64,000 nt of DNA from a virus, in the IMG/VR virus record IMGVR_UViG_3300032087_005453, positions 1 through 64,000 of that record. One strand, 5' to 3'. Both the position numbers and the translations under genes were made by a program. The first letter of the stretch is position 1. Each line of letters begins with the position of its first letter. Below, in pieces: positions 1 through 64,000 of the stretch. The notes under the pieces are model-generated. The model had not been told where the DNA came from. It worked only from the letters and a program-made list of their open reading frames with translations, and did not search any database.

Positions 1-20
1 ATATAATGTTACAGTATGTA

Positions 21-40
21 GGCAGTTACAACTAACTGCC
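21..40 (+). other. Perfect 8-bp hairpin upstream of the tRNA block
   Basis: GGCAGTTA and TAACTGCC pair perfectly around a CAAC loop. It has no T-tract, so it is not a classical terminator. It lies just before the structured terminator-like element and the two tRNAs and may be part of the same leader, or the 3' end of something beginning left of the window. Confidence 0.5.
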
Positions 41-48
41 GACACTTT

Positions 49-113
49 GCGATCCGGATTCACTATGTCATACGGACTAGATCCGAATTCAGCCCATCAT
101 CCGGACGCTTTTT
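49..113 (+). terminator. Structured terminator-like RNA element, copy 1
   Basis: A short outer stem (GCG 49-51 with CGC 106-108) encloses a 53-nt domain at 52-104 and is followed at once by TTTTT (109-113). The domain aligns without gaps to those at 6033-6117 and 38574-38654 read in their transcription direction. It has an inner stem CCGGAT/ATCCGG and an apical hairpin with loop CTAGA whose stem is C-G and G-C where the other copies have T-A and A-T. The T-tract touches the first base of tRNA-Gln. It is either a terminator with a conserved cap or a conditional attenuator; the function is not known. Confidence 0.65.
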
Positions 114-185
114 AACCCTGTGGTGTAATTGGTAACACATCGGACTTTGACTCCGACATTCCAAGTTCAAGTCTTGGCAGGGTTA
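114..185 (+). tRNA. tRNA-Gln (anticodon TTG)
   Basis: Acceptor strands AACCCTG (114-120) and CAGGGTT (178-184) pair over 7 bp with discriminator A185. The anticodon stem TCGGA/TCCGA carries the loop CTTTGAC, so the anticodon is TTG (reads CAA). The T arm is CCAAG-TTCAAGT-CTTGG. CCA is not encoded. It sits 4 nt before tRNA-Leu in what looks like one small RNA operon. Confidence 0.93.
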
Positions 186-189
186 TTAT

Positions 190-272
190 GCCGGAATGGT
201 GGAATTGGTAGACACGCGAAATTTAGGATTTCGTGCCCCACGGGCGTGCAGGTTCGAGTCCTGTTTCCGGTA
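190..272 (+). tRNA. tRNA-Leu (anticodon TAG)
   Basis: Class II tRNA of 83 nt. Acceptor GCCGGAA (190-196) pairs with TTCCGGT (265-271), discriminator A272, CCA not encoded. The anticodon stem CGAAA/TTTCG holds the loop TTTAGGA, giving anticodon TAG. There is a long variable arm, as expected for Leu, and a canonical T loop TTCGAGT. The tmRNA acceptor piece starts directly at the next base, so 3' processing of this tRNA would also create the 5' end of that piece. Confidence 0.93.
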
Positions 273-350
273 ATCCTGCTCGGCAGGATAAGCATGTAGA
301 GGTTATTGCTAAAATCAGACTGGACGGGGGATCGTTGCCCCCCACCTCCA
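273..350 (+). ncRNA. ssrA: tmRNA acceptor (3') piece of a permuted, two-piece tmRNA
   Basis: This is the 3' half of tmRNA placed upstream of its 5' half. It opens with a 7-bp hairpin (273-289). It then has the family motif AAGCATGTAG (P2 strand), a T arm with stem GGGGG/CCCCC (326-330, 338-342), and acceptor strand CACCTCC (343-349) with discriminator A350. CACCTCC pairs with GGGGGTG at 947-953 over 7 bp and keeps a G3-U wobble, the alanine identity element. CATGTAG and GTTATT pair with CTGCATG and GGTAAT in the coding piece to rebuild P2. The T loop ATCGTTG is odd: positions 54 and 58 are A and T rather than T and A. Circularly permuted tmRNAs with this gene order are known from alphaproteobacteria and some cyanobacteria. 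Confidence 0.88.
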
Positions 351-360
351 ATTTTTTCTT

Positions 361-378
361 ACGATCTCCATCGTTTTT
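361..378 (+). terminator. Weak rho-independent terminator after the acceptor piece
   Basis: ACGAT (361-365) and ATCGT (370-374) pair around CTCC, followed by four T. The stem is short (5 bp), so efficiency is doubtful. If it works, the tRNA/acceptor-piece transcript ends here and the coding piece downstream is transcribed separately. Confidence 0.45.
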
Positions 379-396
379 GGTGTATAGTATAATATA
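377..396 (+). promoter_or_regulatory. Putative promoter for the HNH gene and tmRNA coding piece
   Basis: A TATAAT box lies at 388-393 in an AT-rich stretch, preceded by GGTGTATA at 379-386. The GGTGTATA string recurs upstream of 2139 and, on the other strand, inside the TATAAATA promoter at 39362. No good -35 box is seen. It supports separate transcription of the second half of the tmRNA locus. Confidence 0.45.
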
Positions 397-425
397 AACT
401 ACTATTGCCTAAAATGGAGATTGTG

Positions 426-971
426 ATGAAAACAGTAACACTCGTCTGCGAAACCTGTAATGAAGAATTTGAAAAATCGAAAGGAGAATATAACAGAAGA
501 AAAAGACTGGGGAAAAATAAGTTTTATTGTAGTTTGTCCTGCTCCGCAAAGAGTCCAGAGAATCTGAAGCATATTGTTGAGAACAAATCAGATTTTCCAA
601 TTTGGGAGCATTCTCATAATAGAAGGGATGAACTGTCGCCATTTAGAGAAACTTTTAGGAGACTAAAAAATAGGGACAAAGAAGTTACTGTAACTTTAGA
701 GTCTCTGAAAGAAATTTGGGACTCTCAAAAAGGCATTTGTCCTCTTACTGGCTGGACATTAGAACTTCCAACTCAATCTAAAAATTACAAACTAAAATTA
801 AGAACAGCAAGTCTTGATAGAATTGATAATTCAAAAGGGTATGCTGTAGACAATGTTAGATTTGTTTCTGTTATGTTTAATCTTGCTCGAAATCAATTTT
901 CAGATGAAGACGTTATAGAATTCGCACGAGCGGTTACTAAAACAACGGGGGTGAATGGAATTGACAGGTGA
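426..971 (+). CDS. HNH homing-type endonuclease inside the tmRNA intervening region
   Basis: A 181-residue protein, with ATG 426 chosen because GGAG lies 6 nt upstream; an in-frame TTG at 405 and ATG at 414 are less likely. The N-terminus has a zinc-finger-like Cys set (CETC near the start, FYCSLSC about 30 residues on). The C-terminal half has a phage HNH core: CPLTGW, then SLDRIDNSKGY, then NVRFVS and a late N. Such proteins are free-standing or intron-borne nicking enzymes. The gene fills the segment between the two tmRNA halves, and its last 25 bases overlap the start of the coding piece. This placement suggests a nuclease that entered the intervening sequence, which is discarded during RNA processing. 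Confidence 0.85.
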   Translation: MKTVTLVCETCNEEFEKSKGEYNRRKRLGKNKFYCSLSCSAKSPENLKHIVENKSDFPIWEHSHNRRDELSPFRETFRRLKNRDKEVTVTLESLKEIWDSQKGICPLTGWTLELPTQSKNYKLKLRTASLDRIDNSKGYAVDNVRFVSVMFNLARNQFSDEDVIEFARAVTKTTGVNGIDR

Positions 972-1108
972 CGTAGGTAATGGCTGCATGTCGAGGTTGG
1001 TCAGTGGGCCTCGTAAAAAGCTGACCAAAAGTTAAATGCAGAACCTAGTTTTGCTCTGGCAGCGTAAGTTGTCACGAGGAGTTGCCCGTCCTTGTCACCA
1101 AAACGGGC
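947..1108 (+). ncRNA. ssrA: tmRNA coding (5') piece with tag ORF AEPSFALAA
   Basis: The segment starts with acceptor strand GGGGGTG (947-953), complementary to 343-349. A tmRNA D-like region follows (GGAATTGAC), then P2 strands GGTAAT and CTGCATG. Next is an H-type pseudoknot: CGAGG with CCTCG, and GGTCAG with CTGACC, linked by TAAAAAG as in other tmRNAs. The resume codon GCA is at 1038-1040 and the frame reads AEPSFALAA then TAA (1065-1067), a normal proteolysis tag ending in ALAA. The 3' end probably lies at the terminator. With the acceptor piece it should tag proteins on stalled ribosomes together with host SmpB. From memory, planctomycete tags have the same length and AE...ALAA pattern. 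Confidence 0.88.
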
Positions 1109-1115
1109 TTTTTAT
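1084..1115 (+). terminator. Rho-independent terminator of the tmRNA coding piece
   Basis: GCCCGT (1084-1089) pairs with ACGGGC (1103-1108), followed by TTTTTATTTATT. It ends the RNA block before the dCMP deaminase gene. Confidence 0.75.
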
Positions 1116-1135
1116 TTATTAAAGGAAGACTGAGC

Positions 1136-1570
1136 ATGAATAGTTGGGATTGTTCGTTTTTAGATATGGCGGAAACCATCGCGAAGAAATCAAAAGATCC
1201 TTCTACCAAGGTTGGTGCTGTTATTGTTGATGATCAGAACAGACCTGTTTCTTGGGGTTATAATGGTTTTCCAAGGAAGATTGAGGACACGCCAGAGCGA
1301 TTAAATAATCGTGATCTAAAGTTACAGCATACTGTTCATGCGGAAATTAATGCCATTCTATTTGCTGAACGATCAAGGCTGGAAGGTGCTACTTTGTACA
1401 CTTATCCCTTTATGCCATGCTCCAGTTGTTGTATTTTAATAATTCAGTCTGGCATTCAGAGAGTTGTTTCGTATAATGACGACACAGAAAGATGGCAGGA
1501 ATCTTTCGAGAAATCCAAGACCATGTTCAAGGAAGCTGGAATACAACTATTCCTTTATGAGAAAGAATAA
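1136..1570 (+). CDS. dCMP deaminase (cytidine/deoxycytidylate deaminase family)
   Basis: A 144-residue zinc enzyme that should deaminate dCMP to dUMP, feeding dTMP synthesis in phage nucleotide metabolism. Zinc and catalytic motifs are intact: HAE at residues 68-70 and PCSSC at 94-98. The family's N-terminal SKDPSTKVGAVIV and GYNGFP strings are also present. ATG 1136 is chosen over an upstream in-frame start inside the tmRNA terminator because AAAGGAAG lies 8 nt before it. It is the first protein gene after the RNA block, two bases before the next HNH gene. No thymidylate synthase is in this window. Confidence 0.92.
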   Translation: MNSWDCSFLDMAETIAKKSKDPSTKVGAVIVDDQNRPVSWGYNGFPRKIEDTPERLNNRDLKLQHTVHAEINAILFAERSRLEGATLYTYPFMPCSSCCILIIQSGIQRVVSYNDDTERWQESFEKSKTMFKEAGIQLFLYEKE

Positions 1571-1572
1571 GA

Positions 1573-2070
1573 ATGTTAAACACTTTGGTTCTTAATGCTA
1601 ATTATGTACCATTGTCTGTAATTAACGAGCAGCGGGCTGTTGTGTTGGATATCAACCATCCAAACATGACAGTCCTTTCTTATTATGATAAAAAGATAAT
1701 TGGACTATCTGAATCTTATAACATTCCAGCGGTAATGGTTTTAAATAAATACATCAAAATGCACCACAAAAAACACTACCCCACCAAAAGAAATATTAGA
1801 CTCAGAGACAAAGGAACTTGTGGGTATTGTGGTATAAATTTGGATTCTAAAAACTTCACAATTGACCATATCATTCCGATATCACATTTCAAAAAAAGGC
1901 AAGAAGCTAACACTTGGGAAAACCAAATTTCATGTTGTAAATCTTGTAATAGTAAGAAAGGAAATAGAACACCAGAGCAGGCCGGAATGGAGTTAAAACG
2001 GAACCCAAAACAGCCAAAAAACATAATATTTTACAATAAGCCGCCTCAAGAATGGCAGCCTTATTTGTGA
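1573..2070 (+). CDS. Free-standing HNH endonuclease
   Basis: A 165-residue HNH protein of the widespread LVLNANYVPLSV type. The zinc-binding pairs are CGYC near residue 78 and CKSC near residue 117. The HNH core reads FTIDHIIPISHF, then a central N, then CNSKKGNRTPEQA. Proteins of this type are common in phages and bacteria as lone nucleases; some are mobile and some act in restriction or packaging. It follows the deaminase by 2 nt, so it is probably co-transcribed. Its target is not evident. Confidence 0.85.
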   Translation: MLNTLVLNANYVPLSVINEQRAVVLDINHPNMTVLSYYDKKIIGLSESYNIPAVMVLNKYIKMHHKKHYPTKRNIRLRDKGTCGYCGINLDSKNFTIDHIIPISHFKKRQEANTWENQISCCKSCNSKKGNRTPEQAGMELKRNPKQPKNIIFYNKPPQEWQPYL

Positions 2071-2073
2071 TAT

Positions 2074-2086
2074 GGTGTATAATTTT
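2074..2086 (+). promoter_or_regulatory. Putative promoter upstream of the DUF1501 gene
   Basis: The gap between 2070 and 2139 holds GGTGTATAATTTT, with TATAAT at about 2079-2084. It shares GGTGTATA with the motif at 379-386 and with the late-type promoter at 39362 (- strand). Position and similarity are the only support. Confidence 0.4.
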
Positions 2087-2138
2087 ATGCCGTCATTAAT
2101 GTAATCAAGTGTGCTACCTATACAAGAAAGGTCGAGTT

Positions 2139-3386
2139 ATGAATAGAAGGTCATTTATCAAACATGGTGCATTTGTTGGTGGGTCATTTTTAACATACGG
2201 TAATGTTTTTGCCAGTTCCAATAATAATCCAAATCCAGATGACACAGCAGTATTGTTTGTGTTTTTAAATGGTGGAGCAACACACATTGAAACATTTAAC
2301 CCTGTACCACAGGCACCAGTGGAATTCAGATCAACTACAGGTGCTATTGACACAAATGTACCCGGACTGCAAGTTGGTGGACTATTTAAGAATCTGGCCC
2401 AACGAGCAAATAAAGTGGTGATTCCAAGAGCATTTGGTCATAAAGACCAAAACCATGCAAGTTCTGTCCACTGGGTCGTAACGGGCGAACCTAACTTTGG
2501 TGCTGGTACAAATTCAAAATGGCCCAGTCACGGTAGTGTTATGAGTCGCTACCACGGCACCAATGCCGCAAATGGACTTCCAACATACATTAAACTGGGT
2601 AAATTTCAGCACGATGCCGCCGCTTGGCTAGGAGGTAAATACACTGGATACGATGCCGATGCACAAGGTAGAAAAGATCTTCAGCTTATAAGTGGAAGTG
2701 ATAGATTCAAGTCAAGAATAAACATATTGGATATTGTAGATAGTAATTTCACCAAAACTAATAAATCCCACCAAGTCGTACAAGATTGGGGTGATTTGAA
2801 AGGTCAAGCAATCAATGTTGTATTAGGTGATGCATCAGAAGCATTTAAAGTAGAAGAAGATGCTAAATATAAGGATTTTCAAGCATCTCAATTTGGCAAA
2901 GATTCACTTACAGCAATTAGACTTCTTGAAGCTGGAGCAAAATTTGTTACGATTACCACTGGCGGATGGGATATGCATAGCAATATCGTTGGAGGATTAA
3001 ATAATCGTCAGGTTGAGCTAGATAATTACTTGGGCAAGATTATGGATACTCTTGAAGAAAGAGGCATGTACAAAAGAGTTATGCTTGTAGTCACTTCTGA
3101 ATTTGGAAGAACTCCAAAAGTAAATGGCAATGCTGGACGAGACCATTTTGGTAGAGTTGCTCCTTTAATGATTAGTTGTGGTAGTTATGATATGGGAAGA
3201 ACTATTGGAACCACCACGGCAAATGCTGACGATTTTGATCAAGATAGAACAACTCCAGAAGATTTAACTTGGACTATTTTTGATCATTTGAACATGAAAA
3301 AAGATACTAGATATGTTGCGACAGATGGAAGACCACACGATATTGTTAAAAAGAATGCTAAAAACATTTTGAAGGATTTTTCGTAA
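2139..3386 (+). CDS. DUF1501 protein with twin-arginine signal peptide
   Basis: A 415-residue protein starting with a twin-arginine leader (NRRSFIK, then a hydrophobic run ending near VFAS), so the host Tat system should export it folded. The body has DUF1501 hallmarks: SSVHWVVTGE, a GGWDMHS motif, SEFGRTPKVNG and GRDHFGR near the C-terminus. DUF1501 belongs to the alkaline-phosphatase/sulfatase-like fold and is especially abundant in planctomycetes, often beside DUF1553 cytochromes; its reaction is not established. ATG 2139 is chosen because it gives the intact RR motif and has an AAAGG-like site upstream. An exported metabolic-type protein is unusual for a phage and was probably taken from a host. 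Confidence 0.9.
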   Translation: MNRRSFIKHGAFVGGSFLTYGNVFASSNNNPNPDDTAVLFVFLNGGATHIETFNPVPQAPVEFRSTTGAIDTNVPGLQVGGLFKNLAQRANKVVIPRAFGHKDQNHASSVHWVVTGEPNFGAGTNSKWPSHGSVMSRYHGTNAANGLPTYIKLGKFQHDAAAWLGGKYTGYDADAQGRKDLQLISGSDRFKSRINILDIVDSNFTKTNKSHQVVQDWGDLKGQAINVVLGDASEAFKVEEDAKYKDFQASQFGKDSLTAIRLLEAGAKFVTITTGGWDMHSNIVGGLNNRQVELDNYLGKIMDTLEERGMYKRVMLVVTSEFGRTPKVNGNAGRDHFGRVAPLMISCGSYDMGRTIGTTTANADDFDQDRTTPEDLTWTIFDHLNMKKDTRYVATDGRPHDIVKKNAKNILKDFS

Positions 3387-3745
3387 TGAACAGAGAAGAA
3401 ATACAATACATTAAAGAGTTAGCTTTTGCTCCTCAAGGAGTTTGCGGATCTCTTCCAGATAAAAACAGAACTACCAAAGAAGGTATTTTTAATGACGCTT
3501 TTGAGGCAGCATCTGATTGGTATGGTAATTATCCTTTAGGAGATGTTTTTTACCCAAAATTAGGAAGGATTAGAACGTCTCATCTCAGAAAAGAATGTAA
3601 GAAACATATCTACAAAAATGCCAAATTCACAAACAAACCTTCTGGGTTTTTACCTTCTTTTGTGTGGTGGTGGCTAGCTAAAATTGTAATAAATTGGATT
3701 ATTGACAAAATCATACATCATCTACTGGAGAAATACACAAGATGA
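3386..3745 (+). CDS. Unknown 119-residue protein
   Basis: I do not recognise this protein. It starts in a TAATG overlap with the DUF1501 stop and ends in an ATGA overlap with the HAD gene, so it is translated as part of that operon. The C-terminal third has a Trp/Ile-rich amphipathic or membrane-associating stretch (FVWWWLAKIVINWIIDKII), suggesting peripheral membrane contact. No catalytic motif is visible. A role linked to the exported DUF1501 protein is possible from position alone. Confidence 0.75.
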   Translation: MNREEIQYIKELAFAPQGVCGSLPDKNRTTKEGIFNDAFEAASDWYGNYPLGDVFYPKLGRIRTSHLRKECKKHIYKNAKFTNKPSGFLPSFVWWWLAKIVINWIIDKIIHHLLEKYTR

Positions 3746-4113
3746 ATAATTTTAGGGACTTAAGGAAAACTATTTTTTGCGATATTGATGGCACGATCTT
3801 TCACCATAAAAAAGATCTACATGCTATGCTAACTGAAAAACCCATCTTACTTCCGGGTGTAATTGAGAGATTTACAGAGTGGAGACTAAAGGATTATTTT
3901 ATCCTTATCACCACAGCCCGTCCAGAAGGCACCAGAAGGGCCACTGAGCAACAACTAAATTCATTTGGTATCTTTTACGACAAACTAATTATGGGGCTTC
4001 CTACGGGCAGCAGAATGGTCGTAAACGATAGAAAACCAGATGGGATGAATACGGCAGAAGCTGTATGCTTAGACAGAAACGCCGGACTATTATCCAGAGA
4101 CGATCTTAGATAA
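3742..4113 (+). CDS. HAD-superfamily phosphatase
   Basis: A 123-residue minimal HAD hydrolase. Motif I is DIDGT at residues 14-18 (Asp nucleophile and general acid), motif II is the T of LITTARPEG, and motif IV is VVNDRKPDG; there is no cap domain. Proteins of this small type dephosphorylate sugar phosphates in surface-glycan pathways. It is convergent with, and overlaps by 24 nt, a leftward kinase/nucleotidyltransferase pair that would act before and after a phosphatase in heptose activation, so a GmhB-like job is plausible. It is shorter than typical GmhB (about 180 residues), so that assignment stays tentative. Confidence 0.82.
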   Translation: MNNFRDLRKTIFCDIDGTIFHHKKDLHAMLTEKPILLPGVIERFTEWRLKDYFILITTARPEGTRRATEQQLNSFGIFYDKLIMGLPTGSRMVVNDRKPDGMNTAEAVCLDRNAGLLSRDDLR

Positions 4114-4560
4114 AATCTCGCTAGAGCTATTAATTTTTGGCAAAGCAAGAAACACCGGAAGTATGTGGAATTTTTCGCATACTTCCTTTTCTTTTGGGTC
4201 TGAAGTAACTCTATCACCAGAATTAAAAAAATAAATTCTGACATCTTCAGACTTGTCTCCAGCCGGAATATTTAATAAATGAGTACCTTGCTCTATATGC
4301 CGCCCAAGTGCCTCTAAATCCGATGCAACATTAATCTCTTTGCTTTGAGATATCTTAGCTGACCAAACGCCTTTGATATTTTTAACAACCTCAAGGCGTT
4401 CATTCTCATCCATAAACTCTTGACTGCCTTTTAACTTTACCTGCTCATCATTATTAACAATGGCAAATAAATGATCAACCATCTTAGCCGACTCTTGAAT
4501 ATACTGAATGTGACCACTATGAATTGGATTTGCGAATAAGCTTACTACCCCAATCTTCAT
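4090..4560 (-). CDS. Cytidylyltransferase-like nucleotidyltransferase
   Basis: A 156-residue Rossmann-like nucleotidyltransferase with the HxGH signature HSGH at residues 14-17 (NPIHSGHIQYI). It resembles the RfaE/HldE C-terminal domain and glycerol-3-phosphate cytidylyltransferase. The ATG at 4560 is preceded by AGGAGAGG, a strong ribosome site, and preferred over an upstream in-frame ATG at 4578. It directly follows the GHMP kinase gene and probably activates the sugar phosphate made there to an NDP-sugar. The usual C-terminal ISSTxxR-like motif reads INSSSEILS. Which nucleotide and sugar it uses cannot be told. Confidence 0.83.
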   Translation of the reverse strand: MKIGVVSLFANPIHSGHIQYIQESAKMVDHLFAIVNNDEQVKLKGSQEFMDENERLEVVKNIKGVWSAKISQSKEINVASDLEALGRHIEQGTHLLNIPAGDKSEDVRIYFFNSGDRVTSDPKEKEVCEKFHILPVFLALPKINSSSEILSKIVSG

Positions 4561-4570
4561 ATTACCTCTC

Positions 4571-5536
4571 CTATGCATGGATTATCTTTGAACCTTCGGG
4601 TGAATAACCACAGTCAATATAACTACCACTAAAATTCTGCACAATATCTTTTTTGCTTTTGCTATCTTTAGCTATTCCAAATATAAATCCAGAACCACCA
4701 CTTCCTAAAAGCTTTCCACCTATCATTCCATGAGCATATAAAGACCTAAATGTGTCTAGGAGTTCTTCACCTGCAATTAAAGGTGAGATTTGTATTTTAG
4801 ATTCCCAAGATTGCCTTAAAAGGATAGCAATGGATTCAATGTCTTCATTACTAAATGCACGAAGTGCGTCATTCGCTAGTTTATGAATATTGATCTTGTT
4901 TTCATCAGACGATCCCGTATCACTAGATGAAGCTATCCTGAACGATCTTCTTTGTTTTCCAGTATAAATAAGAAAAGATCTATTGAAGAACTCTTCGATA
5001 AAATCTTTTGATATTGGCAAAGGTCTAACCCTAAAGTCTCCATCTTTTTTAATCTCGACTGAATTAAATCCTCCATATGCCGCCCAGATTTGATCTTGAA
5101 TCCCACCCGGCTCCTTTAAGTGATTACGTTCAACTTCTATAGCAAACTTTGCCAATTGATATGGTGAATAATTGTATTCCGACTTTAATGCATTGATCAA
5201 TCCCACCATAAAGGCGGAAGAAGATCCAGTTCCAGTTTGAGCGGGAAAATCACTAAAGTAAGACATTTCCCATCTTTTATCCATTTGCTGGAAATACTCA
5301 AGAGCACCTCTAACTCCGTCATGCTGAATTTCTTTGTTGTCGTTTACTTGCTCTATTTTAGAGTAGGATATTTTAGATTTATAACTAAAGATCTCCGGGT
5401 TTTCTCTTAAGGAAAGATAGCAATATTTATCCATTGCAAATCCAATCAGCAACGAACCATGCTGCTCGTAATATGATTTATAATCTGTCGATCCACCAAA
5501 AAGTGAAACTCTAAATGGGGTTTTAGATATAATCAT
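4571..5536 (-). CDS. GHMP-family sugar kinase, heptose-7-phosphate kinase (HddA)-like
   Basis: A 321-residue GHMP kinase. The N-terminal TPFRVSLFGGSTDY matches heptose and related sugar kinases, the ATP loop is GTGSSSA at residues 102-108, and the C-terminal glycine-rich motif is GGKLLGSGGSGFI. The closest known type by eye is D-glycero-alpha-D-manno-heptose-7-phosphate kinase, which phosphorylates C1 before the phosphatase and nucleotidyltransferase steps. Downstream is the nucleotidyltransferase and, convergently, the HAD phosphatase. No GmhA-type isomerase gene is seen in the window, so the phage would rely on host heptose phosphate. The substrate is inferred, not shown. Confidence 0.85.
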   Translation of the reverse strand: MIISKTPFRVSLFGGSTDYKSYYEQHGSLLIGFAMDKYCYLSLRENPEIFSYKSKISYSKIEQVNDNKEIQHDGVRGALEYFQQMDKRWEMSYFSDFPAQTGTGSSSAFMVGLINALKSEYNYSPYQLAKFAIEVERNHLKEPGGIQDQIWAAYGGFNSVEIKKDGDFRVRPLPISKDFIEEFFNRSFLIYTGKQRRSFRIASSSDTGSSDENKINIHKLANDALRAFSNEDIESIAILLRQSWESKIQISPLIAGEELLDTFRSLYAHGMIGGKLLGSGGSGFIFGIAKDSKSKKDIVQNFSGSYIDCGYSPEGSKIIHA

Positions 5537-6023
5537 TAATTACTCCCAAAAAATGTTGTCTACCAGAAGATACTTTACTTCTCCAATCTTGTATTGAATT
5601 AGATCCAATATAATCTGTAATATATTTATAACAAGCAAAATTAACATTAAAGTATTTACATGCCTGTGCTATAGCATATGCCTCCATGTCTGCCAGATCT
5701 GCATTAGAATCTTTTTCCTGTAAAGCAAAGGAATCTCCAGTTGACAATGTTAGTCCTGTGCCATATCTTATGGTTTCATGAAACTCAGGATGACAATCTC
5801 TATTTACAAATGTTCCACACTTGTGTAGTCCAGAAAGGTTTTTGTCAAATGATCCAGCAGTGCCAAGATTGACCACTAGATTTGGATTATAAGTTTTTAT
5901 TAAATCAGAAGCAACTATTGCAGCATTAGTCTTTCCTACACCCGTGAAAAATATTTGATCATCACAATATGATGGTACATCTGGTAATTCTTCTGAAAGT
6001 GCTAATAGAAAGATCTTGTTCAT
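5523..6023 (-). CDS. Nucleoside phosphorylase / MTA-SAH nucleosidase-like protein
   Basis: A 166-residue protein of the PNP/UDP phosphorylase fold, shorter than the usual 230 or so. Seen motifs are GVGKTNAA near residue 29, NLGTAGS, GDSF, and the DMEAYAIA purine/ribose-binding signature followed by YITDYIG. The DMEAYAIA plus YITD pattern fits methylthioadenosine/S-adenosylhomocysteine nucleosidase. It could recycle SAM by-products or cut other nucleosides; nothing in the context decides this. The ATG at 6023 follows the structured element at 6033-6117 by only about 10 nt, so expression may depend on readthrough of that element. Its 3' end overlaps the kinase start. Confidence 0.8.
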   Translation of the reverse strand: MNKIFLLALSEELPDVPSYCDDQIFFTGVGKTNAAIVASDLIKTYNPNLVVNLGTAGSFDKNLSGLHKCGTFVNRDCHPEFHETIRYGTGLTLSTGDSFALQEKDSNADLADMEAYAIAQACKYFNVNFACYKYITDYIGSNSIQDWRSKVSSGRQHFLGVINDYI

Positions 6024-6032
6024 ATGTAGTCC

Positions 6033-6117
6033 AAAAAAATCCCACCCCAAGTCCCGGATGATTCACTAAATTTAGATCTGGCCTAAATGAAAATGTGAAT
6101 CCGGATACTTGGAGTGG
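6033..6117 (-). terminator. Structured terminator-like RNA element, copy 2
   Basis: On the minus strand an 11-bp outer stem (CCACTCCAAGT with ACTTGGGGTGG, one G-U) encloses a 53-nt domain and is followed by TTTTTTT. The inner stem is CCGGAT/ATCCGG. The apical hairpin is TTAGG-CCAGA-TCTAA, with U-A pairs where copy 1 has C-G and G-C. The outer stem sequence is wholly different from the other copies, yet still pairs. It fills the gap between 6137 and the start at 6023. It could terminate the upstream genes or attenuate the nucleosidase gene. Confidence 0.7.
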
Positions 6118-6136
6118 CAAATTGGAAACCTCAGTG

Positions 6137-6496
6137 TTATTCTTCTTTGCCGGTTTCCTTGTTATACTTGGTCCAAGGTTTCCAGTTTCCTTCAGCATCC
6201 TTGTTCTTTGGGAAAAGACCTCCACCCTTCTTGTTTACACCAAACTTACGCTTAGCAAAGTGACACTCAGGCTGAGATGGATCGAAGCAGATTATTTCAT
6301 AATACTCATTGTCTTCAGCATCTGTTCGAACATTGATACGAACATTGTTAGATTTCTGGCCATTTCTTTCGCAAGTGCTATTGTCAAAAAGTTCGCCCAT
6401 ATGATGGAGGAACTTAAAGACATCACAATCTGTTTCACAATCGCTGGACACAACAACTTCTCGTCCACCAAGAGTTAAATTATATTCTACCTTCAT
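6137..6496 (-). CDS. Unknown 119-residue protein downstream of the annealing-like gene
   Basis: I do not recognise this protein. It begins in an ATGA overlap with the stop of the gene ending at 6493; an in-frame TTG at 6508 is the alternative. It has an acidic first half with paired Cys (SDCETDCDVF) and a basic, Lys/Gly-rich tail (KKGGGLFPKNKDAEGNWKPWTKYNKETGKEE). Translational coupling to the Rad52/Erf-like candidate suggests a DNA transaction role, but that is context only. The structured element lies directly after its stop. Confidence 0.72.
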   Translation of the reverse strand: MKVEYNLTLGGREVVVSSDCETDCDVFKFLHHMGELFDNSTCERNGQKSNNVRINVRTDAEDNEYYEIICFDPSQPECHFAKRKFGVNKKGGGLFPKNKDAEGNWKPWTKYNKETGKEE

Positions 6497-7200
6497 TCTG
6501 TATTCCAATCTTCTGAATAACCTTTAATGCTTTCATCAAGTGGCACTTTGCCACTTGCTATTTCACCCAAATGTTTAATCATTTTCGCGGCTGTGTCTCT
6601 TCTGACCTCGTAAACACTCTTATATTCTTTCTCGCCAGAATTCACAAAAGCCATGACGTTGATGTCTTCGTTCTTACACTTTTGTTTAATATAGTTGATC
6701 TGAGCCTTGTCGATTCTATCATCATGTTGACCAGATTGTTCACCCAAGAACTTAGAAACGTCCTTCTTGCATAGTTCCTCTGCCGCAACTGCTCTAATCT
6801 TTAGTGCCTTCCTCAGAGCACGACCTTCTGCTTTAGTAGACGCAGTCGCCGGTGCGTGTACCGCAAAAAGATCGTCTGTATTTCCAGCCCAAACATCAGA
6901 AACGTCGGCGTATGTTTTTACATATTCCTTATCTCCTTTTGTTACTAAAAATTGAACTTCATATGTTACCGTGGTTTTTCCAATGGGATCACCAGTTTCT
7001 ATTCTTTGAACATCAATTGGCTTGCTTGAAATAATTTCACCAACGAGTATCTCAGCTACTCTTCTCAAACCTGCCGTCAATGGATTACCATCAATCAATT
7101 CATTATCCTGAAAATGTGACATCACATAGTCATTCCACTCAGGAGAATTAATTTCTGGAACTTCCTCTGTGGTCTTTTTAGATACGCCTCGCTTCGCCAT
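6493..7200 (-). CDS. Possible single-strand annealing or related DNA-repair protein
   Basis: A 235-residue protein. ATG 7200 (or 7203) is preceded by GAGG. The central block around ATASTKAEGRALRKALKIRAVAAEE resembles the conserved region of Rad52/Erf-type annealing proteins, in which an AxTxAxGRALxxA helix precedes an acidic end. The C-terminal half is rich in charged helices, with KAQINYIKQKCKNEDI resembling the tail region of some phage recombination proteins. Neighbours are a nuclease upstream and an unknown coupled gene downstream. The family call is a guess from motif look; I would not name it as RecT, Erf or Rad52. Confidence 0.5.
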   Translation of the reverse strand: MAKRGVSKKTTEEVPEINSPEWNDYVMSHFQDNELIDGNPLTAGLRRVAEILVGEIISSKPIDVQRIETGDPIGKTTVTYEVQFLVTKGDKEYVKTYADVSDVWAGNTDDLFAVHAPATASTKAEGRALRKALKIRAVAAEELCKKDVSKFLGEQSGQHDDRIDKAQINYIKQKCKNEDINVMAFVNSGEKEYKSVYEVRRDTAAKMIKHLGEIASGKVPLDESIKGYSEDWNTE

Positions 7201-8005
7201 CATGTACCTCAATTTCTATCAAACGGTTTTTCTTGGATGGAAACTTATCCTTTATTGCCTCAAGCTCAACAAGTATAGCTTGAAGTGTTTTACTCATCTT
7301 TGTCAAAGACATGTTTCTGTCTAACTGACGAACTCTTAAAACGACATATCCGCCACCAATTAGAATACCCTGCTTCGCAACATCAGAAGCTTGTTGCTTC
7401 TGTAGTTTTTCCTGACCCCAGATTGGCTCAAAGTGCCCCGGACCATCAATCTCAATTGCTGTCTTTAGTTCCGGAACAAAGATGTCAACCTCAAGGGTAC
7501 TACCGAAAACAAGATTTCCCTTGTGCGTCTCTACATTATATCCCAAACGCACCAGTTCATTGGCAACATATCTTTCAGTTTTTGAACCATTTCTGGAAGC
7601 TTCTCTAACACCTTCCATAGCCAAAGATCGAATCTCTTCTTTTTTAGCGTCGGTCAATTTTTCCCAATTGGCCTTGCTCATTTCTGAGATTCTTTTCTTT
7701 TCTGCGTTAGACAGACTGTGATAAGCCTTAGAACGAGCCTCCCCAATCTTGTCTTTATGAGATTGATCTAACTTCTTACCTTTTGTAGGATGTCTAGAAC
7801 GTCCTTTTTTAAGAGCAAGTTTCTGTGCCTCGGAATAATCTCGTTTAAAAAATTCCTCGTCATCATGCATTTCTCTACCAAGAAACTTTAATGCCCTAAG
7901 AATCTTATTAGAATACGTGCTAAAATCTTCTGCGATTTCGTAACTACTACAACCATCTTCCCATAATTTTAGGATTCGGTCTTTATTTCTTCTAGCAAAG
8001 TCCAT
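7178..8005 (-). CDS. Homing-type endonuclease: HTH, NUMOD3-like and Vsr/EDxHD-like nuclease domains
   Basis: A 275-residue protein with three parts. Residues 1-45 form a helix-turn-helix (EDGCSSYEIAEDFS). A basic middle with GKKLDQSHKDKIGEARSK resembles the NUMOD3 DNA-binding motif. From about residue 145 there is a PD-(D/E)XK-like core: SKTERYVANEL, EVDIFVPELKTAIEIDGPGHFEPIWG, then a conserved RVRQLD. The E-D-x-H-D order recalls the EDxHD homing endonucleases described from phages, a branch related to Vsr. Such genes are usually selfish. It overlaps its neighbours on both sides, so it is built into the operon, not an obvious insertion. Confidence 0.78.
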   Translation of the reverse strand: MDFARRNKDRILKLWEDGCSSYEIAEDFSTYSNKILRALKFLGREMHDDEEFFKRDYSEAQKLALKKGRSRHPTKGKKLDQSHKDKIGEARSKAYHSLSNAEKKRISEMSKANWEKLTDAKKEEIRSLAMEGVREASRNGSKTERYVANELVRLGYNVETHKGNLVFGSTLEVDIFVPELKTAIEIDGPGHFEPIWGQEKLQKQQASDVAKQGILIGGGYVVLRVRQLDRNMSLTKMSKTLQAILVELEAIKDKFPSKKNRLIEIEVHDGEARRI

Positions 8006-8442
8006 ATTTCCTCCAAGTTACATTGTGTTGTGCCTTCTGGTGTAAATCCAAAAGCTTTTTTAAGTGGTTCTAAATATTCTTCTGATCTTACTATTACCTT
8101 TAATTGATTATTATGTAAAATGTCATAAACTCGACTATATTCAATCGGCTCAAACATCCAGTCAAGATCATGAATATACAAAACTTTGATCGCATTATTC
8201 GCACACCCAAGAATAGTCTCAGCATCTTTAAAAGAAAGAGCTAAAAGTATTCCATCACCAAATGAACCCATTTCTGGCATTTGATGAATGGCTGTCCTTA
8301 ATTGCACACATGCGTTCGTCATATCTAGTGGAACTACAGATACCTCTTCTAAACTTTTTTCCACTATTTCATTGATTGACTTAAATAGAGAATAGTTTTT
8401 AGCAGAATACCCCAAGTTTGCTACATGTACCATTGTTTTCAT
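7969..8442 (-). CDS. Unknown 157-residue protein, possibly glycosyltransferase-like N-terminal fold
   Basis: It opens with VHVANLGYSAKNYSLFKSINEIVEKSL, similar in look to the first Rossmann strand and helix of GT-B glycosyltransferases, and has a later VLYIHDLDWMFEPIEYS. No E-x7-E or other donor-binding motif is present, so it would be at most half of a GT-B enzyme. It overlaps the GT-like gene at 8439 by 4 nt and the nuclease gene by 37 nt. It may act as a partner of the adjacent 8439-9224 product. Confidence 0.6.
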   Translation of the reverse strand: MKTMVHVANLGYSAKNYSLFKSINEIVEKSLEEVSVVPLDMTNACVQLRTAIHQMPEMGSFGDGILLALSFKDAETILGCANNAIKVLYIHDLDWMFEPIEYSRVYDILHNNQLKVIVRSEEYLEPLKKAFGFTPEGTTQCNLEEIWTLLEEIKTES

Positions 8443-9224
8443 TTGTATTCCTTCAATAGTTTGCTTTTTAATGATTTCAGGTCAGATGATACTTTTGACA
8501 GTCCAATTTTCTTGAAGATCCAAATCATTCTATCAACACTTGTGTCGTTTGCTAATATATCCTCTTTACTTGGAAGATCAGGATTATCGTATTCCTTCCC
8601 AGCAATAACTTCCTCCAAGTCAGATTTAAACTTCTCTTGATTGTCGGGATCAAATAAAATAGCGTTTGCGTCATTAATCACAGCATTCATGATCTCATGT
8701 TTTTCATTATCTAAAAAGATAGATGCACGAGAATTAGAATAAAATGAATTTAACTCACCTCTTGTTATATTCCCAGCATATCCGCTTATATTGAAAGGAG
8801 TTTTATGAAAAAACCTAAAGTCAAAATTTTTACTATTAACCAAATACTCTAATGACTCTTGAAAGACTCTAGGATCTCCATTATATATTACATCACCAGT
8901 GTATTTAGTGGAGTCATCTCTATTCCTTGGCAGTAAATCTACAAAATCTTTGATGTAATTATCCGCACCTTCATTCTCAAAAGAGAAACTTCTTTCTGAA
9001 TCCGACTCGTTAAAATTTATACAAATAGCATTAGTTTCAGCAGGATATGAAGTCAACACCGGAAGATTATGAAATATAACAGTTGGTGCAAACTTTTCTA
9101 GTTCTTCATTGGGTAATAGTTGATTGGCGTGTGCTACTGTATATGATGGTCCGATATTCCTTATAGCCTCCATTAGCCTAAAGAATCTAATATCATCGTT
9201 ATGATTAACAAAAAGTATTCTCAT
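8439..9224 (-). CDS. Probable GT-B-type glycosyltransferase
   Basis: A 261-residue protein starting MRILFVNHNDD, a typical first GT-B strand. Its second half contains DVIYNGDP, FNISGYAGNITRGELNSFYSNSRASIFLDNE and ANAILFDPDNQ, matching the pattern of family 4-like or DUF3880-like glycosyltransferases where the FYS..RAS.FL helix precedes the donor site. It is smaller than full GT4 enzymes (about 350). It overlaps genes on both sides and sits in a run of sugar-related genes (7969-12843). Confidence 0.65.
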   Translation of the reverse strand: MRILFVNHNDDIRFFRLMEAIRNIGPSYTVAHANQLLPNEELEKFAPTVIFHNLPVLTSYPAETNAICINFNESDSERSFSFENEGADNYIKDFVDLLPRNRDDSTKYTGDVIYNGDPRVFQESLEYLVNSKNFDFRFFHKTPFNISGYAGNITRGELNSFYSNSRASIFLDNEKHEIMNAVINDANAILFDPDNQEKFKSDLEEVIAGKEYDNPDLPSKEDILANDTSVDRMIWIFKKIGLSKVSSDLKSLKSKLLKEYK

Positions 9225-9919
9225 TTAATAAGTTCCTTGATTGTTTGTATATTGATATTTTTATCGTTATGTATGTAGAAATCAATACTTTTAAATAAAA
9301 TAGGAAGCAACTGAATCATATTAAAGACTTTGCTCTTTTTTGCTCTATTTAATATTTTTTTAAACTTTTTAAAATCTTTCTTTTGCATATACATTATTTC
9401 TGACCATACGTCAGGAAGCCCGTATGAGGCATTTACTATTTTTTTATCTTTATTATACGATAGTCCTATATCATAATTTTTTTTGTCTGATCTATGGGAA
9501 AACAGTAAAGAGTTTGAAGTTTTTAAATCTATTGATTTGTCATTAAACAATCTATCTCCATAAATTATAAAAGTATTGGCATCCAAACAGCAATTGACCG
9601 CCATTTTTAAACTATCAAGAACAGTATTGTTTTTATATTGATGGTTATCTATAACTCTTATATCGTGATGATTATTAAATACGTAATTTGTAACATTATC
9701 TGAGTCAAATCCAGTTACCAAAAATACATCATAATCCACAAAAACATTTCTTATTGTATCAACCTGACTATCAATTAGGCATTTAGAACCCATAGGAAAT
9801 AAAGGTAAAGAACCATGTAAACCTCTTATCTTGGGCTTACTGGCTGATAATATTATAAAATTATGTTTTTCACGAGTTGTTGATTTAATCTCGTGAATAT
9901 ACCTAATTTTTGAATTCAT
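9221..9919 (-). CDS. Nucleotidyltransferase-like (GT-A fold) protein
   Basis: A 232-residue protein. The N-terminus FIILSASKPKIRGLHGSLPLFPMGSKCLIDSQV follows the shape of sugar-1-phosphate nucleotidyltransferases (ILAAG...R....PKPL..GKPLID.Q), but the Gly-rich loop is degenerate and only part of the Lys signature remains. Later strands FLVTGFDSDNV and FIIYGDRLF fit the same fold, with YGDR in place of the usual NGD. It may have lost catalysis or use another substrate. It is translationally coupled (4-nt overlaps) to both neighbours. Confidence 0.6.
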   Translation of the reverse strand: MNSKIRYIHEIKSTTREKHNFIILSASKPKIRGLHGSLPLFPMGSKCLIDSQVDTIRNVFVDYDVFLVTGFDSDNVTNYVFNNHHDIRVIDNHQYKNNTVLDSLKMAVNCCLDANTFIIYGDRLFNDKSIDLKTSNSLLFSHRSDKKNYDIGLSYNKDKKIVNASYGLPDVWSEIMYMQKKDFKKFKKILNRAKKSKVFNMIQLLPILFKSIDFYIHNDKNINIQTIKELIK

Positions 9920-10497
9920 TTGGTGTATGCTACATACAATGATTTTGGAATATGAATAACCATAGACTGCTGAAACGTATGAAGTTCAGGAGATTCCTGC
10001 CCAAGAAAACTGACAACCTTTTCTGTATTAAAAAATACACAAGGCATTGGCATTTGTTTTTTAATTGGAGGAGATGAAAGAAATGTTCTTAGTCTACCAC
10101 TATTGTTTATAGAAACATCGTAATCAGAGTATATTGCACCACACTCCTTTTCTTCTTTAAAAAGGGAGAAATTGACATCATCCAATGCATAAGTATTTAA
10201 AATTATGTTTTCCTGCATATTAACCACAGATTGATGAGCTATATATTCGATTATATTTGCCCTAGCCATAGATGTAAACTCAGAAGGATCGTCTGCACTA
10301 TGATCTAACACAGTAATGGTTGCTATATCTTCGTCATTAGCTTGTGCTATATGTTCTCCTACGGTATTCTCATCTGAGAATACAAATAGTTTCACATGAA
10401 CTTCATTGTTTTTAGATCTACACCCATCAAGAATGGTATTTAAATCATCAAGATTAATTCCAGAATTGATAGCATAATTTACAAGTACTTTATTCAT
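9916..10497 (-). CDS. Unknown 193-residue protein, possibly GT-A-like
   Basis: Not firmly recognised. The order of predicted strands and the string GAIYSDYDV (a DxD-like SDYD) resemble the middle of family 2 glycosyltransferases, and VHVKLFVFSDENTVGEHIAQAND fits a Rossmann-like start. It overlaps both neighbours by 4-8 nt inside the glycosyltransferase run. I would treat it as a possible degenerate or accessory glycosyltransferase. Confidence 0.5.
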   Translation of the reverse strand: MNKVLVNYAINSGINLDDLNTILDGCRSKNNEVHVKLFVFSDENTVGEHIAQANDEDIATITVLDHSADDPSEFTSMARANIIEYIAHQSVVNMQENIILNTYALDDVNFSLFKEEKECGAIYSDYDVSINNSGRLRTFLSSPPIKKQMPMPCVFFNTEKVVSFLGQESPELHTFQQSMVIHIPKSLYVAYTK

Positions 10498-11212
10498 CTA
10501 TCTCTTTCCATGTAAATATTTGCGATTCTAATTTTTGAGTTTCTGTCATTTCCTTTATCTTGCTTGTGATATCAGCCATTAGATCTCCTCTGAGCCATTT
10601 GTACAAGAGGCACATGGTGGCAGACTGATGTACCCCGTCAGTACCAACTACATGTAATACCTTTTTCATCTTATGATTAACAGCAGAATTTAAAGCGTCG
10701 ATAATACCCGGATCAAAGTCTTTGTCGGAATCTAAAGTTATTAAATACCCATTCTTGACACGCTTGAACGCATCAAACAACAATTCATCTGTGTTATCCA
10801 AATAACTCTTCACACAAATGTAATCTGTGAATGTTATCTTATCTTCACATAATTTTTGTAGTCCATCCAGAGCACCTCTATGAACAACAACAAGATTGAA
10901 TTTGTTGATATTCTCAATACTTGATAATTCATCCAAAGTTTTAGACAATCCATCTAAAGAATTGACTATCAAAAGAATAGACCCAGAAATATACATTTCT
11001 TTTTCCAGAATGTCTGAAAGATTTGGATCGTCTTTGTGCTCCCAATCAAGATCTCTTCTAGATGGACAAACTCTAAGTACGACGGGTCCATCTTCTTCCC
11101 ATCTAATCTTGCTATCACAATCTTGAAACTTATCAAGATATCCTGTCTGGCAAGATTTATCATCGTTATTGTAAAAGCAGCAGTTCTTACAAAAAGTTGC
11201 TAATTGAGCCAT
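10490..11212 (-). CDS. Unknown protein with Cys-rich N-terminus and GT-A-like body
   Basis: A 240-residue protein. The first 35 residues hold five Cys (FCKNCCFYNNDDKSC and FQDC), a probable metal site. The remainder has NKFNLVVVHRGALDGLQKL and NGYLITLDSDKDFDPGIIDAL, a DxD-like pattern typical of GT-A family 2 glycosyltransferases. It starts within the end of the large glycosyltransferase gene (13-nt overlap) and overlaps the next gene. The metal site is unusual for a glycosyltransferase and may be for protein contact. Confidence 0.55.
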   Translation of the reverse strand: MAQLATFCKNCCFYNNDDKSCQTGYLDKFQDCDSKIRWEEDGPVVLRVCPSRRDLDWEHKDDPNLSDILEKEMYISGSILLIVNSLDGLSKTLDELSSIENINKFNLVVVHRGALDGLQKLCEDKITFTDYICVKSYLDNTDELLFDAFKRVKNGYLITLDSDKDFDPGIIDALNSAVNHKMKKVLHVVGTDGVHQSATMCLLYKWLRGDLMADITSKIKEMTETQKLESQIFTWKEIDE

Positions 11213-12843
11213 TTTGCTTTCCCGTCTATAAGTTTAGATCTATCTACTCTAACAGTTTCCCATATATTATAATTCTCTAGTCTTTTCTTCATAAAATTAA
11301 CTAGATGCTGTCTATCTACCGGAGAATGCTTTCCGTCATTTCCTGGAGAAAAGTCAGAAGTGAAAAATCCATCAAAATTCATTCTTGTTGCTCCTCTACA
11401 CAATGCTGAGTGTAGATTCCTAATATAGTGTGAGTTTCTATGAGAAGCGGTATACATGTAAACACTTAGCAAATCATTTATGAACTCGCTGTGAGATGAT
11501 TGTTCTGTATTGATATCTACAACTGGACGAAGAATAGGAGGCTGTTTCCAATCAGCATAATTACAATCATCGATTATATCTGCCCACTTCTTAGCGGTTT
11601 CATCCCAACTATAGTTTTCTTCGAAAAGTCTTCTTGTTGAACTGCCAAGCTCCTTTCTTTCTTCTTCGTTTTTCTTGTTGAAGAAAGTATTGAAAGTATT
11701 TACTATATCATCTTTTAAGGGCACCGCTCTGTCACACCCAGTTTCCAATTCTTGGTATGTATTGTACTTAAGAGGATATGCACCAAGTTTATGAACAACA
11801 TCTTCCATTGCTGAATAGTATGTACAGGCAATTGGAATTCCACAAGCCGCCGCCTCTACTTGAGGCAATCCAAATCCTTCGGAATTGGCACATTGAACAT
11901 ATAGGTCAAAACAGTTGTATACCTTCGCCAGAGTCTCGTCGTCAACTCCGTTTGACACACTAACTGGTGCCGAAGCATATTGCTTACATCCACTACAAAC
12001 TTTTCTAGCATCATGGAATGTGGAAACATCGAGTTTACTACAATTGTGACACCTATAACTAAACAAAACCCGCGAAGAAATGTTGTGCCTGTGTAACATT
12101 TCTGAAATATTCCATCCAGCATCAGGGTAGCTAGTATGGCAATAAAGGTAAGTATTAAGATCTCCAGAACTGTGTAAATATTCACCAAATGCCTCCAACA
12201 ACGCTGGAAATAATTTCCTTCTTTGATTTCTCATCACGGTTCCAATGATCTTCCAATCAGATGGGACTCCAAGAGAATCTCTAGCATTTTCTATCGGCTT
12301 GAATTCTTTTGAAGCTGATGGAGAGGCTGTTCCGCATAGGTTTATGGAAGGTCCGCCCTGTTTTTTAAGTACTTCACCAGCCCAATCTGAGTAGGTTAGT
12401 AGATAGTCTGCATCGGAAAACATATCAACCCACTCTACATTTTGTGGGCTAGCATCGACAGTTGGCATCCACGCCCATTCAAAGATCCTTCTGTACGGCG
12501 AGTGCCAAACAAAAGAATCCATCCAAAAGTCTCGAATACAAAGTACAATGTCTGGTTCAAAGTCCAGACATGCTCTTTCAAATCTCCAAGCACCAAATTG
12601 ATTTGTGGAATTGGAGTTATATAGTTGTTGCTGCTCTGCGGAATCATCCGGCATATTGCAGTAATTCTTCCACTTTATAGACTTTCTTCTTGAGTCTTCA
12701 GTGTTGCCATAGACAGAAAATTCCGCAACCTCATATTTATTTGACTTATACAGTCTATCTAGAACCTCTCTGCCATAGGTAGCATACCCAGTGCTAAGAT
12801 AAGATGCTTCTGTTAGAAATAATGCTCTTTTTTTTCTACTCAT
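11200..12843 (-). CDS. Glycosyltransferase family 4-like (group 1) with inserted zinc ribbon
   Basis: A 547-residue GT-B enzyme. The start RALFLTEASYLSTGYATYGREVL is the acceptor-side Rossmann strand with its Gly-rich loop, and the donor-side signature is EGFGLPQVEAAACGIPIA (E-x7-E). An insertion near residues 267-288 has two Cys pairs (CHNCSKL and CSGCKQ), a zinc-ribbon-like module. A C-terminal extension of about 110 residues after the GT core is of unknown role. It transfers an activated sugar to an unknown acceptor. It is the largest sugar gene in the left run and lies just after the sigma factor gene. Confidence 0.85.
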   Translation of the reverse strand: MSRKKRALFLTEASYLSTGYATYGREVLDRLYKSNKYEVAEFSVYGNTEDSRRKSIKWKNYCNMPDDSAEQQQLYNSNSTNQFGAWRFERACLDFEPDIVLCIRDFWMDSFVWHSPYRRIFEWAWMPTVDASPQNVEWVDMFSDADYLLTYSDWAGEVLKKQGGPSINLCGTASPSASKEFKPIENARDSLGVPSDWKIIGTVMRNQRRKLFPALLEAFGEYLHSSGDLNTYLYCHTSYPDAGWNISEMLHRHNISSRVLFSYRCHNCSKLDVSTFHDARKVCSGCKQYASAPVSVSNGVDDETLAKVYNCFDLYVQCANSEGFGLPQVEAAACGIPIACTYYSAMEDVVHKLGAYPLKYNTYQELETGCDRAVPLKDDIVNTFNTFFNKKNEEERKELGSSTRRLFEENYSWDETAKKWADIIDDCNYADWKQPPILRPVVDINTEQSSHSEFINDLLSVYMYTASHRNSHYIRNLHSALCRGATRMNFDGFFTSDFSPGNDGKHSPVDRQHLVNFMKKRLENYNIWETVRVDRSKLIDGKAKWLN

Positions 12844-13333
12844 TACTTGCTTTATACCTTTCTGCCACTTTGTTGATAACCGAAGCCACCTTGTTTGGAT
12901 GCATATTTAATTGTTTTGCGATATAACTATTATTATATCCATCCACTTTAAGTTTAATCACCTTTCTTTCTGAGTCATTCTTGAGATTAAAATAATCTTC
13001 AACATCATAAGTAACATCTAGAGTTTCATCCTTGTAAGATACGCTCAGGTCATTATCAAAAAGCTTAGCTCTTTCGACTTTTCCCAGTTTATTTGTTACA
13101 GATAATTTTTGATTTTTAATAAACTTAAGAATATCATTTTTAACACAATGGGTAAGAAAGGTGGAAATCCTACCACGTTTTGAATTATATTTAGATCCGT
13201 TCCTCCATACAGACATAAGTCCGACTTGATATAGATCCTCGCAGGAAAACAGACCGTTTTGAACATACATATTATGTGCAATCTTGCGTACCAATCTCTC
13301 ATTATCTTCAATCATCTTTTCAACATCAACCAT
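12836..13333 (-). CDS. Phage RNA polymerase sigma factor (sigma-70 family)
   Basis: A 165-residue minimal sigma factor. Region 2 reads NERLVRKIAHNMY, then DLYQVGLMSVWR and GRISTFLTHCVKNDILKFIKN, the core-binding and -10 recognition helices. Region 4-like residues near the C-terminus (ERKVIKLKVDGYNNSYIAKQLNMHPNKVASVINKV) form a helix-turn-helix. ATG 13333 is used; an upstream in-frame start would extend into the SSB gene. It probably redirects host RNA polymerase to phage promoters, and TATAAATA sites at 39362 and 53433 are good candidate targets, as for T4 gp55. It is co-transcribed with SSB and the polymerase. Confidence 0.85.
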   Translation of the reverse strand: MVDVEKMIEDNERLVRKIAHNMYVQNGLFSCEDLYQVGLMSVWRNGSKYNSKRGRISTFLTHCVKNDILKFIKNQKLSVTNKLGKVERAKLFDNDLSVSYKDETLDVTYDVEDYFNLKNDSERKVIKLKVDGYNNSYIAKQLNMHPNKVASVINKVAERYKASNE

Positions 13334-13349
13334 TGTCTCAATACCTTTC

Positions 13350-13646
13350 TCAAGTAATAATTTTAAACTCATTAATCCTAAACACAACACCTCCATCAAA
13401 AGACTTACGTGCTGTTGAATTAATAATCAACAATTGACCGCCAGTATCAAGGTTGCTAAACAACACTAATGCCGCCGATCCCCAAGCTTCAAAAATTAGA
13501 TTCTCGACATCAACTTTCTTGGAGGAATCGTATTTGGTTTTCCGCTTGTTTTCAACCGCTAGTGTCAAAGTGACTTTTTCTTTGTCGTTGTCATCAAGCT
13601 GAAAGGTTTTGTTTACTACCCTCCCCAGAAATTTACAGTCATTCAT
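13350..13646 (-). CDS. ssb: Single-stranded DNA-binding protein (OB fold)
   Basis: A 98-residue protein with an SSB-like OB fold: MNDCKFLGRVVN start, VTLTLAVENKRK, then ENLIFEAWGSAALVLFSNLDTGGQLLIINSTARK and a final RINEFKI. It lacks the acidic C-terminal tip of bacterial SSB. It lies 10 nt after the Pol III alpha C-terminal half, so it belongs to the replisome operon. A second SSB is at 42154-42492; the two differ in sequence and context and may serve different stages. Confidence 0.82.
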   Translation of the reverse strand: MNDCKFLGRVVNKTFQLDDNDKEKVTLTLAVENKRKTKYDSSKKVDVENLIFEAWGSAALVLFSNLDTGGQLLIINSTARKSFDGGVVFRINEFKIIT

Positions 13647-13655
13647 CTTATTACC

Positions 13656-15206
13656 TCAAATCACAAAAACCTTATCAACAATGAACGAATTACGCTTCTT
13701 ATCCTTAATTTCTCCAGAAAGAAGAAGAGTAGCGTCATTATAGATTATATCCCTGTGCTGCCCGTATACATCAGGAAATATTATAATATTTTCAGATTCT
13801 CCAGAATCATCTTCTACGGACAGAAATGCCATTACATCTCCGTTTTTTGTTTTATGTTCTCTTACATTTTTTACAATCACTGCCACAACACTGCTGCCCA
13901 TTTTACCATCGGCTATTTCTTTACATGTTGTGTTGGCGTGACAGGCGTCAGAGCAACTGTTTAGTTCGGAGTGGTTGATAGAGTAACCAAGAAGTCTTTC
14001 CTCTGTTTTGGCATAAACTACAGAGTTGTCACTAAGGCTTCTGCCGGGATTTTCAAGTCTGGATAAAACGCTTTCTACCTTGACGACTCTGTTTTGGCTG
14101 GAAATAAATCCACCATCTTTTTTGGTTCCGTACGATAGAAGCTTTTTAATGATATCGGCAACGTCACCATCGATATTTAGGTTTTCTTCAACAGCCTGCA
14201 TTTCTTTCTTGGTCAGTTCCATAAAACAATGGTACTCGTGAAGCATTGCTGTTCTGGACTTTCCAAGACCACCAAACGCACCAACCTTGATCAAGTTCTC
14301 AACGGCCCGCTTATTAACATTTCTCAAAACCTTAATTAGCACATTAGACCAGTCAAGTTCATTATCATTAAGCTGACCAAGTTTGTCTTTTAGCTGAAGA
14401 AGGTGAGCCTTGCCTACATTCTTGACGTTACAAATGCCGAAGTGGATGGCTCCCTCTGTCCAAGAAAAATTCTCTTCCAAGACTTTAAAACTGGGACCAT
14501 AAACGTCGATGTTTTCAGCTTTGGCCGCCATGATCAATTGACGCTTTTCCATATCGGGGTCAATTTTGTCGCTGGCACCGCCCAACCAGTTCTTAAAGAA
14601 CCTACTGGGATGATGACAACGTAACCATGCTGACCAGTATGCCATTTCAGCGTACGCTACAGCGTGAGATTTGTTGAAAGAGTAGCGTGCAGACTTTTCA
14701 ATCATGTCGAAAATCTCTACAGCCTTTTCTTCTTCAATGCCATTATCTTTACAACCATCGATATACTTCACACGAACTTTTCTCATCAAGTCAGCTTTTT
14801 TCTTACCAATAGCTTTTCTTAAGTCATCCGCTTCTTGAAGTGAGAACCCTGCCATAACTTGAGCAATTTTCATCGCCTGTTCTTGATATACAATAACTCC
14901 GTAAGTTTCCTTAAGTAGTTCATCAATACTCTCATGAAGACTGGGAATTTCTTCTTTGCCAAACTTACGGTCGACAAAGTGCTGAGTCATCGACTTGCCG
15001 TCAACAATAGCCTTGAGAGTACCCGGACGAATAATACTAATCAATGCCGCTAACTCAAGCATATTCTCTGGCTTTAAAGCTTTTGCCCAAGTTTTACCAA
15101 GATGTCCTTCAATCTGAAAAACACCTTTGACTCGACCTTCACCGATCATCTTCCAGACTTCTGGATCTTCTTTGTCAACACTTGTGATATCAATTTCCAA
15201 ATGCAT
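13656..15206 (-). CDS. dnaE-C: DNA polymerase III alpha subunit, C-terminal half (split dnaE)
   Basis: 516 residues matching DnaE from just after the palm domain onward: VKGVFQIEGHLGKT, ALISIIRPGT, the fingers signature TYGVIVYQEQAMKIAQVMAGFSLQEADDLRKAIGKKK, SARYSFNKSHAVAYAEMAYWSAW, a helix-hairpin-helix-like LIKVGAFGGLGKS and a C-terminal OB fold. None of the catalytic Asp residues is here; all are in the half encoded at 15876-17741. The halves sum to 1137 residues, about the E. coli DnaE length, so nothing large is missing. The ATG overlaps the exonuclease gene by 17 nt. The half should assemble with the N-terminal half to replicate phage DNA. Confidence 0.92.
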   Translation of the reverse strand: MHLEIDITSVDKEDPEVWKMIGEGRVKGVFQIEGHLGKTWAKALKPENMLELAALISIIRPGTLKAIVDGKSMTQHFVDRKFGKEEIPSLHESIDELLKETYGVIVYQEQAMKIAQVMAGFSLQEADDLRKAIGKKKADLMRKVRVKYIDGCKDNGIEEEKAVEIFDMIEKSARYSFNKSHAVAYAEMAYWSAWLRCHHPSRFFKNWLGGASDKIDPDMEKRQLIMAAKAENIDVYGPSFKVLEENFSWTEGAIHFGICNVKNVGKAHLLQLKDKLGQLNDNELDWSNVLIKVLRNVNKRAVENLIKVGAFGGLGKSRTAMLHEYHCFMELTKKEMQAVEENLNIDGDVADIIKKLLSYGTKKDGGFISSQNRVVKVESVLSRLENPGRSLSDNSVVYAKTEERLLGYSINHSELNSCSDACHANTTCKEIADGKMGSSVVAVIVKNVREHKTKNGDVMAFLSVEDDSGESENIIIFPDVYGQHRDIIYNDATLLLSGEIKDKKRNSFIVDKVFVI

Positions 15207-15873
15207 TCTTGAAATTCTTTCTGCTTGCTGTAGTTCTCAACATTCTCATAGTTCTACAAAACAACTCAGCGGTCATAATAACGTCTGACATAGCATCATG
15301 TGCGGTGCCTTCTGAATATCCCATATAACCTCTAATAAGATTATCGGCAGACAGAGAGTTTACATCCTTGTTATTCTCGAATAATGCAAACATAAAGTCA
15401 AGCATATCTATGCTATGAATTCGCTGAAAAAGGTTTTGACCGCCTCTTTTTTCGTCACTAGGACCAAAATTATAAGGTGCTTGACAACAAAGTCTGTCTA
15501 CAATAATTGAGTCAAATCCTTTGATGTTGTATCCTACAGAGATTGGTGCTGACCAGTTGTTGCCCTTAAAGTTGTGCTCGTTAACATACTCTACAAAGTT
15601 TTGCCAAACTCCTTTTGTTGCTGGTGCCTTTTTGAGTATCTCTTTTGTTTTTCCGTGTACGGCAACAGCACCATCTTCTAGTGGATCTAAGTTAAGTTCA
15701 GCACACTTTTTTTCAGTAAAGATAGGTTTCATGAGTGATTGGAACTCAGTTCCTTTTTTGATCTCAAGTTTTCTACCATGCACCACAACTGCCGCTATTT
15801 GTACAGGCTGAGTAGTATGTGGATTAGCACTTGTAGTTTCAAAGTCATAGACAATATAGTCACGGTAATTCAT
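15190..15873 (-). CDS. DnaQ-like 3'-5' proofreading exonuclease
   Basis: A 227-residue DEDDh exonuclease. Exo I is YDFETTSA (D10, E12), Exo II includes GYNIKGFDSIIVD, and Exo III is HDAMSDVIMTAELF. This matches the epsilon subunit of Pol III, which edits mispaired 3' ends. The gene lies between the two halves of the Pol III alpha gene, 2 nt after the first stop and overlapping the second start, so the three subunits would be made together. In PolC-type enzymes the exonuclease is fused inside the polymerase; here it is separate but sits at the split point. Confidence 0.88.
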   Translation of the reverse strand: MNYRDYIVYDFETTSANPHTTQPVQIAAVVVHGRKLEIKKGTEFQSLMKPIFTEKKCAELNLDPLEDGAVAVHGKTKEILKKAPATKGVWQNFVEYVNEHNFKGNNWSAPISVGYNIKGFDSIIVDRLCCQAPYNFGPSDEKRGGQNLFQRIHSIDMLDFMFALFENNKDVNSLSADNLIRGYMGYSEGTAHDAMSDVIMTAELFCRTMRMLRTTASRKNFKNAFGN

Positions 15874-15875
15874 AA

Positions 15876-17741
15876 TTATGCTTCCTGTTGTTCAAAATGG
15901 TTATTTATTTCTCCTACGGTTTTTGATATCTTAGACAAAAGAGATACCCCAAGAATATCGAATTTTACACATCCAATAGACTCAAGATCTCCCATCTCCA
16001 TACCAGCTATTTTCTCGTCACCTCTCGATGCTTTGACCATTGGACAAATTTTCTCAAGATTATGGGACGCAATTACCACCCCAGCGGCATGTTTCCCTTG
16101 TGTTTTAAAGATTCCCTCCATTCTCATAGCTTGCTCAAATACTTTAGCATATTCACCCTGTAGAGTTCCATCTTCGTCAATCCAGCAGTAGTCAATCAAG
16201 GCATTCTTGTCATTTTCTAATGCCCAGCGAATAACAGAAGGCTCATCCATTTCTTCAAGAAGGTCTGAGATAGACGCTTCGTTTGGAATCTTCTTGGTTA
16301 TTTCGTTCATCTGATCAAAAGAACATGATTCATTTACTCTGAGAACTTCCTTAAGGATAGACCGACCTGCCAGTCGACCAAACGTCAACATCTGACAAAC
16401 CTGAGAAGATCCATACTTTTCTCTGAGATAATCAATAACAGCGTCTCTATAGTCTGGTGGAAAGTCTACGTCAATATCAGGAAGCGACACATGATCCGCT
16501 GTATTTCTTCCTTCATTGTAGAATCTTTCGAATAGAAGTCCATACTTGATTGGATCAAGAAGAGTAATTCCAGTCAGGTAGCAAACCAAAGATCCACCAC
16601 CCGATCCACGGGCGGGACCGATCAGACAACCTTGATTCCTAAAGTGATTGACATAATCCTGTACGATAAGAAAATAGCCAGCAAGATCTGCTTTGCTGAT
16701 AACCTCAAGCTCACGCAAAACACGGTCTTTGTAGGCATCATAAAGCTTGGGATCAATGTTTGTCATGATCAACCTCTTCCACCCCTGTCGACAAAGTTCC
16801 TTTAGGTATTCATCTTCAGAGCTACCATCCGGAGTTTCAAAGGTAGGAAGTTTTGGTTTAGAAAGAATCTCCAAACCATCACACAAAGACACAACTCTGT
16901 TTAGATTCTCAATACATTGCTGTCCGTAGTTTTCCAGAAGAAAATACTTAGGCTTGATGTAATGATTGCTACTTCGGATAAACTTGAGAGACTCCAGATC
17001 TTGCTTCTCGTTGATCTTCTGATCCAGTTTTTTCATGGTGGTCTTCAGCTTTGTACAAACCAAAACCCTATGATCAACAGCATCTTTTCTTTCAGGATAA
17101 TAGGATGATGTGTCTGGCAAAGTAAACAACTCTTGAGGATCAATCTCATGAATGATATCGCACATCAGTTTGGTGACAGGAAATGAATCATTATCCACAT
17201 TGTTGATTTCAAGGAAATAATTCTCGCCAAAGTAATCCTCCATCTTTTTCACATGATCTTTAGCAACTTGCTCGTGATTGTCATCCAGACACTCAAAAAG
17301 ACCTTCATTGTCCAGTGATTCAAAAATACACTGACTATCCGGAAAAACACGAGAAAACAAGGCACTACCAACATAACCGTCTATGCAGATAAAGTTAGAA
17401 GGAGTGATTACCTCCATCAGCTTTTCCAGAGAAATCTTGGCACCCTTATCGTAGTTTTCTGGGTCATTAGATACAGATACCACAGTCAGAAGTTCCATCC
17501 AAGCGTCATTGTTCCTACACAACAGCGTCACTCTTGAGCCATTATCAAGAACAACTTCACAACCAATAATGGGCTTGATGTCTTGATTTTTACAGGCTTG
17601 AATAAAATTCACACAGCCGCTGACAGTGGAAAGATCTGTCAAAGAGGCATGATCATATCCAAGTTTTTTACAGGTTGAAACAATCTGCTTGGATCTAGAG
17701 GTTGATACCAAAAGAGAATAATGACTGTGATTTCTTAGCAT
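15876..17741 (-). CDS. dnaE-N: DNA polymerase III alpha subunit, N-terminal half with PHP and palm
   Basis: 621 residues. An N-terminal PHP domain (NHSHYSLL, LGYDHASLTD) is followed by the Pol III thumb/palm with the nucleotide-site signature GPARGSGGGSLVCYLTGI. Catalytic Asp motif PDIDVDF lies at 421-427 and the third Asp at VKFDILG near the C-terminus. It ends about 20 residues after that motif, where the fingers domain should begin; the missing part is encoded at 13656-15206. No intein motifs are at the break, unlike the cyanobacterial split DnaE, whose break lies further downstream at the FNKSH site. The PHP metal residues are only partly conserved, so PHP nuclease activity is doubtful. 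Confidence 0.92.
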   Translation of the reverse strand: MLRNHSHYSLLVSTSRSKQIVSTCKKLGYDHASLTDLSTVSGCVNFIQACKNQDIKPIIGCEVVLDNGSRVTLLCRNNDAWMELLTVVSVSNDPENYDKGAKISLEKLMEVITPSNFICIDGYVGSALFSRVFPDSQCIFESLDNEGLFECLDDNHEQVAKDHVKKMEDYFGENYFLEINNVDNDSFPVTKLMCDIIHEIDPQELFTLPDTSSYYPERKDAVDHRVLVCTKLKTTMKKLDQKINEKQDLESLKFIRSSNHYIKPKYFLLENYGQQCIENLNRVVSLCDGLEILSKPKLPTFETPDGSSEDEYLKELCRQGWKRLIMTNIDPKLYDAYKDRVLRELEVISKADLAGYFLIVQDYVNHFRNQGCLIGPARGSGGGSLVCYLTGITLLDPIKYGLLFERFYNEGRNTADHVSLPDIDVDFPPDYRDAVIDYLREKYGSSQVCQMLTFGRLAGRSILKEVLRVNESCSFDQMNEITKKIPNEASISDLLEEMDEPSVIRWALENDKNALIDYCWIDEDGTLQGEYAKVFEQAMRMEGIFKTQGKHAAGVVIASHNLEKICPMVKASRGDEKIAGMEMGDLESIGCVKFDILGVSLLSKISKTVGEINNHFEQQEA

Positions 17742-17755
17742 TGTTAAATTATCCT

Positions 17756-18739
17756 TTACTTATTGTCTTGATTGGTATAGCTACTTGTTTTTATGTCTTC
17801 TGGCTTAAAAGAAACTTCTTGATCCCAATTATACATTCTATTTCTTGCTATCGCATTCAAGTCTAAACATTCGTTGTTATATTCATCGTAGGCTATAAAC
17901 CCATAACAACCAAACTCATCCATTCTCCAGCATAAATCGGCAAGATCATTGATATATCCCCTCCTTCTGTCAGAAGACACGGCATTGCAAAAGAAAAAAG
18001 TGCAGCCCATATCCAACGAAATACACACCTTGTTGAAAAAATTTACCTCTCTGCCGAAGTCATCTATTGAGCTTTCTATGTCGTTAACGTAAGACATTAT
18101 TTCTGCCATTACATCTTCTGCATTGGGATAATACTCTCTTGAATAATTCTCGTAGCATTCTTCATCGCTATCACCCCAGTTGTATTTTGACCTTTCCCAT
18201 TCTTCTTTATAAAACCGCTGCTCTTCTTCGTCCAGCAAGGACCAACTCACTCGACCAAGTTGAGGCCATCCACGGGGTGACAAGACTTCCATCTCTAAAA
18301 AAGAAAAATCTGTATCGTATAACCCCTTTGAGCCATCCCAATCAACTTTTTGATTATTAGTGTAAACAAAATCAAAATCTATGGCAATTTTTTCATTTTC
18401 TCCACCCATAGAAACTCGATAAACTCTAGACGCATCAGTACTTGGTGCTATTCCGTCGTATTTTATATCCTCCTGTAGAACTTTATTCAAAGCGTCGGTG
18501 GGTAAAGATTCTATATAACTTACAAGTTCTGGCTTATTATCAAACCACTCCCCATGCGTTCTCAAGTCTTTGAACTTACTATGGAGTTCTGCTTCGATAT
18601 CTCCTTTATAGAGACCCACAATTTGTAACTCTTCTGGACTACCGGTCTGTAGTTCTCTAAGTCTTTTGTTTGGGTCTTGCTTGGTTTTACCTATCTTTAT
18701 ACTACCACCTCGGACACTCTGAACAAAATATGTGTACAT
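17756..18739 (-). CDS. GIY-YIG-superfamily (T5orf172/MUG113-like) protein
   Basis: A 327-residue protein. The first 70 residues match the MUG113/T5orf172 type of GIY-YIG fold: YTYFVQSVRGGSIKIGKTKQDPNKRLRELQTG..., then AELHSKFKDLRTHGEWF. This fold usually makes single-strand cuts in mobile endonucleases. The remaining 250 residues are acidic and aromatic-rich (many Tyr, Trp, Asp) and unrecognised, which is unusual for a homing enzyme that needs a basic DNA-binding tail. It sits between the polymerase and the Cas4-like exonuclease and could act in replication or host DNA breakdown. Confidence 0.7.
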   Translation of the reverse strand: MYTYFVQSVRGGSIKIGKTKQDPNKRLRELQTGSPEELQIVGLYKGDIEAELHSKFKDLRTHGEWFDNKPELVSYIESLPTDALNKVLQEDIKYDGIAPSTDASRVYRVSMGGENEKIAIDFDFVYTNNQKVDWDGSKGLYDTDFSFLEMEVLSPRGWPQLGRVSWSLLDEEEQRFYKEEWERSKYNWGDSDEECYENYSREYYPNAEDVMAEIMSYVNDIESSIDDFGREVNFFNKVCISLDMGCTFFFCNAVSSDRRRGYINDLADLCWRMDEFGCYGFIAYDEYNNECLDLNAIARNRMYNWDQEVSFKPEDIKTSSYTNQDNK

Positions 18740-18752
18740 TTAATATTACTCC

Positions 18753-19766
18753 TTATTTCTTGCCATCTTCGTCAAGGCGACCACCGCCCGCTCCGTATGT
18801 ACCAATTTTGTTGACGTTTGCGTGATCGTCCACAACTTTTTCAATACCTTCTAATTGTATCAGATCATGGAAGTATTGGCAAGTTGTTTTTCCTGTATCT
18901 TCGTGCATCTCGGAAAACTTACATAATTTCTGACACTTCCAATGACCTTGATCTTTGGATAACTGTCGCGGTATTTCTATAGATCGGATTTCTTCAAACC
19001 TTTTCCTTAGCATATTTTCAGCTTTAATGTAATCTTCATCACTAAATACGATGTCAAACAGACCTCCATCATTGATATAGTAAATGCTGGTGTAAAAGTC
19101 TCGATCTGGGTACATGTTCTTCAGAGCGTAGAAATACAGAAGAAGCTGTTTGTCTGAGCAAAGATCTTCGTATGTCTTCTCTTTACCAGTTGCCCAGTTA
19201 AGTCTTTTGCCTGTTTTATAGTCCAAGACCTGAAAATAGTTTTCATCTTCTTTTACGATAAGGTCAATGGTGCCTTTGATTGAAAGATTTCCAGAGAATA
19301 CCTTACCGCCTGCTTCATAATAGTATTCAGCCCAAGGTTTGTCAATGGTAATATCAAAGAACAATTCTGTAGCGTAAACATCTTGGTTTCGGGGGTCAAG
19401 AGTTCCGTTATTATATGCTAATGCCTTGTATACCCAATTAATGCAAGTCTTTAGGTCTTTTGCATTTAGACCAACATCATCTTCGTGCTTTTTGTAGTAT
19501 TCAAAGCAAACTTCTGTAATGTATTCAATATCGTCACACTGAGAAAAGCTCAGATCCTCGATGTCATCATTGACCAAAAGAAGCTTGCCCTCCTGTTGAG
19601 CTATTCTTTTATCTGCTAAAATTTGCATAGCACGATGTACTACAGTACCAAGCACAGCCTTTTTATTAGTCTTATCCTTTTGACCAAGAACATACTGAAA
19701 AAAGTACTTCATCTGGCACATCTCAAAAGTACCCAATGAGCTACTACGATGATAGCAAATAATCAT
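18753..19766 (-). CDS. Cas4/RecB-like PD-(D/E)XK exonuclease
   Basis: A 337-residue nuclease. The N-terminus HRSSSLGTFEMCQMKYFFQYVLG is the first motif of the PDDEXK_1/AddB-like family. Further motifs are GTVVHRAMQ (motif I), KGTIDLIVK and YFQVLDYKTGK (the D...E/D-x-K active site) and QLLLYFYALK. A C-terminal Cys cluster (CQKLCKF...TCQYF) together with the early Cys fits a 4Fe-4S site, as in Cas4 and AddB. It likely resects or processes DNA ends in recombination-dependent replication. There is no CRISPR array in the window. It is co-transcribed with replication genes and overlaps glf. Confidence 0.85.
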   Translation of the reverse strand: MIICYHRSSSLGTFEMCQMKYFFQYVLGQKDKTNKKAVLGTVVHRAMQILADKRIAQQEGKLLLVNDDIEDLSFSQCDDIEYITEVCFEYYKKHEDDVGLNAKDLKTCINWVYKALAYNNGTLDPRNQDVYATELFFDITIDKPWAEYYYEAGGKVFSGNLSIKGTIDLIVKEDENYFQVLDYKTGKRLNWATGKEKTYEDLCSDKQLLLYFYALKNMYPDRDFYTSIYYINDGGLFDIVFSDEDYIKAENMLRKRFEEIRSIEIPRQLSKDQGHWKCQKLCKFSEMHEDTGKTTCQYFHDLIQLEGIEKVVDDHANVNKIGTYGAGGGRLDEDGKK

Positions 19767-20854
19767 ATATTGTCCTTTATTTTATTACAAACTTTTAAGG
19801 CGGCAGCAATAGCTTGATCCATGTTGTAATACTTGTATGTTGCTAGCCTCCCAATAAAAATATACTTTGACACATCTATCATTTTTTTATATTGACTATA
19901 AACGAAAGTGTTTTGAGTGTCATTAACTGGATAATATTTTTCTTGACCTCTATTGTATTCTTGAGGATACTCTGTAGTTATTACCGTCTGAGAAGTATTT
20001 ATGTTTTTATAGAAGTGTTTGTGTTCTATTGTTCTAGTGTATTTAATTTCTTCGTCTGTATAATTTATTTGAGCTACAGGTTGTAACCATTCAGCTTGTT
20101 TGACTTCATGATCAAACCTTAATGATCTCCAGTCTAAATCACCATGAGCATAATTGAAGAATTCATCAATAGGTCCAGTATAAACTACAACTTTAGCCAT
20201 ACCGTCCCAATAATCTCTTTTATTTAAATAATCTACATCAAGTCTAATTTCTATTCCATCCAGCATATTTTCTATTAATGCGGAGTAACCTTCTTTTGGA
20301 ATTCCTGAATAGATACATTTATGATAATCATCATTTCTATTTTTTCTAATTGGAATTCTACTAATAATTAATGCAGGTAGATTTCTAGGCTCCTTGCCCC
20401 ATTGTTTTTTAGTGTAACCGTAAATAAACTTGCGATATATTTCTTCACCAAGATTTTCTATGGCATATTCTTCTAGATTTTCAAAGCCAGCCTTTGGTTC
20501 TGTATTTAGTTTTCTCAAAAGATCCTGATCGACATCACCCCACAACTCTTCTAGTGTATTGAGGTTGATTGGGAAAGAGTATAATGTTCCACCTTGAGAG
20601 CATTTGACCCTGTGTCTATAATCATTAAAGGGAGTGAAGTTGTTTACATAACCCCACAACATAGGAGAATTTGTATTAAAAATGTGAGGACCATACATAT
20701 GAGTATGTATTCCTGCTATTTTTTCTGTATATACATTTCCTCCCATAGTTTTACGGCGATCAATAACAAGGCATTTTTTACCAGAGTTTGTCATCTCTCT
20801 AGCAAAAGTCGCCCCGGACAATCCAGTTCCAACTATTAGAAAGTCATACTTCAT
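19763..20854 (-). CDS. glf: UDP-galactopyranose mutase
   Basis: A 363-residue flavoenzyme that isomerises UDP-galactopyranose and UDP-galactofuranose, the donor for galactofuranose-containing glycans. The FAD-binding GTGLSGA lies at residues 8-14 and the IDRRKTMGGNVYTE motif follows. Family strings YGPHIFNT, YGYTKKQWG and the C-terminal FIGRLATYKYYNMDQAIAAAL are all present and the length is normal. It sits in a replication/nucleotide operon, away from the sugar operon at 43613, overlapping both neighbours by 4 nt. It suggests the phage adds galactofuranose somewhere. Confidence 0.93.
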   Translation of the reverse strand: MKYDFLIVGTGLSGATFAREMTNSGKKCLVIDRRKTMGGNVYTEKIAGIHTHMYGPHIFNTNSPMLWGYVNNFTPFNDYRHRVKCSQGGTLYSFPINLNTLEELWGDVDQDLLRKLNTEPKAGFENLEEYAIENLGEEIYRKFIYGYTKKQWGKEPRNLPALIISRIPIRKNRNDDYHKCIYSGIPKEGYSALIENMLDGIEIRLDVDYLNKRDYWDGMAKVVVYTGPIDEFFNYAHGDLDWRSLRFDHEVKQAEWLQPVAQINYTDEEIKYTRTIEHKHFYKNINTSQTVITTEYPQEYNRGQEKYYPVNDTQNTFVYSQYKKMIDVSKYIFIGRLATYKYYNMDQAIAAALKVCNKIKDNI

Positions 20855-21702
20855 TTGATTGATGCTGTGAATTTATTTATTTCTCTGAGCTTCTTGGTGA
20901 TACCAAGCTTGATCAGCGACTCGATGAATAGATCACATGATTCCTGAAGATTCATACTGTCATTTTCAATTACGTCGTCAAAACCTTCATAATTGTCAGC
21001 GTCAATTTCACTTTGGTGGTTACACTCATATAGTGATCTCTTTAGACGAATAACTTTTCCACCTCGTGCCTGAACGGCGTGAATCTCGTTCATGAATCGA
21101 CAGTCGCCAATGATGGCAATCTCTGGCTTATCTTCTTCAATTCTACGGAAGCAATTTTCCAACCAGATTGGCTCGTACATTTTACGCATAATGTCTGTGC
21201 CAAGATACTGCATAAATTCGCGTGCGGTCATTGGGCCTGCGGCGTGATACATTAATCCATCAGGTTCTCCATCTGAACATAGGATATCCCAGACCTCTGA
21301 ACATGTAATTACTCCCGGCATGTTTTCCCAACGTAAATGCTCCTGCACTTGGTTCTTTTGTTCGTCAGTACCATATACACATTCCGGTGGAATGTTGAAC
21401 AACATCACACACATCTCTTTTAGAGCATCCGCAAAGTTGTAAGCACGAATGAGTGGCCAGATGTTCTTCGTCGCATAGCGATAGAAATTATCATTCCTTT
21501 GTTGCAAATCTAGCACACCCATTTCCTCAAAGTCATTACCCTTCTCGTCTTGAAATGTACAGTTGACGACTAGGTTTCCTTCTGGAGATAGAAAAAACTT
21601 TTTTACCACATCATGACGTTGCATTTCATGACCGTGTAAATAATTAGAAAGACTGGTTTTTCCAGACTGCTTCTTACCAGACAATGCTACTATGATGGTC
21701 AT
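20851..21702 (-). CDS. Deoxynucleoside monophosphate kinase-like P-loop kinase
   Basis: A 283-residue P-loop enzyme with Walker A GKKQSGKTS near residue 9. Later it has FADALKEMCVMLFNIPPECVYG, TAREFMQYLGTDIMRKMYEPIWLENC and IIGDCRFMNEIHAVQARGGKVIRLKR, the signature set of phage dNMP kinases such as T4 gp1. It would phosphorylate dNMPs (in T4 also the modified hm-dCMP). The insert around residues 30-70 is longer than usual. The context is primase, helicase and RNR. Confidence 0.88.
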   Translation of the reverse strand: MTIIVALSGKKQSGKTSLSNYLHGHEMQRHDVVKKFFLSPEGNLVVNCTFQDEKGNDFEEMGVLDLQQRNDNFYRYATKNIWPLIRAYNFADALKEMCVMLFNIPPECVYGTDEQKNQVQEHLRWENMPGVITCSEVWDILCSDGEPDGLMYHAAGPMTAREFMQYLGTDIMRKMYEPIWLENCFRRIEEDKPEIAIIGDCRFMNEIHAVQARGGKVIRLKRSLYECNHQSEIDADNYEGFDDVIENDSMNLQESCDLFIESLIKLGITKKLREINKFTASIK

Positions 21703-21718
21703 ACTTAACTTTCCTAAA

Positions 21719-22708
21719 TTAAAGTTGTGGTTTTATAATATTATTAATTTCAGTTACGGTCATATCTCCAATATCATTGGTAGGAGTGTTGACTCTTTTT
21801 ACATTAAATAAATATTTGAATCTTTCTTCAATGTCGTTAGCACACTTTTGACCAGCCTCATCAGCGTCGGTCATTATCACCACTGTTGAAACTCCAGATT
21901 TCTGTATTAAGTATTCTTGAGAGTCGCTAATCTTAGAACCAAAAATACCAACAACATTATTGATGCCAGCTTCATAAAGCCGTATAACATCTCCTTGTCC
22001 TTCCACCAATATTATAGCATCTGTCTCGCCCGTGTATTTCAACGCTTTTCCATAATTGAACAGAAAGTTGGATTTATTGAACCCCTTCTGGTTGATCCAT
22101 TTTCTTACGTCTCCACAAACAGTTCTTCCAACACAGCCAATCATATATTCATCGTTTTCATCGTACACCGGAAAAACAACTCGATTATGCATTTGACTTC
22201 CGGGTCGAGTGCAAAGACCAACATCAAAATGATTCAACGCCTCTTCCGTAAAACCTCTTTTGATATAATAATTACAAGGAAATTCTAAATGGGATCTAAC
22301 CATCCGCCGTGTTATTCGGTTATCCTTAGATGATTTCTTCCTTGGATTTTTAATCAACTTGTCTATAGGATCTACTGTGGTTATCAGCACATCTCCAACA
22401 CTTACTTTAACATCAGCACAAAAAGTCTCAGCGAATTTCAGAACTTCTGGGAACTTGAAGTCCCTATTGTGTTTATCCTCAAGCAACATCCATAAAAGAG
22501 ATAGAATATCCTTGCCGGGTTTGTTAAGATGACACTGCTTAGTATTACAAAACCATCTTCCATAATGTTCGTCGTTATCCTCTTCTACATTAATGTTGAA
22601 TGCTGTATAGTTATCGCCGTGGTGTACCGGGCAGCATGTTGTTAGCCTTCCATCCGCCTCGTAATAATCAATATCAAAGTGGTCAAAAAGATCGTGAATC
22701 TTCTTCAT
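21719..22708 (-). CDS. DnaG-type DNA primase
   Basis: A 329-residue primase. A zinc-binding N-terminus (CCPVHHGDN, then WFCNTKQCH) is followed by a core with HNRVVFPVYDENDEYMIGCVGRT and a TOPRIM domain: VEGQGDVIRLYEAG (Glu motif) and MTDADEAGQ (Asp motif). It makes RNA primers for the Pol III-type polymerase and works with the helicase encoded just upstream. ATG 22708 is chosen to limit overlap with the helicase to 26 nt; an in-frame start at 22771 would give a 63-nt-longer basic extension. It has no helicase-binding C-terminal domain of bacterial length. Confidence 0.88.
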   Translation of the reverse strand: MKKIHDLFDHFDIDYYEADGRLTTCCPVHHGDNYTAFNINVEEDNDEHYGRWFCNTKQCHLNKPGKDILSLLWMLLEDKHNRDFKFPEVLKFAETFCADVKVSVGDVLITTVDPIDKLIKNPRKKSSKDNRITRRMVRSHLEFPCNYYIKRGFTEEALNHFDVGLCTRPGSQMHNRVVFPVYDENDEYMIGCVGRTVCGDVRKWINQKGFNKSNFLFNYGKALKYTGETDAIILVEGQGDVIRLYEAGINNVVGIFGSKISDSQEYLIQKSGVSTVVIMTDADEAGQKCANDIEERFKYLFNVKRVNTPTNDIGDMTVTEINNIIKPQL

Positions 22709-24173
22709 CAGTTTCTTCTTCAGGAGAATAACCCTCTGTATTTTCGCCAAGTTCTTGGTTTCTACCGTCATGTTTCTTAATCTCTCTAATAGTTCCTAAT
22801 TCCCTCAACCTAGCAAACTGACCATCCATTTGCAGACAGATATATCCTTCGTCTTCTATTCCAGGACCGTGTCTTGAAACGATTGGTATTAGTTTCTTAT
22901 TGCCATTTTGTATACCATCTTGTAGTTTCTCTTCATCTGTTTTATCCTTGAAGATTGTGAAACTGGTACACAGCCATACAAGTCTATCGGAACCACTAAC
23001 CACGTCTGTTGACTCTTTTGTGATACCATCTCTGTTAAGCTGAACAAAAGAAAGGCACGGGCAGTCATTTTCTACACAGAAATTATGTAGCTGAGTAATC
23101 TGGAATCCGAGAACTTGGAACTCTGCCATATTGTTTGAAATGGAGGAAGAAGACATTAACTTCAAATAGTCATAGATAATCACGCAGTCGTTAAGAACTC
23201 CATTTTCGTCATAACCAACTTTCTTGAGCAACCACCTTTTAGCGATAGAAAGAATCTCTTCAAATGGTCGTCCAGCAATGCTGATATAATCATATGGTAA
23301 TTCTTGTAGTTCTTCTATGGATCTTAGTAAAGCATCTTCTTTTTCTCCATCATCAAATGCCTCACCTTTTGCAATTTGATTGATTTCAATATCAGTAAGA
23401 TTAGCCAAGATTCTGTTCCAATGATCTTGCTTGCTCATTTCTGTATCCAAGACCAGCACTGGAATTTTGTGAGTAGTGGCAATGTTTAATGCTATATTGT
23501 CAGCAAGTACAGACTTACCAGTTTTAGGACGAGCGGAAATAAGATCTACACACTTTCTGCGTAATCCACCACCAATAGCTTTATCGTAAGCGGGAAAGCC
23601 TGTAGGAATACCAATAGACTTTCCTTTATTGTTTCGTAGATGTTCGATATAATCGTCCAGATCATCACCAATAGCTTGAGGAGTCATATCATCTTCTTTA
23701 ATATAATCCAAGCAAATCTTTTGAATTGGAGATTCTACGACGGATAGAATATGTGCAATGGATTCGTCTCCACTTACATCATTGAGATCTTTGTACATGT
23801 CCCGAAGCTGACCCTGAAGTTTACGACCAAACTCCAGTCTTTTTAGTTTTTTAGCATGTTCTGCCACATTATTAATATCAATCGGCGTACTCATAACACC
23901 TTTGATATGTTTCAGAACATTGTCGTTTTCCACATACTCATCTAAACCAATACTTTTAGCTGATGATAGAATTTCCGTATATCCAATACTGTCATTAGTA
24001 GATAGAGCATGATGCACACATTTATAAATGACCTTATTGTGATCAATTGTAAAGCTATTCTCGTCAACGTACAATTCTACCTCAAGCAAGCAATCACTAC
24101 CATGCTGCATCAAACCAGAAAGAACCGCACGCTCGGAGGCAACGTTTACAAGATTTGTTTCAATTTTAGACAT
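22683..24173 (-). CDS. dnaB: DnaB-like replicative helicase
   Basis: A 496-residue RecA-fold helicase. The N-terminal domain (ASERAVLSGLMQHG) is typical of DnaB. The ATPase has GIPTGFPAYDKAIGGGLRRKCVDLISARPKTGKS (Walker A), LDTEMSK, CVIIYDYLKLM (Walker B), CLSFVQLNRDG and a late SRHGPG (arginine finger). It unwinds the fork for Pol III. The C-terminal tail is highly acidic (EETDEEDSRSF). It overlaps the primase gene, and the pair lies between the dNMP kinase and recombination genes. Confidence 0.92.
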   Translation of the reverse strand: MSKIETNLVNVASERAVLSGLMQHGSDCLLEVELYVDENSFTIDHNKVIYKCVHHALSTNDSIGYTEILSSAKSIGLDEYVENDNVLKHIKGVMSTPIDINNVAEHAKKLKRLEFGRKLQGQLRDMYKDLNDVSGDESIAHILSVVESPIQKICLDYIKEDDMTPQAIGDDLDDYIEHLRNNKGKSIGIPTGFPAYDKAIGGGLRRKCVDLISARPKTGKSVLADNIALNIATTHKIPVLVLDTEMSKQDHWNRILANLTDIEINQIAKGEAFDDGEKEDALLRSIEELQELPYDYISIAGRPFEEILSIAKRWLLKKVGYDENGVLNDCVIIYDYLKLMSSSSISNNMAEFQVLGFQITQLHNFCVENDCPCLSFVQLNRDGITKESTDVVSGSDRLVWLCTSFTIFKDKTDEEKLQDGIQNGNKKLIPIVSRHGPGIEDEGYICLQMDGQFARLRELGTIREIKKHDGRNQELGENTEGYSPEEETDEEDSRSF

Positions 24174-24174
24174 A

Positions 24175-24759
24175 CTATCCTCGCCGTGTCAAACATCCAT
24201 CACAAGTATAATTATCACGAGCAAACATAGGATTTACTTGAAAAGTATTACTACAAGATCCACACGTTACACTGGCTTGCTTATATTTTTTTCTTATATT
24301 TCTTTTTTTATCTGTTTGTATACTGTCATTAATTCGATCAAAACCATCATCTCTACCAGCTTGAGAAATAACATCTTCCATATCTTCAAATTTATTTTCA
24401 GACGACGCCCTATCACTAACTTTTCTGGATCTACTAGCACCACCCGTACTAAAGTCGCCTTCTTCTTTAGAGACTTGCTCTTCAACTTTCTTCTTCCTTG
24501 GTCGCCCTTTTTTCTTTTTAGGTTTTACAGCCTGTTTTTCATTTTCAAGACTGTCAAGCCTTGACATCATCTGCTTTAACAAGGCTGTTGTATCATCTTC
24601 TTCAACACGCTCTGGAATGTCGATGTGTTCACCGCACAGAATATAATACGCCTCAGAAACAAGGCACCATTCCGAATCAGTAATGGCTTCGTGCAGTAAA
24701 TCTGATACCTGCGTAATATGATCGATCATAACTTCTAAGCTTTTAACTGTGGATTTCAT
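24175..24759 (-). CDS. Unknown protein with AT-hook-like patch and C-terminal zinc ribbon
   Basis: A 194-residue protein. The middle contains KKKKGRPRKKK, an AT-hook-like basic run, within a long charged, probably disordered linker. The C-terminus has CGSC and CDGC pairs 22 residues apart, a zinc ribbon. These features suggest DNA binding. It is translated just before the helicase (2-nt gap) and overlaps the preceding gene by 4 nt, so it may be a replication or recombination accessory such as a helicase loader, though no loader motif is seen. Confidence 0.7.
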   Translation of the reverse strand: MKSTVKSLEVMIDHITQVSDLLHEAITDSEWCLVSEAYYILCGEHIDIPERVEEDDTTALLKQMMSRLDSLENEKQAVKPKKKKGRPRKKKVEEQVSKEEGDFSTGGASRSRKVSDRASSENKFEDMEDVISQAGRDDGFDRINDSIQTDKKRNIRKKYKQASVTCGSCSNTFQVNPMFARDNYTCDGCLTRRG

Positions 24760-25247
24760 CTGAAACTCTTTCCTTTTCCTAAGTCTTGAAATATATTCGC
24801 TCGCTTCTTTAGGTCTTTACATGTCTCTTCCAGCGATAGAATACCAGCATACAACCTTAGTCGGCATTTTTCAACAACTACCGCATAAGAATTATCACGA
24901 ATGATGTTCTTCTTTTTGATTTCCGCTGGCATGAACTTATCTTGTTGATCCCACTGCTTAGCACAAAGATAGTTTATTGCCTCTTCACACCAGTTGAACT
25001 GGCTTCTAATTAAATCTAACTTTCTTTGTAACGCACCAGCATAATTCATTATTTGTAGACTGTATGCAAAACATTCATCTGCATCAAGTCCAGCAATAGT
25101 CTCAGACGAAATACTGAGAATATACTCACATTCATCATCAACTTTAAAATTTGGTATATTATTTTCCTTACAGAAAGCCTCAACCCATTCTGTAAAGTTA
25201 CTTAGTCCAGCGACTGAGTCTGTGTCTTCAATATTAAGTTCTTCCAT
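24756..25247 (-). CDS. Unknown acidic helical protein in the recombination operon
   Basis: A 163-residue protein, mostly predicted helices, with several Cys (CKEN, CEYI, CFAY, NWCEEA, LCAKQW, KCRLR, TCKDL). I do not recognise the sequence. It lies in the position expected for a recombination mediator (T4 UvsY occupies a similar slot near UvsX), and its size is close, but I see no sequence proof. It overlaps the next gene by 4 nt and the nuclease-like gene by 46 nt. Confidence 0.6.
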   Translation of the reverse strand: MEELNIEDTDSVAGLSNFTEWVEAFCKENNIPNFKVDDECEYILSISSETIAGLDADECFAYSLQIMNYAGALQRKLDLIRSQFNWCEEAINYLCAKQWDQQDKFMPAEIKKKNIIRDNSYAVVVEKCRLRLYAGILSLEETCKDLKKRANIFQDLGKGKSFR

Positions 25248-25639
25248 TCTTTTCTTTCATTGTAAGGTAAGATGGCGATTTTGATACCATTTAGTGTACA
25301 CCATTCTATTTTATCAGCATCTCTTTTTTTAGACTTTACGAAATCCATTTTGGTTTTATGGAAAAAAGAACAATAAGAATAATGTTGTTTACCGTGAACT
25401 TCTACGATCATCATAAGGTCTGGAATGAAAAAGTCAGCATATAAAAGAGAAGATCTTCCCAGTTTTTTACTTCCGGGAAGTGTGACCTCTTCATATAGGG
25501 AATATGTAGGATATAACTCCTGAAGTATAACCCTTACTTCTTTATGCAGAGATGACTTTTTGCTGTGATGTTTTCTTGATTTATTTTTGGAGAAGTTAAA
25601 TTTGTGCTCGTTGCCGTCAAATCCAACTACTCTAAACAT
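25202..25639 (-). CDS. Vsr/PD-(D/E)XK-like endonuclease
   Basis: A 145-residue small nuclease candidate. It has a basic N-terminus (KNKSRKHHSKKSS), the EVRVILQELYPTYSLYEEVTLPGS strand, the LLYADFFIPDLMMIVEVHGKQHYSY core (D-x-F-I-P...E-V-x-G-x-Q-H) and a late KDADK/IAILPYNE region. The core resembles Vsr and DUF559-type nucleases. It starts inside the RecA gene end by 8 nt. It may resolve or nick recombination intermediates rather than be selfish, given its close coupling to the recombinase. Confidence 0.7.
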   Translation of the reverse strand: MFRVVGFDGNEHKFNFSKNKSRKHHSKKSSLHKEVRVILQELYPTYSLYEEVTLPGSKKLGRSSLLYADFFIPDLMMIVEVHGKQHYSYCSFFHKTKMDFVKSKKRDADKIEWCTLNGIKIAILPYNERKEWKNLILKTQTQSLD

Positions 25640-26669
25640 CCGCCAGCATCTCTCTAACTTGATCTTCTACTTCTGTGTAGACAGACTTATTTTCGACCAG
25701 AAAGTCGTAGATTTTTGCTTGACCTTGGAACTTGGGTGCTTCTTCATAACCTTCTCTGCCCTCCAAGAATGGAAGACTGTACCAAGCACCAGCTTTGTCG
25801 ACAATACCAAAAGATTCAGCAAGTTCGATGATTTCTTTTTCTTTGTCGATACCTTTGTTGTATTTTAAGTAGCTAATACACTCAGCACCAGAAGCACCCA
25901 TAGACGAACAGCTAATCTTCCAGTGAATCAATTGACCTACCTTTTTACCGCCTTCTTCCCAAGGTTCTATTCGGGCAACATCCAGTCTAGTATCCGCTTG
26001 ATATTGCACCATGACACCACAGTCTGGAACTTTGATTTTGCCATATCCACTTGTGTTTGTGATGTAGTGTGTAATGATCACTACGATGATCTTATTTTTG
26101 ACCACCGTCTGAGCGTTCTTTTTAATCCAGTGGCTTAGGAGGCGAGGTAGGTTGTTTCTGATGTTACCAGAGGCGTCTTGCTCAAGTTCTGCTCGTGGCA
26201 CGAGAGATGAGCATGAATCGATAACGCAAACAGCACCTTTGTTTTCTGGACGCTTGATTAGGTTTTCAGCAATCTTAAGAAAATCCTCAGCAGCAAGCGA
26301 TTCACCTTCTTCTGGACTATGAACAACCTGAATCTTATCAAGATCCAAACCTTCTGTTCCAACCAGATTGTATACCTTCAGGCGACTTTCTCCATCTACA
26401 TAAACCACAGGTCGTCCATCATCCTGTGCGTTCTTGCAAATCTGTAAACAAGTGCTACTCTTTCCAGTCTTGGGGTCTCCGCTAATAATTGTCCAGCTAC
26501 CCTCCAATAGACCACCATTTAGTGCTAGGTCAAGACTGGGACTAACCGTAAGTGGTTTTAGCTCTTTTCTGGCTGAGACCAATTCTGATCCAGCAGATAA
26601 TACTTTTCCAAATTCTTTTTCAATAGCCTTATCTGTACTAAGGTCAACTTTCTTTTTTGCTTTTGCCAT
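25632..26669 (-). CDS. RecA/UvsX-like recombinase
   Basis: A 345-residue RecA-fold protein. Walker A is GDPKTGKS at residues 64-71, with VVYVDGESRL after it and Walker B-like AVCVIDSCSSL. A region with IIVVIITHYITNTSGYGKIKVPDCG (L2-like) and VQYQADTRL follows. It catalyses strand exchange for recombination-dependent replication and repair, as T4 UvsX does. The family's basic N-terminal helix is present (AKAKKKVDL). The neighbours are a small nuclease and a mediator-like gene. Confidence 0.88.
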   Translation of the reverse strand: MAKAKKKVDLSTDKAIEKEFGKVLSAGSELVSARKELKPLTVSPSLDLALNGGLLEGSWTIISGDPKTGKSSTCLQICKNAQDDGRPVVYVDGESRLKVYNLVGTEGLDLDKIQVVHSPEEGESLAAEDFLKIAENLIKRPENKGAVCVIDSCSSLVPRAELEQDASGNIRNNLPRLLSHWIKKNAQTVVKNKIIVVIITHYITNTSGYGKIKVPDCGVMVQYQADTRLDVARIEPWEEGGKKVGQLIHWKISCSSMGASGAECISYLKYNKGIDKEKEIIELAESFGIVDKAGAWYSLPFLEGREGYEEAPKFQGQAKIYDFLVENKSVYTEVEDQVREMLADV

Positions 26670-26672
26670 AAA

Positions 26673-27188
26673 TCACAAGTCCTTCAATATGTTTTTCTTT
26701 TTATTGCCAAATGGTTTAGAAACTTCAATTTTTTCCTGCTCAGACTCAAGCAGTTCTGTATCCTTTCTTTGCCTTTCATAATACTCAATTATTGGCGTTA
26801 GCTTTTTTATGTTCTCCTTCTTGGATAGCTTGAGAATGTACTTTGCTCTATTTGATTGTATCGCTTGAGCAACCGAAAGTACATGATATTTCTTCAATAA
26901 TTTATTAGCTGCGATAACTTCACCTTTATAGGCACCATGCAGTCGATTTCCTGTAAGCCAGAATTGTTCAGCATTCTTGCCGGAATTAAATGCTTCGCTG
27001 CGTTTTTTGAATATCAATTCGGCTATATAATTACCAGCATTGATATATCCTTCTTTGTACATAGACTTAAAAGGATATTTTTCACTTTGTTTATGGACTT
27101 TAGTCTTTTTAGTCTTTGATTGTATGGATGTGTCCTTTGAGTTTTCCTGACAAGACGTTGTCTTTTGCTTTTCTGTTTGATTCTCCAA
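26673..27188 (-). CDS. Unknown 171-residue basic protein
   Basis: The start is taken as TTG 27188 because GGGAGG lies 9 nt upstream; the first ATG in frame is about 27062. The N-terminal 40 residues are Lys/Ser/Thr/Gln-rich and likely disordered. The body (YINAGNYIAELIFKKRSEA, LPTGNRLHG-like WLTGNRLHGAYKGEVIAANKLLKKY) is mixed helix with a basic face. No motif is recognised. It lies between a small HTH-like gene and the recombinase, so a DNA-binding role is possible. Confidence 0.62.
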   Translation of the reverse strand: MENQTEKQKTTSCQENSKDTSIQSKTKKTKVHKQSEKYPFKSMYKEGYINAGNYIAELIFKKRSEAFNSGKNAEQFWLTGNRLHGAYKGEVIAANKLLKKYHVLSVAQAIQSNRAKYILKLSKKENIKKLTPIIEYYERQRKDTELLESEQEKIEVSKPFGNKKKNILKDL

Positions 27189-27432
27189 CTTCTGATGCCT
27201 CCCGAGTCATAACTGTATAACCTCTTTGTTTATTACTAACCATAAGATCTCCAGCAGAAATACTATCAGATTCTTGCTTGCTTGTCAAGCATTCATCATA
27301 GTATTTTTGTATAACAGATGGCGATCTTCTTAAGTCTTTTGCTACAGCTTCCATATCGACTGATTCACAATTTTGCTCAATGTAAAATTTTTCAGCCTTG
27401 GTCAGTGGCTTTGTTGCTCTTTTTTTCGGCAT
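27109..27432 (-). CDS. Unknown small protein with helix-turn-helix-like N-terminus
   Basis: A 107-residue protein. Residues 10-50 (TKAEKFYIEQNCESVDMEAVAKDLRRSPSVIQKYY) have the spacing of a homeodomain-like or terminase-small-subunit-like HTH. The tail is basic and Ser-rich. It overlaps the neighbours at both ends (80 and 41 nt), a sign of tight packing. It could be a small DNA-binding regulator; no more can be said. Confidence 0.6.
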   Translation of the reverse strand: MPKKRATKPLTKAEKFYIEQNCESVDMEAVAKDLRRSPSVIQKYYDECLTSKQESDSISAGDLMVSNKQRGYTVMTREASEVGESNRKAKDNVLSGKLKGHIHTIKD

Positions 27433-27658
27433 TTGAAATTTCTTTCTTTAATGAATAATGAATTTTTTCTAATTTGATTTTAAGATCTTGAAGTGCATCA
27501 ACATAGGATGGACTTACGTCTTCGTATTCAAGCTGGAACCCACCAGCAATTGCCTGTAATTCCTCATTGCTTAAAGTTTTAATGTATGATACTGGAGACC
27601 CCTCACTCAGTTCCACCAAGCAAGGGGTTATCAGTAGTACCGTCTTGTACTCAGCCAT
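27392..27658 (-). CDS. Unknown 88-residue protein
   Basis: A small protein with a hydrophobic first strand (YKTVLLITPCLVEL), then a helical acidic region and a C-terminal coiled-coil-like stretch (DALQDLKIKLEKIHYSLKKEISNAEKKS). ATG 27658 overlaps the previous stop by 8 nt. No family is recognised. Confidence 0.6.
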   Translation of the reverse strand: MAEYKTVLLITPCLVELSEGSPVSYIKTLSNEELQAIAGGFQLEYEDVSPSYVDALQDLKIKLEKIHYSLKKEISNAEKKSNKATDQG

Positions 27659-27989
27659 TTTCTATGAACCTCCTCCGTTGAGAGTCGTTCATTCCATTGA
27701 TTTTAGAATGCATCTCCTTTCGAGCTTCCTTCATGGCTGTTTTTTTGGAATCCTTATCCTTAAGAGTTCTTTCCTGAACTTCTTGTTTTCCAAGTTTCTT
27801 CGCATTTCGCTCGGATAGTTGACCAAGTGTTGTTGCTTCTTGTTTTACAAATACCGTAGGAGCAAATAGTACCCTCTCTAAAGTATTTCTGCCACACGCA
27901 TCGCACTTTACCAACGGTTTGTCTTTGATTGACTGCTGAACATCACACAGTTCATAATCGCAGTCCGAGCATTTATAATCATATAACAT
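27651..27989 (-). CDS. FmdB-type zinc-ribbon protein
   Basis: A 112-residue protein. The N-terminus MLYDYKCSDCDYELCDVQQSIKDKPLVKCDACG is the putative regulatory zinc ribbon of the FmdB family (CxxC...CxxC), found in many phages and bacteria; its function is unsettled. The second half is a charged, Lys/Glu-rich helix region ending in DSQRRRFIENG. It follows phoH by 1 nt and overlaps the next gene by 8 nt. Confidence 0.75.
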   Translation of the reverse strand: MLYDYKCSDCDYELCDVQQSIKDKPLVKCDACGRNTLERVLFAPTVFVKQEATTLGQLSERNAKKLGKQEVQERTLKDKDSKKTAMKEARKEMHSKINGMNDSQRRRFIENG

Positions 27990-27990
27990 A

Positions 27991-28662
27991 TTATTCCTCT
28001 AATGCTTTTAGAACTTCTCCTAGAATTCCATTTCTTTGAATATCATCATATGTCAATTCACAATTGGCAACTCCATTAATATGCTGTAACTTTTCAATTA
28101 TTGTTTGAAGTCCACTTTTTGATTTGATATCAGTTTGTTTAGTGTCACCATTGATCAAAACCTTGCTATTTTCACCCATTCTGGTTATAAACATTTTGAT
28201 TTGATCAAGAGTACAGTTTTGAGCCTCATCCAATATCATATAGGTATTATGAAATGTTGCTCCTCTCATAACCTCTAAAGGCTTAAACTGTATTTGATCA
28301 TTGTTAAAATAATGACCATAAAAAACTTGTGTCAGGAAATACTTAATATTTTCCTGCATTGGTAGTAAATAAGGTGCAATCTTATCAGAAAGTTCACCGG
28401 GAAGTGAACCAATATCTCTACCCGCACAAACCAAAGGTCGGGAAATAATTATTTTTTCTATTTCACCATTATGTAGAGCATGTGATGCCATACCAGAAGC
28501 AATAAAGCTTTTGCCACTTCCAGAAGGACCGGAACAAAATATTATAGAGTTTCCGGCAAAGGATTTGATATATTTTTTTTGATTTTCTGTTTTTGCTTCT
28601 AAAGGAATAATGGATTTATGCGAATTAGAATTTGTGCTTCTCTTTCTTGATTTTCTCTTCAT
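27991..28662 (-). CDS. phoH: PhoH-like ATPase
   Basis: A 223-residue P-loop ATPase. Walker A is GPSGSGKS at residues 45-52, the PhoH signature IISRPLVCAGRDIGSLPGEL follows, and Walker B is MILDEAQNCTLDQIKMFITRMG with NGDTKQTD after it. PhoH-like proteins are frequent in phages. They have been linked to RNA metabolism or phosphate stress, but their phage role is not settled. Length and motifs are normal. It lies in the leftward replication block between the zinc-ribbon protein and a structural-type protein. Confidence 0.92.
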   Translation of the reverse strand: MKRKSRKRSTNSNSHKSIIPLEAKTENQKKYIKSFAGNSIIFCSGPSGSGKSFIASGMASHALHNGEIEKIIISRPLVCAGRDIGSLPGELSDKIAPYLLPMQENIKYFLTQVFYGHYFNNDQIQFKPLEVMRGATFHNTYMILDEAQNCTLDQIKMFITRMGENSKVLINGDTKQTDIKSKSGLQTIIEKLQHINGVANCELTYDDIQRNGILGEVLKALEE

Positions 28663-28674
28663 CGAGATCTTTCG

Positions 28675-29955
28675 CTAAACCGGGTTCTTTTTGGACGACC
28701 AGAATTTACAACTCCAGTATTTTGCCTTCCATTTTGGACCTGGGCTTACATCACACTTGTGTCTTGCTCTAAAAGATTTGCGTCTAGCAGGGTCATCACG
28801 TTTGATTTCCATGTTTGGATCGCCAAAGTTAACCTTAACCACATTACCTTTGTCGTTTTTCACATAAACAGAAAACTTCTTTGGTCCTTTTGGTGTTCTG
28901 AAAGGCTTATTTAAAGTAACCTTTTTGCCTTGATACTCGGAGGCTTTAACAAGTTTCAAAACTCTACCATCTTTTTTGTATAAACCTTTTCGTCTGTACG
29001 TAAAGATTTCTCCAGTTTTTGGGTCTTCATACTTATAAACAGCTTCAGCCTTTGATCTCCTTGGATGCCCTTTTGGTAAAAGATCATTATCTTGTGTATA
29101 TGCTGAATTAGATGGTTTTCCGGTTCTAAGCAGTGTAAGAAAAGCATTTACCCTAGCCATAGCCCATCCATCTCTGGACATCTTAGGGGCATGACTTGTA
29201 GAATAAGCTCCAGCACCTCTACGATAAACAGCTTTGAGCATACCAAGAGTTGCCTTTGAACCTTTACCCTTAGCATTGTGTTCTTTAACTTTTTTAGAAA
29301 GTTTTGCTATAGTCTGCTTGCTAAAAGTGATCTTACCTCTAGGATCTTTAGCACTACCCGGCTTATTCTTCTTAGAACCTTTCTTTCGATCTTTCTTTGG
29401 TGCGGGAGTTCTACGAGGGTCATTTTTTCCGGGTTTGTCAGCTTTTGTATGAGTATAACCCATCTTCTTCATCCGTAAATGATCTTCATATGTTTTAGCC
29501 TCATAAGGCTTTCCATCCTTGTCGTACATAATATGAGGCTTAAAGTCTTTTTGGTTTTTAGCCCTTTTCCAAGATTCTGGATCTGGACGATCAGGATCTC
29601 CCGGCTTTGCAGCTTTGTAATCGTCGCCCTGTCTTTCTTTTTTCTTTCTGATATTTTCCCACAATCCGGGCTTGTTGGCGAAAGTATACTCTTCAGCTTC
29701 TTCACCAAAATCTAAATATTCATTTTCATCTGGAATATAAGCTTCTGATTCATCTAAAATAATTTCAGTTGAACCAAAAGTATTTTCGTAATGACTATCA
29801 GAAATACGTGCAGAAACAGAACTTTTAGAAGATGTTTGACAAACGGCAAATCTTTGACCTTTGTCTGGATATTCTGAATTCATTATTGAATCAGACATAC
29901 ATCTTAACATAAAATCATCACGATCTTCATCGTCTCTTCTTTTAGGAATTGGCAT
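28675..29955 (-). CDS. Large basic phage protein with DUF5824-like segment (possible head core/scaffold protein)
   Basis: A 426-residue protein. The start at 29955 gives MPIPKRRDDEDRDDFMLRCMSD...MNSEYPDKGQRFAVC, a motif seen at the N-terminus of phage head scaffold or protease-linked proteins. A central basic region has LGMLKAVYRRGAGAYSTSHAPKMSRDGWAMARVNAFL, the DUF5824 pattern. The C-terminal part (KKFSVYVKNDKGNVVKVNFGDPNMEIKRDDPARRKSFRARHKC) recurs in phage prohead-type proteins. It is strongly Lys/Arg/Gly-rich. An upstream in-frame start at 30018 overlaps MazG more. The exact role is not proven; DNA contact inside the head would fit the charge. Confidence 0.72.
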   Translation of the reverse strand: MPIPKRRDDEDRDDFMLRCMSDSIMNSEYPDKGQRFAVCQTSSKSSVSARISDSHYENTFGSTEIILDESEAYIPDENEYLDFGEEAEEYTFANKPGLWENIRKKKERQGDDYKAAKPGDPDRPDPESWKRAKNQKDFKPHIMYDKDGKPYEAKTYEDHLRMKKMGYTHTKADKPGKNDPRRTPAPKKDRKKGSKKNKPGSAKDPRGKITFSKQTIAKLSKKVKEHNAKGKGSKATLGMLKAVYRRGAGAYSTSHAPKMSRDGWAMARVNAFLTLLRTGKPSNSAYTQDNDLLPKGHPRRSKAEAVYKYEDPKTGEIFTYRRKGLYKKDGRVLKLVKASEYQGKKVTLNKPFRTPKGPKKFSVYVKNDKGNVVKVNFGDPNMEIKRDDPARRKSFRARHKCDVSPGPKWKAKYWSCKFWSSKKNPV

Positions 29956-30409
29956 TATCGTCACTTTCTTTAATAAATACGCCATCTTGCATCCTACCCT
30001 TACGGTCCTTGATATCATCCCAAGCTTTAGACAAACAATCAGCTAAGGATAATCCGTTTCTTTCTGCTATATTAATCAGGACGACCATCATATCGCCAAT
30101 ATCATCCGCAACACTTTTACCTTTACAGATGCTATCTGATAGTTCACCCGCCTCTTGAATGAGTTTACAATACTGATCTTTATCTGTAGCACCTTCAATC
30201 AGATTGCGATCATGATGCCACTGAGTAATTTTTTCTACAAAGTCATCAGTTTCACTGATGGGAATTATAACTGTATCAGAACAAGATTTAGTACAAGTTA
30301 CAGATTCTTCAAGTTTACCATTCTGGAGTTCATGAAGTTGTGCCATACGAGCCTGTTGATCATTGCATACACAACTATTATTTTTCCCGTAACCGCCATA
30401 CATTCTCAT
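29942..30409 (-). CDS. mazG: MazG-like nucleotide pyrophosphohydrolase
   Basis: A 155-residue protein whose second half has the MazG metal-binding helices: CKLIQEAGELSDSICKGKSV, then DDIGDMMVVLINIAERNGL. These enzymes hydrolyse NTPs or (p)ppGpp-like nucleotides and are common in lytic phages. The N-terminal 75 residues are Cys-containing and unrecognised. It starts in an ATGA overlap with the NrdB stop, tying it to nucleotide metabolism. Confidence 0.85.
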   Translation of the reverse strand: MRMYGGYGKNNSCVCNDQQARMAQLHELQNGKLEESVTCTKSCSDTVIIPISETDDFVEKITQWHHDRNLIEGATDKDQYCKLIQEAGELSDSICKGKSVADDIGDMMVVLINIAERNGLSLADCLSKAWDDIKDRKGRMQDGVFIKESDDNANS

Positions 30410-31479
30410 AACTGAAAACCTCCAAGATCCATATCTTCTAAGTCATTTTTACTGGCACCAATTTTGTAACTTGTGATTTCGTGTTCTTGTGGTGCAACCT
30501 GAACACTTTCACTATTCATCCAACTATCTGTCCATCCAGAAATAGGGTTCTTGAAACCAGTTTCGTAAGGCAGACCAATAGCTTTTCTTCTAGAATGACA
30601 CAACCAATCAATATACTGGTGTAAAACAGCCTCATTGAGACCTATAATACTACCATCTTTAAAGAGATAGCTGGCCCATCTTTTTTCTTCTTCAGCAGCA
30701 GATTCGAACATTTTACAGGCATCTTCTTCACATTCTTTTGCCACTGAAGTAAAGCCTTCTTCTTCTACGGTATTCAAGATCTTTAGGATCTCTTGAGTAT
30801 TATATAGGTGAAGTGCTTCGTCTCTTTTGATTAGCTTAATAATGTCGGCATTGCCTACCATTTTTTTGTTTTCAGCAAAAGCAAAAGAACAGATGAAAGA
30901 TACGTAGAATCTAATGGCTTCCAAAATGTTAATCGAAACAATTGTCATATAGATTTGCTTCTTGATTTCCTTCGTGGAATTCTTAGAGCAAGCCATACCC
31001 ATCAAATTATTATAGTCCTCAATAGCAACTTTTGCTCTTTTAATAATCTCCTTATCGTCATAAATTCCCCCAAATACCTCTCTTGAGTCGGGGTAGACAT
31101 TTTGAATAATGTAGCTATAACTTTGTGAGTGAATCTTTTCAAAGAACTGCCATGTCATGAGACATGCTTCTAGTTCTGTATTTGTTACAAACTCAAGGAG
31201 TGTAGGAACTCCACGGCAAATGACACTGTCGAGCATAGTCTGATACTTGAGATTAGATGTAAAAATAAACTTTTCATTCTCGCTCATCTCAAGGAAGTCA
31301 TTCCTATCCTTTTTTAATTCAATCTCTTCAGGCCGCCAGAAATTCATCATCTGACGACTATCTAAGTCTTTAAAAACCGGATATTTAATAACGTCAAATC
31401 GTTGCACACCCAAATCTTTGCCCAAGAAAAGAGGTTGTGTCATCGGATCAATATTTTTTAGATTGAAAATAGTTCTCAT
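30406..31479 (-). CDS. nrdB: Ribonucleotide reductase class I, beta subunit
   Basis: A 357-residue di-iron radical subunit. Iron ligands and radical Tyr lie in FVTNTELEACLMTWQFFEKIHSQSYSYI (E, H, Y) and KRDEALHLYNTQEIL (E, H). The C-terminus (LEDMDLGGFQL) would dock into NrdA. ATG 31479 is preceded by AGGTGA; a start 9 nt upstream is less likely. It supplies the tyrosyl radical for dNDP production. One gene separates it from nrdA. Confidence 0.95.
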   Translation of the reverse strand: MRTIFNLKNIDPMTQPLFLGKDLGVQRFDVIKYPVFKDLDSRQMMNFWRPEEIELKKDRNDFLEMSENEKFIFTSNLKYQTMLDSVICRGVPTLLEFVTNTELEACLMTWQFFEKIHSQSYSYIIQNVYPDSREVFGGIYDDKEIIKRAKVAIEDYNNLMGMACSKNSTKEIKKQIYMTIVSINILEAIRFYVSFICSFAFAENKKMVGNADIIKLIKRDEALHLYNTQEILKILNTVEEEGFTSVAKECEEDACKMFESAAEEEKRWASYLFKDGSIIGLNEAVLHQYIDWLCHSRRKAIGLPYETGFKNPISGWTDSWMNSESVQVAPQEHEITSYKIGASKNDLEDMDLGGFQL

Positions 31480-31488
31480 CGTTATCAC

Positions 31489-31878
31489 CTACCTAGCAAA
31501 TGTAAAAAAATCAACAAACTTATCAAAATATAAACCTAGTAGAAAAGTTCCAATTGGCAAACCTGTGATAGCGAGAAAGAATCCTGCTTTAAATTTAGAT
31601 AAAGAATTACTTAATATAAAATTTTTAGCAGATATTTTAGCTGCTTCTGTAAGAAATTCATTTCTTTCTTCTACAGCTTTTTTAACATCAATTGGTTTTC
31701 CGTGAATACAATATTCTGGTTGCTCATCGGCCCTAGCTAATGCCTGACGAATGGCTCTTTCTGTGAACAGCATTTTCTGACCTTTGCCGGTGTGAATAAA
31801 AAAGTAATACTGGTCAACACCATTATATGTTCTTTTATTTTTAACACGATATAAGAATGAAGGAAAAAGATGCTTCAT
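31489..31878 (-). CDS. Unknown small protein with one or two membrane segments, between nrdB and nrdA
   Basis: A 129-residue protein. The N-terminal part is basic and mixed. The C-terminal 30 residues (FKAGFFLAITGLPIGTFLLGLYFDKFVDFFTF) are hydrophobic, so it is probably tail-anchored in the membrane. No known family is recognised. It is unusual to find a membrane protein between the two RNR genes; it may be an inserted or unrelated gene. Confidence 0.7.
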   Translation of the reverse strand: MKHLFPSFLYRVKNKRTYNGVDQYYFFIHTGKGQKMLFTERAIRQALARADEQPEYCIHGKPIDVKKAVEERNEFLTEAAKISAKNFILSNSLSKFKAGFFLAITGLPIGTFLLGLYFDKFVDFFTFAR

Positions 31879-31901
31879 GCTTTACCTTTCTAAAATATGG
31901 A

Positions 31902-34154
31902 TTAGATTGAGCAAGCCCCACCTGCACAGCCAGAGTCGTCATCAATATCCGATGTCATATTCTTTTCAGTCTCTCCGTCACCATCAGGCGTATTGCAATA
32001 GTATAGATTCTTTATTCCATGTTTAAAAGCATAAATCTGATCTTTAATCAAAACACTCAAAGGAATATTGCCATTGTCGTAATGACTGTAGTTATAGTAA
32101 AGATTTAAGCTAATTGACATATCTACAAACTTCTGGATAACAGAAGCAATATCAATCATACCTTTATTGCTGGTCATTTCCCAAGCTTGAGTATAATATT
32201 TTTTCTTGCTGGAAAAGTTTGGAACCAACTGCTTAAGGACTCCGTTTTTAGCTTTCTTGTATGACAAAAGACTTCTTACAGGCTCAATACCATTAGTACT
32301 GTTTTGGATAACAGAACTACTTTCACATGGCATAATTGCTGATAAAGTGGAGTGTCTTAGGCCAAATTCCTTAATTCTTCCACGAAGACCTTCCCAATCC
32401 ATTTTGTATTCAACCTTAACAAGATCGTCAACAGACTTATTGTACCAATCAATGGGGAGAAGTCCATCAGCATATTTAGTTTCATTGAATTTAGGGCATG
32501 GTCCTTTTTCTTCAGCGAGCTTGCACGATTCACTAATAAGGTTATACTGGATCTCTTCCATGATCTCATGAACAAGAACGAGTGCCTGTGGATCATCGTA
32601 TGTTAGTTTATTTTTAGCGAGAAATCCCGCAAGGTTGGTGACACCAATACCAAGAGATCTACGATTCTTTGTAAAGTTTTCTCCAGCTTTAACTGGATAA
32701 TCTTGATAATCAATGATTGCCTCAAGAGAACGAACTGCTGCGGCACATGCTGTTTGAATTGCTCTACTACCCGTCATTTCAATTAAGTTAATTGCCGATA
32801 GCATACAAATACCGATCTCTCCCTCTTCATCTTCAATCGAAGTGATTGGTTTTGTTGGGTGGAGGATTTCCTGACAAAGATTACTCATCCGTACAGGAAC
32901 ATTCCAAGAACTGTGTTCATTGGCGTTGTCAATATTCATAGCATAGATTCTACCAGTTTCGAGTCGCTCACGACTGTAAATCTCAGCAAGCTTGACGGCA
33001 GGAATCTTCTTTCGGAATAGTAGACCTCTTGCGTTTTCGTACTTCTTGTACAGTTCTTCAAACTTTTCATTATCGCCAAATGCCTCATAAAGATCTGGCA
33101 CTTCATTTGGACTGAACAGAGAAATTGTTTCATTAGCGATCAGTCTCTCATAGAATAGCTTACAAAACTGCACAGAGTAATCAAGCTTACGAACTCTATT
33201 GTCGTCAGTTCCAGCATTGTTCTTTAGCTGAACAACATCTTGAATCTCATAATGCCAAAATGGAATGTGAACTGTCGCACTCCCGCCGCGAATACCGTTT
33301 TGAGATGTAGACTTAACAGCACTCTCAAAATTCTTCAGATATGGAATGAGTCCGGTGTGAATGACTTCGCCACCACGAATCGGAGAATTAATTGGGCGAA
33401 TACGACCAATATTCAGTCCGATACCAGCACGGCGAGCCGTGTAGCGACCAACAGCGTGTACTGAAGAGAAGATACTGTCAAGATCGTCGTCAACATCAAC
33501 CAAAACACAGCTTGCGAACTGACGAATGGAAGTTCTAACTCCAGCCATGATCGGAGTTGGAAGGTTGACTTTGAACGTTGAGTATGTATCATATGCTTTT
33601 TTGACAGACTTAACATCGTCAAACAGACACATAGCAATTAGCATATATGCAATCTGTGGTGTTTCGTAGATAACTCCGGTGGATCTGTTCTTGACAAGAT
33701 ACTTGTCAACCATCTGCTGAAGACCGGAATATGTAAACAGATCATCTCTATCATGTACAATGTGCGATCCAATCTTTTTGATATCGCCCTCGCTCCACTT
33801 CTCTAGAATCTGAGGATCATAGATTCCATTATCGACATTCAACTGAATTTGATGTAGAAGACTGGGAGGTGTTGTTGCGTGACCCCAAACATCTTTTCTG
33901 AGGTCCATATTCAGCAACTTGGCGGCAACGTATTGGTAGTTTGGATTATCTTCTGAGATTAGATCGCTAGAAGACTTGATCAAGATCTTATGAATATCCT
34001 TAGAGCTAATGCCATCAAATAAAGAGAGTCTTGCATTCATTGCAATTTCAGAAAACGACACTCCGTTTATTCCGTCAGTCGCCCATTCTAAAACCTTATG
34101 GATCTTGTCAACATCGTAATCTTCAAGTGATCCATTTCTCTTCTTTATTTGCAT
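31902..34154 (-). CDS. nrdA: Ribonucleotide reductase class I, alpha subunit
   Basis: A 750-residue catalytic subunit. It has an N-terminal ATP-cone (KKRNGSLEDYDVDKIHKVLEWA), SCVLVDVDDDLDSIFSS (redox Cys), RRAGIGLNIG, RMSNLCQEILHP (catalytic region) and MPCESSSVIQNSTNGIEPVRSLLS. The C-terminal redox pair is CAGGAC. It reduces ribonucleotides for phage DNA synthesis with NrdB. It is the first gene after the terminator at 34179-34208, so a promoter must lie in the gap at 34155-34178; I see no clear box. Confidence 0.96.
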   Translation of the reverse strand: MQIKKRNGSLEDYDVDKIHKVLEWATDGINGVSFSEIAMNARLSLFDGISSKDIHKILIKSSSDLISEDNPNYQYVAAKLLNMDLRKDVWGHATTPPSLLHQIQLNVDNGIYDPQILEKWSEGDIKKIGSHIVHDRDDLFTYSGLQQMVDKYLVKNRSTGVIYETPQIAYMLIAMCLFDDVKSVKKAYDTYSTFKVNLPTPIMAGVRTSIRQFASCVLVDVDDDLDSIFSSVHAVGRYTARRAGIGLNIGRIRPINSPIRGGEVIHTGLIPYLKNFESAVKSTSQNGIRGGSATVHIPFWHYEIQDVVQLKNNAGTDDNRVRKLDYSVQFCKLFYERLIANETISLFSPNEVPDLYEAFGDNEKFEELYKKYENARGLLFRKKIPAVKLAEIYSRERLETGRIYAMNIDNANEHSSWNVPVRMSNLCQEILHPTKPITSIEDEEGEIGICMLSAINLIEMTGSRAIQTACAAAVRSLEAIIDYQDYPVKAGENFTKNRRSLGIGVTNLAGFLAKNKLTYDDPQALVLVHEIMEEIQYNLISESCKLAEEKGPCPKFNETKYADGLLPIDWYNKSVDDLVKVEYKMDWEGLRGRIKEFGLRHSTLSAIMPCESSSVIQNSTNGIEPVRSLLSYKKAKNGVLKQLVPNFSSKKKYYTQAWEMTSNKGMIDIASVIQKFVDMSISLNLYYNYSHYDNGNIPLSVLIKDQIYAFKHGIKNLYYCNTPDGDGETEKNMTSDIDDDSGCAGGACSI

Positions 34155-34178
34155 TGTACGACTTTCAAAATATAGGGA

Positions 34179-34208
34179 TAAAAAATACCAGCAGATTGCT
34201 CCGCTGGT
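34179..34208 (-). terminator. Rho-independent terminator with GCAA tetraloop
   Basis: On the minus strand CCAGCGGA pairs with TCTGCTGG (one G-U) around a GCAA tetraloop, followed by ATTTTTTAT. It lies after the stop of the 34236-34520 gene and before nrdA. It separates the membrane/exported-protein group from the RNR group. Confidence 0.85.
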
Positions 34209-34235
34209 TAAGTTGTACTAAGTTTTATTATGCTG

Positions 34236-34520
34236 TCAACTAATCTGTTCGTAAGTAAATGGAATATCTGGAAAGTTGTCTAATTCCAAAACCCCACCTT
34301 TGTCGGAAAAATGTACACCAGAAAGCTTGATAGAAAATGATATAATTTTCTTGATTGAAATAACAGGCTGGTTTTTTGGAAAAGAGACAACGACTGATGT
34401 ATCATTTTTTTTAATATTGATGTCAGTATCTTTATCACATTTTATCTTAAAACCTCTTACTGAAAATCCATCCTCAGAAAATATTTGATCAACTATTTTG
34501 AATATTTCATCAAATGTCAT
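34236..34520 (-). CDS. Unknown 94-residue protein
   Basis: A small, beta-rich protein (TDINIKKNDTSVVVSFPKNQPVISIKK) with no known motif. Its start overlaps the stop of the exported thioredoxin gene by 4 nt, so it is made with it. It is the last gene before the terminator at 34179-34208. Confidence 0.65.
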   Translation of the reverse strand: MTFDEIFKIVDQIFSEDGFSVRGFKIKCDKDTDINIKKNDTSVVVSFPKNQPVISIKKIISFSIKLSGVHFSDKGGVLELDNFPDIPFTYEQIS

Positions 34521-35257
34521 TGCTGATACGCCTTGAGTTTATTCAATACAAATTCAGCAGTACATCCTCCAACCCAAAATTCTTTGAATTGCCCATTAAC
34601 CTCTATTACAAACTGTGGTATGCTAGTGCTCTTAGTTAGTTTTACATTTTCTGACCATCTTTTTTTATCTTTATCAATATCTACGACCTCATAATTAGAA
34701 AAACTTTTTCTGACTTTAGGAAGTTCGTTTTTCTTAAAAACCTGACAAGGCCCACACCAAGAAGCAGAAAATATAACCAACTTAACTTTTGCTTTTAGAA
34801 GTGCATCTAAATCTCTCATTAGATTAGATTCTATAGTGGCTACATCCTTTTCACATCCACAATTAACACAGTCACATCGGCCATCAGTGCAATTACATGT
34901 ACCATTATTATAGCACTTGCAGTCAGATGATTCACTGGTATTTTGGTCTGAAGATCCACTTTTGACGCAATTACATATACCATCACCTTCGTTAAAACAC
35001 TGACATGGCGTTTTATGTCCGTCGCCATGAATCATGACTTTACTTCCGTCGCAGTCACATTTAGTTACTGGATCTGGTGTAGGAGGATCTGGTGTGTCTG
35101 AAGATTCTGTTGATTGAACAATAAATGATATATAACCTTCATTTTTAACTTCGTCAAACTGAAACACATTTCTGTCGTCAGCATTTAATACAAACATATC
35201 AAATGGAATAAAAGAAATTAACAGTAGGACTAATATTGTTATAGATTTTCTATTCAT
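34517..35257 (-). CDS. Exported thioredoxin-like protein with seven CxC pairs
   Basis: A 246-residue protein. Residues 1-25 look like a signal peptide or membrane anchor (KSITILVLLLISFIPF). A Pro-rich linker is followed at residues 67-135 by seven CxC pairs spaced 5-16 residues apart, within Gly/Asp/Asn-rich sequence. The C-terminal thioredoxin fold has the active site WCGPC at 167-171 and cis-Pro in SIPQF. Thioredoxin domains exchange disulfides. The CxC array could bind metal or act as a chain of redox pairs. Its exported location argues against serving cytosolic RNR, despite the neighbouring nrdA. The Cys array is not known to me from any phage thioredoxin. Confidence 0.85.
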   Translation of the reverse strand: MNRKSITILVLLLISFIPFDMFVLNADDRNVFQFDEVKNEGYISFIVQSTESSDTPDPPTPDPVTKCDCDGSKVMIHGDGHKTPCQCFNEGDGICNCVKSGSSDQNTSESSDCKCYNNGTCNCTDGRCDCVNCGCEKDVATIESNLMRDLDALLKAKVKLVIFSASWCGPCQVFKKNELPKVRKSFSNYEVVDIDKDKKRWSENVKLTKSTSIPQFVIEVNGQFKEFWVGGCTAEFVLNKLKAYQQ

Positions 35258-36171
35258 TAGATTATCCTTGTGTTTAGCTTATTAACTCTTTTTTCGAATC
35301 CATCATAACCACTGTACGCCCAACAATCACCAGTTTTTAGAATTTTTCTTTCGATATCATCTGCATCAACCCAGAAAGATCCATCCGGTTGATTATTTCT
35401 TTTTGGACCTCCATTCCATTTTCCCCAACTATTTTGTACTAAAACGCCAGGTCTTTTGTAAGCATCGTCAACACCAAGAATACACATTTGATGATGCCAT
35501 GTACCTTGAGGTCTAGCGAATCCCTCTGAATCTCTTCTTGATGAAAATCCTTGGCTACTTGCTATAGTAACAGCATAGCCATTAGCAATTAAATCTCTAA
35601 CTTCATTATAGCTTCTTACTTGAGATACCGTAATAACCGGGTGGTCTTTGACAATTTCTACAAATTCTTGAGGTAACTTATATCCTTTTCTACCCCAAGT
35701 TCTGGCTTTACTTCCTGAATAATTTGTTAAATCAATATTTCCATATTGTGCTCTTGGCAAGGCACCATATTGATTTACATATTTTGCAGCCCAAATACCA
35801 AATGAGCCATCACTATTACCAAGTCTACCTTTGCCAATAACGTTTCTACTACCCCAATAAATATCTTCAGTTGATGTTCTAGCAACCCACTTTTCGTTTT
35901 CACCCTTTATAAAAATATCCACACATTTGATCGCATCAACAGCATATGCCGCACCATGAGCAACACAGTCGCCAATAGTTTGCTTTCTTATTGGAAAACT
36001 TCCGGAAACCTTTTCGATGATATCGTACAGTAACACCTTTTTGTTTTTGCCAGAATCCTTTTTTATTTGAGAATGAATATCCGAAAAAACAGGAAATGGG
36101 AGGCTTTCCATCGCCTGCTCCACTTCCTGCGGGTCATCAATCCATCCACATAAATCGGATAGGTCACTCAT
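35257..36171 (-). CDS. Papain-like (C1) cysteine peptidase
   Basis: A 304-residue protein with the C1 papain pattern: catalytic Cys in TIGDCVAHG (C69), His in WHHQMCILGVDD (H226 or H227) and Asn in VQNSWGKWNGG (N247). No signal peptide is visible. C1 peptidases cut proteins; in phages they are rare, and here it may act on virion or host proteins, or on host-envelope peptides. It sits between small membrane proteins and the exported thioredoxin, sharing overlaps with both, so a joint function in lysis or envelope remodelling is possible. The extension before C69 is short for an inhibitory propeptide. Confidence 0.85.
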   Translation of the reverse strand: MSDLSDLCGWIDDPQEVEQAMESLPFPVFSDIHSQIKKDSGKNKKVLLYDIIEKVSGSFPIRKQTIGDCVAHGAAYAVDAIKCVDIFIKGENEKWVARTSTEDIYWGSRNVIGKGRLGNSDGSFGIWAAKYVNQYGALPRAQYGNIDLTNYSGSKARTWGRKGYKLPQEFVEIVKDHPVITVSQVRSYNEVRDLIANGYAVTIASSQGFSSRRDSEGFARPQGTWHHQMCILGVDDAYKRPGVLVQNSWGKWNGGPKRNNQPDGSFWVDADDIERKILKTGDCWAYSGYDGFEKRVNKLNTRII

Positions 36172-36604
36172 ATTTTGTAGCCTCCGCTAAGTCTTTAAAT
36201 ATCTTAGCAAATTCTTTTCTTTCTTGGTCGGTTTTGAGATCTTTGGGTATATCATACTCTACGCTTACCAAATAATCAGAAACAGCATCCGTAAAATCGG
36301 AATACTTATCTCTTTCCCAACCATAACTTGATTGTACTCTGCCAAGTATCGGGTCGAATTGAGAAGTATTAACCATTGTCTCACATTTTAAGAGATATTC
36401 TGCACCACCAGAAAATAGTTTATGAATTAACTCTTTATCTTCTTTAGAATCTATTTTAGTAAATTCTTCTTGTACGAGTTTTAATTCATTACTAGCATCA
36501 TTCTGAATTAGCATTGCTTGATCTGACTTCATGAGCCAAACCGAGCCAGCTATTATCATGGCAGCAACTGAGATAACTAATGAAGTTGAATTATTTTTAT
36601 CCAT
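36164..36604 (-). CDS. Unknown membrane-anchored protein
   Basis: A 146-residue protein. Residues 7-25 (SLVISVAAMIIAGSVWLM) form one N-terminal membrane segment. The rest is a charged, helical domain with a KEDKELIHKLFSGGAEYLLKC stretch, probably exposed outside or in the periplasm. It overlaps the papain-like gene by 8 nt and the preceding membrane gene by 8 nt. No family is recognised; a spanin-like role is conceivable but no motif supports it. Confidence 0.7.
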   Translation of the reverse strand: MDKNNSTSLVISVAAMIIAGSVWLMKSDQAMLIQNDASNELKLVQEEFTKIDSKEDKELIHKLFSGGAEYLLKCETMVNTSQFDPILGRVQSSYGWERDKYSDFTDAVSDYLVSVEYDIPKDLKTDQERKEFAKIFKDLAEATKYE

Positions 36605-37004
36605 CTACATTTACCTCTTTTTCATTTTTTGGCTCAACAGCAATGCTTTTTGCTTTAAAAAGGAAGTTGTTGAGGTCAATAACATTACTCAAAGCTTCTT
36701 TAGAAGCTAACTCATCCGCCCTCGTTCTTAAATAGGAGAGACACATGAAGTCAATAAGATCTTTGTTGTCGCTATTGAGTAGTTGCTCAATTGAAGTAAT
36801 TTTAGTCATTTTCACTTTGTCCTTTTTAATGCTAAATAAACTTTTAAAACTAGCAGATGTTAGCAATATATATATTCCACCGACTCCAGCAATACCCATC
36901 TGAACAAAATACTGAATATCAGCAACATCTTTGTCTACCAACTGCCAATATCCAGCCATTCCCCCAGATACTAGAATCAATGCAAGTCCTATCAAAGCAT
37001 TCAT
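36597..37004 (-). CDS. Unknown protein with two membrane segments
   Basis: A 135-residue protein. The first 55 residues hold two hydrophobic segments (LIGLALILVSGGMAGYWQL and FVQMGIAGVGGIYILLTS), followed by a cytoplasmic-type charged tail. The size and topology are compatible with a holin-like or accessory lysis protein. It lies next to the candidate holin at 37009, with a 4-nt gap. Confidence 0.65.
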   Translation of the reverse strand: MNALIGLALILVSGGMAGYWQLVDKDVADIQYFVQMGIAGVGGIYILLTSASFKSLFSIKKDKVKMTKITSIEQLLNSDNKDLIDFMCLSYLRTRADELASKEALSNVIDLNNFLFKAKSIAVEPKNEKEVNVDG

Positions 37005-37008
37005 TCAA

Positions 37009-37224
37009 TCAACCTTTCTTTGTGTTGTCCTTAATCCATTTAATTAGAGAATCAAGACCAACTGAAATAATTGGAACAACAAGCATACCTGTAGCACCAA
37101 GATCAAGATGTCCAAGATTATCAGCAACATATGTTAATGCTGCCGCACCTCCGACAAGTACTGCATTTTTTACTAAATTGGCTACATCCGCTTTGTTTAA
37201 ACTAAAACTTTTTGAATTTTCCAT
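37009..37224 (-). CDS. Candidate holin-like small membrane protein
   Basis: A 71-residue protein with two hydrophobic stretches (VKNAVLVGGAAALTYVA and TGMLVVPIISVGLDSLI) flanked by a charged N-terminus and basic tail (KWIKDNTKKG). This is the typical architecture of class II holins. Lysis function is inferred from size and topology only. It heads a run of four genes with membrane or peptidase features. Confidence 0.55.
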   Translation of the reverse strand: MENSKSFSLNKADVANLVKNAVLVGGAAALTYVADNLGHLDLGATGMLVVPIISVGLDSLIKWIKDNTKKG

Positions 37225-37234
37225 TTTAACCCCT

Positions 37235-37744
37235 TTACTGATCTAAACCTAAAACTAATATTTTGTAATTTACACCAGAACCTTGATCGTTCAACTCAAA
37301 AGCCTTATTGCTAGCAGTAACAACGGTTCCAGTGTACACATCATTGTAAGAAAAAGAAGAATATGGTTTTACAACAAGATTACCAGACCCACCATTGAAA
37401 ATATTTGTGAAAGCATTCGTGCCCGTGGCGGTAACTGTAAAATCATATCCTTCTGTGGTAGAATCATTATAAACTGAGAAGTGTTTCACTCCAGAAAAGT
37501 TTATATTTTGACTCGAACCAAAAGTAGTTTGACTTATTGCTTGTAAATCAAACTCGACCGTCCCGCCAGATGGCAGAACTCCAGTTATAGACACTCCGTT
37601 AGTTACTTGATTATCTCCACTGCCATAAGTATAGGACGAAGATAAATTCTTTGAATCCGTCAAAGAAGCAGATTCTCCAGCATTCGTCTCTGTTAGAGTG
37701 AAACTGGACTTATTATTATATGTTGCTGTTATAGATAGAGCCAT
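37235..37744 (-). CDS. Unknown beta-rich protein, likely structural
   Basis: A 169-residue, Ser/Thr/Gly/Asn-rich protein with repeated short beta strands (ALSITATYNNKSSFTLTETNAG, VSITGVLPSGGTVEFDLQAIS). The composition fits a virion decoration or fibre-associated protein. There is no Cys. It lies between the holin-like and PAS genes. No family is recognised. Confidence 0.6.
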   Translation of the reverse strand: MALSITATYNNKSSFTLTETNAGESASLTDSKNLSSSYTYGSGDNQVTNGVSITGVLPSGGTVEFDLQAISQTTFGSSQNINFSGVKHFSVYNDSTTEGYDFTVTATGTNAFTNIFNGGSGNLVVKPYSSFSYNDVYTGTVVTASNKAFELNDQGSGVNYKILVLGLDQ

Positions 37745-37745
37745 A

Positions 37746-38300
37746 TTATTGTTCTTTCAATTCTATGGTTCCAACTGAAATTCCATTGGGAATTCCAATG
37801 ACCGTTACGTTAACGTTAACTTCTTTACGTGACTTTGTCAAGACTGAACAAGAAATATATCTTTCAAATATTTGAGTATCAGTGGGGTCATTTATTTTTG
37901 AAATAAACTTTTGACGATGTGTATCTTTTAAAGCGTCTGGAATTAATGAATGCAATGATTTACCAACTATTTCTGATTTGGTATAACCTAACATTTCCAA
38001 CGCTCCATTTGACCATGCAAATATTTTACCTTCATAGTCTACCCCAATAAGAGTATTATTTGAAGTATTGATTACCTTTTTTAATAATTCTTGATCATGT
38101 CTATTATCTATTTTATCAATACATTTTTTAGTCAAAGATATTTCATGAGACAAATCTTCTTGCAATACTTGCGTTTTTTGCAATATAGTGGATACATTTT
38201 TTATAAGTACGATGTTTAACGCAGATAAAATACCAAACGCAAAAATTAGACTAAATACTAATATATTTACGACATAATTATTGTTGTGGCTTCGAGACAT
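37746..38300 (-). CDS. Membrane-anchored PAS-domain protein
   Basis: A 184-residue protein. ATG 38300 follows AAGGA. Residues 9-33 are one membrane helix (YVVNILVFSLIFAFGILSAL), then a coiled-coil-like stretch, then a PAS domain (about 75-180) with LIGVDYEGKIFAWSNGALEMLGYTKSEIVGKSLHSLIPD, a textbook PAS signature. PAS domains sense ligands, redox or light, or pair proteins. No kinase or cyclase output domain follows. Phage proteins with this layout are rare. The gene overlaps the coiled-coil membrane gene at 38278 by 23 nt, so the two are co-translated. Confidence 0.8.
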   Translation of the reverse strand: MSRSHNNNYVVNILVFSLIFAFGILSALNIVLIKNVSTILQKTQVLQEDLSHEISLTKKCIDKIDNRHDQELLKKVINTSNNTLIGVDYEGKIFAWSNGALEMLGYTKSEIVGKSLHSLIPDALKDTHRQKFISKINDPTDTQIFERYISCSVLTKSRKEVNVNVTVIGIPNGISVGTIELKEQ

Positions 38301-38562
38301 TTTCAATCCTTATCTGCAATTTTTCTAATTGATTTTGAATCTCCATATTCTGCTCTAGATTTTTTCTATACATTTCATCAAAATCATCATCACGTCGTTG
38401 TATATACTGCAACCATTCCCCTCGCTCACTTTGATGCCTTTCTTCTATTGACGGTATGTGTTTTACCACCAAATACCAAACAAGAGCACCAAAACCACCA
38501 GCGGTTGCTAATTGCACGAGAGGTTCAATCCAAGATGTAAAATCACTAGGATTATCATTCAT
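38278..38562 (-). CDS. Small membrane protein with coiled coil
   Basis: A 94-residue protein. One hydrophobic segment (VQLATAGGFGALVWYLVV) near residues 17-34 is followed by a long charged coiled coil (ERHQSERGEWLQYIQRRDDDFDEMYRKNLEQNMEIQNQLEKLQIRIE). GGAGG lies 6 nt before ATG 38562, directly after the T-tract of the structured element. It may form a complex with the PAS protein encoded next. The topology is also like some holin/antiholin partners. Confidence 0.7.
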   Translation of the reverse strand: MNDNPSDFTSWIEPLVQLATAGGFGALVWYLVVKHIPSIEERHQSERGEWLQYIQRRDDDFDEMYRKNLEQNMEIQNQLEKLQIRIENVSKPQQ

Positions 38563-38573
38563 AACTTGCCTCC

Positions 38574-38654
38574 AAAAAACAACCCTAGACTCCGGATGAA
38601 GCTGTGAATTTAGATCTAGTCTAAATAACTTTCTAAATCCGGATATCTAGGGTT
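38574..38654 (-). terminator. Structured terminator-like RNA element, copy 3
   Basis: On the minus strand a 9-bp outer stem (AACCCTAGA with TCTAGGGTT) surrounds the 53-nt conserved domain and is followed by GTTTTTT. The domain has the CCGGAT/ATCCGG inner stem and an apical TTAGA-CTAGA-TCTAA hairpin. The ribosome site GGAGG of the 38278-38562 gene begins right after the T-tract, which makes regulation by attenuation possible. It lies in the gap after the structural-type gene 38669-39295. Confidence 0.72.
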
Positions 38655-38668
38655 TCAATGATAATTAC

Positions 38669-39295
38669 TTACGCACCGGAACGGGCTTTGTAATCATCTT
38701 GTTTTGCATCAATCGCACCGTACATGTAAGCCAATTCACCAGGAATGGACTTGTATGTTACGAATTGACCTTGATCTACAGCATCAGATGCATTGTTTGT
38801 AGGCAGCTTGAATGTAATATCTCCAGTAGAAGGTGGAGTGCTCCAGTTTGTTCTCTGACCTGAGATTCCAACACCTCTCCAATATCCGGAGCGATGTGCA
38901 GTTGTGAGCAAAGCACCTTTAGCACTATCAGTAACATTATTCTTAGGACGATTTCTTGGAATACCATTGATTTGAAGAACAGTATTTGATTGATTGTTGA
39001 TCTTAGTTGTAACAGTTCTGATAATAAACTGATCTTGATCATAAGCAAATGTACCACCGGTATCTGCTTTTTGAGCACTATATGCGTGTGCCGCACCAGA
39101 TGCTTCAAGAACTAGAACCCTTCTTTCTCTACCATCAATAGCATTGTCTGTCAGATTGAAGGTTTGAGTGATAGGCCCAGCAGTTGTGTCAGTGGCAGAT
39201 GTAATACCAATGACTGTTCCACCATCAGCTTTTTCTGTTGGTGAAGAGTTATCACCAGTTGTTCCGTAAATAATTGTGTTTGGGAGTAAAGCCAT
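38669..39295 (-). CDS. Unknown beta-rich protein, likely virion structural
   Basis: A 208-residue protein rich in Thr, Ser, Gly and Asn (LLPNTIIYGTTGDNSSPTEKADGGTVIGITSATDTTAGPITQTFNLTDNAI). It has the composition of a fibre, capsid decoration or tail protein, with no Cys. It is the first gene after the TATAAATA promoter at 39362-39369, which suggests late expression. It is followed by the structured element at 38574. Confidence 0.65.
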   Translation of the reverse strand: MALLPNTIIYGTTGDNSSPTEKADGGTVIGITSATDTTAGPITQTFNLTDNAIDGRERRVLVLEASGAAHAYSAQKADTGGTFAYDQDQFIIRTVTTKINNQSNTVLQINGIPRNRPKNNVTDSAKGALLTTAHRSGYWRGVGISGQRTNWSTPPSTGDITFKLPTNNASDAVDQGQFVTYKSIPGELAYMYGAIDAKQDDYKARSGA

Positions 39296-39361
39296 TTTAA
39301 TACCTTTCAGCTTTAATTACCCTGTCCTGTTTTTCCTAAAAATAATGTTCCACATCCACTA

Positions 39362-39369
39362 TATTTATA
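39362..39369 (-). promoter_or_regulatory. T4-late-like promoter TATAAATA
   Basis: The minus strand reads GGTGTATAAATATAG in the gap upstream of the structural-type gene 38669-39295, about 65 nt before its start. TATAAATA is the T4 late promoter sequence recognised by a gp55-type sigma factor; such a sigma gene is at 12836-13333. GGTGTATA at its left edge is shared with the sites at 379 and 2074. Confidence 0.65.
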
Positions 39370-39374
39370 CACCT

Positions 39375-40025
39375 CTAAACATTGTCACAGGTGATAATAT
39401 TTCCATTTTTTAGGTTTTTTAGTTTTTTTAATTTTAGCTGGTATTCAGCATCAGAACCAAATTGTTTTTCGTTGATAGACGTTACAGATCCGTCAGAACC
39501 TATAAATACAGCCCATTTTTCAGAGTCTTTTATAGACATGTGAATTTCGTTGATTTTTTCCATTAAATTAGTAAAGTGTAGCTCAACATTTTCATTTTCT
39601 ACGAACTCAACGGGATCTAAGTTAGAACACAGTTCTTTTTGAATTTGCCATCTAACAGAGGAAAAGCAAAACATTTTCTCAATACCAATTGCAAACCTGT
39701 ATTTAGACAGCACCTTTAGACATCCTACACCGTGAATATGATTATCCAAGATATGGAATTCATTATCAGTAATTGGAAAATTAGTGTGTCCAATCCAGCA
39801 ATCAAACATTCTAACAGCACAAAACTGGTCATCTGGATTCACAACACCAAATGGTGTGTTTATTTTATTGGTAAATAAGTCAATTGGGAGGATCTGGTCA
39901 AGCTGAGGTCGAACAAATTCCTGCTCATCTTCCTCATCAAATCCATTCTCAATATTATCTCTTATTTCTATTTCGTCATGTATTTCCTCAAGAATATATT
40001 TTTCCCAACCTATTTTTCTTTTCAT
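39375..40025 (-). CDS. Unknown 216-residue acidic protein
   Basis: A protein with an acidic N-terminus (EEIHDEIEIRDNIENGFDEEDEQEF), a central part with CAVRMFDCWIGHTNFP and KYRFAIGIEKMFCFSSVRWQIQKELC, and a C-terminal basic stretch (LKLKKLKNLKNG). Three or four Cys are clustered centrally. No family is recognised. It ends just before the late-type promoter, so that promoter overlaps the 3' flank of this gene. Confidence 0.62.
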   Translation of the reverse strand: MKRKIGWEKYILEEIHDEIEIRDNIENGFDEEDEQEFVRPQLDQILPIDLFTNKINTPFGVVNPDDQFCAVRMFDCWIGHTNFPITDNEFHILDNHIHGVGCLKVLSKYRFAIGIEKMFCFSSVRWQIQKELCSNLDPVEFVENENVELHFTNLMEKINEIHMSIKDSEKWAVFIGSDGSVTSINEKQFGSDAEYQLKLKKLKNLKNGNIITCDNV

Positions 40026-40036
40026 GGCAGCACTCC

Positions 40037-40318
40037 TTATCGGAATTGACTTGGTTTAACAACTGGATTGCTATTTTTTTGAAAAAGTCCTATAGATTGA
40101 TCCTTTTTTTCTTGTTCATCTATTAAAGAGAATAAAATGTTGATTATGTCTTTTTCTTCCTTAGAAAGGTCTTTGCTTTTGAGTATAATATCTCTTAGTA
40201 AGAATTGACCCTCTGCGGAAAACATCGTATAAAGTAGACTTTGAAAGTCTGAAAATTCTTTAAAATCCGACTCTAGATCCACCATGCCATTATTATGTGA
40301 AATAGTAATTTTTGTCAT
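40037..40318 (-). CDS. Unknown 93-residue protein
   Basis: A small, mostly helical protein with a Lys/Glu-rich middle (KSKDLSKEEKDIINILFSLIDEQEKKD). Start 40318 overlaps the stop of the neighbour by 4 nt. No function is seen. Confidence 0.55.
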   Translation of the reverse strand: MTKITISHNNGMVDLESDFKEFSDFQSLLYTMFSAEGQFLLRDIILKSKDLSKEEKDIINILFSLIDEQEKKDQSIGLFQKNSNPVVKPSQFR

Positions 40319-40659
40319 TTTCTACCCTGCATATTTGAGAACCTATATAAATCCATGCTTTTTTTATTAAATTTCACAAAACTTCCGGTATCCTTACATC
40401 TGGTTGAATTCGTAAAAAGATTGAAGTATATTTCAGTTCTTTCTTTGGTGGTTTTAATAGTCGAGAAGCTTTTAAGTGCAAGCGTCTCATCTACGTTATA
40501 GATGTGCCTGTCTAATTCGCTACGTAAAAGTGCCTCAAAATTACAAGGATGTTCAACCTTTACTGATGGAAGGTCACTATCTTTTTGCATAAATATCAAA
40601 AACGCACCCTCATCCCAACCGTTGTGACTCAAGATTCTCAACACCAGATAAACATCCAT
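40315..40659 (-). CDS. Unknown 114-residue protein
   Basis: A small protein (MDVYLVLRILSHNGWDEGAFLIFMQKDSD start; basic C-terminus). It starts directly at the stop of the glycosyltransferase gene. No motif is recognised; it might be an accessory of that enzyme by position only. Confidence 0.55.
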   Translation of the reverse strand: MDVYLVLRILSHNGWDEGAFLIFMQKDSDLPSVKVEHPCNFEALLRSELDRHIYNVDETLALKSFSTIKTTKERTEIYFNLFTNSTRCKDTGSFVKFNKKSMDLYRFSNMQGRK

Positions 40660-41747
40660 TATACCAACCCTCCTAAATACTGTATTTTATCATGAAGTAT
40701 CGATGTTGAATTTTCCCATGTAAATTTACTGGCGGATTCTACACCTGCGGAGTTGACCTCTAATTCACCTTCCTGCCTTCTCTTGTGTACAGAACGCATG
40801 TATTCAACCATCTGGTCTACTTCATCAGAACCAATCTTTCTCCAATCAAATTGACCATGAAACCATTTTCCATCGTTAGCTGGTTCGTATCCACTATTCA
40901 TTTCAACAAGCATAGAGTTTTCTGAATCACAGAACTCAGTATGGGCAGTTGCATTTGTAATAATTAAATGTCTGCCACATCCTAGTAGTTCTAATGCTTC
41001 TAAATTCCAACCTTCAGCTCTTGACGGAAAAATACCGCAATGTATTTGTGACATAATATTATACACCATATTTTGCGTTTTTTGTCGTCCAACAAAGACT
41101 ATTTTGTCTCCAAGTTTAGTACCTTTGAAGCGGTGAATCCATGCATCAGTTTCATCCTGATTCAAGAAAAAATTATGAGGCATCATAATAAGTGCAACAT
41201 CATCAGTTTTTTCAAATGCTTTATTGAATATGGCAGGTAGGATGTCGTGCCCCTTCCTAACCTCAAACTTACCAAAATTACCAAATACTGTAGTTCCACC
41301 TTGTGGTAAAGGACAAGGCTTGAATATTTCTGGATCATAACCAAGTGGAACTACATGGGTACGTCCAATTTTATCTGGAATATTGGATTCAATAACCCCT
41401 TTTGCCCATTCTGATGACACAAACAAATAATCTGGATTATTAAGGGAATGAAGTTCTACATCTCTAAACTTCTCAAGCTCAAAGATAGGCATTCCTATTC
41501 TGAGACCTCTTCCGTAAAAAGGATTGAGATCATGTTGGTGCCATATACGTAAGCATGGTGCGGTATAAGAAAAGTCCCAACGAGACATAGCCTTCTCTAG
41601 GTGTGGGGCTAAGTTCTCGTCGGGACTATTTTGTCCAATCGGAATGTGTCTAAGGTCATATCCTAATTTAGAAAGTTCCTTAATGAAGTAAGAAGACACA
41701 TACCCGTAAGATGTTACGTTGATTGGGCAATTTATGTTTAAGATCAT
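40659..41747 (-). CDS. Glycosyltransferase family 4-like
   Basis: A 362-residue GT-B enzyme. The acceptor domain starts MILNINCPINVTSYGYVSSYFIKEL. The donor domain has NFGKFEVRKGHDILPAIF (the usual G.....KG...L..A helix) and FPSRAEGWNLEALELLGCGRHLIITN, where E and E are 8 residues apart in the classical E-x7-E motif. It transfers an activated sugar to an unknown acceptor. It starts in an ATGA overlap with the small Lys-rich gene at 41744. Confidence 0.86.
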   Translation of the reverse strand: MILNINCPINVTSYGYVSSYFIKELSKLGYDLRHIPIGQNSPDENLAPHLEKAMSRWDFSYTAPCLRIWHQHDLNPFYGRGLRIGMPIFELEKFRDVELHSLNNPDYLFVSSEWAKGVIESNIPDKIGRTHVVPLGYDPEIFKPCPLPQGGTTVFGNFGKFEVRKGHDILPAIFNKAFEKTDDVALIMMPHNFFLNQDETDAWIHRFKGTKLGDKIVFVGRQKTQNMVYNIMSQIHCGIFPSRAEGWNLEALELLGCGRHLIITNATAHTEFCDSENSMLVEMNSGYEPANDGKWFHGQFDWRKIGSDEVDQMVEYMRSVHKRRQEGELEVNSAGVESASKFTWENSTSILHDKIQYLGGLV

Positions 41748-41923
41748 TCATCTTTTTTCTTTTTTATAGGTTCAATCTTAGGTTCCATTTGCCTTTGGAT
41801 TTCAGCTACTTCTCTTTCAAGTTTAGCTTGTTCTCTAATGAGTTTCCGCTTTTTGAGAAGTTTCTGTTTTACCCTAGCTTCTCTAGCTTTTTGCTTTTGA
41901 AACTTCTTTCTTTCTTTAGACAT
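41744..41923 (-). CDS. Small Lys/Arg-rich coiled-coil protein
   Basis: A 59-residue protein: ATG at 41921-41923, TGA at 41744-41746. It is strongly charged (SKERKKFQKQKAREARVKQK, then LLKKRKLIREQAKLEREVAEIQ), with a heptad-like pattern and a tail of four Lys. Its stop overlaps the glycosyltransferase start (ATGA), and its start overlaps the previous gene by 8 nt, so coding is well supported by context. It may be a nucleic-acid or protein-binding helix. Confidence 0.65.
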   Translation of the reverse strand: MSKERKKFQKQKAREARVKQKLLKKRKLIREQAKLEREVAEIQRQMEPKIEPIKKKKDE

Positions 41924-42152
41924 CTTCTCCCCCGGATTGTTCCTTTACATAAAGTACTTGATCAGCCTTTACCAATATTGTCTCTGAAAAACCGTATTCA
42001 CCACACGAACGAATTTCAATACAGTTATCAGTTAGACCACCAGAAAAGACCTCATAAAACTGGTCTAATAAATCCCTAGCTTCGTCTGGAGACAGATATA
42101 CCGATATTTCACGATTATCCTTTAGAGCGATAGAAATTTTATTATACTTCAT
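41916..42152 (-). CDS. Unknown 78-residue protein
   Basis: A small protein beginning KYNKISIALKDNREISVYLSPDEARDLLDQFYEVF. It has the look of a small alpha/beta phage protein. It overlaps the next small gene and follows SSB by 1 nt. No family is recognised. Confidence 0.6.
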   Translation of the reverse strand: MKYNKISIALKDNREISVYLSPDEARDLLDQFYEVFSGGLTDNCIEIRSCGEYGFSETILVKADQVLYVKEQSGGEDV

Positions 42153-42153
42153 T

Positions 42154-42492
42154 TTAGAATCCAGCTTCAGCTTTTACTTTTCTTGCGAGCTTAAGCAAGC
42201 TATTTGCATACACAACAGATACACTTACTTGATTACCTTCTTTGTTGGTAAACTCTTCAGTAGCGAGTCGTCCAATAACCTGAACTCTGTCGCCCTTTCC
42301 AACTTCGTGGTACTCAAGATCGTTAAAGACATAGCCAAAAAGCTTGACATCAATGAAAAGAGTATCTTCAACTTCACCTCTTTTGGTGTTACAAGCAACA
42401 CGGATCTTACCAAATTTTCCACGTTCAGTTTCGATAATGTCTGGATCTCGCACCAAATTACCAATTAATCTTACTTCGTTTGTTAATGACAT
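42154..42492 (-). CDS. ssb: Single-stranded DNA-binding protein (second copy)
   Basis: A 112-residue SSB: NEVRLIGNLVRDPDI..GKFGKIRVACNTKRG, FIDVKLFGYVFNDLEYHEVGKGDRVQVIGRLATEEFTNKEG and SVVYANSLLKLARK cover the OB fold almost fully. No acidic tail tip is present. It differs in sequence from the SSB at 13350-13646. This one lies next to the phage regulatory region, at the start of the leftward block, which may mean earlier or higher expression. Confidence 0.87.
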   Translation of the reverse strand: MSLTNEVRLIGNLVRDPDIIETERGKFGKIRVACNTKRGEVEDTLFIDVKLFGYVFNDLEYHEVGKGDRVQVIGRLATEEFTNKEGNQVSVSVVYANSLLKLARKVKAEAGF

Positions 42493-42650
42493 TCTAATAC
42501 CTTTCTACTATTGTAAAATCCACCGAAATTAAAAATCCGTTTTTTACAGAAACGGACAGGGGTGTTGCCACTCATTACCGGACTACCGGCCAGAAAAACT
42601 GTTTTAAAAAAAGTGCAATATGCCATCGGAATACGTCGTGTTTTTATCAC
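42483..42650 (-). CDS. Possible 55-residue protein overlapping the SSB start
   Basis: GTG at 42648-42650, with GGTGAGG about 8 nt upstream, opens a frame that ends at 42483-42485 inside the SSB start. The translation includes AYCTFFKTVFLAGSPVMSG and RFCKKRIFNFGG. A good ribosome site and coupling to SSB favour coding. Against it, the putative terminator at 42530-42556 lies inside it and GTG is a weaker start. Low confidence. Confidence 0.35.
   Translation of the reverse strand: MIKTRRIPMAYCTFFKTVFLAGSPVMSGNTPVRFCKKRIFNFGGFYNSRKVLECH
42530..42556 (-). terminator. Putative rho-independent terminator before SSB
   Basis: Minus strand: TCCGTTT pairs with AAACGGA around CTGTAAA, followed by TTTTT. 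It would end the transcript of the 42748 gene. It lies inside a possible small ORF (42483-42650), so one of the two calls may be wrong. Confidence 0.5.
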
Positions 42651-42747
42651 TAATACCTCACCTTCACCTTAGTTGGTTCGTCAGCGTCTAGCGTTTATTT
42701 CACGATAACTACGGTATTTAGCCCCCGAATACATTAGCCTTCTTGTA

Positions 42748-43053
42748 TTAGTTGAATACTGTACTCAGCATCTTACCTCGAACAATCTGAGCATGACCGC
42801 GATTAGACTGAGAGTAAACAGCCATAGCAAGTTCTTGACTCATTCCAAGACGACGAGCAGCCTGCATTGTGCCACGCTTAGTGTTTGGGAATGTTCCAAG
42901 ACCAGATGTCAAAGCAACTGCTGTTACTGGATTGACGGTGACACCTCGAACTGCACCGCGACGACCAGTACCAACCAGACGGTTGTTTGTGTAAGTCCAA
43001 GAAAATCTAGAACTTACGGTTTCCAATGCTGTGAGAAATTCTGTTTGATTCAT
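42748..43053 (-). CDS. Conserved-type small phage protein of unknown function
   Basis: A 101-residue basic protein (MNQTEFLTALETVSSRFSWTYTNNRLVGTGRRGAVRGVTVNPVTAVA start). It has a stretch TFPNTKRGTMQAARRLGMSQELAMAVYSQSNRGHAQIVRGKML that looks like a short helical DNA-binding module. The shape recalls a small protein seen in other large marine phages, but I cannot name it. AGGAG lies 7 nt before ATG 43053. It is the first gene of the leftward block after the small gene at 43184. Confidence 0.7.
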   Translation of the reverse strand: MNQTEFLTALETVSSRFSWTYTNNRLVGTGRRGAVRGVTVNPVTAVALTSGLGTFPNTKRGTMQAARRLGMSQELAMAVYSQSNRGHAQIVRGKMLSTVFN

Positions 43054-43091
43054 GTTTTTACTCCTGAAAAATTTGAAAGTGTTTATGTTGT

Positions 43092-43097
43092 ATTATA
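43092..43097 (-). promoter_or_regulatory. Putative promoter for the leftward block
   Basis: TATAAT on the minus strand lies 39 nt upstream of the 42748-43053 start. A TTGTTA string lies 19 nt further upstream, close to a -35 spacing though slightly long. Confidence 0.45.
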
Positions 43098-43183
43098 CCG
43101 AGATTGAACCGAATTCTAACAACCTTTTTCGGAAAATATCCAACCGAAAGGTCAAAAAGATGGGTGATATTCTGATTGCTAGG

Positions 43184-43339
43184 CTATAATCTAATGTCAC
43201 TTGATGGTTTGTGGCTTACAGTCTCTGTTGACAATTCTAAACTATCAGTTCTGTTGGGCGTAGGCGAAATAAAATCAGCTAAAGAACCTCCAACGGTATG
43301 AATTTCCTTCTGGTTGTGTGCAGGCACGTAAATATTCAT
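43184..43339 (-). CDS. Small 51-residue protein in the divergent control region
   Basis: ATG at 43337-43339 preceded by AAAGG, stop at 43184-43186. The protein starts MNIYVPAHNQKEIHTVGGSL and is polar, Ser/Thr-rich and without Cys or hydrophobic segments. Ribosome site and spacing support translation; no function is recognised. It is the first leftward gene upstream of the 42748 gene. Confidence 0.6.
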   Translation of the reverse strand: MNIYVPAHNQKEIHTVGGSLADFISPTPNRTDSLELSTETVSHKPSSDIRL

Positions 43340-43360
43340 ACTAACCTTTCAGAACTTAAG

Positions 43361-43390
43361 AGACAGGCGTAAAACGCTTGTCTTTTTTTT
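43361..43390 (+). terminator. Rightward rho-independent terminator in the control region
   Basis: AGACAGGCG pairs with CGCTTGTCT (one G-U) around TAAAA, followed by seven T on the plus strand. No plus-strand gene lies upstream, so it either ends a small rightward RNA antisense to the 43184 gene or blocks transcription from the left into the sugar operon. Confidence 0.7.
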
Positions 43391-43510
43391 GAAATTTCAT
43401 TTTCGGCTCTCAGCGATTTAATTTAATATCAATAATAAAAACATTCTGTAGTTAACTTTTAAAGACTAAGGAATACTTACTTGTTGGTTAGTTTAAGATT
43501 TAAGATCAGT

Positions 43511-43557
43511 AAAGGGAAGGAAATCCCAAGGATAATATGATTATCACCTCCCTTTAA
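43511..43557 (+). other. Structured leader upstream of the sugar operon
   Basis: TAAAGGGAAGG (43511-43521) pairs with CCTCCCTTTA (43548-43557) with one bulged A, and contains GATAAT-ATG-ATTATC as an inner hairpin. A tandem TTTAAGATTTAAGA precedes it at about 43492-43505. Placed 56 nt before the cupin start, it could be a leader-RNA switch or an operator. The remainder of 43340-43612 is AT-rich with no further gene seen. Confidence 0.45.
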
Positions 43558-43612
43558 TGAACATGGTCTATGTGGTTAGTTATTTCTAATAATATAAAAA
43601 GGACAAAAAAAC

Positions 43613-43963
43613 ATGATGACAGAAAAGGCAAAGGTCGTAGAAAAACGATGGGGTCGAGAAATCTGGTTTGCTAATAATGAGGAGAAAGATTATTGTGGTA
43701 AGATTCTCGAAATCAAACCAGACAGCCGGTTAAGTCTACACTTCCACATGATTAAAGAAGAACATCTTTTCAACTTGGAAGGAGATTGTCAGGTCACTTA
43801 TCTAACAAGAAGTGGAGACACAATAAAATTTGACCTTCAGGTTGGTTGTTCTTTTCACATTAGACCTGGACTTGTTCATCGATTTTCTACAAAGAATGGT
43901 TGTAGACTTTTAGAGGCTAGTACTTTTCATCGTGATAGTGATAGTTATAGAGTGCAACGATGA
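43613..43963 (+). CDS. Cupin (mannose-6-phosphate isomerase type II-like)
   Basis: A 116-residue single-domain cupin. The metal and barrel motifs are SLHFHMIKEEHLFNLEGDCQVTYL (cupin motif 1) and GCSFHIRPGLVHRFSTKNG (motif 2). The start EKRWGREIWFANN is the type seen in the C-terminal domain of mannose-6-phosphate isomerase/GDP-mannose pyrophosphorylase enzymes. It probably isomerises or epimerises a sugar phosphate. It is the first gene of the sugar operon. The second in-frame ATG at 43616 is an equal start choice. A short copy of its C-terminal end follows at 44010. Confidence 0.85.
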   Translation: MMTEKAKVVEKRWGREIWFANNEEKDYCGKILEIKPDSRLSLHFHMIKEEHLFNLEGDCQVTYLTRSGDTIKFDLQVGCSFHIRPGLVHRFSTKNGCRLLEASTFHRDSDSYRVQR

Positions 43964-44007
43964 GCCTATCAATAGAAGATATTTCGTGTTGTGCAAGGAC
44001 CGATTGA

Positions 44008-44057
44008 AGATAGTACATTTCATCTTGACTCAGATAGTTATAGGGTATTTATATGAC
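44008..44057 (+). pseudogene. Remnant of a duplicated cupin 3' end
   Basis: Reading from 44008, one frame gives STFHLDSDSYRVFI then TGA, matching the cupin C-terminus STFHRDSDSYRVQR (43917-43963). Both copies end with a stop. Nothing upstream in the gap at 43964-44007 continues the cupin frame, so only the tail survives. It is a vestige of tandem duplication or a recombination scar. Confidence 0.55.
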
Positions 44058-44745
44058 ATGCTTTAGTATAGTTTTGGTTTCTAGATCCAGACCGTTAATG
44101 ATGTTAGACTTATACAAGTCAATAAAAAATACATCAAAACTTGATAACGAAATACTTATAGGTTTAGACAACGATGATGATCACTTAAATGATTATATAA
44201 AAATATTCTCAGAAATTGAAAATGTACAGTTGTTCATAGAGGAAAGAAACTCAAATCTGCACACTAGGATAAATCAATTATTACCTCATGTTAAAGGTAA
44301 ATATATATTTGTATTAAATGACGATTGTAAATTGATTGAAAATTCTTGGGATAAATACTCTATAGAATTGTTAGATTCTTTTGGTGATATAGTATATGGT
44401 AAAACATACGACAATAGTATTGATAGAGTTAGCAATACCTATGCCGCATTTCCTATTGTTTCAAAGACGGCTGCTAAAAAACTAGGCTTCATAATGGATG
44501 AAACTTTTGGCAATCATGGCTCGGACGTTATGACCTATAGAGTTTACGAGGGTGCAAATAAAATCGTTGATTTGCCCGGAGTTAGGATTGATCACGTTCT
44601 ACACAATTCAGTAGATGCTTTGCAAGATAGGAAAAGAGATAAAACAGCAGTCGATATGATTAATAGAACTTTTTCTGATGATAAATTTTCAGTTGATAGT
44701 CTTTTTAGTATTGATACCTCAAAAAAATCGGAGATGCTTAAATGA
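44053..44745 (+). CDS. Family 2-like glycosyltransferase
   Basis: A 230-residue GT-A protein. FSIVLVSRSRP is the first strand, EILIGLDNDDDH a second, and the donor-site DxD is in YIFVLNDDCKL. A later FGNHGSDVMTYRVYEGA resembles the acceptor-side GxGxxD region of similar enzymes. It overlaps the next gene by 4 nt (ATGA). Together with the next two genes it makes a block of three GT2-type enzymes. Confidence 0.8.
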   Translation: MTCFSIVLVSRSRPLMMLDLYKSIKNTSKLDNEILIGLDNDDDHLNDYIKIFSEIENVQLFIEERNSNLHTRINQLLPHVKGKYIFVLNDDCKLIENSWDKYSIELLDSFGDIVYGKTYDNSIDRVSNTYAAFPIVSKTAAKKLGFIMDETFGNHGSDVMTYRVYEGANKIVDLPGVRIDHVLHNSVDALQDRKRDKTAVDMINRTFSDDKFSVDSLFSIDTSKKSEMLK

Positions 44746-45677
44746 AATTATTAACAGTATATAATACTTGTGGTATAAAAGGTGTTGAAAATGTATATTA
44801 TTATATTGCTGCATTGGAAAGTATTTTTAAACAAGAAGGTGTTGATCATGATATTGTGGTTTCTGCGTGTTTAAATAAAATTTCTACATTACAAAAAATA
44901 AAAAACAAATTTAAAGACATAAGAATAAATTTAATAAATGATGCAGTTCCTGTTAATGTGAGCTTTAATCATACTTGCGAAATGTTTAATGATTCACATG
45001 ATGCATTTTTGTATATTGATTCCGGCATAATTATGCCTGATAAATTCACTATAAAAAAAATGATTGACAGGCTTGAATCTGGACCATATTCTATGGTTTG
45101 TTCTAATGTTAATAATGATGTCGGCCAGGCTGTTGAAGATACACCCAATTACGATAAAGGTGATGGTATACTGACTGATGATGTTGGTTCGTTTGTGTCA
45201 GTAGGTTCGTCTTTAAACTTGCATTGTCAAATATTTTCAAAGCAGCTAAAAGAATTTTATAATAGAATTATTCCCGACATCTTTGCTGGACATTGTACTG
45301 AGTCAGTACTATCTTTCCTTTGTGCGGCATTAAAGACAAGATGGGCTTTTTGTGATGACGTTTTAGTTTTTCATGCGATAAATATGGATGGGCAAAGTTC
45401 CGGTTTCGACCCTTTAAAATGGATGTATGAAAAAAAGAGACAAACCTATGATCATCCATTTGTTATAGAGAGCTATTTGGATAGATTCACAAATCAATAT
45501 GCAAAAAGTATAGGGTTAGGATTTGAGGAGTGTCGTAATGTTGTTATGCACGACAAGGAACAATTTGACGACAATTCATTTTGCATAAATGATGATCTTA
45601 AATCTTATATAAAACAAAATCTATTCCTCAAGAATAGTGAATTTAATTATTCCAACATAAGGAGTACAGTGATATGA
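44742..45677 (+). CDS. Glycosyltransferase-like protein (GT-A fold)
   Basis: A 311-residue protein. KLLTVYNTCGIKGVENVYYYIAALESIF is the usual GT2 opening, and NDSHDAFLYIDSGIIMPDKF holds a DSG-type metal site where a DxD is usual. The rest (GPYSMVCSNVNNDVGQ, LKTRWAFCDDVLVFHAINMDG) fits an acceptor region. The DxD is not canonical, so activity is less certain than for the flanking GT2 genes. It overlaps both neighbours by 4 nt. Confidence 0.7.
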   Translation: MKLLTVYNTCGIKGVENVYYYIAALESIFKQEGVDHDIVVSACLNKISTLQKIKNKFKDIRINLINDAVPVNVSFNHTCEMFNDSHDAFLYIDSGIIMPDKFTIKKMIDRLESGPYSMVCSNVNNDVGQAVEDTPNYDKGDGILTDDVGSFVSVGSSLNLHCQIFSKQLKEFYNRIIPDIFAGHCTESVLSFLCAALKTRWAFCDDVLVFHAINMDGQSSGFDPLKWMYEKKRQTYDHPFVIESYLDRFTNQYAKSIGLGFEECRNVVMHDKEQFDDNSFCINDDLKSYIKQNLFLKNSEFNYSNIRSTVI

Positions 45678-46513
45678 CGCAGACTTGGCTTCGAAACGAA
45701 CATGTACGCTATATGCGTATTACAGATAAAAATAAATGGTGTTGGGATTATAAGATTTCAATAGTTATACCAACGAGAGGAAGGGTTGAGCTTCTTAAAA
45801 ATTGCTTACTTTCTATTTTAGATAAATCTTTTAAATCTAATAGGTTATTTGAGATTATACTGGTTATAGATTATGATGATGATGAAACCTTAAAGTTTGT
45901 TAAACAATTTTCAGATATTTTTAAATTTAACTGCCCAAAGACAAAGATGCAGCTAAACAGTCTTTCGGTTATACTAACTGAGAGATCTGAATATATGCAG
46001 CGTGATTATAACAATGTTGGTGCCAATGCCGCAAAAGGCGATTTGATATTCATTTTAAATGATGATTGTGTTATAACAACAACTAATTGGGATAAAAAAC
46101 TTATAGATTATTATATTGAAAACAAACCTGATGATGATATTATGTTGATAGCATGTAGTGATAATACACATGACGGTGAAAGTTTAGATATCAAAGGTCA
46201 AGTAAGAGATAATGAGACTCATGGAGCATGTTTTCCAATTTTTACAAAGACTTTTTGCGATATATTTAACGGCGTGTTTCCTCCAGAATTCAAGATGTGG
46301 TGTGTTGATACGGCCATGAATTCATTATTTAAATCATTTGACAGAAAGTATTCTTTTAAAGAATTACATATAGACCATATTAGTTATCATACAAAAACTA
46401 GAGAGCCGGATTCTATCAACTATCATGTAGCAAATGTCAGTAACTCTGCGGTGCCACCAGCTAACATGCAGTATTATTTAAATACTGTGTCTAAATATAT
46501 AAAAAATGATTAA
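45674..46513 (+). CDS. Family 2 glycosyltransferase
   Basis: A 279-residue GT-A enzyme with ISIVIPTRGRVELLKNCLLSIL (canonical family 2 opening), YNNVGANAAKGDLIFILNDDCVI (metal site NDD) and a later PDSINYHVANVS. It starts in an ATGA overlap with the previous gene, so it is coupled to it. The TPP enzyme genes follow after 11 nt. Confidence 0.85.
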   Translation: MTQTWLRNEHVRYMRITDKNKWCWDYKISIVIPTRGRVELLKNCLLSILDKSFKSNRLFEIILVIDYDDDETLKFVKQFSDIFKFNCPKTKMQLNSLSVILTERSEYMQRDYNNVGANAAKGDLIFILNDDCVITTTNWDKKLIDYYIENKPDDDIMLIACSDNTHDGESLDIKGQVRDNETHGACFPIFTKTFCDIFNGVFPPEFKMWCVDTAMNSLFKSFDRKYSFKELHIDHISYHTKTREPDSINYHVANVSNSAVPPANMQYYLNTVSKYIKND

Positions 46514-46524
46514 GGATCTTTAAA

Positions 46525-47151
46525 ATGCATAAACAAGAAATAGTCAATTTTGAAAAAGAAATACAAAATCTATATGAGGATGGAGCTATTCGTGGACCTG
46601 TCCATCTTAGAGATGGAAACGAACAGCAGTTAATTGATATTTTCAAAGATGTTAAAAATGGTGACTATGTCTTTAGCACATGGGCTAATCATATTCATGC
46701 ATTATTGAAAGGCGTGCCTCCAGAAGCTATCAAGAATAGAATTCTAGAAAGTCAGTCTATGGCTATGAATTTTCCACAACATAGATTTTTCACATCAGCG
46801 ATTGTTGCTGGAATACCGCCGATTGCTATAGGTACTGCACTATCATTAAAGAGAAGTGGATCAGAAGATAAGGTGTGGTGTTTTGTTGGAGATATGGCTT
46901 TTAGGACTGGTATATGTCATGAATCAATTATGTATGCTATTTCTCACGACCTACCAATTACTTTTGTAGTAGAAGACAATGGAAAATCTGTCGGGACTCC
47001 TACACAAGATAGTTGGGGTGAAGTAAAATTGGACAAACTGCTTGAATTTTACAATAGCTTGATTGGTAAAGAGTCTAGTGCCGATATAATATACTACCAG
47101 TACCTTCTTTCCTATCCGCATTCTGGAACTGGAACTTTCGTGTCTTTTTGA
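46525..47151 (+). CDS. TPP-dependent enzyme, E1-alpha-like subunit (minimal)
   Basis: A 208-residue thiamine diphosphate-binding subunit of the 2-oxoacid dehydrogenase E1-alpha type. Seen motifs are DGAIRGPVHLRDGNEQ, FSTWANHIHALLKGV, and the TPP motif GDMAFRTG (122-129) ending with N152 in EDNGKSVGTPT. Usual E1-alpha proteins are 320-360 residues, so this is a shortened form. Paired with the next gene (pyrimidine-binding half), it should make a two-subunit TPP enzyme. Some antibiotic sugar clusters use such a pair to add a two-carbon unit to a ketosugar. That function is inference. Confidence 0.85.
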   Translation: MHKQEIVNFEKEIQNLYEDGAIRGPVHLRDGNEQQLIDIFKDVKNGDYVFSTWANHIHALLKGVPPEAIKNRILESQSMAMNFPQHRFFTSAIVAGIPPIAIGTALSLKRSGSEDKVWCFVGDMAFRTGICHESIMYAISHDLPITFVVEDNGKSVGTPTQDSWGEVKLDKLLEFYNSLIGKESSADIIYYQYLLSYPHSGTGTFVSF

Positions 47152-47159
47152 GGGTTGCG

Positions 47160-47672
47160 ATGAATTATTTAGAAGAAGTAGATAAAGGTATGAAACTGCT
47201 TGCCAAGAGTGAAACCACAATTATTGGCCAAGCCGTTAGCTATAAGGGACATGCAATCACAAGGCAGGCCGCATTTTGGCCTGAAGATAAACGTATTGAA
47301 CTACCTGTGGCAGAAGAGATGCAAACAGGTATGGCTTTAGGTATAGCTATTGCAGGTGATATTCCCGTGTCAATATATCCAAGAATGAACTTTCTAATTT
47401 GTGCCGCTAATCAATTACTGAACCATTTAGATAAATGGGAATTGATGGGTGGTGGAATTCCACATGTTATACTTAAGGCTGTTGTTGGTAGCGAATATCC
47501 ATTAGATCCTGGACATCAACATAAAGCCAATTGGTCTTCTGAGATTAGTAATATGTGTGATAAGGTCAAAGTTCACAATCTTATTTATGGACATCAAGTG
47601 TTTGATGCCTATAATGATGCAATCAACAAAAAAGGAGTGCATCTAATTATAGAGCATGGTGATTTGTATTAG
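47160..47672 (+). CDS. TPP-dependent enzyme, E1-beta-like subunit (pyrimidine domain only)
   Basis: A 170-residue protein matching only the pyrimidine-binding half of E1-beta/transketolase: GHAITRQAAFWPEDKRIELPVAEEMQTGMALGIAIAG contains the catalytic-Glu region (PVAEE), then PVSIYPRMNFLICAANQLLNHL. The C-terminal transketolase-C domain of normal E1-beta (325 residues) is absent. ATG 47160 is chosen over 47148 because GAGGG lies just upstream. It completes the active site with the alpha-like subunit encoded upstream. No E2 or E3 genes are present, so it is not a dehydrogenase complex. Confidence 0.85.
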   Translation: MNYLEEVDKGMKLLAKSETTIIGQAVSYKGHAITRQAAFWPEDKRIELPVAEEMQTGMALGIAIAGDIPVSIYPRMNFLICAANQLLNHLDKWELMGGGIPHVILKAVVGSEYPLDPGHQHKANWSSEISNMCDKVKVHNLIYGHQVFDAYNDAINKKGVHLIIEHGDLY

Positions 47673-47682
47673 AGGTTGCTAG

Positions 47683-48183
47683 ATGACAATAAAAATAATA
47701 ACAGAAACCAAGCATATCGATAATAGAGGTTCTCTTTACACTACATTTACAGATTACGATTATGATATTCAGTTTGTTCAGGATAAAATCTCTCAATCTA
47801 GATATGGAGCAATTCGTGGATTTCATGGAGATAATAAAACCTACAAACTCGTCACCTGTATCTACGGAGTAATGCAGTTTGTGACTTTTGACATAGAAAC
47901 AGAAAAAACCACCCGTTATTTACTAGATGCTAATAATAAAGAAGTTGATTCTATTCTTGTTGAACCGGGACAGTTAAATGCTCATCAATGTCTGTCAGAT
48001 CAATGTATAATGAGCTATAAATGGAGTGAGTATTATACTTCTCCAGAAGATCAATGGACTGTAAAATACGATGACCCAACTATAGATGCTGACTGGTGTG
48101 ATACCAACTATGTGATTTTGTCTCATAGAGATTCTACGGCACAAGACTTTTTGTCACAAAAAGAAGAAGGTGTATTCTCATGA
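47683..48183 (+). CDS. RmlC-like sugar epimerase (cupin)
   Basis: A 166-residue cupin with the dTDP-4-dehydrorhamnose 3,5-epimerase pattern: HIDNRGSLYTTF start, SRYGAIRGFHGDNKTYKLVTCIYGVMQFVTFDIE (core strands with catalytic-region His) and GQLNAHQCLSDQCIMSYKWSEYYTS. RmlC enzymes invert C3 and C5 of NDP-4-keto-6-deoxysugars. Some catalytic residues of RmlC (the H-D dyad) are not clearly present, so it might only epimerise at one carbon. It lies between the TPP enzyme and the radical SAM enzyme, with an ATGA overlap to the latter. Confidence 0.82.
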   Translation: MTIKIITETKHIDNRGSLYTTFTDYDYDIQFVQDKISQSRYGAIRGFHGDNKTYKLVTCIYGVMQFVTFDIETEKTTRYLLDANNKEVDSILVEPGQLNAHQCLSDQCIMSYKWSEYYTSPEDQWTVKYDDPTIDADWCDTNYVILSHRDSTAQDFLSQKEEGVFS

Positions 48184-49661
48184 ATTTACTGGTTGTATGT
48201 CCAAGTTCAGCCGGATTATACCAAGATCTTCAAACTGACTTTTCAGCTAAAGAAACAAATATATGGGCGGGACTTTTAGCAAATGCTGTTAGAAAAGAAC
48301 ATGATGTAGTCATCTATGATATGGAGATCGAAAGACCTTCTGAGTCTAAATTCATTGATGACGTGAATCAAATAGATCCTGATCTTGTATTATTTGTTGT
48401 TACAGGTCAAAACCCTAATGCATCTACGGCAGCAATGGATGGTGCTACAAAAGCATCATCTGTGTTATCGGGTCAATTTAAGATAGCATTTGTTGGACCG
48501 CATGTTAATGCTTTGCCTGTTGAGACCCTCCAAAAGCATCCGGAAATAGATATTGTCTTTACTAACGAAGGTGTTTATGCTCTTAAGAATCTTTTAAAAA
48601 CAGATTTGAAAGACATCACTGGAGTTAATGGAATAGCCTATAGAGATAATGGAGAAATAAAGCTCAATTCACCAGAAAAAATTGTGCCTCAAAATCTATT
48701 AGAACAAGATCTTCCGGGCGTAGCATACGACCTCATGCCAAAGCTTGATAACTATAGAACATCGCATTGGCACGCCAACTATCAAGATGATAGATCTCCA
48801 TTTGCCAGCATCTATACTAGCCTCGGATGTAGTTTTAAATGTAACTTCTGTATGATCAATATTATCAACAGGACAGAAAATGGTAGTGATAAATATGCTG
48901 GAATGTTTAACAAGTTTAGGTATTGGTCTCCAGAATTCACCATAAAGCAACTGGACTACTTAGCGGATAAAGGTGTCAAGCACATAAAAATAGCTGATGA
49001 ATTATTCCTAAATAATCCAAACAAACATGCTATGCCATTGTGTGATTTAATTATTGATCGTGGTTACAAATTTAATATATGGGCTTATACTCGCGTCAAT
49101 ACAGTCCGTGAGCACCATCTTGATAAACTTAAAAAAGCTGGAGTTAATTGGCTTGCAATAGGTATCGAGAACGTCCGTCAAAATGTTAGACAGGAAATAG
49201 AAAAAGGTGTCTTTAAAGATGCAGATATTGGTAGTGTTGTAAAGATGATCGAATCTGCTGGTATACATGTAATTCAAAACTATATTGTAGGACTTCCCGG
49301 TGAATCTGCTGATGATGCTCGTGCCAATCTGGAATTTGCTTTAGATTTAAAATGTGCCGCATATAACGTCTATCCATCTATGGCATTACCGGGATCACAA
49401 TTGTACACAGATGCTTTTGCTAACAATCAAGAGTTACCAAAGGAGTATTCAGAGTTTGGATTTCTTAGCTATGATTGTTTTCCTCTTAGTAATGGAATAA
49501 TGACCCGCGAAGAAATGTTAAAAATTCGTGATGAAAATTGGATGCTGTATCATAAAAATGACCAATTCTTGCTTGCGACTCAAAATCGTTTTGGTAAAAT
49601 GGCTGTTGACAATATAAGAAATATGGCATCCGTAAATATTAAAAGAAAACTATTGGATTAA
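48180..49661 (+). CDS. Cobalamin-binding radical SAM enzyme
   Basis: A 493-residue protein with two domains. An N-terminal Rossmann-type B12-binding domain (NQIDPDLVLFVVTGQNPNAS, KIAFVGPHVNALPVETLQKHPEIDIVFTNEG) is followed by a radical SAM barrel with the CX3CX2C cluster at C217, C221, C224 (CSFKCNFC). The downstream IGIENVRQNVRQEIEKG and YIVGLPGES strings are typical of this class. Such enzymes often methylate or rearrange unactivated carbons; here the substrate is probably a nucleotide sugar. The gene is coupled to the RmlC-like gene upstream and followed by the PLP enzyme. Confidence 0.9.
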   Translation: MNLLVVCPSSAGLYQDLQTDFSAKETNIWAGLLANAVRKEHDVVIYDMEIERPSESKFIDDVNQIDPDLVLFVVTGQNPNASTAAMDGATKASSVLSGQFKIAFVGPHVNALPVETLQKHPEIDIVFTNEGVYALKNLLKTDLKDITGVNGIAYRDNGEIKLNSPEKIVPQNLLEQDLPGVAYDLMPKLDNYRTSHWHANYQDDRSPFASIYTSLGCSFKCNFCMINIINRTENGSDKYAGMFNKFRYWSPEFTIKQLDYLADKGVKHIKIADELFLNNPNKHAMPLCDLIIDRGYKFNIWAYTRVNTVREHHLDKLKKAGVNWLAIGIENVRQNVRQEIEKGVFKDADIGSVVKMIESAGIHVIQNYIVGLPGESADDARANLEFALDLKCAAYNVYPSMALPGSQLYTDAFANNQELPKEYSEFGFLSYDCFPLSNGIMTREEMLKIRDENWMLYHKNDQFLLATQNRFGKMAVDNIRNMASVNIKRKLLD

Positions 49662-49675
49662 ATAAGGACTATGTA

Positions 49676-50812
49676 ATGGACAGAATAGAATTTGGTGAAT
49701 TGAGAATCGGACAAAATGCTCGAAGAAATCTTCTTCATGTGTGTGATACTAATTGGGCTAGTGGTGGTCCAAAAGTAAAAGACCTTGAAGACAGATGGAG
49801 TAAACTATTTGGCTATAAAAGAAGTGTTGCCATGAGTTCTGGAACTGATGGTGTGACAAATGCCTGTTTGGCACTATATGACCTTAAGGGTGCAACTAGA
49901 GGTGTCAGCGAGGTTATTGTTCCAGCATGTTCATTTATAGCGACATCAAATGGTGTTCGTGCCGCTGGTCTTATTCCAAGATTTGTTGATGTAAAGAAAG
50001 AAACACTAAATATTGATGAATCTAAAATTGAAGAGGCAATTAATGACAACACAGTAGCAATCATGCCCGTTCACACTATGGGTCGCATGGCCGACATGCA
50101 CACTATTTGTAACCTTGGTAAGCGATATGACCTGACAATTATTGAAGATGCTTGTGAAGCTCATGGTGCCGTATTCAACAATGGAAATGTTTCGGAATAT
50201 GTTGGTAACTGGGGTGATATGTCCATCTATAGTTATTATATTGCACACTTGGTTTGCTGTGGTGAAGGAGGTATGGTATCTACTAATGACGACAATATTG
50301 CGGATGTTTTGTCCTCAACAAGATCTCACGGCAGACCTTTCAATTCGATTTACTTTGACCACCAACGAACTGGTTTAAATTCTAAAATGAATGACTTGGA
50401 GGCATCAATTGGCCTTGAAGCCGTTAGTGTCTTTTGGGATACTTTTTGGACAAGACACAAGTTTATGAAGACGATGCGTGCGGCAGCAGAAGGATTTGAG
50501 GATGTTGCTTGGTTTTCTGAAGAAGATGATGAGTGTATAAATTGCCCGCATGGATTCAGTATTACTTGTAAAGAAGAAGGTAAGATAGATAAGGTTAAAG
50601 AAACCTTTGACAAATATAATATTCACCACAAAAGGAACTTTGGATGTATTCCAACACAGCATCGTGCTTTTGAAGATATGGGGTATTATCTTGGTGATTT
50701 CCCAAATGCTGAGTGGATTGGAGATAATGGGGTGCATATTGGATGCCATCAGTATCTAACTGAAGAAAATCTTGATAGAATTTGCACCGCGATTAAGGAA
50801 GGATTGTCATGA
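49676..50812 (+). CDS. DegT/DnrJ-family PLP enzyme with His replacing Lys (sugar 3-dehydratase-like)
   Basis: A 378-residue fold-type I PLP protein: SSGTDGVTNACLAL, EVIVPACSFIATSNGV, IIEDACEAHGA (D158 region) and the pyridoxal-site loop SIYSYYIAHLVCCGEGGM. In aminotransferases the loop has Lys at the position of H191; here it is His. This His-for-Lys swap is the known mark of the sugar 3-dehydratases ColD and RfbH/E1, which remove the C3 hydroxyl of 4-ketosugars. It therefore probably makes a 3-deoxy-4-ketosugar, not an aminosugar. The product would suit a TPP enzyme adding a branch. It overlaps the epimerase gene by 4 nt. Confidence 0.87.
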   Translation: MDRIEFGELRIGQNARRNLLHVCDTNWASGGPKVKDLEDRWSKLFGYKRSVAMSSGTDGVTNACLALYDLKGATRGVSEVIVPACSFIATSNGVRAAGLIPRFVDVKKETLNIDESKIEEAINDNTVAIMPVHTMGRMADMHTICNLGKRYDLTIIEDACEAHGAVFNNGNVSEYVGNWGDMSIYSYYIAHLVCCGEGGMVSTNDDNIADVLSSTRSHGRPFNSIYFDHQRTGLNSKMNDLEASIGLEAVSVFWDTFWTRHKFMKTMRAAAEGFEDVAWFSEEDDECINCPHGFSITCKEEGKIDKVKETFDKYNIHHKRNFGCIPTQHRAFEDMGYYLGDFPNAEWIGDNGVHIGCHQYLTEENLDRICTAIKEGLS

Positions 50813-51765
50813 ATATTTTAATAACTGGTGCGGGAGGGTATATTGGAGCTAAGCTAACACAGTTCCTTGCCTGGAAGCAACACAATGTCGTTTGTTTTGA
50901 CAACTTTTTCTTTAATCACAAAACCTTGGTTGAGGATGTATTTGATAGACCAAACTGTAAATTATATGAAGAGGATGTTACTGAATGGTCTGACAATCTA
51001 AAAAGAGAAATCAAAAATGCAGATGTAATATTTCCACTAGCTGCACTTGTTGGAGCACCTTTGTGTGACAAGTTTCCAGAAGAGACTTTGGATTTAAACC
51101 AAAATTGGTTCAACAAACTGCTTGACTATGTCGATAATCAAGTTATCATCTATCCAAACACTAATTCTGGATACGGAAGCACAGGAACTGACATCTGTAC
51201 AGAAGAAACACCATGCAACCCCCTTTCTTTATATGGAAAAACTAAAGGAGAGGCAGAGCGGATTCTTCTGGAAGATTATGACAATGCTGTTTGTTTTAGA
51301 CTGGCGACGGTTTATGGTCGTAGTCATAGACAACGGATGGACCTGCTCGTGAACAACCTAGTGTATTCTTCAATGATCAATAGAAGATTAGAAGTATTTG
51401 ATGGGCATTTTCGGAGGAACTATATTCATGTAGATGATATTGTTTCTGCTTTTACTCATGCTCTAGATAATTTTGAATCTATGCGTGGAGAAGTTTACAA
51501 TCTTGGTAATGATTCTGTTAACATGTCTAAGCTTGATCTTGTAAAAAAGATATGCCATGAAACACGGGCTGTATGGGTTGAGGTTCAAGATAAAACTGAT
51601 CCAGATAAAAGAGATTACATTGTTAGTAGTCAAAAACTATACGACACGGGTTTTAAACCAAAATACAATTTAGACTATGGAATTAAACAAATGATGATGG
51701 TTTGTTCTGAAAATTGGAAGAACTTTGCCGATGTCGATTACATGAGTATGTGTAAAAATTATTAA
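50809..51765 (+). CDS. NAD-dependent sugar epimerase/dehydratase (extended SDR)
   Basis: A 318-residue extended short-chain dehydrogenase. The NAD motif is ITGAGGYIGAKL, the catalytic triad region is NSGYG...LYGKTKGEAE (Y-x3-K), and VDDIVSAFTHALDN and NLGNDS complete the pattern. It most likely reduces or epimerises the C4 keto group of the NDP-sugar made by the upstream enzymes. It starts in an ATGA overlap with the dehydratase gene. Confidence 0.88.
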   Translation: MNILITGAGGYIGAKLTQFLAWKQHNVVCFDNFFFNHKTLVEDVFDRPNCKLYEEDVTEWSDNLKREIKNADVIFPLAALVGAPLCDKFPEETLDLNQNWFNKLLDYVDNQVIIYPNTNSGYGSTGTDICTEETPCNPLSLYGKTKGEAERILLEDYDNAVCFRLATVYGRSHRQRMDLLVNNLVYSSMINRRLEVFDGHFRRNYIHVDDIVSAFTHALDNFESMRGEVYNLGNDSVNMSKLDLVKKICHETRAVWVEVQDKTDPDKRDYIVSSQKLYDTGFKPKYNLDYGIKQMMMVCSENWKNFADVDYMSMCKNY

Positions 51766-51779
51766 TATTTGGAGAAGTT

Positions 51780-52013
51780 ATGGTATATTATAGACTTGTT
51801 ATTAAAAAAGATGAAAATGGAATATCAGCCTCGGAGATCGTAAAGCAGTTTGTGGATGAGCAGTCATACAATGACATGGTTTGGGATAAGCCGATTATAT
51901 CTCATGAGTTTGATGGAATGCTCCACTTTATAGCATTAGATCCTTCGTATCTTGAGGCATTCTTAGCAGGAATGCAAACATATGTAGAGTTAACCAATGA
52001 AGCGGTATCTTGA
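51780..52013 (+). CDS. Unknown 77-residue protein
   Basis: A small acidic protein (MVYYRLVIKKDENGISASEIVKQFVDEQ start) with no recognised motif. GGAG lies just upstream of the start. It overlaps the next gene by 17 nt. Confidence 0.55.
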   Translation: MVYYRLVIKKDENGISASEIVKQFVDEQSYNDMVWDKPIISHEFDGMLHFIALDPSYLEAFLAGMQTYVELTNEAVS

Positions 52014-52926
52014 GTGTGAATGTATTTTTAGTGACTTCTGCGAAAGACATGTTGAATCAAAAACCATTCACGAGTATAGGAGATGTAAATCTTCTGACTT
52101 TTACAGAAGACAAAAAGATATTATGATTTATGGGTTTACACTAGATAATCTCTCTACAGAAGAAGGCATATTTGTAAAAAATATTCAATCAAATCTAAAA
52201 AGATTATATGATCTTAAACAGAATTTAAGCAAAGAATATACAATATCTCAAGATGATTTATCAAATACAAAGTTGTACGTATTAGGTCATAGTCAAGCAA
52301 AATTAGATTCGCTACCTAAGCTTGAATATACTCAAAAAATTAATCTTGAAACACTAGATTATGGAAAGTATTCAAAATATGCTGTTCCAGAACTGTGTGA
52401 AAACAGATTCTACTTTTATGACTTTGAATGTCCAGAAACAGTTGGGACAGTAACTTCATCATGGAGAGAAAAGTACGTAATACCTAATGTGCAAATTGAG
52501 AACTTCTTCGACTGGGAAGAATCAAAGGTGTTGTTCAGCAATCCAGATGAGAATATTGTGCTGTGTGCTTTTTATGCACATTTACAAAAATACGAAAATC
52601 AGAATAAATACTTTGAGGATTTATTGTATGATTTAGGACTGCAAGATTTACGCAATGTAGGCGTATGGGCGAATCAAATCATCTGTAAAAGGGAGATATT
52701 CCAAGAGTTAAAAGAATTCATGATAGAGGCAATTATCAAGCTCTTGGATCTACACAAAAAGTGTGATCTATTTTCAGGCCCACAACACCCCAAATTTAAT
52801 CTAGTAAGATACAACAATAGAGGTTTGGGGTTGCTTGCTGAAGAGATATCGGCACGATGGTTTTGTAGCCGCGAGGATATTACTACCATAGAGGTCCAAA
52901 AAATTAACTCTAGTTGGTATCACTAG
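51997..52926 (+). CDS. Unknown protein with N-terminal Cys/His module
   Basis: A 309-residue protein. The first 30 residues have the Cys/His pattern C-E-C-x5-C-x-R-H-x3-K-x2-H-x4-C, identical in spacing to that in the leftward gene 52910-53365. The rest is helical, acidic and unrecognised (many Tyr and Asp). The shared module suggests a common partner, metal or nucleic-acid site. It is the last gene of the rightward operon, converging with the 52910 gene by a 17-nt overlap at their 3' ends. Confidence 0.65.
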   Translation: MKRYLECECIFSDFCERHVESKTIHEYRRCKSSDFYRRQKDIMIYGFTLDNLSTEEGIFVKNIQSNLKRLYDLKQNLSKEYTISQDDLSNTKLYVLGHSQAKLDSLPKLEYTQKINLETLDYGKYSKYAVPELCENRFYFYDFECPETVGTVTSSWREKYVIPNVQIENFFDWEESKVLFSNPDENIVLCAFYAHLQKYENQNKYFEDLLYDLGLQDLRNVGVWANQIICKREIFQELKEFMIEAIIKLLDLHKKCDLFSGPQHPKFNLVRYNNRGLGLLAEEISARWFCSREDITTIEVQKINSSWYH

Positions 52927-53365
52927 GCCACTTGCCAATTGGGCATGATGAACTCCTCCATTTAGCTTTTTTATCTAAAAAGCATCCGCATTTAGCACAT
53001 CTTCTATCAGTACGCATATACTCACAGCCTTCGCATATTTTGAGTCTTTCTAAGTACTGATCATCAGAGACAACATTTAACCCATCCTTTACATGTGCTG
53101 CTGTTGCCGAGGCAAGATTTTTAGCCTGCGTCATCATACTTGGAAGAGGTTTATCTTCTTTCTTTTCAGGTGTTTGTGGCTCTTCCTTCTTCTTTTTGCC
53201 TTTTATGCAATTTACAAAACTCTGTAGCGGCCCTTTACACTTCTCCCAAAGATTAAAGTATTTTATATTTGTTTGACATAATTTATGTAAATGTGCATTC
53301 TTATTAACTTCATGTCTATTACAATATCCGGCCAGAGGACATTCACATGGTGTTTTTTTGTCCAT
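52910..53365 (-). CDS. Protein with Cys/His module and C-terminal zinc ribbon
   Basis: A 151-residue protein. Residues 7-30 carry C-E-C-x5-C-x-R-H-x3-K-x2-H-x4-C, as in the convergent gene. A Lys/Glu/Pro-rich linker follows. The C-terminus has a CEGCEY...CAKCGCFL...CPIGKW set, a zinc-ribbon pattern of the sort seen next to phage tail and fibre genes. ATG 53365 is preceded by GGAG and by the TATAAATA site at 53433. It is probably late-expressed and virion-associated. Confidence 0.72.
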   Translation of the reverse strand: MDKKTPCECPLAGYCNRHEVNKNAHLHKLCQTNIKYFNLWEKCKGPLQSFVNCIKGKKKKEEPQTPEKKEDKPLPSMMTQAKNLASATAAHVKDGLNVVSDDQYLERLKICEGCEYMRTDRRCAKCGCFLDKKAKWRSSSCPIGKWPSDTN

Positions 53366-53432
53366 CAATATCTCCAATCACTTTATAAAAGCTTTCCTGT
53401 TTCTATCTATATTATAGAACAAATCGTAATCT

Positions 53433-53440
53433 TATTTATA
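53433..53440 (-). promoter_or_regulatory. T4-late-like promoter TATAAATA
   Basis: The minus strand reads GTATAAATAAGATTAC in the 88-nt gap between the giant structural gene and the 52910 gene, about 70 nt upstream of the latter's start. The box is identical to the site at 39362. No minus-strand gene lies between the site and 53365. Confidence 0.65.
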
Positions 53441-53453
53441 CATAAAATTAATT

Positions 53454-56400
53454 TTAACTCTGTGTTAAGTTTATCAACAGATTACTATCACTACAAGTTT
53501 GGTATCTGATCGCAGCAGAACATCCGCATTCTGGATTTAAATGTACTGCACCATTAGCTTCAAGCTGATAGTTTTTATAGTCCGATGTGCCAACAGCCGC
53601 TGAGTGTCCAACACCACTCCAGGCATATCCACTACTTAAAATATTACATATAGTTGTTGTTCCTTGACAGCATCCACTATCGTCGAATTTATCATACCCA
53701 CAGCCTTTATTGGCAAAACAGCAGTCAGTTGCGGGATCTAGTTCCAAAAAGTTTGTTCCTAAATATGTGACACCATCACACTCCCATGCCCATCCAGTAG
53801 ATGCTAGTTCTGTGATATATAGTGTTCCGCCAACGTCAACAATATTATTAAACTCAGAAATTTCATCTGCCAAGGTTGTTGTTCCATCACAACAACTCCA
53901 CGGAACACACGTACCGAAAAAGCAGGGTTCGCAATTTGGAATATAATGATTAAAGTCGGGACTTACTTGTGCTGATCCACCAACTATAAACATATCATCA
54001 ACAAGTTCATCGATAACATAGGCACCAGTTGTGCCTGTCTGTACGTCACAGTTGCCTCCTGAGTCCACAGGGAATTCTCCAGTAGCAATAACTTGTGCTA
54101 CTGTTTTGTATACTTCAACACAGGTGAAAGAATCTGGTTGATCTTGTCTTGGACTAGCATATCCGCAAACTGTATCTTCACAGTCTTGACACACAACTGG
54201 CTTAGTCATCCCTCCGCAGAATTCAGAAGGAATATCTGTGAGAATATAGTCAAGATTAGTTGGATCATCGTTTGTGTTTTTTCTTCTAATGTTTGAGGTA
54301 CAGCAATCAACATCGACCATAATCTTAAACGGATTAAGTAAACACTCGTCTACACCACTAGCAACTGATCTTTGTAGATAATAAGTAAAGCTGGTTTCTT
54401 TGTTGTTAGCCCATGTTTTTGGTGCGTGTAGTCCAGCCGCTATACTTTGATCAGAATGCGTCCATACTGGAATACATCCAGTTGTTGGCACAATACAACT
54501 CTTCACATCGTTCAATTGCCTAAAATTATTTCTGTCAATACCCATTAAAGGAAGAACGTCCTGAACAATAAGTTCTGTATCATCAATACCAATACCGCCC
54601 ATCAACTGCTGTTGAATATCTGTATCGCAAGTATCAATGAATGGAGCTATATTTTCAGTTTCCAATTCAAGATCTGTTCCGCTTAAGTCTTGATACCCAT
54701 CATGCCAAGGAGAAAAAGTTCTCGTTGCATTTGCGGTACAAATTTGCATAGAACCAAATCTTGTAACGATAGTTCCAGAAGCGTGAGTTCTTCTTGGAAA
54801 GAACATTTTATTACAATAAAGTTCGGCACCACACGATGTTTGATCTTGTAAACAACTATGCCGAGCATTTACTGCTAATGTTCCAGATGTACCAACTGGG
54901 CTAAAAAATTCACCACTAGAAAAAATTCCAATATTTGTAGAACCGTCTTCAGTTGTTGGACATTGAGGTTGATATCCTCCAGCGGCATCACTTAACGCAA
55001 GATTGTAGATATATGTACCATTTCCGGTAGTGAATCCAGACTCATAAAACAAATTATAATAATTCCATAGTACATCACCACTTGGATCAACCGGTTGATT
55101 TGTGAATAGAAAATCTTGACCAGCATGTAAACCTGTAGGCTGACTAACTAGACATGGTAAACCTGAATTCCATGCTGGAGTTACGCTATCGGCAGGGTTA
55201 GCATAAGCAATAGATTCACAGCCACTTTGTGCTGGATCACCTTCGTAGTATTGATATCCGCCATACGCCTTAGTAAAACACTGTAATGGACCTCCTCCAT
55301 CAGGTGTTTTTAATTCCTGCCAAGTTCTATCATGGGTATGATATTCTCTGGATACATGTAACCTATATCCATCACCTAAATATCCACTAGATAAACACTC
55401 TACTTTACTGACCAACATTATCTCAGGATAGCAACTTCTTCTATTAACTTGTATCCCAGAAGCTTCTTTTTGTGATCCACTTGGGAAAGGTATTGGATAA
55501 CTACAAAGACCAGCACCAACATTAGCATTGTCAGCACAATCTTGTAGCTCACAATCATCAGGAGTTAAACCACAGCCTTCCGGTGCGTTTTTCTTTTCCG
55601 GCTTGTTGATATAGTGTAAAACTCCAGATTCAAATTGATTAATACCCTCGCTTTTCCATCTACAAGCTGATTCAGAAGTAGCCGAGTATGGACCATATCC
55701 AATAAAATCATAATCTTCAATTCCATAGATGATTGGACCAACAACCCCAAAATCTCCAGAAAAGGAAACAGATTTTATTAGAGGATTAACACATCCACTA
55801 CTAGTATTATCTGTTGATATGGTTCCACTGGCGGCACAAGCATCCCAATCGATAATTCTGGCTAGCTGTTCATTACAGTCGCATGTACACGCACCTAAAT
55901 AAGACCTGGGTATTTCACTGATATCGTAATCTCCACAATTACAGCATACATCTGGACATTCGCAAAAAGATCTACCGGCTGGTTGGCCGGAAGCACACTG
56001 AAAACCACCTGGACAGCCAACAAAACCACTCGCACCATATGCATCCGGACCTATACAGCCATATTCTATCACGGAAAAATTACATCCAAATGCGTTATTC
56101 GCTAAAAGCACATCATTAACATAATCAAATCTTATATAATCTTCTAGTTTTGCTTGAGTAACGCCATCTGTTCTTATTGCATGTTCTGGAGTTATTTCAA
56201 ACAGGTCAGCATACTGATCATGTACTAAAACAAAAGAAGTATCTAATTGTAAATCAGTATCTGCGGATGGATAGTGATGTTGACAACCTATTCCGTCAGC
56301 ATCAGGATTAAATATCTTATAAATAGGGTTGTTGTCTGTGCCTTGATCTATATAATTAGCGATATCAATATATCCACTTGGATAAGGTTTAAATAGAAAC

Positions 56401-59312
56401 TCTAGCATTTCTGGACAAGCTAATCTCATCGAAACATAAGTCGTATAAGGAAGTCCATCTCTAGTTCCAGCAGTGATATTACCATCAGTTTCTATAAAAT
56501 TATCTTCCCAATTCCAACCAGTAAGTTTTACAAAAGAGTTAGCGGTATTCCATGTGGAATAACCAAGTAATAAACTTTGAGTTCCAGTTCCATATGCAAA
56601 TATTGGTTCTAGAGTAACCGAATTACCAGTTGCTAACTGACAGGTATTACCCGTATATGGATTTTGTAAATTTTCTACATAATCATCAAAGTTGTCAAAA
56701 ATTCCACCACTGCCCTTGGCTTCGCATGGTCCTGGCCATCCACTCGCACAAGTGTAGTTTATAGGAGCTTCTCTTATGCCTTTGTATAAGCAATAATTAA
56801 AACCATGCTCTCCAGTAATTGTGTTGTAGCTATATTTGGTATCCAAACCTTGTAGTGTAGCAGTTATTGCTGTTTCCTCCATTTGAGGAGTAACACATTG
56901 AAGGCAAGAATCGTCGTGGTCAATTTCAATTAAAAAGGGAACATTGTCAGTGGGCCATCCACTTTGTGCGGTTCCACATCTATCAAATGACAGATAATTA
57001 AAACTTTGAGACCCTCCGCAGTCGGTGTAAGAACCACTGGTCAATGTATTCCTAAAATATGGTGCTACCAACCTTCCTGATTCGTCGGCCACACCCCAGA
57101 AAGGATAATTACCAGTTCCGATAAAAGGGGGATCTCCTCCATCAGCTTGACCGCTAAACATGACATCTGGATTTGAGAATTCCCAATATACTGGTTCGTT
57201 GTTTCCAGACCCCGGTGTTGTATTTCTAGCATCTCCTTGTTGAATGAGCTGACTAAATCCATTACTGATAACAGACATTCTGTCATCTTTTTGCTGGCCG
57301 CATAAACTTCTCATGTATCCATAAGTTGTGTATGGTTGCTTGATATTACAAACCCAGTCAAATGTATCAAATCCACAGCATGGAGGATCTGCTATACCGC
57401 ACTCATTAAATGCTTGGTCTTTTTGGAACTTAGGTTCTTGACACCCATACTCATCTGGATATAAATCCCATTTAGGAAAGCTTGGGAAGGTTATTGGTGA
57501 TGTAATATATTCCCACTGAGGAGAGTTTACACGTCCGTCAATGCTGTCGCAATCACAAGGAACTTCCGGTTTGATCATCGCACCCCTGGCATCGTCCAGA
57601 TTGATGAACATATTAATCTCAAGACCAGCAAGTCCACTTCTTAGTTGATCTATATTAGTTGGTAGTGAATTATTCCAATCAGCAAAAGGTAGACCACTTG
57701 AATCAAAGTTACATGTATCATAAAAATTAGCACCACGATAAACAAAAGACATTCTTGGAATTCGTTGGGTATTCCATTCTGTTCCGCCACCACATCCGTT
57801 AAAAGAGTAAGTTTGAGTGATACAGCCCGGAAACATATCCAGAGTATTACGCTTCGTAGCACATGTGAAATTTCTACCTATTTCAAAGTTTCTTTTTTGA
57901 TCACGTCGTGTATTTAGGTCGTATAAATCCACTTCAAAGAATGGACCGTTGTATGGCATTTTTCTTTCATATACCGGAACATCACCATCCAACAACACTG
58001 TTCCATCAGTATCAACTGAAGGATATGATTTATCTGTTCTTACTGTGCCACTTGCCACAGTCGGAGTAATAGAATCAAATGGTGCTATAAATCTATTTTC
58101 CGGAAACCTATTAGATTGCCTTAGATTCTTCGCGTTGTTGAACGCTCTACCAAAATCGTTGTGGTAGTTGGTATCAAGATTTGCTCTTTTATAGGTATTG
58201 TCTACCCCGTAAGCAAAATTACTACAGCATGTTGATGGGTCATAGCTGTTGCCCATAACCCATGTGCCGGATTCGTTGATTGGTGTGGTGAAGTTTTCCT
58301 GACCAAAAGTTCCGGCAAGAAAAACTCTTGTGCTACTGCCTTGATCAGAAACATCAACAATCTTAAAGTGGTTGCTATAAGTATCATCTAAACCATTAAG
58401 ATCAAGATGTATTGATCCTCCACGAAACAAAGCATCAGCAGAAGTGCCATTGTAAGAAACATCAGCATATGCTAAATTATTAACAGCGGTGTTTCTGACG
58501 ATTTCGTTAACTACACCTTTGTATCTATCTACAACACTGCCATCAGGTAAACATGAAGGATAATCACCTAACGCTCTATATCTGAACGGATCGTAGTTTG
58601 AAAGGAAATTTCTATGTCTAATTAATGATTGTTTTGCTCCAGTTGGTGCAACTCCTGTTGGTGGAGTGCCAGAAGTACAAACCGATGCCACGGTAATAAA
58701 CTCGCCAAAGTTTCCAGAGTTTGGAGTTTCTACGTCTACGAGCCTCCATGCACCAGTAGCATTTTTATAAATACCATCGGCAAATAAGATCTTGTTTCCA
58801 AGACCAAAGTTTTCTGGGTATTTCTTGAAGATCTGAGTGGGATCATTGTCGTCGCAGGACGCTCCATCGCTAGTTGGTCTGCCGCCATCTGCACTTTGAC
58901 CAGCCTGTTGGTCTACCAAATAAATCTCTGCTCCACCACGTTCTATGCCATCTTCATAACCATCAGAACCATAATGTATAACACCAGTGGGTGTATAAAC
59001 AGATCTATAAAATACATCTGGTCGTTGCTCATTAGCATATGGACCCTGAGTGACCATTCCGCATGTTTTTGTGGCAAAATGGTTTTCATCATATCCATCA
59101 AAGAAATCAAAGTGACCATCATTAAAAAATGCCCACCCAGAAATCAGCACGTTTGTTTCATTCGATCCAAAACCCCAAAAGGTTGGGTTGGCAATTAATT
59201 TCACGTTCAGATGTTTAGGAAGACCAACATTTGCAGTTTCCTCTAAACAGAACTGTGTTTGTATACAATCTGAGCCGCACGAATAGCAGCCTTCGTAAAT
59301 GTCTCCAGCCAT
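53454..59312 (-). CDS. Giant Cys-rich virion-type structural protein
   Basis: A 1952-residue protein, full length in the window (ATG 59312, stop 53454). It is rich in Gly, Ser, Thr, Asn, Asp and especially Cys, with dozens of Cys often in CxxC, CC or CxC form. There is no signal peptide. Low-complexity loops separate short beta strands throughout (for example SGVDECLLNPFKIMVDVDCC), as in large tail or fibre proteins. The Cys density is striking and suggests disulfides or metal-binding knots outside the cell, or a metal-rich fold. Its start lies 18 nt after the stop of the 59331 gene. Likely a tail, baseplate or fibre component; no domain is recognised. Confidence 0.8.
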   Translation of the reverse strand: MAGDIYEGCYSCGSDCIQTQFCLEETANVGLPKHLNVKLIANPTFWGFGSNETNVLISGWAFFNDGHFDFFDGYDENHFATKTCGMVTQGPYANEQRPDVFYRSVYTPTGVIHYGSDGYEDGIERGGAEIYLVDQQAGQSADGGRPTSDGASCDDNDPTQIFKKYPENFGLGNKILFADGIYKNATGAWRLVDVETPNSGNFGEFITVASVCTSGTPPTGVAPTGAKQSLIRHRNFLSNYDPFRYRALGDYPSCLPDGSVVDRYKGVVNEIVRNTAVNNLAYADVSYNGTSADALFRGGSIHLDLNGLDDTYSNHFKIVDVSDQGSSTRVFLAGTFGQENFTTPINESGTWVMGNSYDPSTCCSNFAYGVDNTYKRANLDTNYHNDFGRAFNNAKNLRQSNRFPENRFIAPFDSITPTVASGTVRTDKSYPSVDTDGTVLLDGDVPVYERKMPYNGPFFEVDLYDLNTRRDQKRNFEIGRNFTCATKRNTLDMFPGCITQTYSFNGCGGGTEWNTQRIPRMSFVYRGANFYDTCNFDSSGLPFADWNNSLPTNIDQLRSGLAGLEINMFINLDDARGAMIKPEVPCDCDSIDGRVNSPQWEYITSPITFPSFPKWDLYPDEYGCQEPKFQKDQAFNECGIADPPCCGFDTFDWVCNIKQPYTTYGYMRSLCGQQKDDRMSVISNGFSQLIQQGDARNTTPGSGNNEPVYWEFSNPDVMFSGQADGGDPPFIGTGNYPFWGVADESGRLVAPYFRNTLTSGSYTDCGGSQSFNYLSFDRCGTAQSGWPTDNVPFLIEIDHDDSCLQCVTPQMEETAITATLQGLDTKYSYNTITGEHGFNYCLYKGIREAPINYTCASGWPGPCEAKGSGGIFDNFDDYVENLQNPYTGNTCQLATGNSVTLEPIFAYGTGTQSLLLGYSTWNTANSFVKLTGWNWEDNFIETDGNITAGTRDGLPYTTYVSMRLACPEMLEFLFKPYPSGYIDIANYIDQGTDNNPIYKIFNPDADGIGCQHHYPSADTDLQLDTSFVLVHDQYADLFEITPEHAIRTDGVTQAKLEDYIRFDYVNDVLLANNAFGCNFSVIEYGCIGPDAYGASGFVGCPGGFQCASGQPAGRSFCECPDVCCNCGDYDISEIPRSYLGACTCDCNEQLARIIDWDACAASGTISTDNTSSGCVNPLIKSVSFSGDFGVVGPIIYGIEDYDFIGYGPYSATSESACRWKSEGINQFESGVLHYINKPEKKNAPEGCGLTPDDCELQDCADNANVGAGLCSYPIPFPSGSQKEASGIQVNRRSCYPEIMLVSKVECLSSGYLGDGYRLHVSREYHTHDRTWQELKTPDGGGPLQCFTKAYGGYQYYEGDPAQSGCESIAYANPADSVTPAWNSGLPCLVSQPTGLHAGQDFLFTNQPVDPSGDVLWNYYNLFYESGFTTGNGTYIYNLALSDAAGGYQPQCPTTEDGSTNIGIFSSGEFFSPVGTSGTLAVNARHSCLQDQTSCGAELYCNKMFFPRRTHASGTIVTRFGSMQICTANATRTFSPWHDGYQDLSGTDLELETENIAPFIDTCDTDIQQQLMGGIGIDDTELIVQDVLPLMGIDRNNFRQLNDVKSCIVPTTGCIPVWTHSDQSIAAGLHAPKTWANNKETSFTYYLQRSVASGVDECLLNPFKIMVDVDCCTSNIRRKNTNDDPTNLDYILTDIPSEFCGGMTKPVVCQDCEDTVCGYASPRQDQPDSFTCVEVYKTVAQVIATGEFPVDSGGNCDVQTGTTGAYVIDELVDDMFIVGGSAQVSPDFNHYIPNCEPCFFGTCVPWSCCDGTTTLADEISEFNNIVDVGGTLYITELASTGWAWECDGVTYLGTNFLELDPATDCCFANKGCGYDKFDDSGCCQGTTTICNILSSGYAWSGVGHSAAVGTSDYKNYQLEANGAVHLNPECGCSAAIRYQTCSDSNLLINLTQS

Positions 59313-59330
59313 TATATCCTATTTCCTATT

Positions 59331-61103
59331 TTAGAATGAATTGATGAGAGTAGTATCTTCACCACACCATTCACAAGTTTTAAAACCTTGAGTTTGTATT
59401 TTCATACTACATGTTTGTAATAGTCCAGCATCACATTCCACATGTGTAACAAATTGTTGTGATTTAAATTCAGCTTGTAAAATCCAATGTATTGGTAAGG
59501 ATTCTGTTTGTACCGTAGCATCGTTAGGATATACATCTACTGAACATGATGCATTGTTTGGAAATCCAGCAGATGGGGTAAGTGTTCCACCAGTTATTTC
59601 ACCCCCAACAACTGTTAAGGCAATATCAGTACATATGTTACATCCACCAACTGGAACAGCAAAGGCACCAAAAGTATACCCAGTTCCACCATCTACAACG
59701 TTAATACTAGCATTGCCACTGGCGTCAGTAGTTAATGTAACAACGCCATCTTGTCCAGTACCTCCAGTAAAACTACCAGTATTGATCTTCTTCTTTCTTC
59801 CGGTATTGACTGTAAAGGCTAGATCTCCAACATCCAAATTTTGCCTTAATGGGTTTTCGATGAGAATCTTTTTGTTTTCTATAATTGTTCCGCTGCTCTC
59901 GTGTCTAGGAAAAGTTCCCGAAGGACATGGGTTAGAAACATGTCCACAGTCATGACAGTCTTCTGACCAACTATTATAATAGTCCCCGGCACCAACAGCA
60001 TCTCTAGTATCTCTAATCACAAATGCTTCGTAATAAGGAAACTCTAGTCCAGCAAAATCTAATTGTTCATATACGCCAGTATTGTCTGGATTTCCAGTAT
60101 AAGCAACATATTCCGCATCATAGATTGGATCATCAGCGACAAATGTTCTTTGTACACTTGGTGAATTTCTTGAGAATTGAGATCTGTTATAACTTCTATC
60201 TACTTCATATGAAAAGTTTGGAGGATTGTATGTATTTGTGACCTTGACGAGTGAAATAATTGTTGTATTACCACCAGTCCAAACACCTCTTGCTTCATCC
60301 CATCTTAAATCAACTGGGCCAGATTTCCATACGGCAGGGTTCCACATAGCTTCTGGATGAATGTTGGATATTCCATTGATAGTAGCATCACCAGTTGGAA
60401 CCGGATCTCCATCCGTATTGTATCCCCAACCAGTCATCACAAGCGGTGCTCTTAACCCAACACCTCTAATGCCAGAAATTTCTGCTGTGTGTCTAGCAAA
60501 GTGATCTCTTTCGAAAGAATATGAAACCGGAGCACCTTTACCAGATGGATAAATACCTGTAACTTCTGGATCGTAAGGATTGTGATTCAAAGCAAACGAT
60601 ATGCTGTGACCACCACTTGTCCAAGGATCATCTTCAACAAAATCCGAAGTACCTGACACATCTATATAGGTTGTCAGATTATCGAATGGGTTAAATGGAT
60701 TTAAAGTTTTGCTATTAGGATCAGAAGTGTTTGTAGGATTTGTCCAAGTTGGCAAGAATGGACCCGCTCGACCAGAATCAGAATGTGTAGAGTATGGTGC
60801 AAAGATACCATCCAGACCTATTGCACCCATACTGTTCCAGGGGTGAAAATCAGAATTATTGCCAGTAACATCTATAAAATCCCTTGAACTTTCCAAGAAG
60901 GAATCGTGATCAAGAATACCAATTGATACAGACGGAATAGCACTATACACTCCGGACATAATTGGAGAATCGACGCCGGTTCCAATAATTGTACCCGTAG
61001 CCTCAATATTTCCTTGTGCCCGAAGCGTAGTAGCGATTTCACCAACAATTAGAGAATTATTTCTTCTAATATTGTTATAATCAGGTTCTTTATTTGTAGG
61101 CAT
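59331..61103 (-). CDS. Large structural-type protein
   Basis: A 590-residue protein. It has repeated Gly/Thr/Asn-rich segments (GTIIGTGVDSPIMSGVYS, VVDGGTGYTFGAFAVPVGGC), the last resembling the DGGTGYT beta-helix-like repeat seen in many virion proteins. A central RGVGLRAPLVMTGWGYNTDGDPVPTGDATI string looks like a segment shared by tail proteins of large phages. Three Cys pairs lie in the second half (CHDCGH, CNICTD, CEWCGE). It is probably a tail or fibre protein, expressed with the giant protein that follows it 18 nt later. Confidence 0.75.
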   Translation of the reverse strand: MPTNKEPDYNNIRRNNSLIVGEIATTLRAQGNIEATGTIIGTGVDSPIMSGVYSAIPSVSIGILDHDSFLESSRDFIDVTGNNSDFHPWNSMGAIGLDGIFAPYSTHSDSGRAGPFLPTWTNPTNTSDPNSKTLNPFNPFDNLTTYIDVSGTSDFVEDDPWTSGGHSISFALNHNPYDPEVTGIYPSGKGAPVSYSFERDHFARHTAEISGIRGVGLRAPLVMTGWGYNTDGDPVPTGDATINGISNIHPEAMWNPAVWKSGPVDLRWDEARGVWTGGNTTIISLVKVTNTYNPPNFSYEVDRSYNRSQFSRNSPSVQRTFVADDPIYDAEYVAYTGNPDNTGVYEQLDFAGLEFPYYEAFVIRDTRDAVGAGDYYNSWSEDCHDCGHVSNPCPSGTFPRHESSGTIIENKKILIENPLRQNLDVGDLAFTVNTGRKKKINTGSFTGGTGQDGVVTLTTDASGNASINVVDGGTGYTFGAFAVPVGGCNICTDIALTVVGGEITGGTLTPSAGFPNNASCSVDVYPNDATVQTESLPIHWILQAEFKSQQFVTHVECDAGLLQTCSMKIQTQGFKTCEWCGEDTTLINSF

Positions 61104-61110
61104 AATGTCC

Positions 61111-64000
61111 TTACCTAAATTTAATTTTCTTGATCTTATTAGATATTTTAGACAAAGTTTTTTCTATATCTCTATTATTTTTATTAAATCTAGGAGAAAT
61201 AGTTTTAAAACTGTAAGACGTATCTATGTTTGAATTGCTAACATTGACACTGATATCAGTAACTTGAGGTAAACCATAAAGAGAGTCGCCAATCCTCTTT
61301 ATGGCAGGTGCTCCAGGTATTTTTATACTTCCTTCTTCTACAGCAAATAAAGTGAAGTCATCTATTGCGTTTGCTCTACCCTGTGCAGCTAGATTTAAAC
61401 CTTCTAGTCCACTTGTTTGTGATAGCGTGAAATCTCCAAATTGGCCAAAGTTTGTTGGAATTAGGAAGTTTTCTGGCACCAAAGAATCATCCTGCTCGTA
61501 TTCAATTTTGCCCCTAAATGCAACAGCATCTACGGCGGTAATCCAAGGTCCATAAACATGTCTATTGGATATTTGTGCATAACTTATAGATTTTGGAGTT
61601 ATTGCTATTGGGGTAGGATATAAATTTGTACTAATTTTATTTTCATTAATTCGAGGTTGCTGTGTAAGTCCTGAACCTGGACCACTTACCGGACCTTTTG
61701 ATGTAGTCATATGGGAGGAGCTAAGTATACCCTTTAAATCTTCCTTTCCTATAATTCCAGTATCCTTTACGGGCGGTAAAAATACTTTTCCTGTTGAGCA
61801 TTTAACATATGCAAATTGAAACCTACCATTGTCTTCATAATCGAGACTATATAGACCACTTATTGTAGTCTCTAAATGTCCAGTGGCTGTGTGTATTGGT
61901 AATAACAATGGGTTTTTGAGTCCTGGCTTTGGACTTCCAAAACCATCAAGAAATGATTCGCTATAATTATATACACCAATTCCTCTTGGTATGCCACTTG
62001 TTTCAACTTGGGTTGGTCTTTCTTCAAATCCAGGACTTATATTTTGTGTGGGTAATTTTGGCACTCCGCTAGCATCCCACTCAAAAATAGGAAATCCAGC
62101 AGTTCCGCTTTCCCAAGTGATTTGATTTTCATATTGACCAACGGTTATAGGGCCTAACTGCTCGCTTTTATAGGCTTGACCGGAATTGGCAGCATAATAT
62201 GTAGGAATCCCGCTTTCATAATAATAAAAAGGTAGTAAAGTTCTATCGTAATAATAATCATAAGCATACGGAAGAAAAGAATACTCATTTCCTATAGATT
62301 GAGGTGCTGCATGAATAATAGAAACACCAGAGTATTGCGTAGTACACAATTGATCTAAAGAATATTCTGAAAAGTTAAACACCTCTTTGGTCTTATTATC
62401 TATAAGGCTGTTTAATTGTTGGATATAAGCCTCATCATATGTTCCGCTATTTGCATTACCTGTATCAAAAACAAAATTAAAATCATAGTTAACAAATGGT
62501 GATACTGTGCCTCCATTTATAAACTGATTAGATTGCGGAATTTTTCTCGGATAATAACTCGAAGGTTCAACATAAGCAGAATCAACTAATTCCCAAGAAC
62601 GCTCAAAGTTTCCAACAAGATTATTCCCATCTAAATCTTCTTTGGTTTTAAAGTAAGGAACTGGAAGATACCAGCTTTTACCATAATGAGTATCTCCAAT
62701 CGCTTTTATTTTTTCGTGAATTTTAGGAAGCAAATCTCTAACCATATTGCTTTCTGCTACGCCACAACTTAAAAGAGTTTCTGAACCATCTTCACCTGGT
62801 TCTGATACTGGCGATCCATCAGCATTTTTGCTAGGTATTTGGTCATATGGTCCAATTTGCTGTTGTGAGTGCGTAAAATATCCCAACTGAGATATACATT
62901 CCCCAAATGCTGAACCACCAGCAGAATTATACTTACCAGCAGCTCGCTTTCTTTTATTTTGTAATTCACTTGTTTGTTCCACCTCCGCACCTGGTGATGT
63001 GTTTAATTTAGTATCAAATACTTCGTAACAGTCAGGATAATAGTATTCTCTTAATAAATCTAATTTAGCATATTTATAGGCTTTCATAAACTCCAGCCAT
63101 TTATCAAATGCATTTGCATTAGTTGACCCTATAGCTATTCTTATTTCATACATAGATGCGGCATATACACCTCTATGAAAAACCCCTTGCACGTTTATAT
63201 CCCCAACAATATCTTTCATATCTATAAAAATGAAATCATCCATGTCAGAGGGGTCTAATTGAGTTGTAACTACTGGAACTTTTCTTAAAGAAGTTTGTTG
63301 TATCCCAAGAGGATCAGTTTCAGTATCGATAGTTGTTGGGTCTATAGCATTCGGCAGTATGATATCCCCCCAGTAACACTTTAAGTGTTTTTTGGGGACT
63401 GTAACTAGCCTACTTTGTTTACCACCGGTAATAACCTTCATTATTGTAAGATCATTTAGTTTGATGGATATATCAGAACTAGCAATTTTTAAATCATCCA
63501 GTTTGTCGGAATCCCAATACTCTGTAGCTACTGGAAATTTTCCACCATTGGCGATGGATTGAGTTCCCACATCTGTAAATCCCTCATTGGCAAAATCCAA
63601 TCCTTTAGAATCTAATGGATCTGAATATATACCGCTGAGTTCGGGTGTTGCTAATCCATAATCGGAATTACTGATGGGGCGTTTACCTGGGTGAATACCA
63701 GTATCATCTACGCCAGTCCAATATACATCTTTTAAATCTGGAACTTCTAAACCTATTAAGCTATAGGCAATATTGCTAAAAGGTTTATATTGATTTATAA
63801 ATGAGTTCTTGTCAACAGTCTGAATTCTAATTGTTCCACCATATTTTCCACCGGTGGTGCTAAATTTATTAGTGTTTAATCCAGTCCAGTTACAAATGGC
63901 AGGTTGGGTCCAATTAGGGTCATCCTCTTGTAATGTTGGGTCTCCGATACTTGTATCAGTATATAAATCGATATAGCAATAGTATTCTAGATTAGCCTCG
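61111..64000 (-). CDS. Large structural-type protein, 5' end beyond the window
   Basis: The frame is open from the stop at 61111 to the window edge, about 963 residues. An apparent start at 63600 is a TTG inside the open frame, not a convincing start: the reading upstream of it (KGLDFANEG, and YWTGVDDTGIHPGKRPISNS further on) is continuous, so the true start lies to the right. The composition is like a virion protein: Gly, Tyr, Ser, Asn and Pro-rich, with strings such as YYYESGIPTYYAANSGQAY. It ends in a basic Lys/Ser tail. It precedes the 590-residue gene by 7 nt in the same operon. No domain is recognised. Confidence 0.8.
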   Translation of the reverse strand, partial: EANLEYYCYIDLYTDTSIGDPTLQEDDPNWTQPAICNWTGLNTNKFSTTGGKYGGTIRIQTVDKNSFINQYKPFSNIAYSLIGLEVPDLKDVYWTGVDDTGIHPGKRPISNSDYGLATPELSGIYSDPLDSKGLDFANEGFTDVGTQSIANGGKFPVATEYWDSDKLDDLKIASSDISIKLNDLTIMKVITGGKQSRLVTVPKKHLKCYWGDIILPNAIDPTTIDTETDPLGIQQTSLRKVPVVTTQLDPSDMDDFIFIDMKDIVGDINVQGVFHRGVYAASMYEIRIAIGSTNANAFDKWLEFMKAYKYAKLDLLREYYYPDCYEVFDTKLNTSPGAEVEQTSELQNKRKRAAGKYNSAGGSAFGECISQLGYFTHSQQQIGPYDQIPSKNADGSPVSEPGEDGSETLLSCGVAESNMVRDLLPKIHEKIKAIGDTHYGKSWYLPVPYFKTKEDLDGNNLVGNFERSWELVDSAYVEPSSYYPRKIPQSNQFINGGTVSPFVNYDFNFVFDTGNANSGTYDEAYIQQLNSLIDNKTKEVFNFSEYSLDQLCTTQYSGVSIIHAAPQSIGNEYSFLPYAYDYYYDRTLLPFYYYESGIPTYYAANSGQAYKSEQLGPITVGQYENQITWESGTAGFPIFEWDASGVPKLPTQNISPGFEERPTQVETSGIPRGIGVYNYSESFLDGFGSPKPGLKNPLLLPIHTATGHLETTISGLYSLDYEDNGRFQFAYVKCSTGKVFLPPVKDTGIIGKEDLKGILSSSHMTTSKGPVSGPGSGLTQQPRINENKISTNLYPTPIAITPKSISYAQISNRHVYGPWITAVDAVAFRGKIEYEQDDSLVPENFLIPTNFGQFGDFTLSQTSGLEGLNLAAQGRANAIDDFTLFAVEEGSIKIPGAPAIKRIGDSLYGLPQVTDISVNVSNSNIDTSYSFKTISPRFNKNNRDIEKTLSKISNKIKKIKFR

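What the first reader, a model, noticed from the sequence alone, without database searches (positions are those of the whole stretch)
43613..51765. Rightward sugar operon with mini TPP enzyme pair, B12 radical SAM and a His-type 3-dehydratase
The combination resembles routes to branched, deoxy nucleotide sugars. The PLP protein at 49676 has His at the Lys position of aminotransferases (H191), the mark of C3-dehydratases. The TPP pair (46525, 47160) consists only of the cofactor-binding halves, with no E2/E3 genes, as in enzymes that add a two-carbon unit to ketosugars. RmlC-like, radical SAM and SDR genes could then epimerise, methylate and reduce the sugar. Three glycosyltransferases in the same operon could attach it. 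I do not know of such a complete set in a phage.
Basis: partly seen in the sequence, partly recalled or inferred. Interest (0 to 1): 0.7.

Follow-up and report, generated by a model that had tools for sequence, protein, structure and literature searches.

The report
Viral branched-heptose sugar assembly module
A phage carries a set of enzymes, also found in many other viruses and in at least two bacteria, that looks able to take a seven-carbon sugar, remove one hydroxyl, graft a two-carbon branch onto it and probably methylate it, giving an unusual sugar that the phage's own glycosyltransferases could attach to something.

Summary
The TPP pair matches the cofactor halves of pyruvate dehydrogenase E1, keeps the aligned catalytic His/Glu/His, and has no E2 or lipoyl partner in the record. 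The pathway needs correcting. The SDR's best solved relative is Cj1427, the Campylobacter GDP-heptose C4-dehydrogenase (242 bits; next 71), and the RmlC protein's are GDP-4-keto-heptose epimerases. A second operon at 4-6 kb adds an HddA-like heptose kinase, a nucleotidyltransferase and a nucleosidase. So the likely substrate is a C4-oxidised nucleotide-heptose, then 3-deoxygenated, then given a C2 branch at C4 by the TPP pair. The mini-TPP family is common in viruses (516 relatives in one scan) and rare in sampled bacteria. In two overlapping samples of viral loci, all but one DegT near the module are His-type. Two bacterial loci hold the same set. The proposed acceptor (3-deoxy-4-keto GDP-heptose) has been made in vitro by Campylobacter enzymes; I found no report of the TPP step in viruses. 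No product has been shown.

The parts
43613..43963 (+). small cupin (mannose-6-P-isomerase C-terminal/cupin type), start of the operon; role unclear
   Evidence: PF01050 27 bits, PF07385 26 bits; similar cupins in 11 of 91 TPP-sampled loci
44053..44745 (+). family 2 glycosyltransferase
   Evidence: PF00535 40 bits
44742..45677 (+). probable GT-A/GT2-type glycosyltransferase without Pfam match
   Evidence: no Pfam hit; model pLDDT 69 matches GT2 structures, E 2e-7, TM 0.46; homologues beside TPP pairs in viral loci
45674..46513 (+). family 2 glycosyltransferase
   Evidence: PF00535 51 bits
46525..47151 (+). mini TPP enzyme, alpha subunit: PP-domain half of an E1 alpha; H56, GDM-type TPP motif, N152
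   Evidence: PF00676 62 bits; family profile vs human PDH E1 alpha 5.5e-19; invariant residues
47160..47672 (+). mini TPP enzyme, beta subunit: PYR-domain half of an E1 beta; catalytic-position E56 and H125 (numbered from the TTG at 47148); no C-terminal domain
   Evidence: family profile vs PDH E1 beta 1.3e-15; AlphaFold model pLDDT 92.9, E1 beta TM 0.84-0.85
47683..48183 (+). RmlC-fold epimerase, closest to GDP-4-keto-heptose C3 or C3/C5 epimerases
   Evidence: PF00908 84 bits; best solved relatives 8dak/8dcl 83 bits vs 50 for the best dTDP-rhamnose RmlC
48180..49661 (+). B12-binding radical SAM enzyme with CxxxCxxC (C217, C221, C224), probable C-methyltransferase
   Evidence: PF04055 60 bits, PF02310 37 bits; HpnJ and TIGR04295 among best NCBIfam; cysteines kept in 53 sequences
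49676..50812 (+). His-type (H191) DegT-fold sugar 3-dehydratase
   Evidence: PF01041 256 bits; H191 at the Lys position; tree
50809..51765 (+). SDR closest to Cj1427-type NDP-heptose C4-dehydrogenase; Y142/K146 kept; no dehydratase Asp-Glu pair
   Evidence: 6vo6 242 bits, E 8.9e-71, next 71 bits; conserved columns in 88 sequences
4090..4578 (-). cytidylyltransferase-like nucleotidyltransferase (sugar-1-phosphate activation, inferred)
   Evidence: PF01467 40 bits; weak rfaE domain II match; relatives beside the GHMP kinase
4571..5536 (-). GHMP kinase, HddA-like (heptose-7-phosphate 1-kinase type)
   Evidence: PF00288/PF08544; best NCBIfam HddA 123 bits, below its 600-bit cut-off; viral relatives sit beside TPP and His-type DegT
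5523..6050 (-). MTA/SAH-type nucleosidase; may clear 5'-deoxyadenosine or SAH from the radical SAM step
   Evidence: PF01048 55 bits, PRK05634 81 bits; in TPP-sampled split loci the nucleosidase occurs only with the radical SAM gene, 11 of 11, p 1e-8

Best explanation
The operon, with the kinase/nucleotidyltransferase pair at 4-6 kb, makes a nucleotide-linked, C-branched, 3-deoxy higher sugar from a heptose. Steps: (1) the HddA-like kinase and the nucleotidyltransferase activate a heptose (inferred; isomerase and phosphatase from the host); (2) the Cj1427-like SDR oxidises C4 to a ketone; (3) the RmlC-like enzyme epimerises beside the ketone; (4) the His-type DegT enzyme, with PMP, removes the C3 hydroxyl; (5) the mini-TPP pair decarboxylates pyruvate (or another 2-oxo acid) and adds the two-carbon unit to the C4 ketone, giving a tertiary alcohol with an acetyl branch; (6) the B12 radical SAM enzyme methylates carbon, with the nucleosidase removing its by-product; (7) the glycosyltransferases transfer the sugar, to host surface glycan or virion protein (undetermined). 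Shown: gene families, active-site residues, tree position, recurrent linkage. Inferred: every substrate, the step order and the target.
For: SDR and RmlC have C. jejuni GDP-heptose enzymes as best solved relatives. C. jejuni C4-dehydrogenase plus C3-dehydratase makes GDP-3-deoxy-4-keto-heptose in vitro (PMC10680097); that C3-dehydratase is PLP-dependent and recycles PMP with glutamate (PMC10440746). DegT is in the His-type clade, 100/99. Near viral TPP pairs 51 of 52 DegT are His-type (the query itself counted), often directly downstream; in a second sample taken by the GHMP kinase all 55 are His-type, half of the loci hold TPP, and TPP x DegT has odds ratio 12, p 2e-4 after dereplication. Lys-type DegTs do occur in other viral records. 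Bacterial locus L276 (69% GC chromosome) has HddA-like, TPP-alpha, TPP-beta, His-type DegT, GmhA-like, Cj1427-like and the radical SAM gene in about 8.3 kb; L011/L275 has the TPP pair, radical SAM, HddA, HddC, His-type DegT and Cj1427-like genes. E1-type TPP pairs without E2 install C2 branches on ketosugars (PMC12247030, PMC4425429).
Against: No activity is shown for any viral mini-TPP pair; it lacks the C-terminal halves of the known ketosugar ligases, and its TPP motif reads GDM rather than GDG. GmhA is not found in this record (SIS_2), nor the PF00483 type of guanylyltransferase, so the nucleotide is unknown. The record also has a GDP-mannose 4,6-dehydratase-like gene 45 kb away (97044-98183), so a hexose route is possible. 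A related fused TPP family sits with a zinc alcohol dehydrogenase instead of DegT (8 of 9 fused loci), so the TPP acceptor may vary. The kinase pair lies in another operon than the TPP pair in this phage. Loci are related and the two samples overlap, so p-values are optimistic.
Confidence: 0.55

Rival explanations
1. Hexose version (the reader's, moved to the GDP series): the phage's GDP-mannose 4,6-dehydratase makes GDP-4-keto-6-deoxymannose; the His-type DegT removes O3 as ColD does; the TPP pair adds the C2 branch, giving a GDP-linked yersiniose-like sugar. The SDR acts as epimerase or reductase.
For: Clear GMD relative in the same record, 374 bits to TIGR01472, and in the records of L019 and L075; a GDP-fucose-synthase-like gene directly before TPP-alpha in L019 and L182; ColD acts on GDP-4-keto-6-deoxymannose (PMC10440746).
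Against: GMD lies 45 kb away and GMD-sampled viral loci hold no TPP pair nearby; only this record and 2 of 50 related ones have a strong GMD; SDR and RmlC are closer to heptose enzymes; an HddA-like kinase would be superfluous.
Confidence: 0.2
2. The TPP pair acts on a sugar phosphate early in the route (transketolase- or DXS-like), building an unusual ketose phosphate for the kinase/nucleotidyltransferase steps, not a branch on an NDP-ketosugar.
For: Heptose-type kinases, isomerases and nucleotidyltransferases recur near TPP pairs, including the cyanophage fused forms; weaker profile and fold matches to DXS and split transketolase.
Against: E1 is clearly closer than DXS or transketolase; a host already has transketolase; the His-type DegT, which needs a 4-ketone, is the tightest neighbour of the split pair.
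Confidence: 0.15
3. The TPP pair is a stand-alone 2-oxo or imino acid decarboxylase; the sugar operon makes a simple 3-deoxy, methylated sugar without a C2 branch.
For: A solved TPP decarboxylase (AzcB/AzcC) is also built from small halves of about 168 aa.
Against: AzcB/AzcC matches less well (TM 0.65 vs 0.85 for E1 beta); E1-type His/Glu/His are kept; strong linkage to ketosugar-forming genes.
Confidence: 0.07

Closest known systems
alpha-KADH2 ketosugar C2-branching enzymes (AviB1/AviB2, Pau11/Pau12, KbDH-alpha/beta)
   Same: E1-type alpha/beta TPP pair outside a dehydrogenase complex, in a deoxysugar gene set; pyruvate donor and ketosugar acceptor is the same chemistry as proposed here
   Different: Known pairs are full length (Pau11 325 aa, Pau12 345 aa), from antibiotic clusters, on hexoses or pentoses; here 208 and about 170 aa, viral, apparently on a heptose; not tested in vitro
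YerE and the yersiniose A pathway
   Same: logic: 4-keto sugar, 3-deoxygenation, TPP transfer of activated acetaldehyde to C4
   Different: YerE is a single-chain decarboxylase-family flavoprotein on a CDP-hexose; no CDP-glucose 4,6-dehydratase here
Campylobacter jejuni GDP-heptose modification pathway (HddA, Cj1427, C3-dehydratase HS:5, Cj1430-type epimerases)
   Same: Kinase, C4-dehydrogenase, C3(/C5)-epimerase and C3-dehydratase classes
   Different: No TPP branching or radical SAM step is described in C. jejuni; C4-dehydrogenase (HS:2) and C3-dehydratase (HS:5) come from different serotypes and were combined in vitro
ColD and RfbH/E1 3-dehydratases
   Same: DegT fold, His for Lys, one side of the tree
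   Different: The window protein is in a third, so far virus-only His-type lineage
Cyanophage 'transketolase central region-containing protein' (S-SM2, P-TIM68; phrog_34187)
   Same: Same TPP family, fused
   Different: Fused chain paired with a zinc alcohol dehydrogenase, no DegT beside it

Membership tests
His-type sugar C3-dehydratases (ColD/RfbH group) | His in place of the PLP-binding Lys | tested here: met
   H191 aligned
His-type sugar C3-dehydratases (ColD/RfbH group) | groups with ColD/RfbH, not with aminotransferases, in a tree | tested here: met
   32 His-type on one side, 9 Lys-type on the other, 100/99; midpoint root for drawing only
His-type sugar C3-dehydratases (ColD/RfbH group) | removes the 3-OH of an NDP-4-ketosugar | not testable with these tools
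   needs enzyme assay
alpha-KADH2 C2-branching TPP enzymes | E1-type alpha and beta chains with catalytic His/Glu/His | tested here: met
   alpha H56, beta E56 and H125 align with E1 residues; roles of these residues from general knowledge
alpha-KADH2 C2-branching TPP enzymes | full-length chains with C-terminal domains | tested here: not met
   208 and 174 aa; beta model covers half of E1 beta
alpha-KADH2 C2-branching TPP enzymes | carboligation of pyruvate to a ketosugar | not testable with these tools
   needs enzyme assay
alpha-KADH2 C2-branching TPP enzymes | direct sequence affinity to AviB1/Pau11/KbDH | not tested
   their sequences were not at hand
Pyruvate dehydrogenase complex E1 | E2 / lipoyl partner | tested here: not met
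   PF00198 and PF00364 not found in the record
YerE-type | single-chain, decarboxylase-family TPP flavoprotein | tested here: not met
   two short E1-type chains
Cj1427-type NDP-heptose C4-dehydrogenase | closest to Cj1427 among solved SDRs | tested here: met
   6vo6 242 bits vs 71 for the next; that 6vo6 is Cj1427 is my knowledge, the table calls it a putative sugar-nucleotide epimerase/dehydratase
Cj1427-type NDP-heptose C4-dehydrogenase | tightly bound NADH reoxidised by alpha-ketoglutarate; acts on GDP-heptose | not testable with these tools
   needs assay
GDP-4-keto-heptose epimerases | closer to these than to dTDP-rhamnose RmlC | tested here: met
   83 vs 50 bits
HddA heptose-7-P kinase | NCBIfam equivalog cut-off | tested here: not met
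   best family but 123 of 600 bits
B12 radical SAM C-methyltransferase | CxxxCxxC and B12-binding domain | tested here: met
B12 radical SAM C-methyltransferase | methyl transfer to carbon | not testable with these tools
   needs assay

The most novel reading that the evidence does not exclude
Viruses carry, and help to spread, a dedicated route to a nine- or ten-carbon branched sugar: heptose C4 oxidation, 3-deoxygenation, TPP-driven C2 branching by a minimal E1-type ligase, and B12 radical SAM C-methylation, a sugar class that I do not know from any glycan.
Probability: 0.35. Interest if true: 0.8.

Novelty: new variant of a known kind. Interest (0 to 1): 0.68.

Why it matters
It gives a testable function to a TPP family that is common in viral contigs, annotated 'unknown function' (phrog_34187) or 'transketolase central region' in cyanophages. 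If right, it is a minimal scaffold for ketone carboligation, a reaction sought in biocatalysis, and a natural setting for a 3-deoxy-4-keto-heptose made so far, to my knowledge, only by mixing enzymes in a tube. It also means that phages invest in making a rare higher sugar themselves, which bears on how they remodel host surfaces or decorate virions.

Tried and rejected
CDP-glucose/yersiniose route: no CDP-glucose 4,6-dehydratase in 51 records. Lys-type aminotransferase: rejected by residue and tree, though the lone sequence scores Lys-type PDB entries slightly higher (144 vs 104-119 bits). A GMD-sampled viral set was meant as a control for His/Lys DegT; its flanks held no DegT within 10 kb, so the GHMP kinase was used instead, and a check of whole GMD records gave both types. 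Cluster 7 near TPP pairs looked like a glucose-1-P cytidylyltransferase by size but is an HldE-type kinase. Bradyrhizose, a bicyclic O-antigen sugar whose genes were unknown in 2016 (PMC4743980), came to mind as a possible product class; I could not test it and do not claim it. The promoter scan was not informative: 55 hits, shuffles give 41. Literature searches found no report of this TPP family in viruses, but only open-access papers were searchable.
Full report
What is there. The window is the first 64 kb of a 107,436-base virus record with phage terminase, tape-measure, split DNA polymerase and ribonucleotide reductase genes. Ten rightward ORFs at 43613-51765 match the finding. Nine of them (44053-51765) overlap by 4 bp or lie 10-14 bp apart, most with Shine-Dalgarno-like sequence; TPP-beta more likely starts at ATG 47160 than TTG 47148. 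The middle 'glycosyltransferase' has no Pfam match; its model is of moderate confidence but resembles GT2 enzymes. L005, a near-identical contig, repeats the arrangement.

The PLP enzyme. His191 lies at the position of the catalytic Lys. In a 41-row maximum-likelihood tree, all 32 His-type rows lie on one side of a branch with 100/99 support; the window protein sits in a separate virus-only lineage beside the ColD and RfbH/E1 lineages. It is therefore best read as a C3-dehydratase.

The TPP pair. Profiles of the viral families match human PDH E1 alpha (5.5e-19) and E1 beta (1.3e-15) far better than DXS or transketolase. Alpha H56 and beta E56 and H125 are invariant and align with E1 residues that I know as catalytic. 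The chains are about half length; the beta model (pLDDT 92.9) superposes on the PYR half of E1 beta with TM 0.84-0.85. No E2 or lipoyl domain was found in the record. Published relatives in function are the alpha-KADH2 pairs, which attach C2 branches to C3 or C4 of ketosugars from pyruvate; KbDH was shown to accept ketones including sugar analogues in vitro (PMC12247030), and inactivation of pau11 abolished paulomycins (PMC4425429).

How common it is. In draws from the phyla of two seeds, 1 of 398 and 0 of 379 further genomes had it. So it looks virus-enriched, though the two scans used different patterns.

The neighbourhood. Of 52 DegT proteins in the loci sampled by TPP (the query counted), 51 have His; the gene often starts within 31 bp of the TPP-beta stop. 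Sampling by a GHMP kinase instead, 55 of 55 nearby DegTs are His-type and about half of the loci hold TPP; after dereplication TPP and DegT are linked (25, 3, 11, 16; odds ratio 12; p 2e-4). Some loci are in both samples. Lys-type DegTs do exist in other phage records. Radical SAM goes with DegT and SDR, and a nucleosidase occurs only where the radical SAM gene is present (11 of 11, p 1e-8). Loci are related, so these p-values overstate independence.

Which sugar. The SDR's best solved relative is 6vo6 (242 bits; next 71), which is Cj1427 by my knowledge; Cj1427 oxidises C4 of GDP-heptose (PMC10680097). The RmlC-like protein is closest to GDP-4-keto-heptose epimerases. Window genes at 4090-6050 encode a nucleotidyltransferase, an HddA-like kinase and a nucleosidase. 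In bacterium G303 (L276, 69% GC) HddA-like, TPP-alpha, TPP-beta, His-type DegT, GmhA-like, Cj1427-like and radical SAM genes lie in one run of about 8.3 kb. In the Albibeggiatoa genome the TPP pair, radical SAM, HddA, His-type DegT, HddC and Cj1427-like genes are together. C. jejuni enzymes of the same classes make GDP-3-deoxy-4-keto-heptose in vitro. This is the acceptor I propose for the TPP pair.

What is inferred. No substrate has been tested. The nucleotide is unknown: the record lacks the PF00483 guanylyltransferase type and its own nucleotidyltransferase is of the PF01467 type. GmhA was not found in the record. A GMD-like gene at 97044-98183 keeps a hexose route open. Of nine fused forms, eight sit with a zinc alcohol dehydrogenase, which suggests that a ketone-making partner is the common theme while the acceptor varies. 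What the sugar is attached to is open: host surface glycan or virion protein.

Verdict. It is a widespread, mostly viral module for a C-branched, 3-deoxy sugar, most likely heptose-derived.

Noticed in passing
L007:13044-14183 (-), i.e. 97044-98183 of the 107-kb record: GDP-mannose 4,6-dehydratase-like gene (TIGR01472 374 bits, under its 415 cut-off) about 1.5 kb from the terminase gene; 101 viral relatives in one scan, those sampled not near TPP genes.
   Followed up: partly
window 13656-17741 (-): Phage DNA polymerase split into two ORFs that match consecutive parts of phrog_405, with one small ORF between them.
   Followed up: no
window 6493-11212 (-): Seven ORFs of 157-275 aa without any Pfam match between the kinase/nucleosidase genes and a 547-aa glycosyltransferase (11200-12843); probably more glycan genes.
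   Followed up: no
L002, L003 (P-TIM68, S-SM2), L013-L018: Fused TPP alpha-beta protein (about 400 aa) beside a zinc alcohol dehydrogenase and HldE-type kinase in cyanophages, Prochlorococcus single-cell contigs and candidate-phyla bacteria: a second architecture of the same family.
   Followed up: partly
viral loci cluster 5, e.g. L055:4125-4532: A 134-aa family without NCBIfam match in 42 of 91 TPP-sampled loci, median 1 kb before TPP-alpha and absent from GHMP-sampled loci; function unknown (may simply be a phage core gene).
   Followed up: no
L012:3832-5031: The only Lys-type DegT among 52 in the TPP-sampled loci, in a gammaproteobacterial MAG contig.
   Followed up: no
L004:3959-5182, 6388-8606 and 8654-9880: A 735-kb huge-phage record carries split TPP genes (beta before alpha) with a radical SAM-like gene between them and two methyltransferase-like genes on either side.
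   Followed up: no
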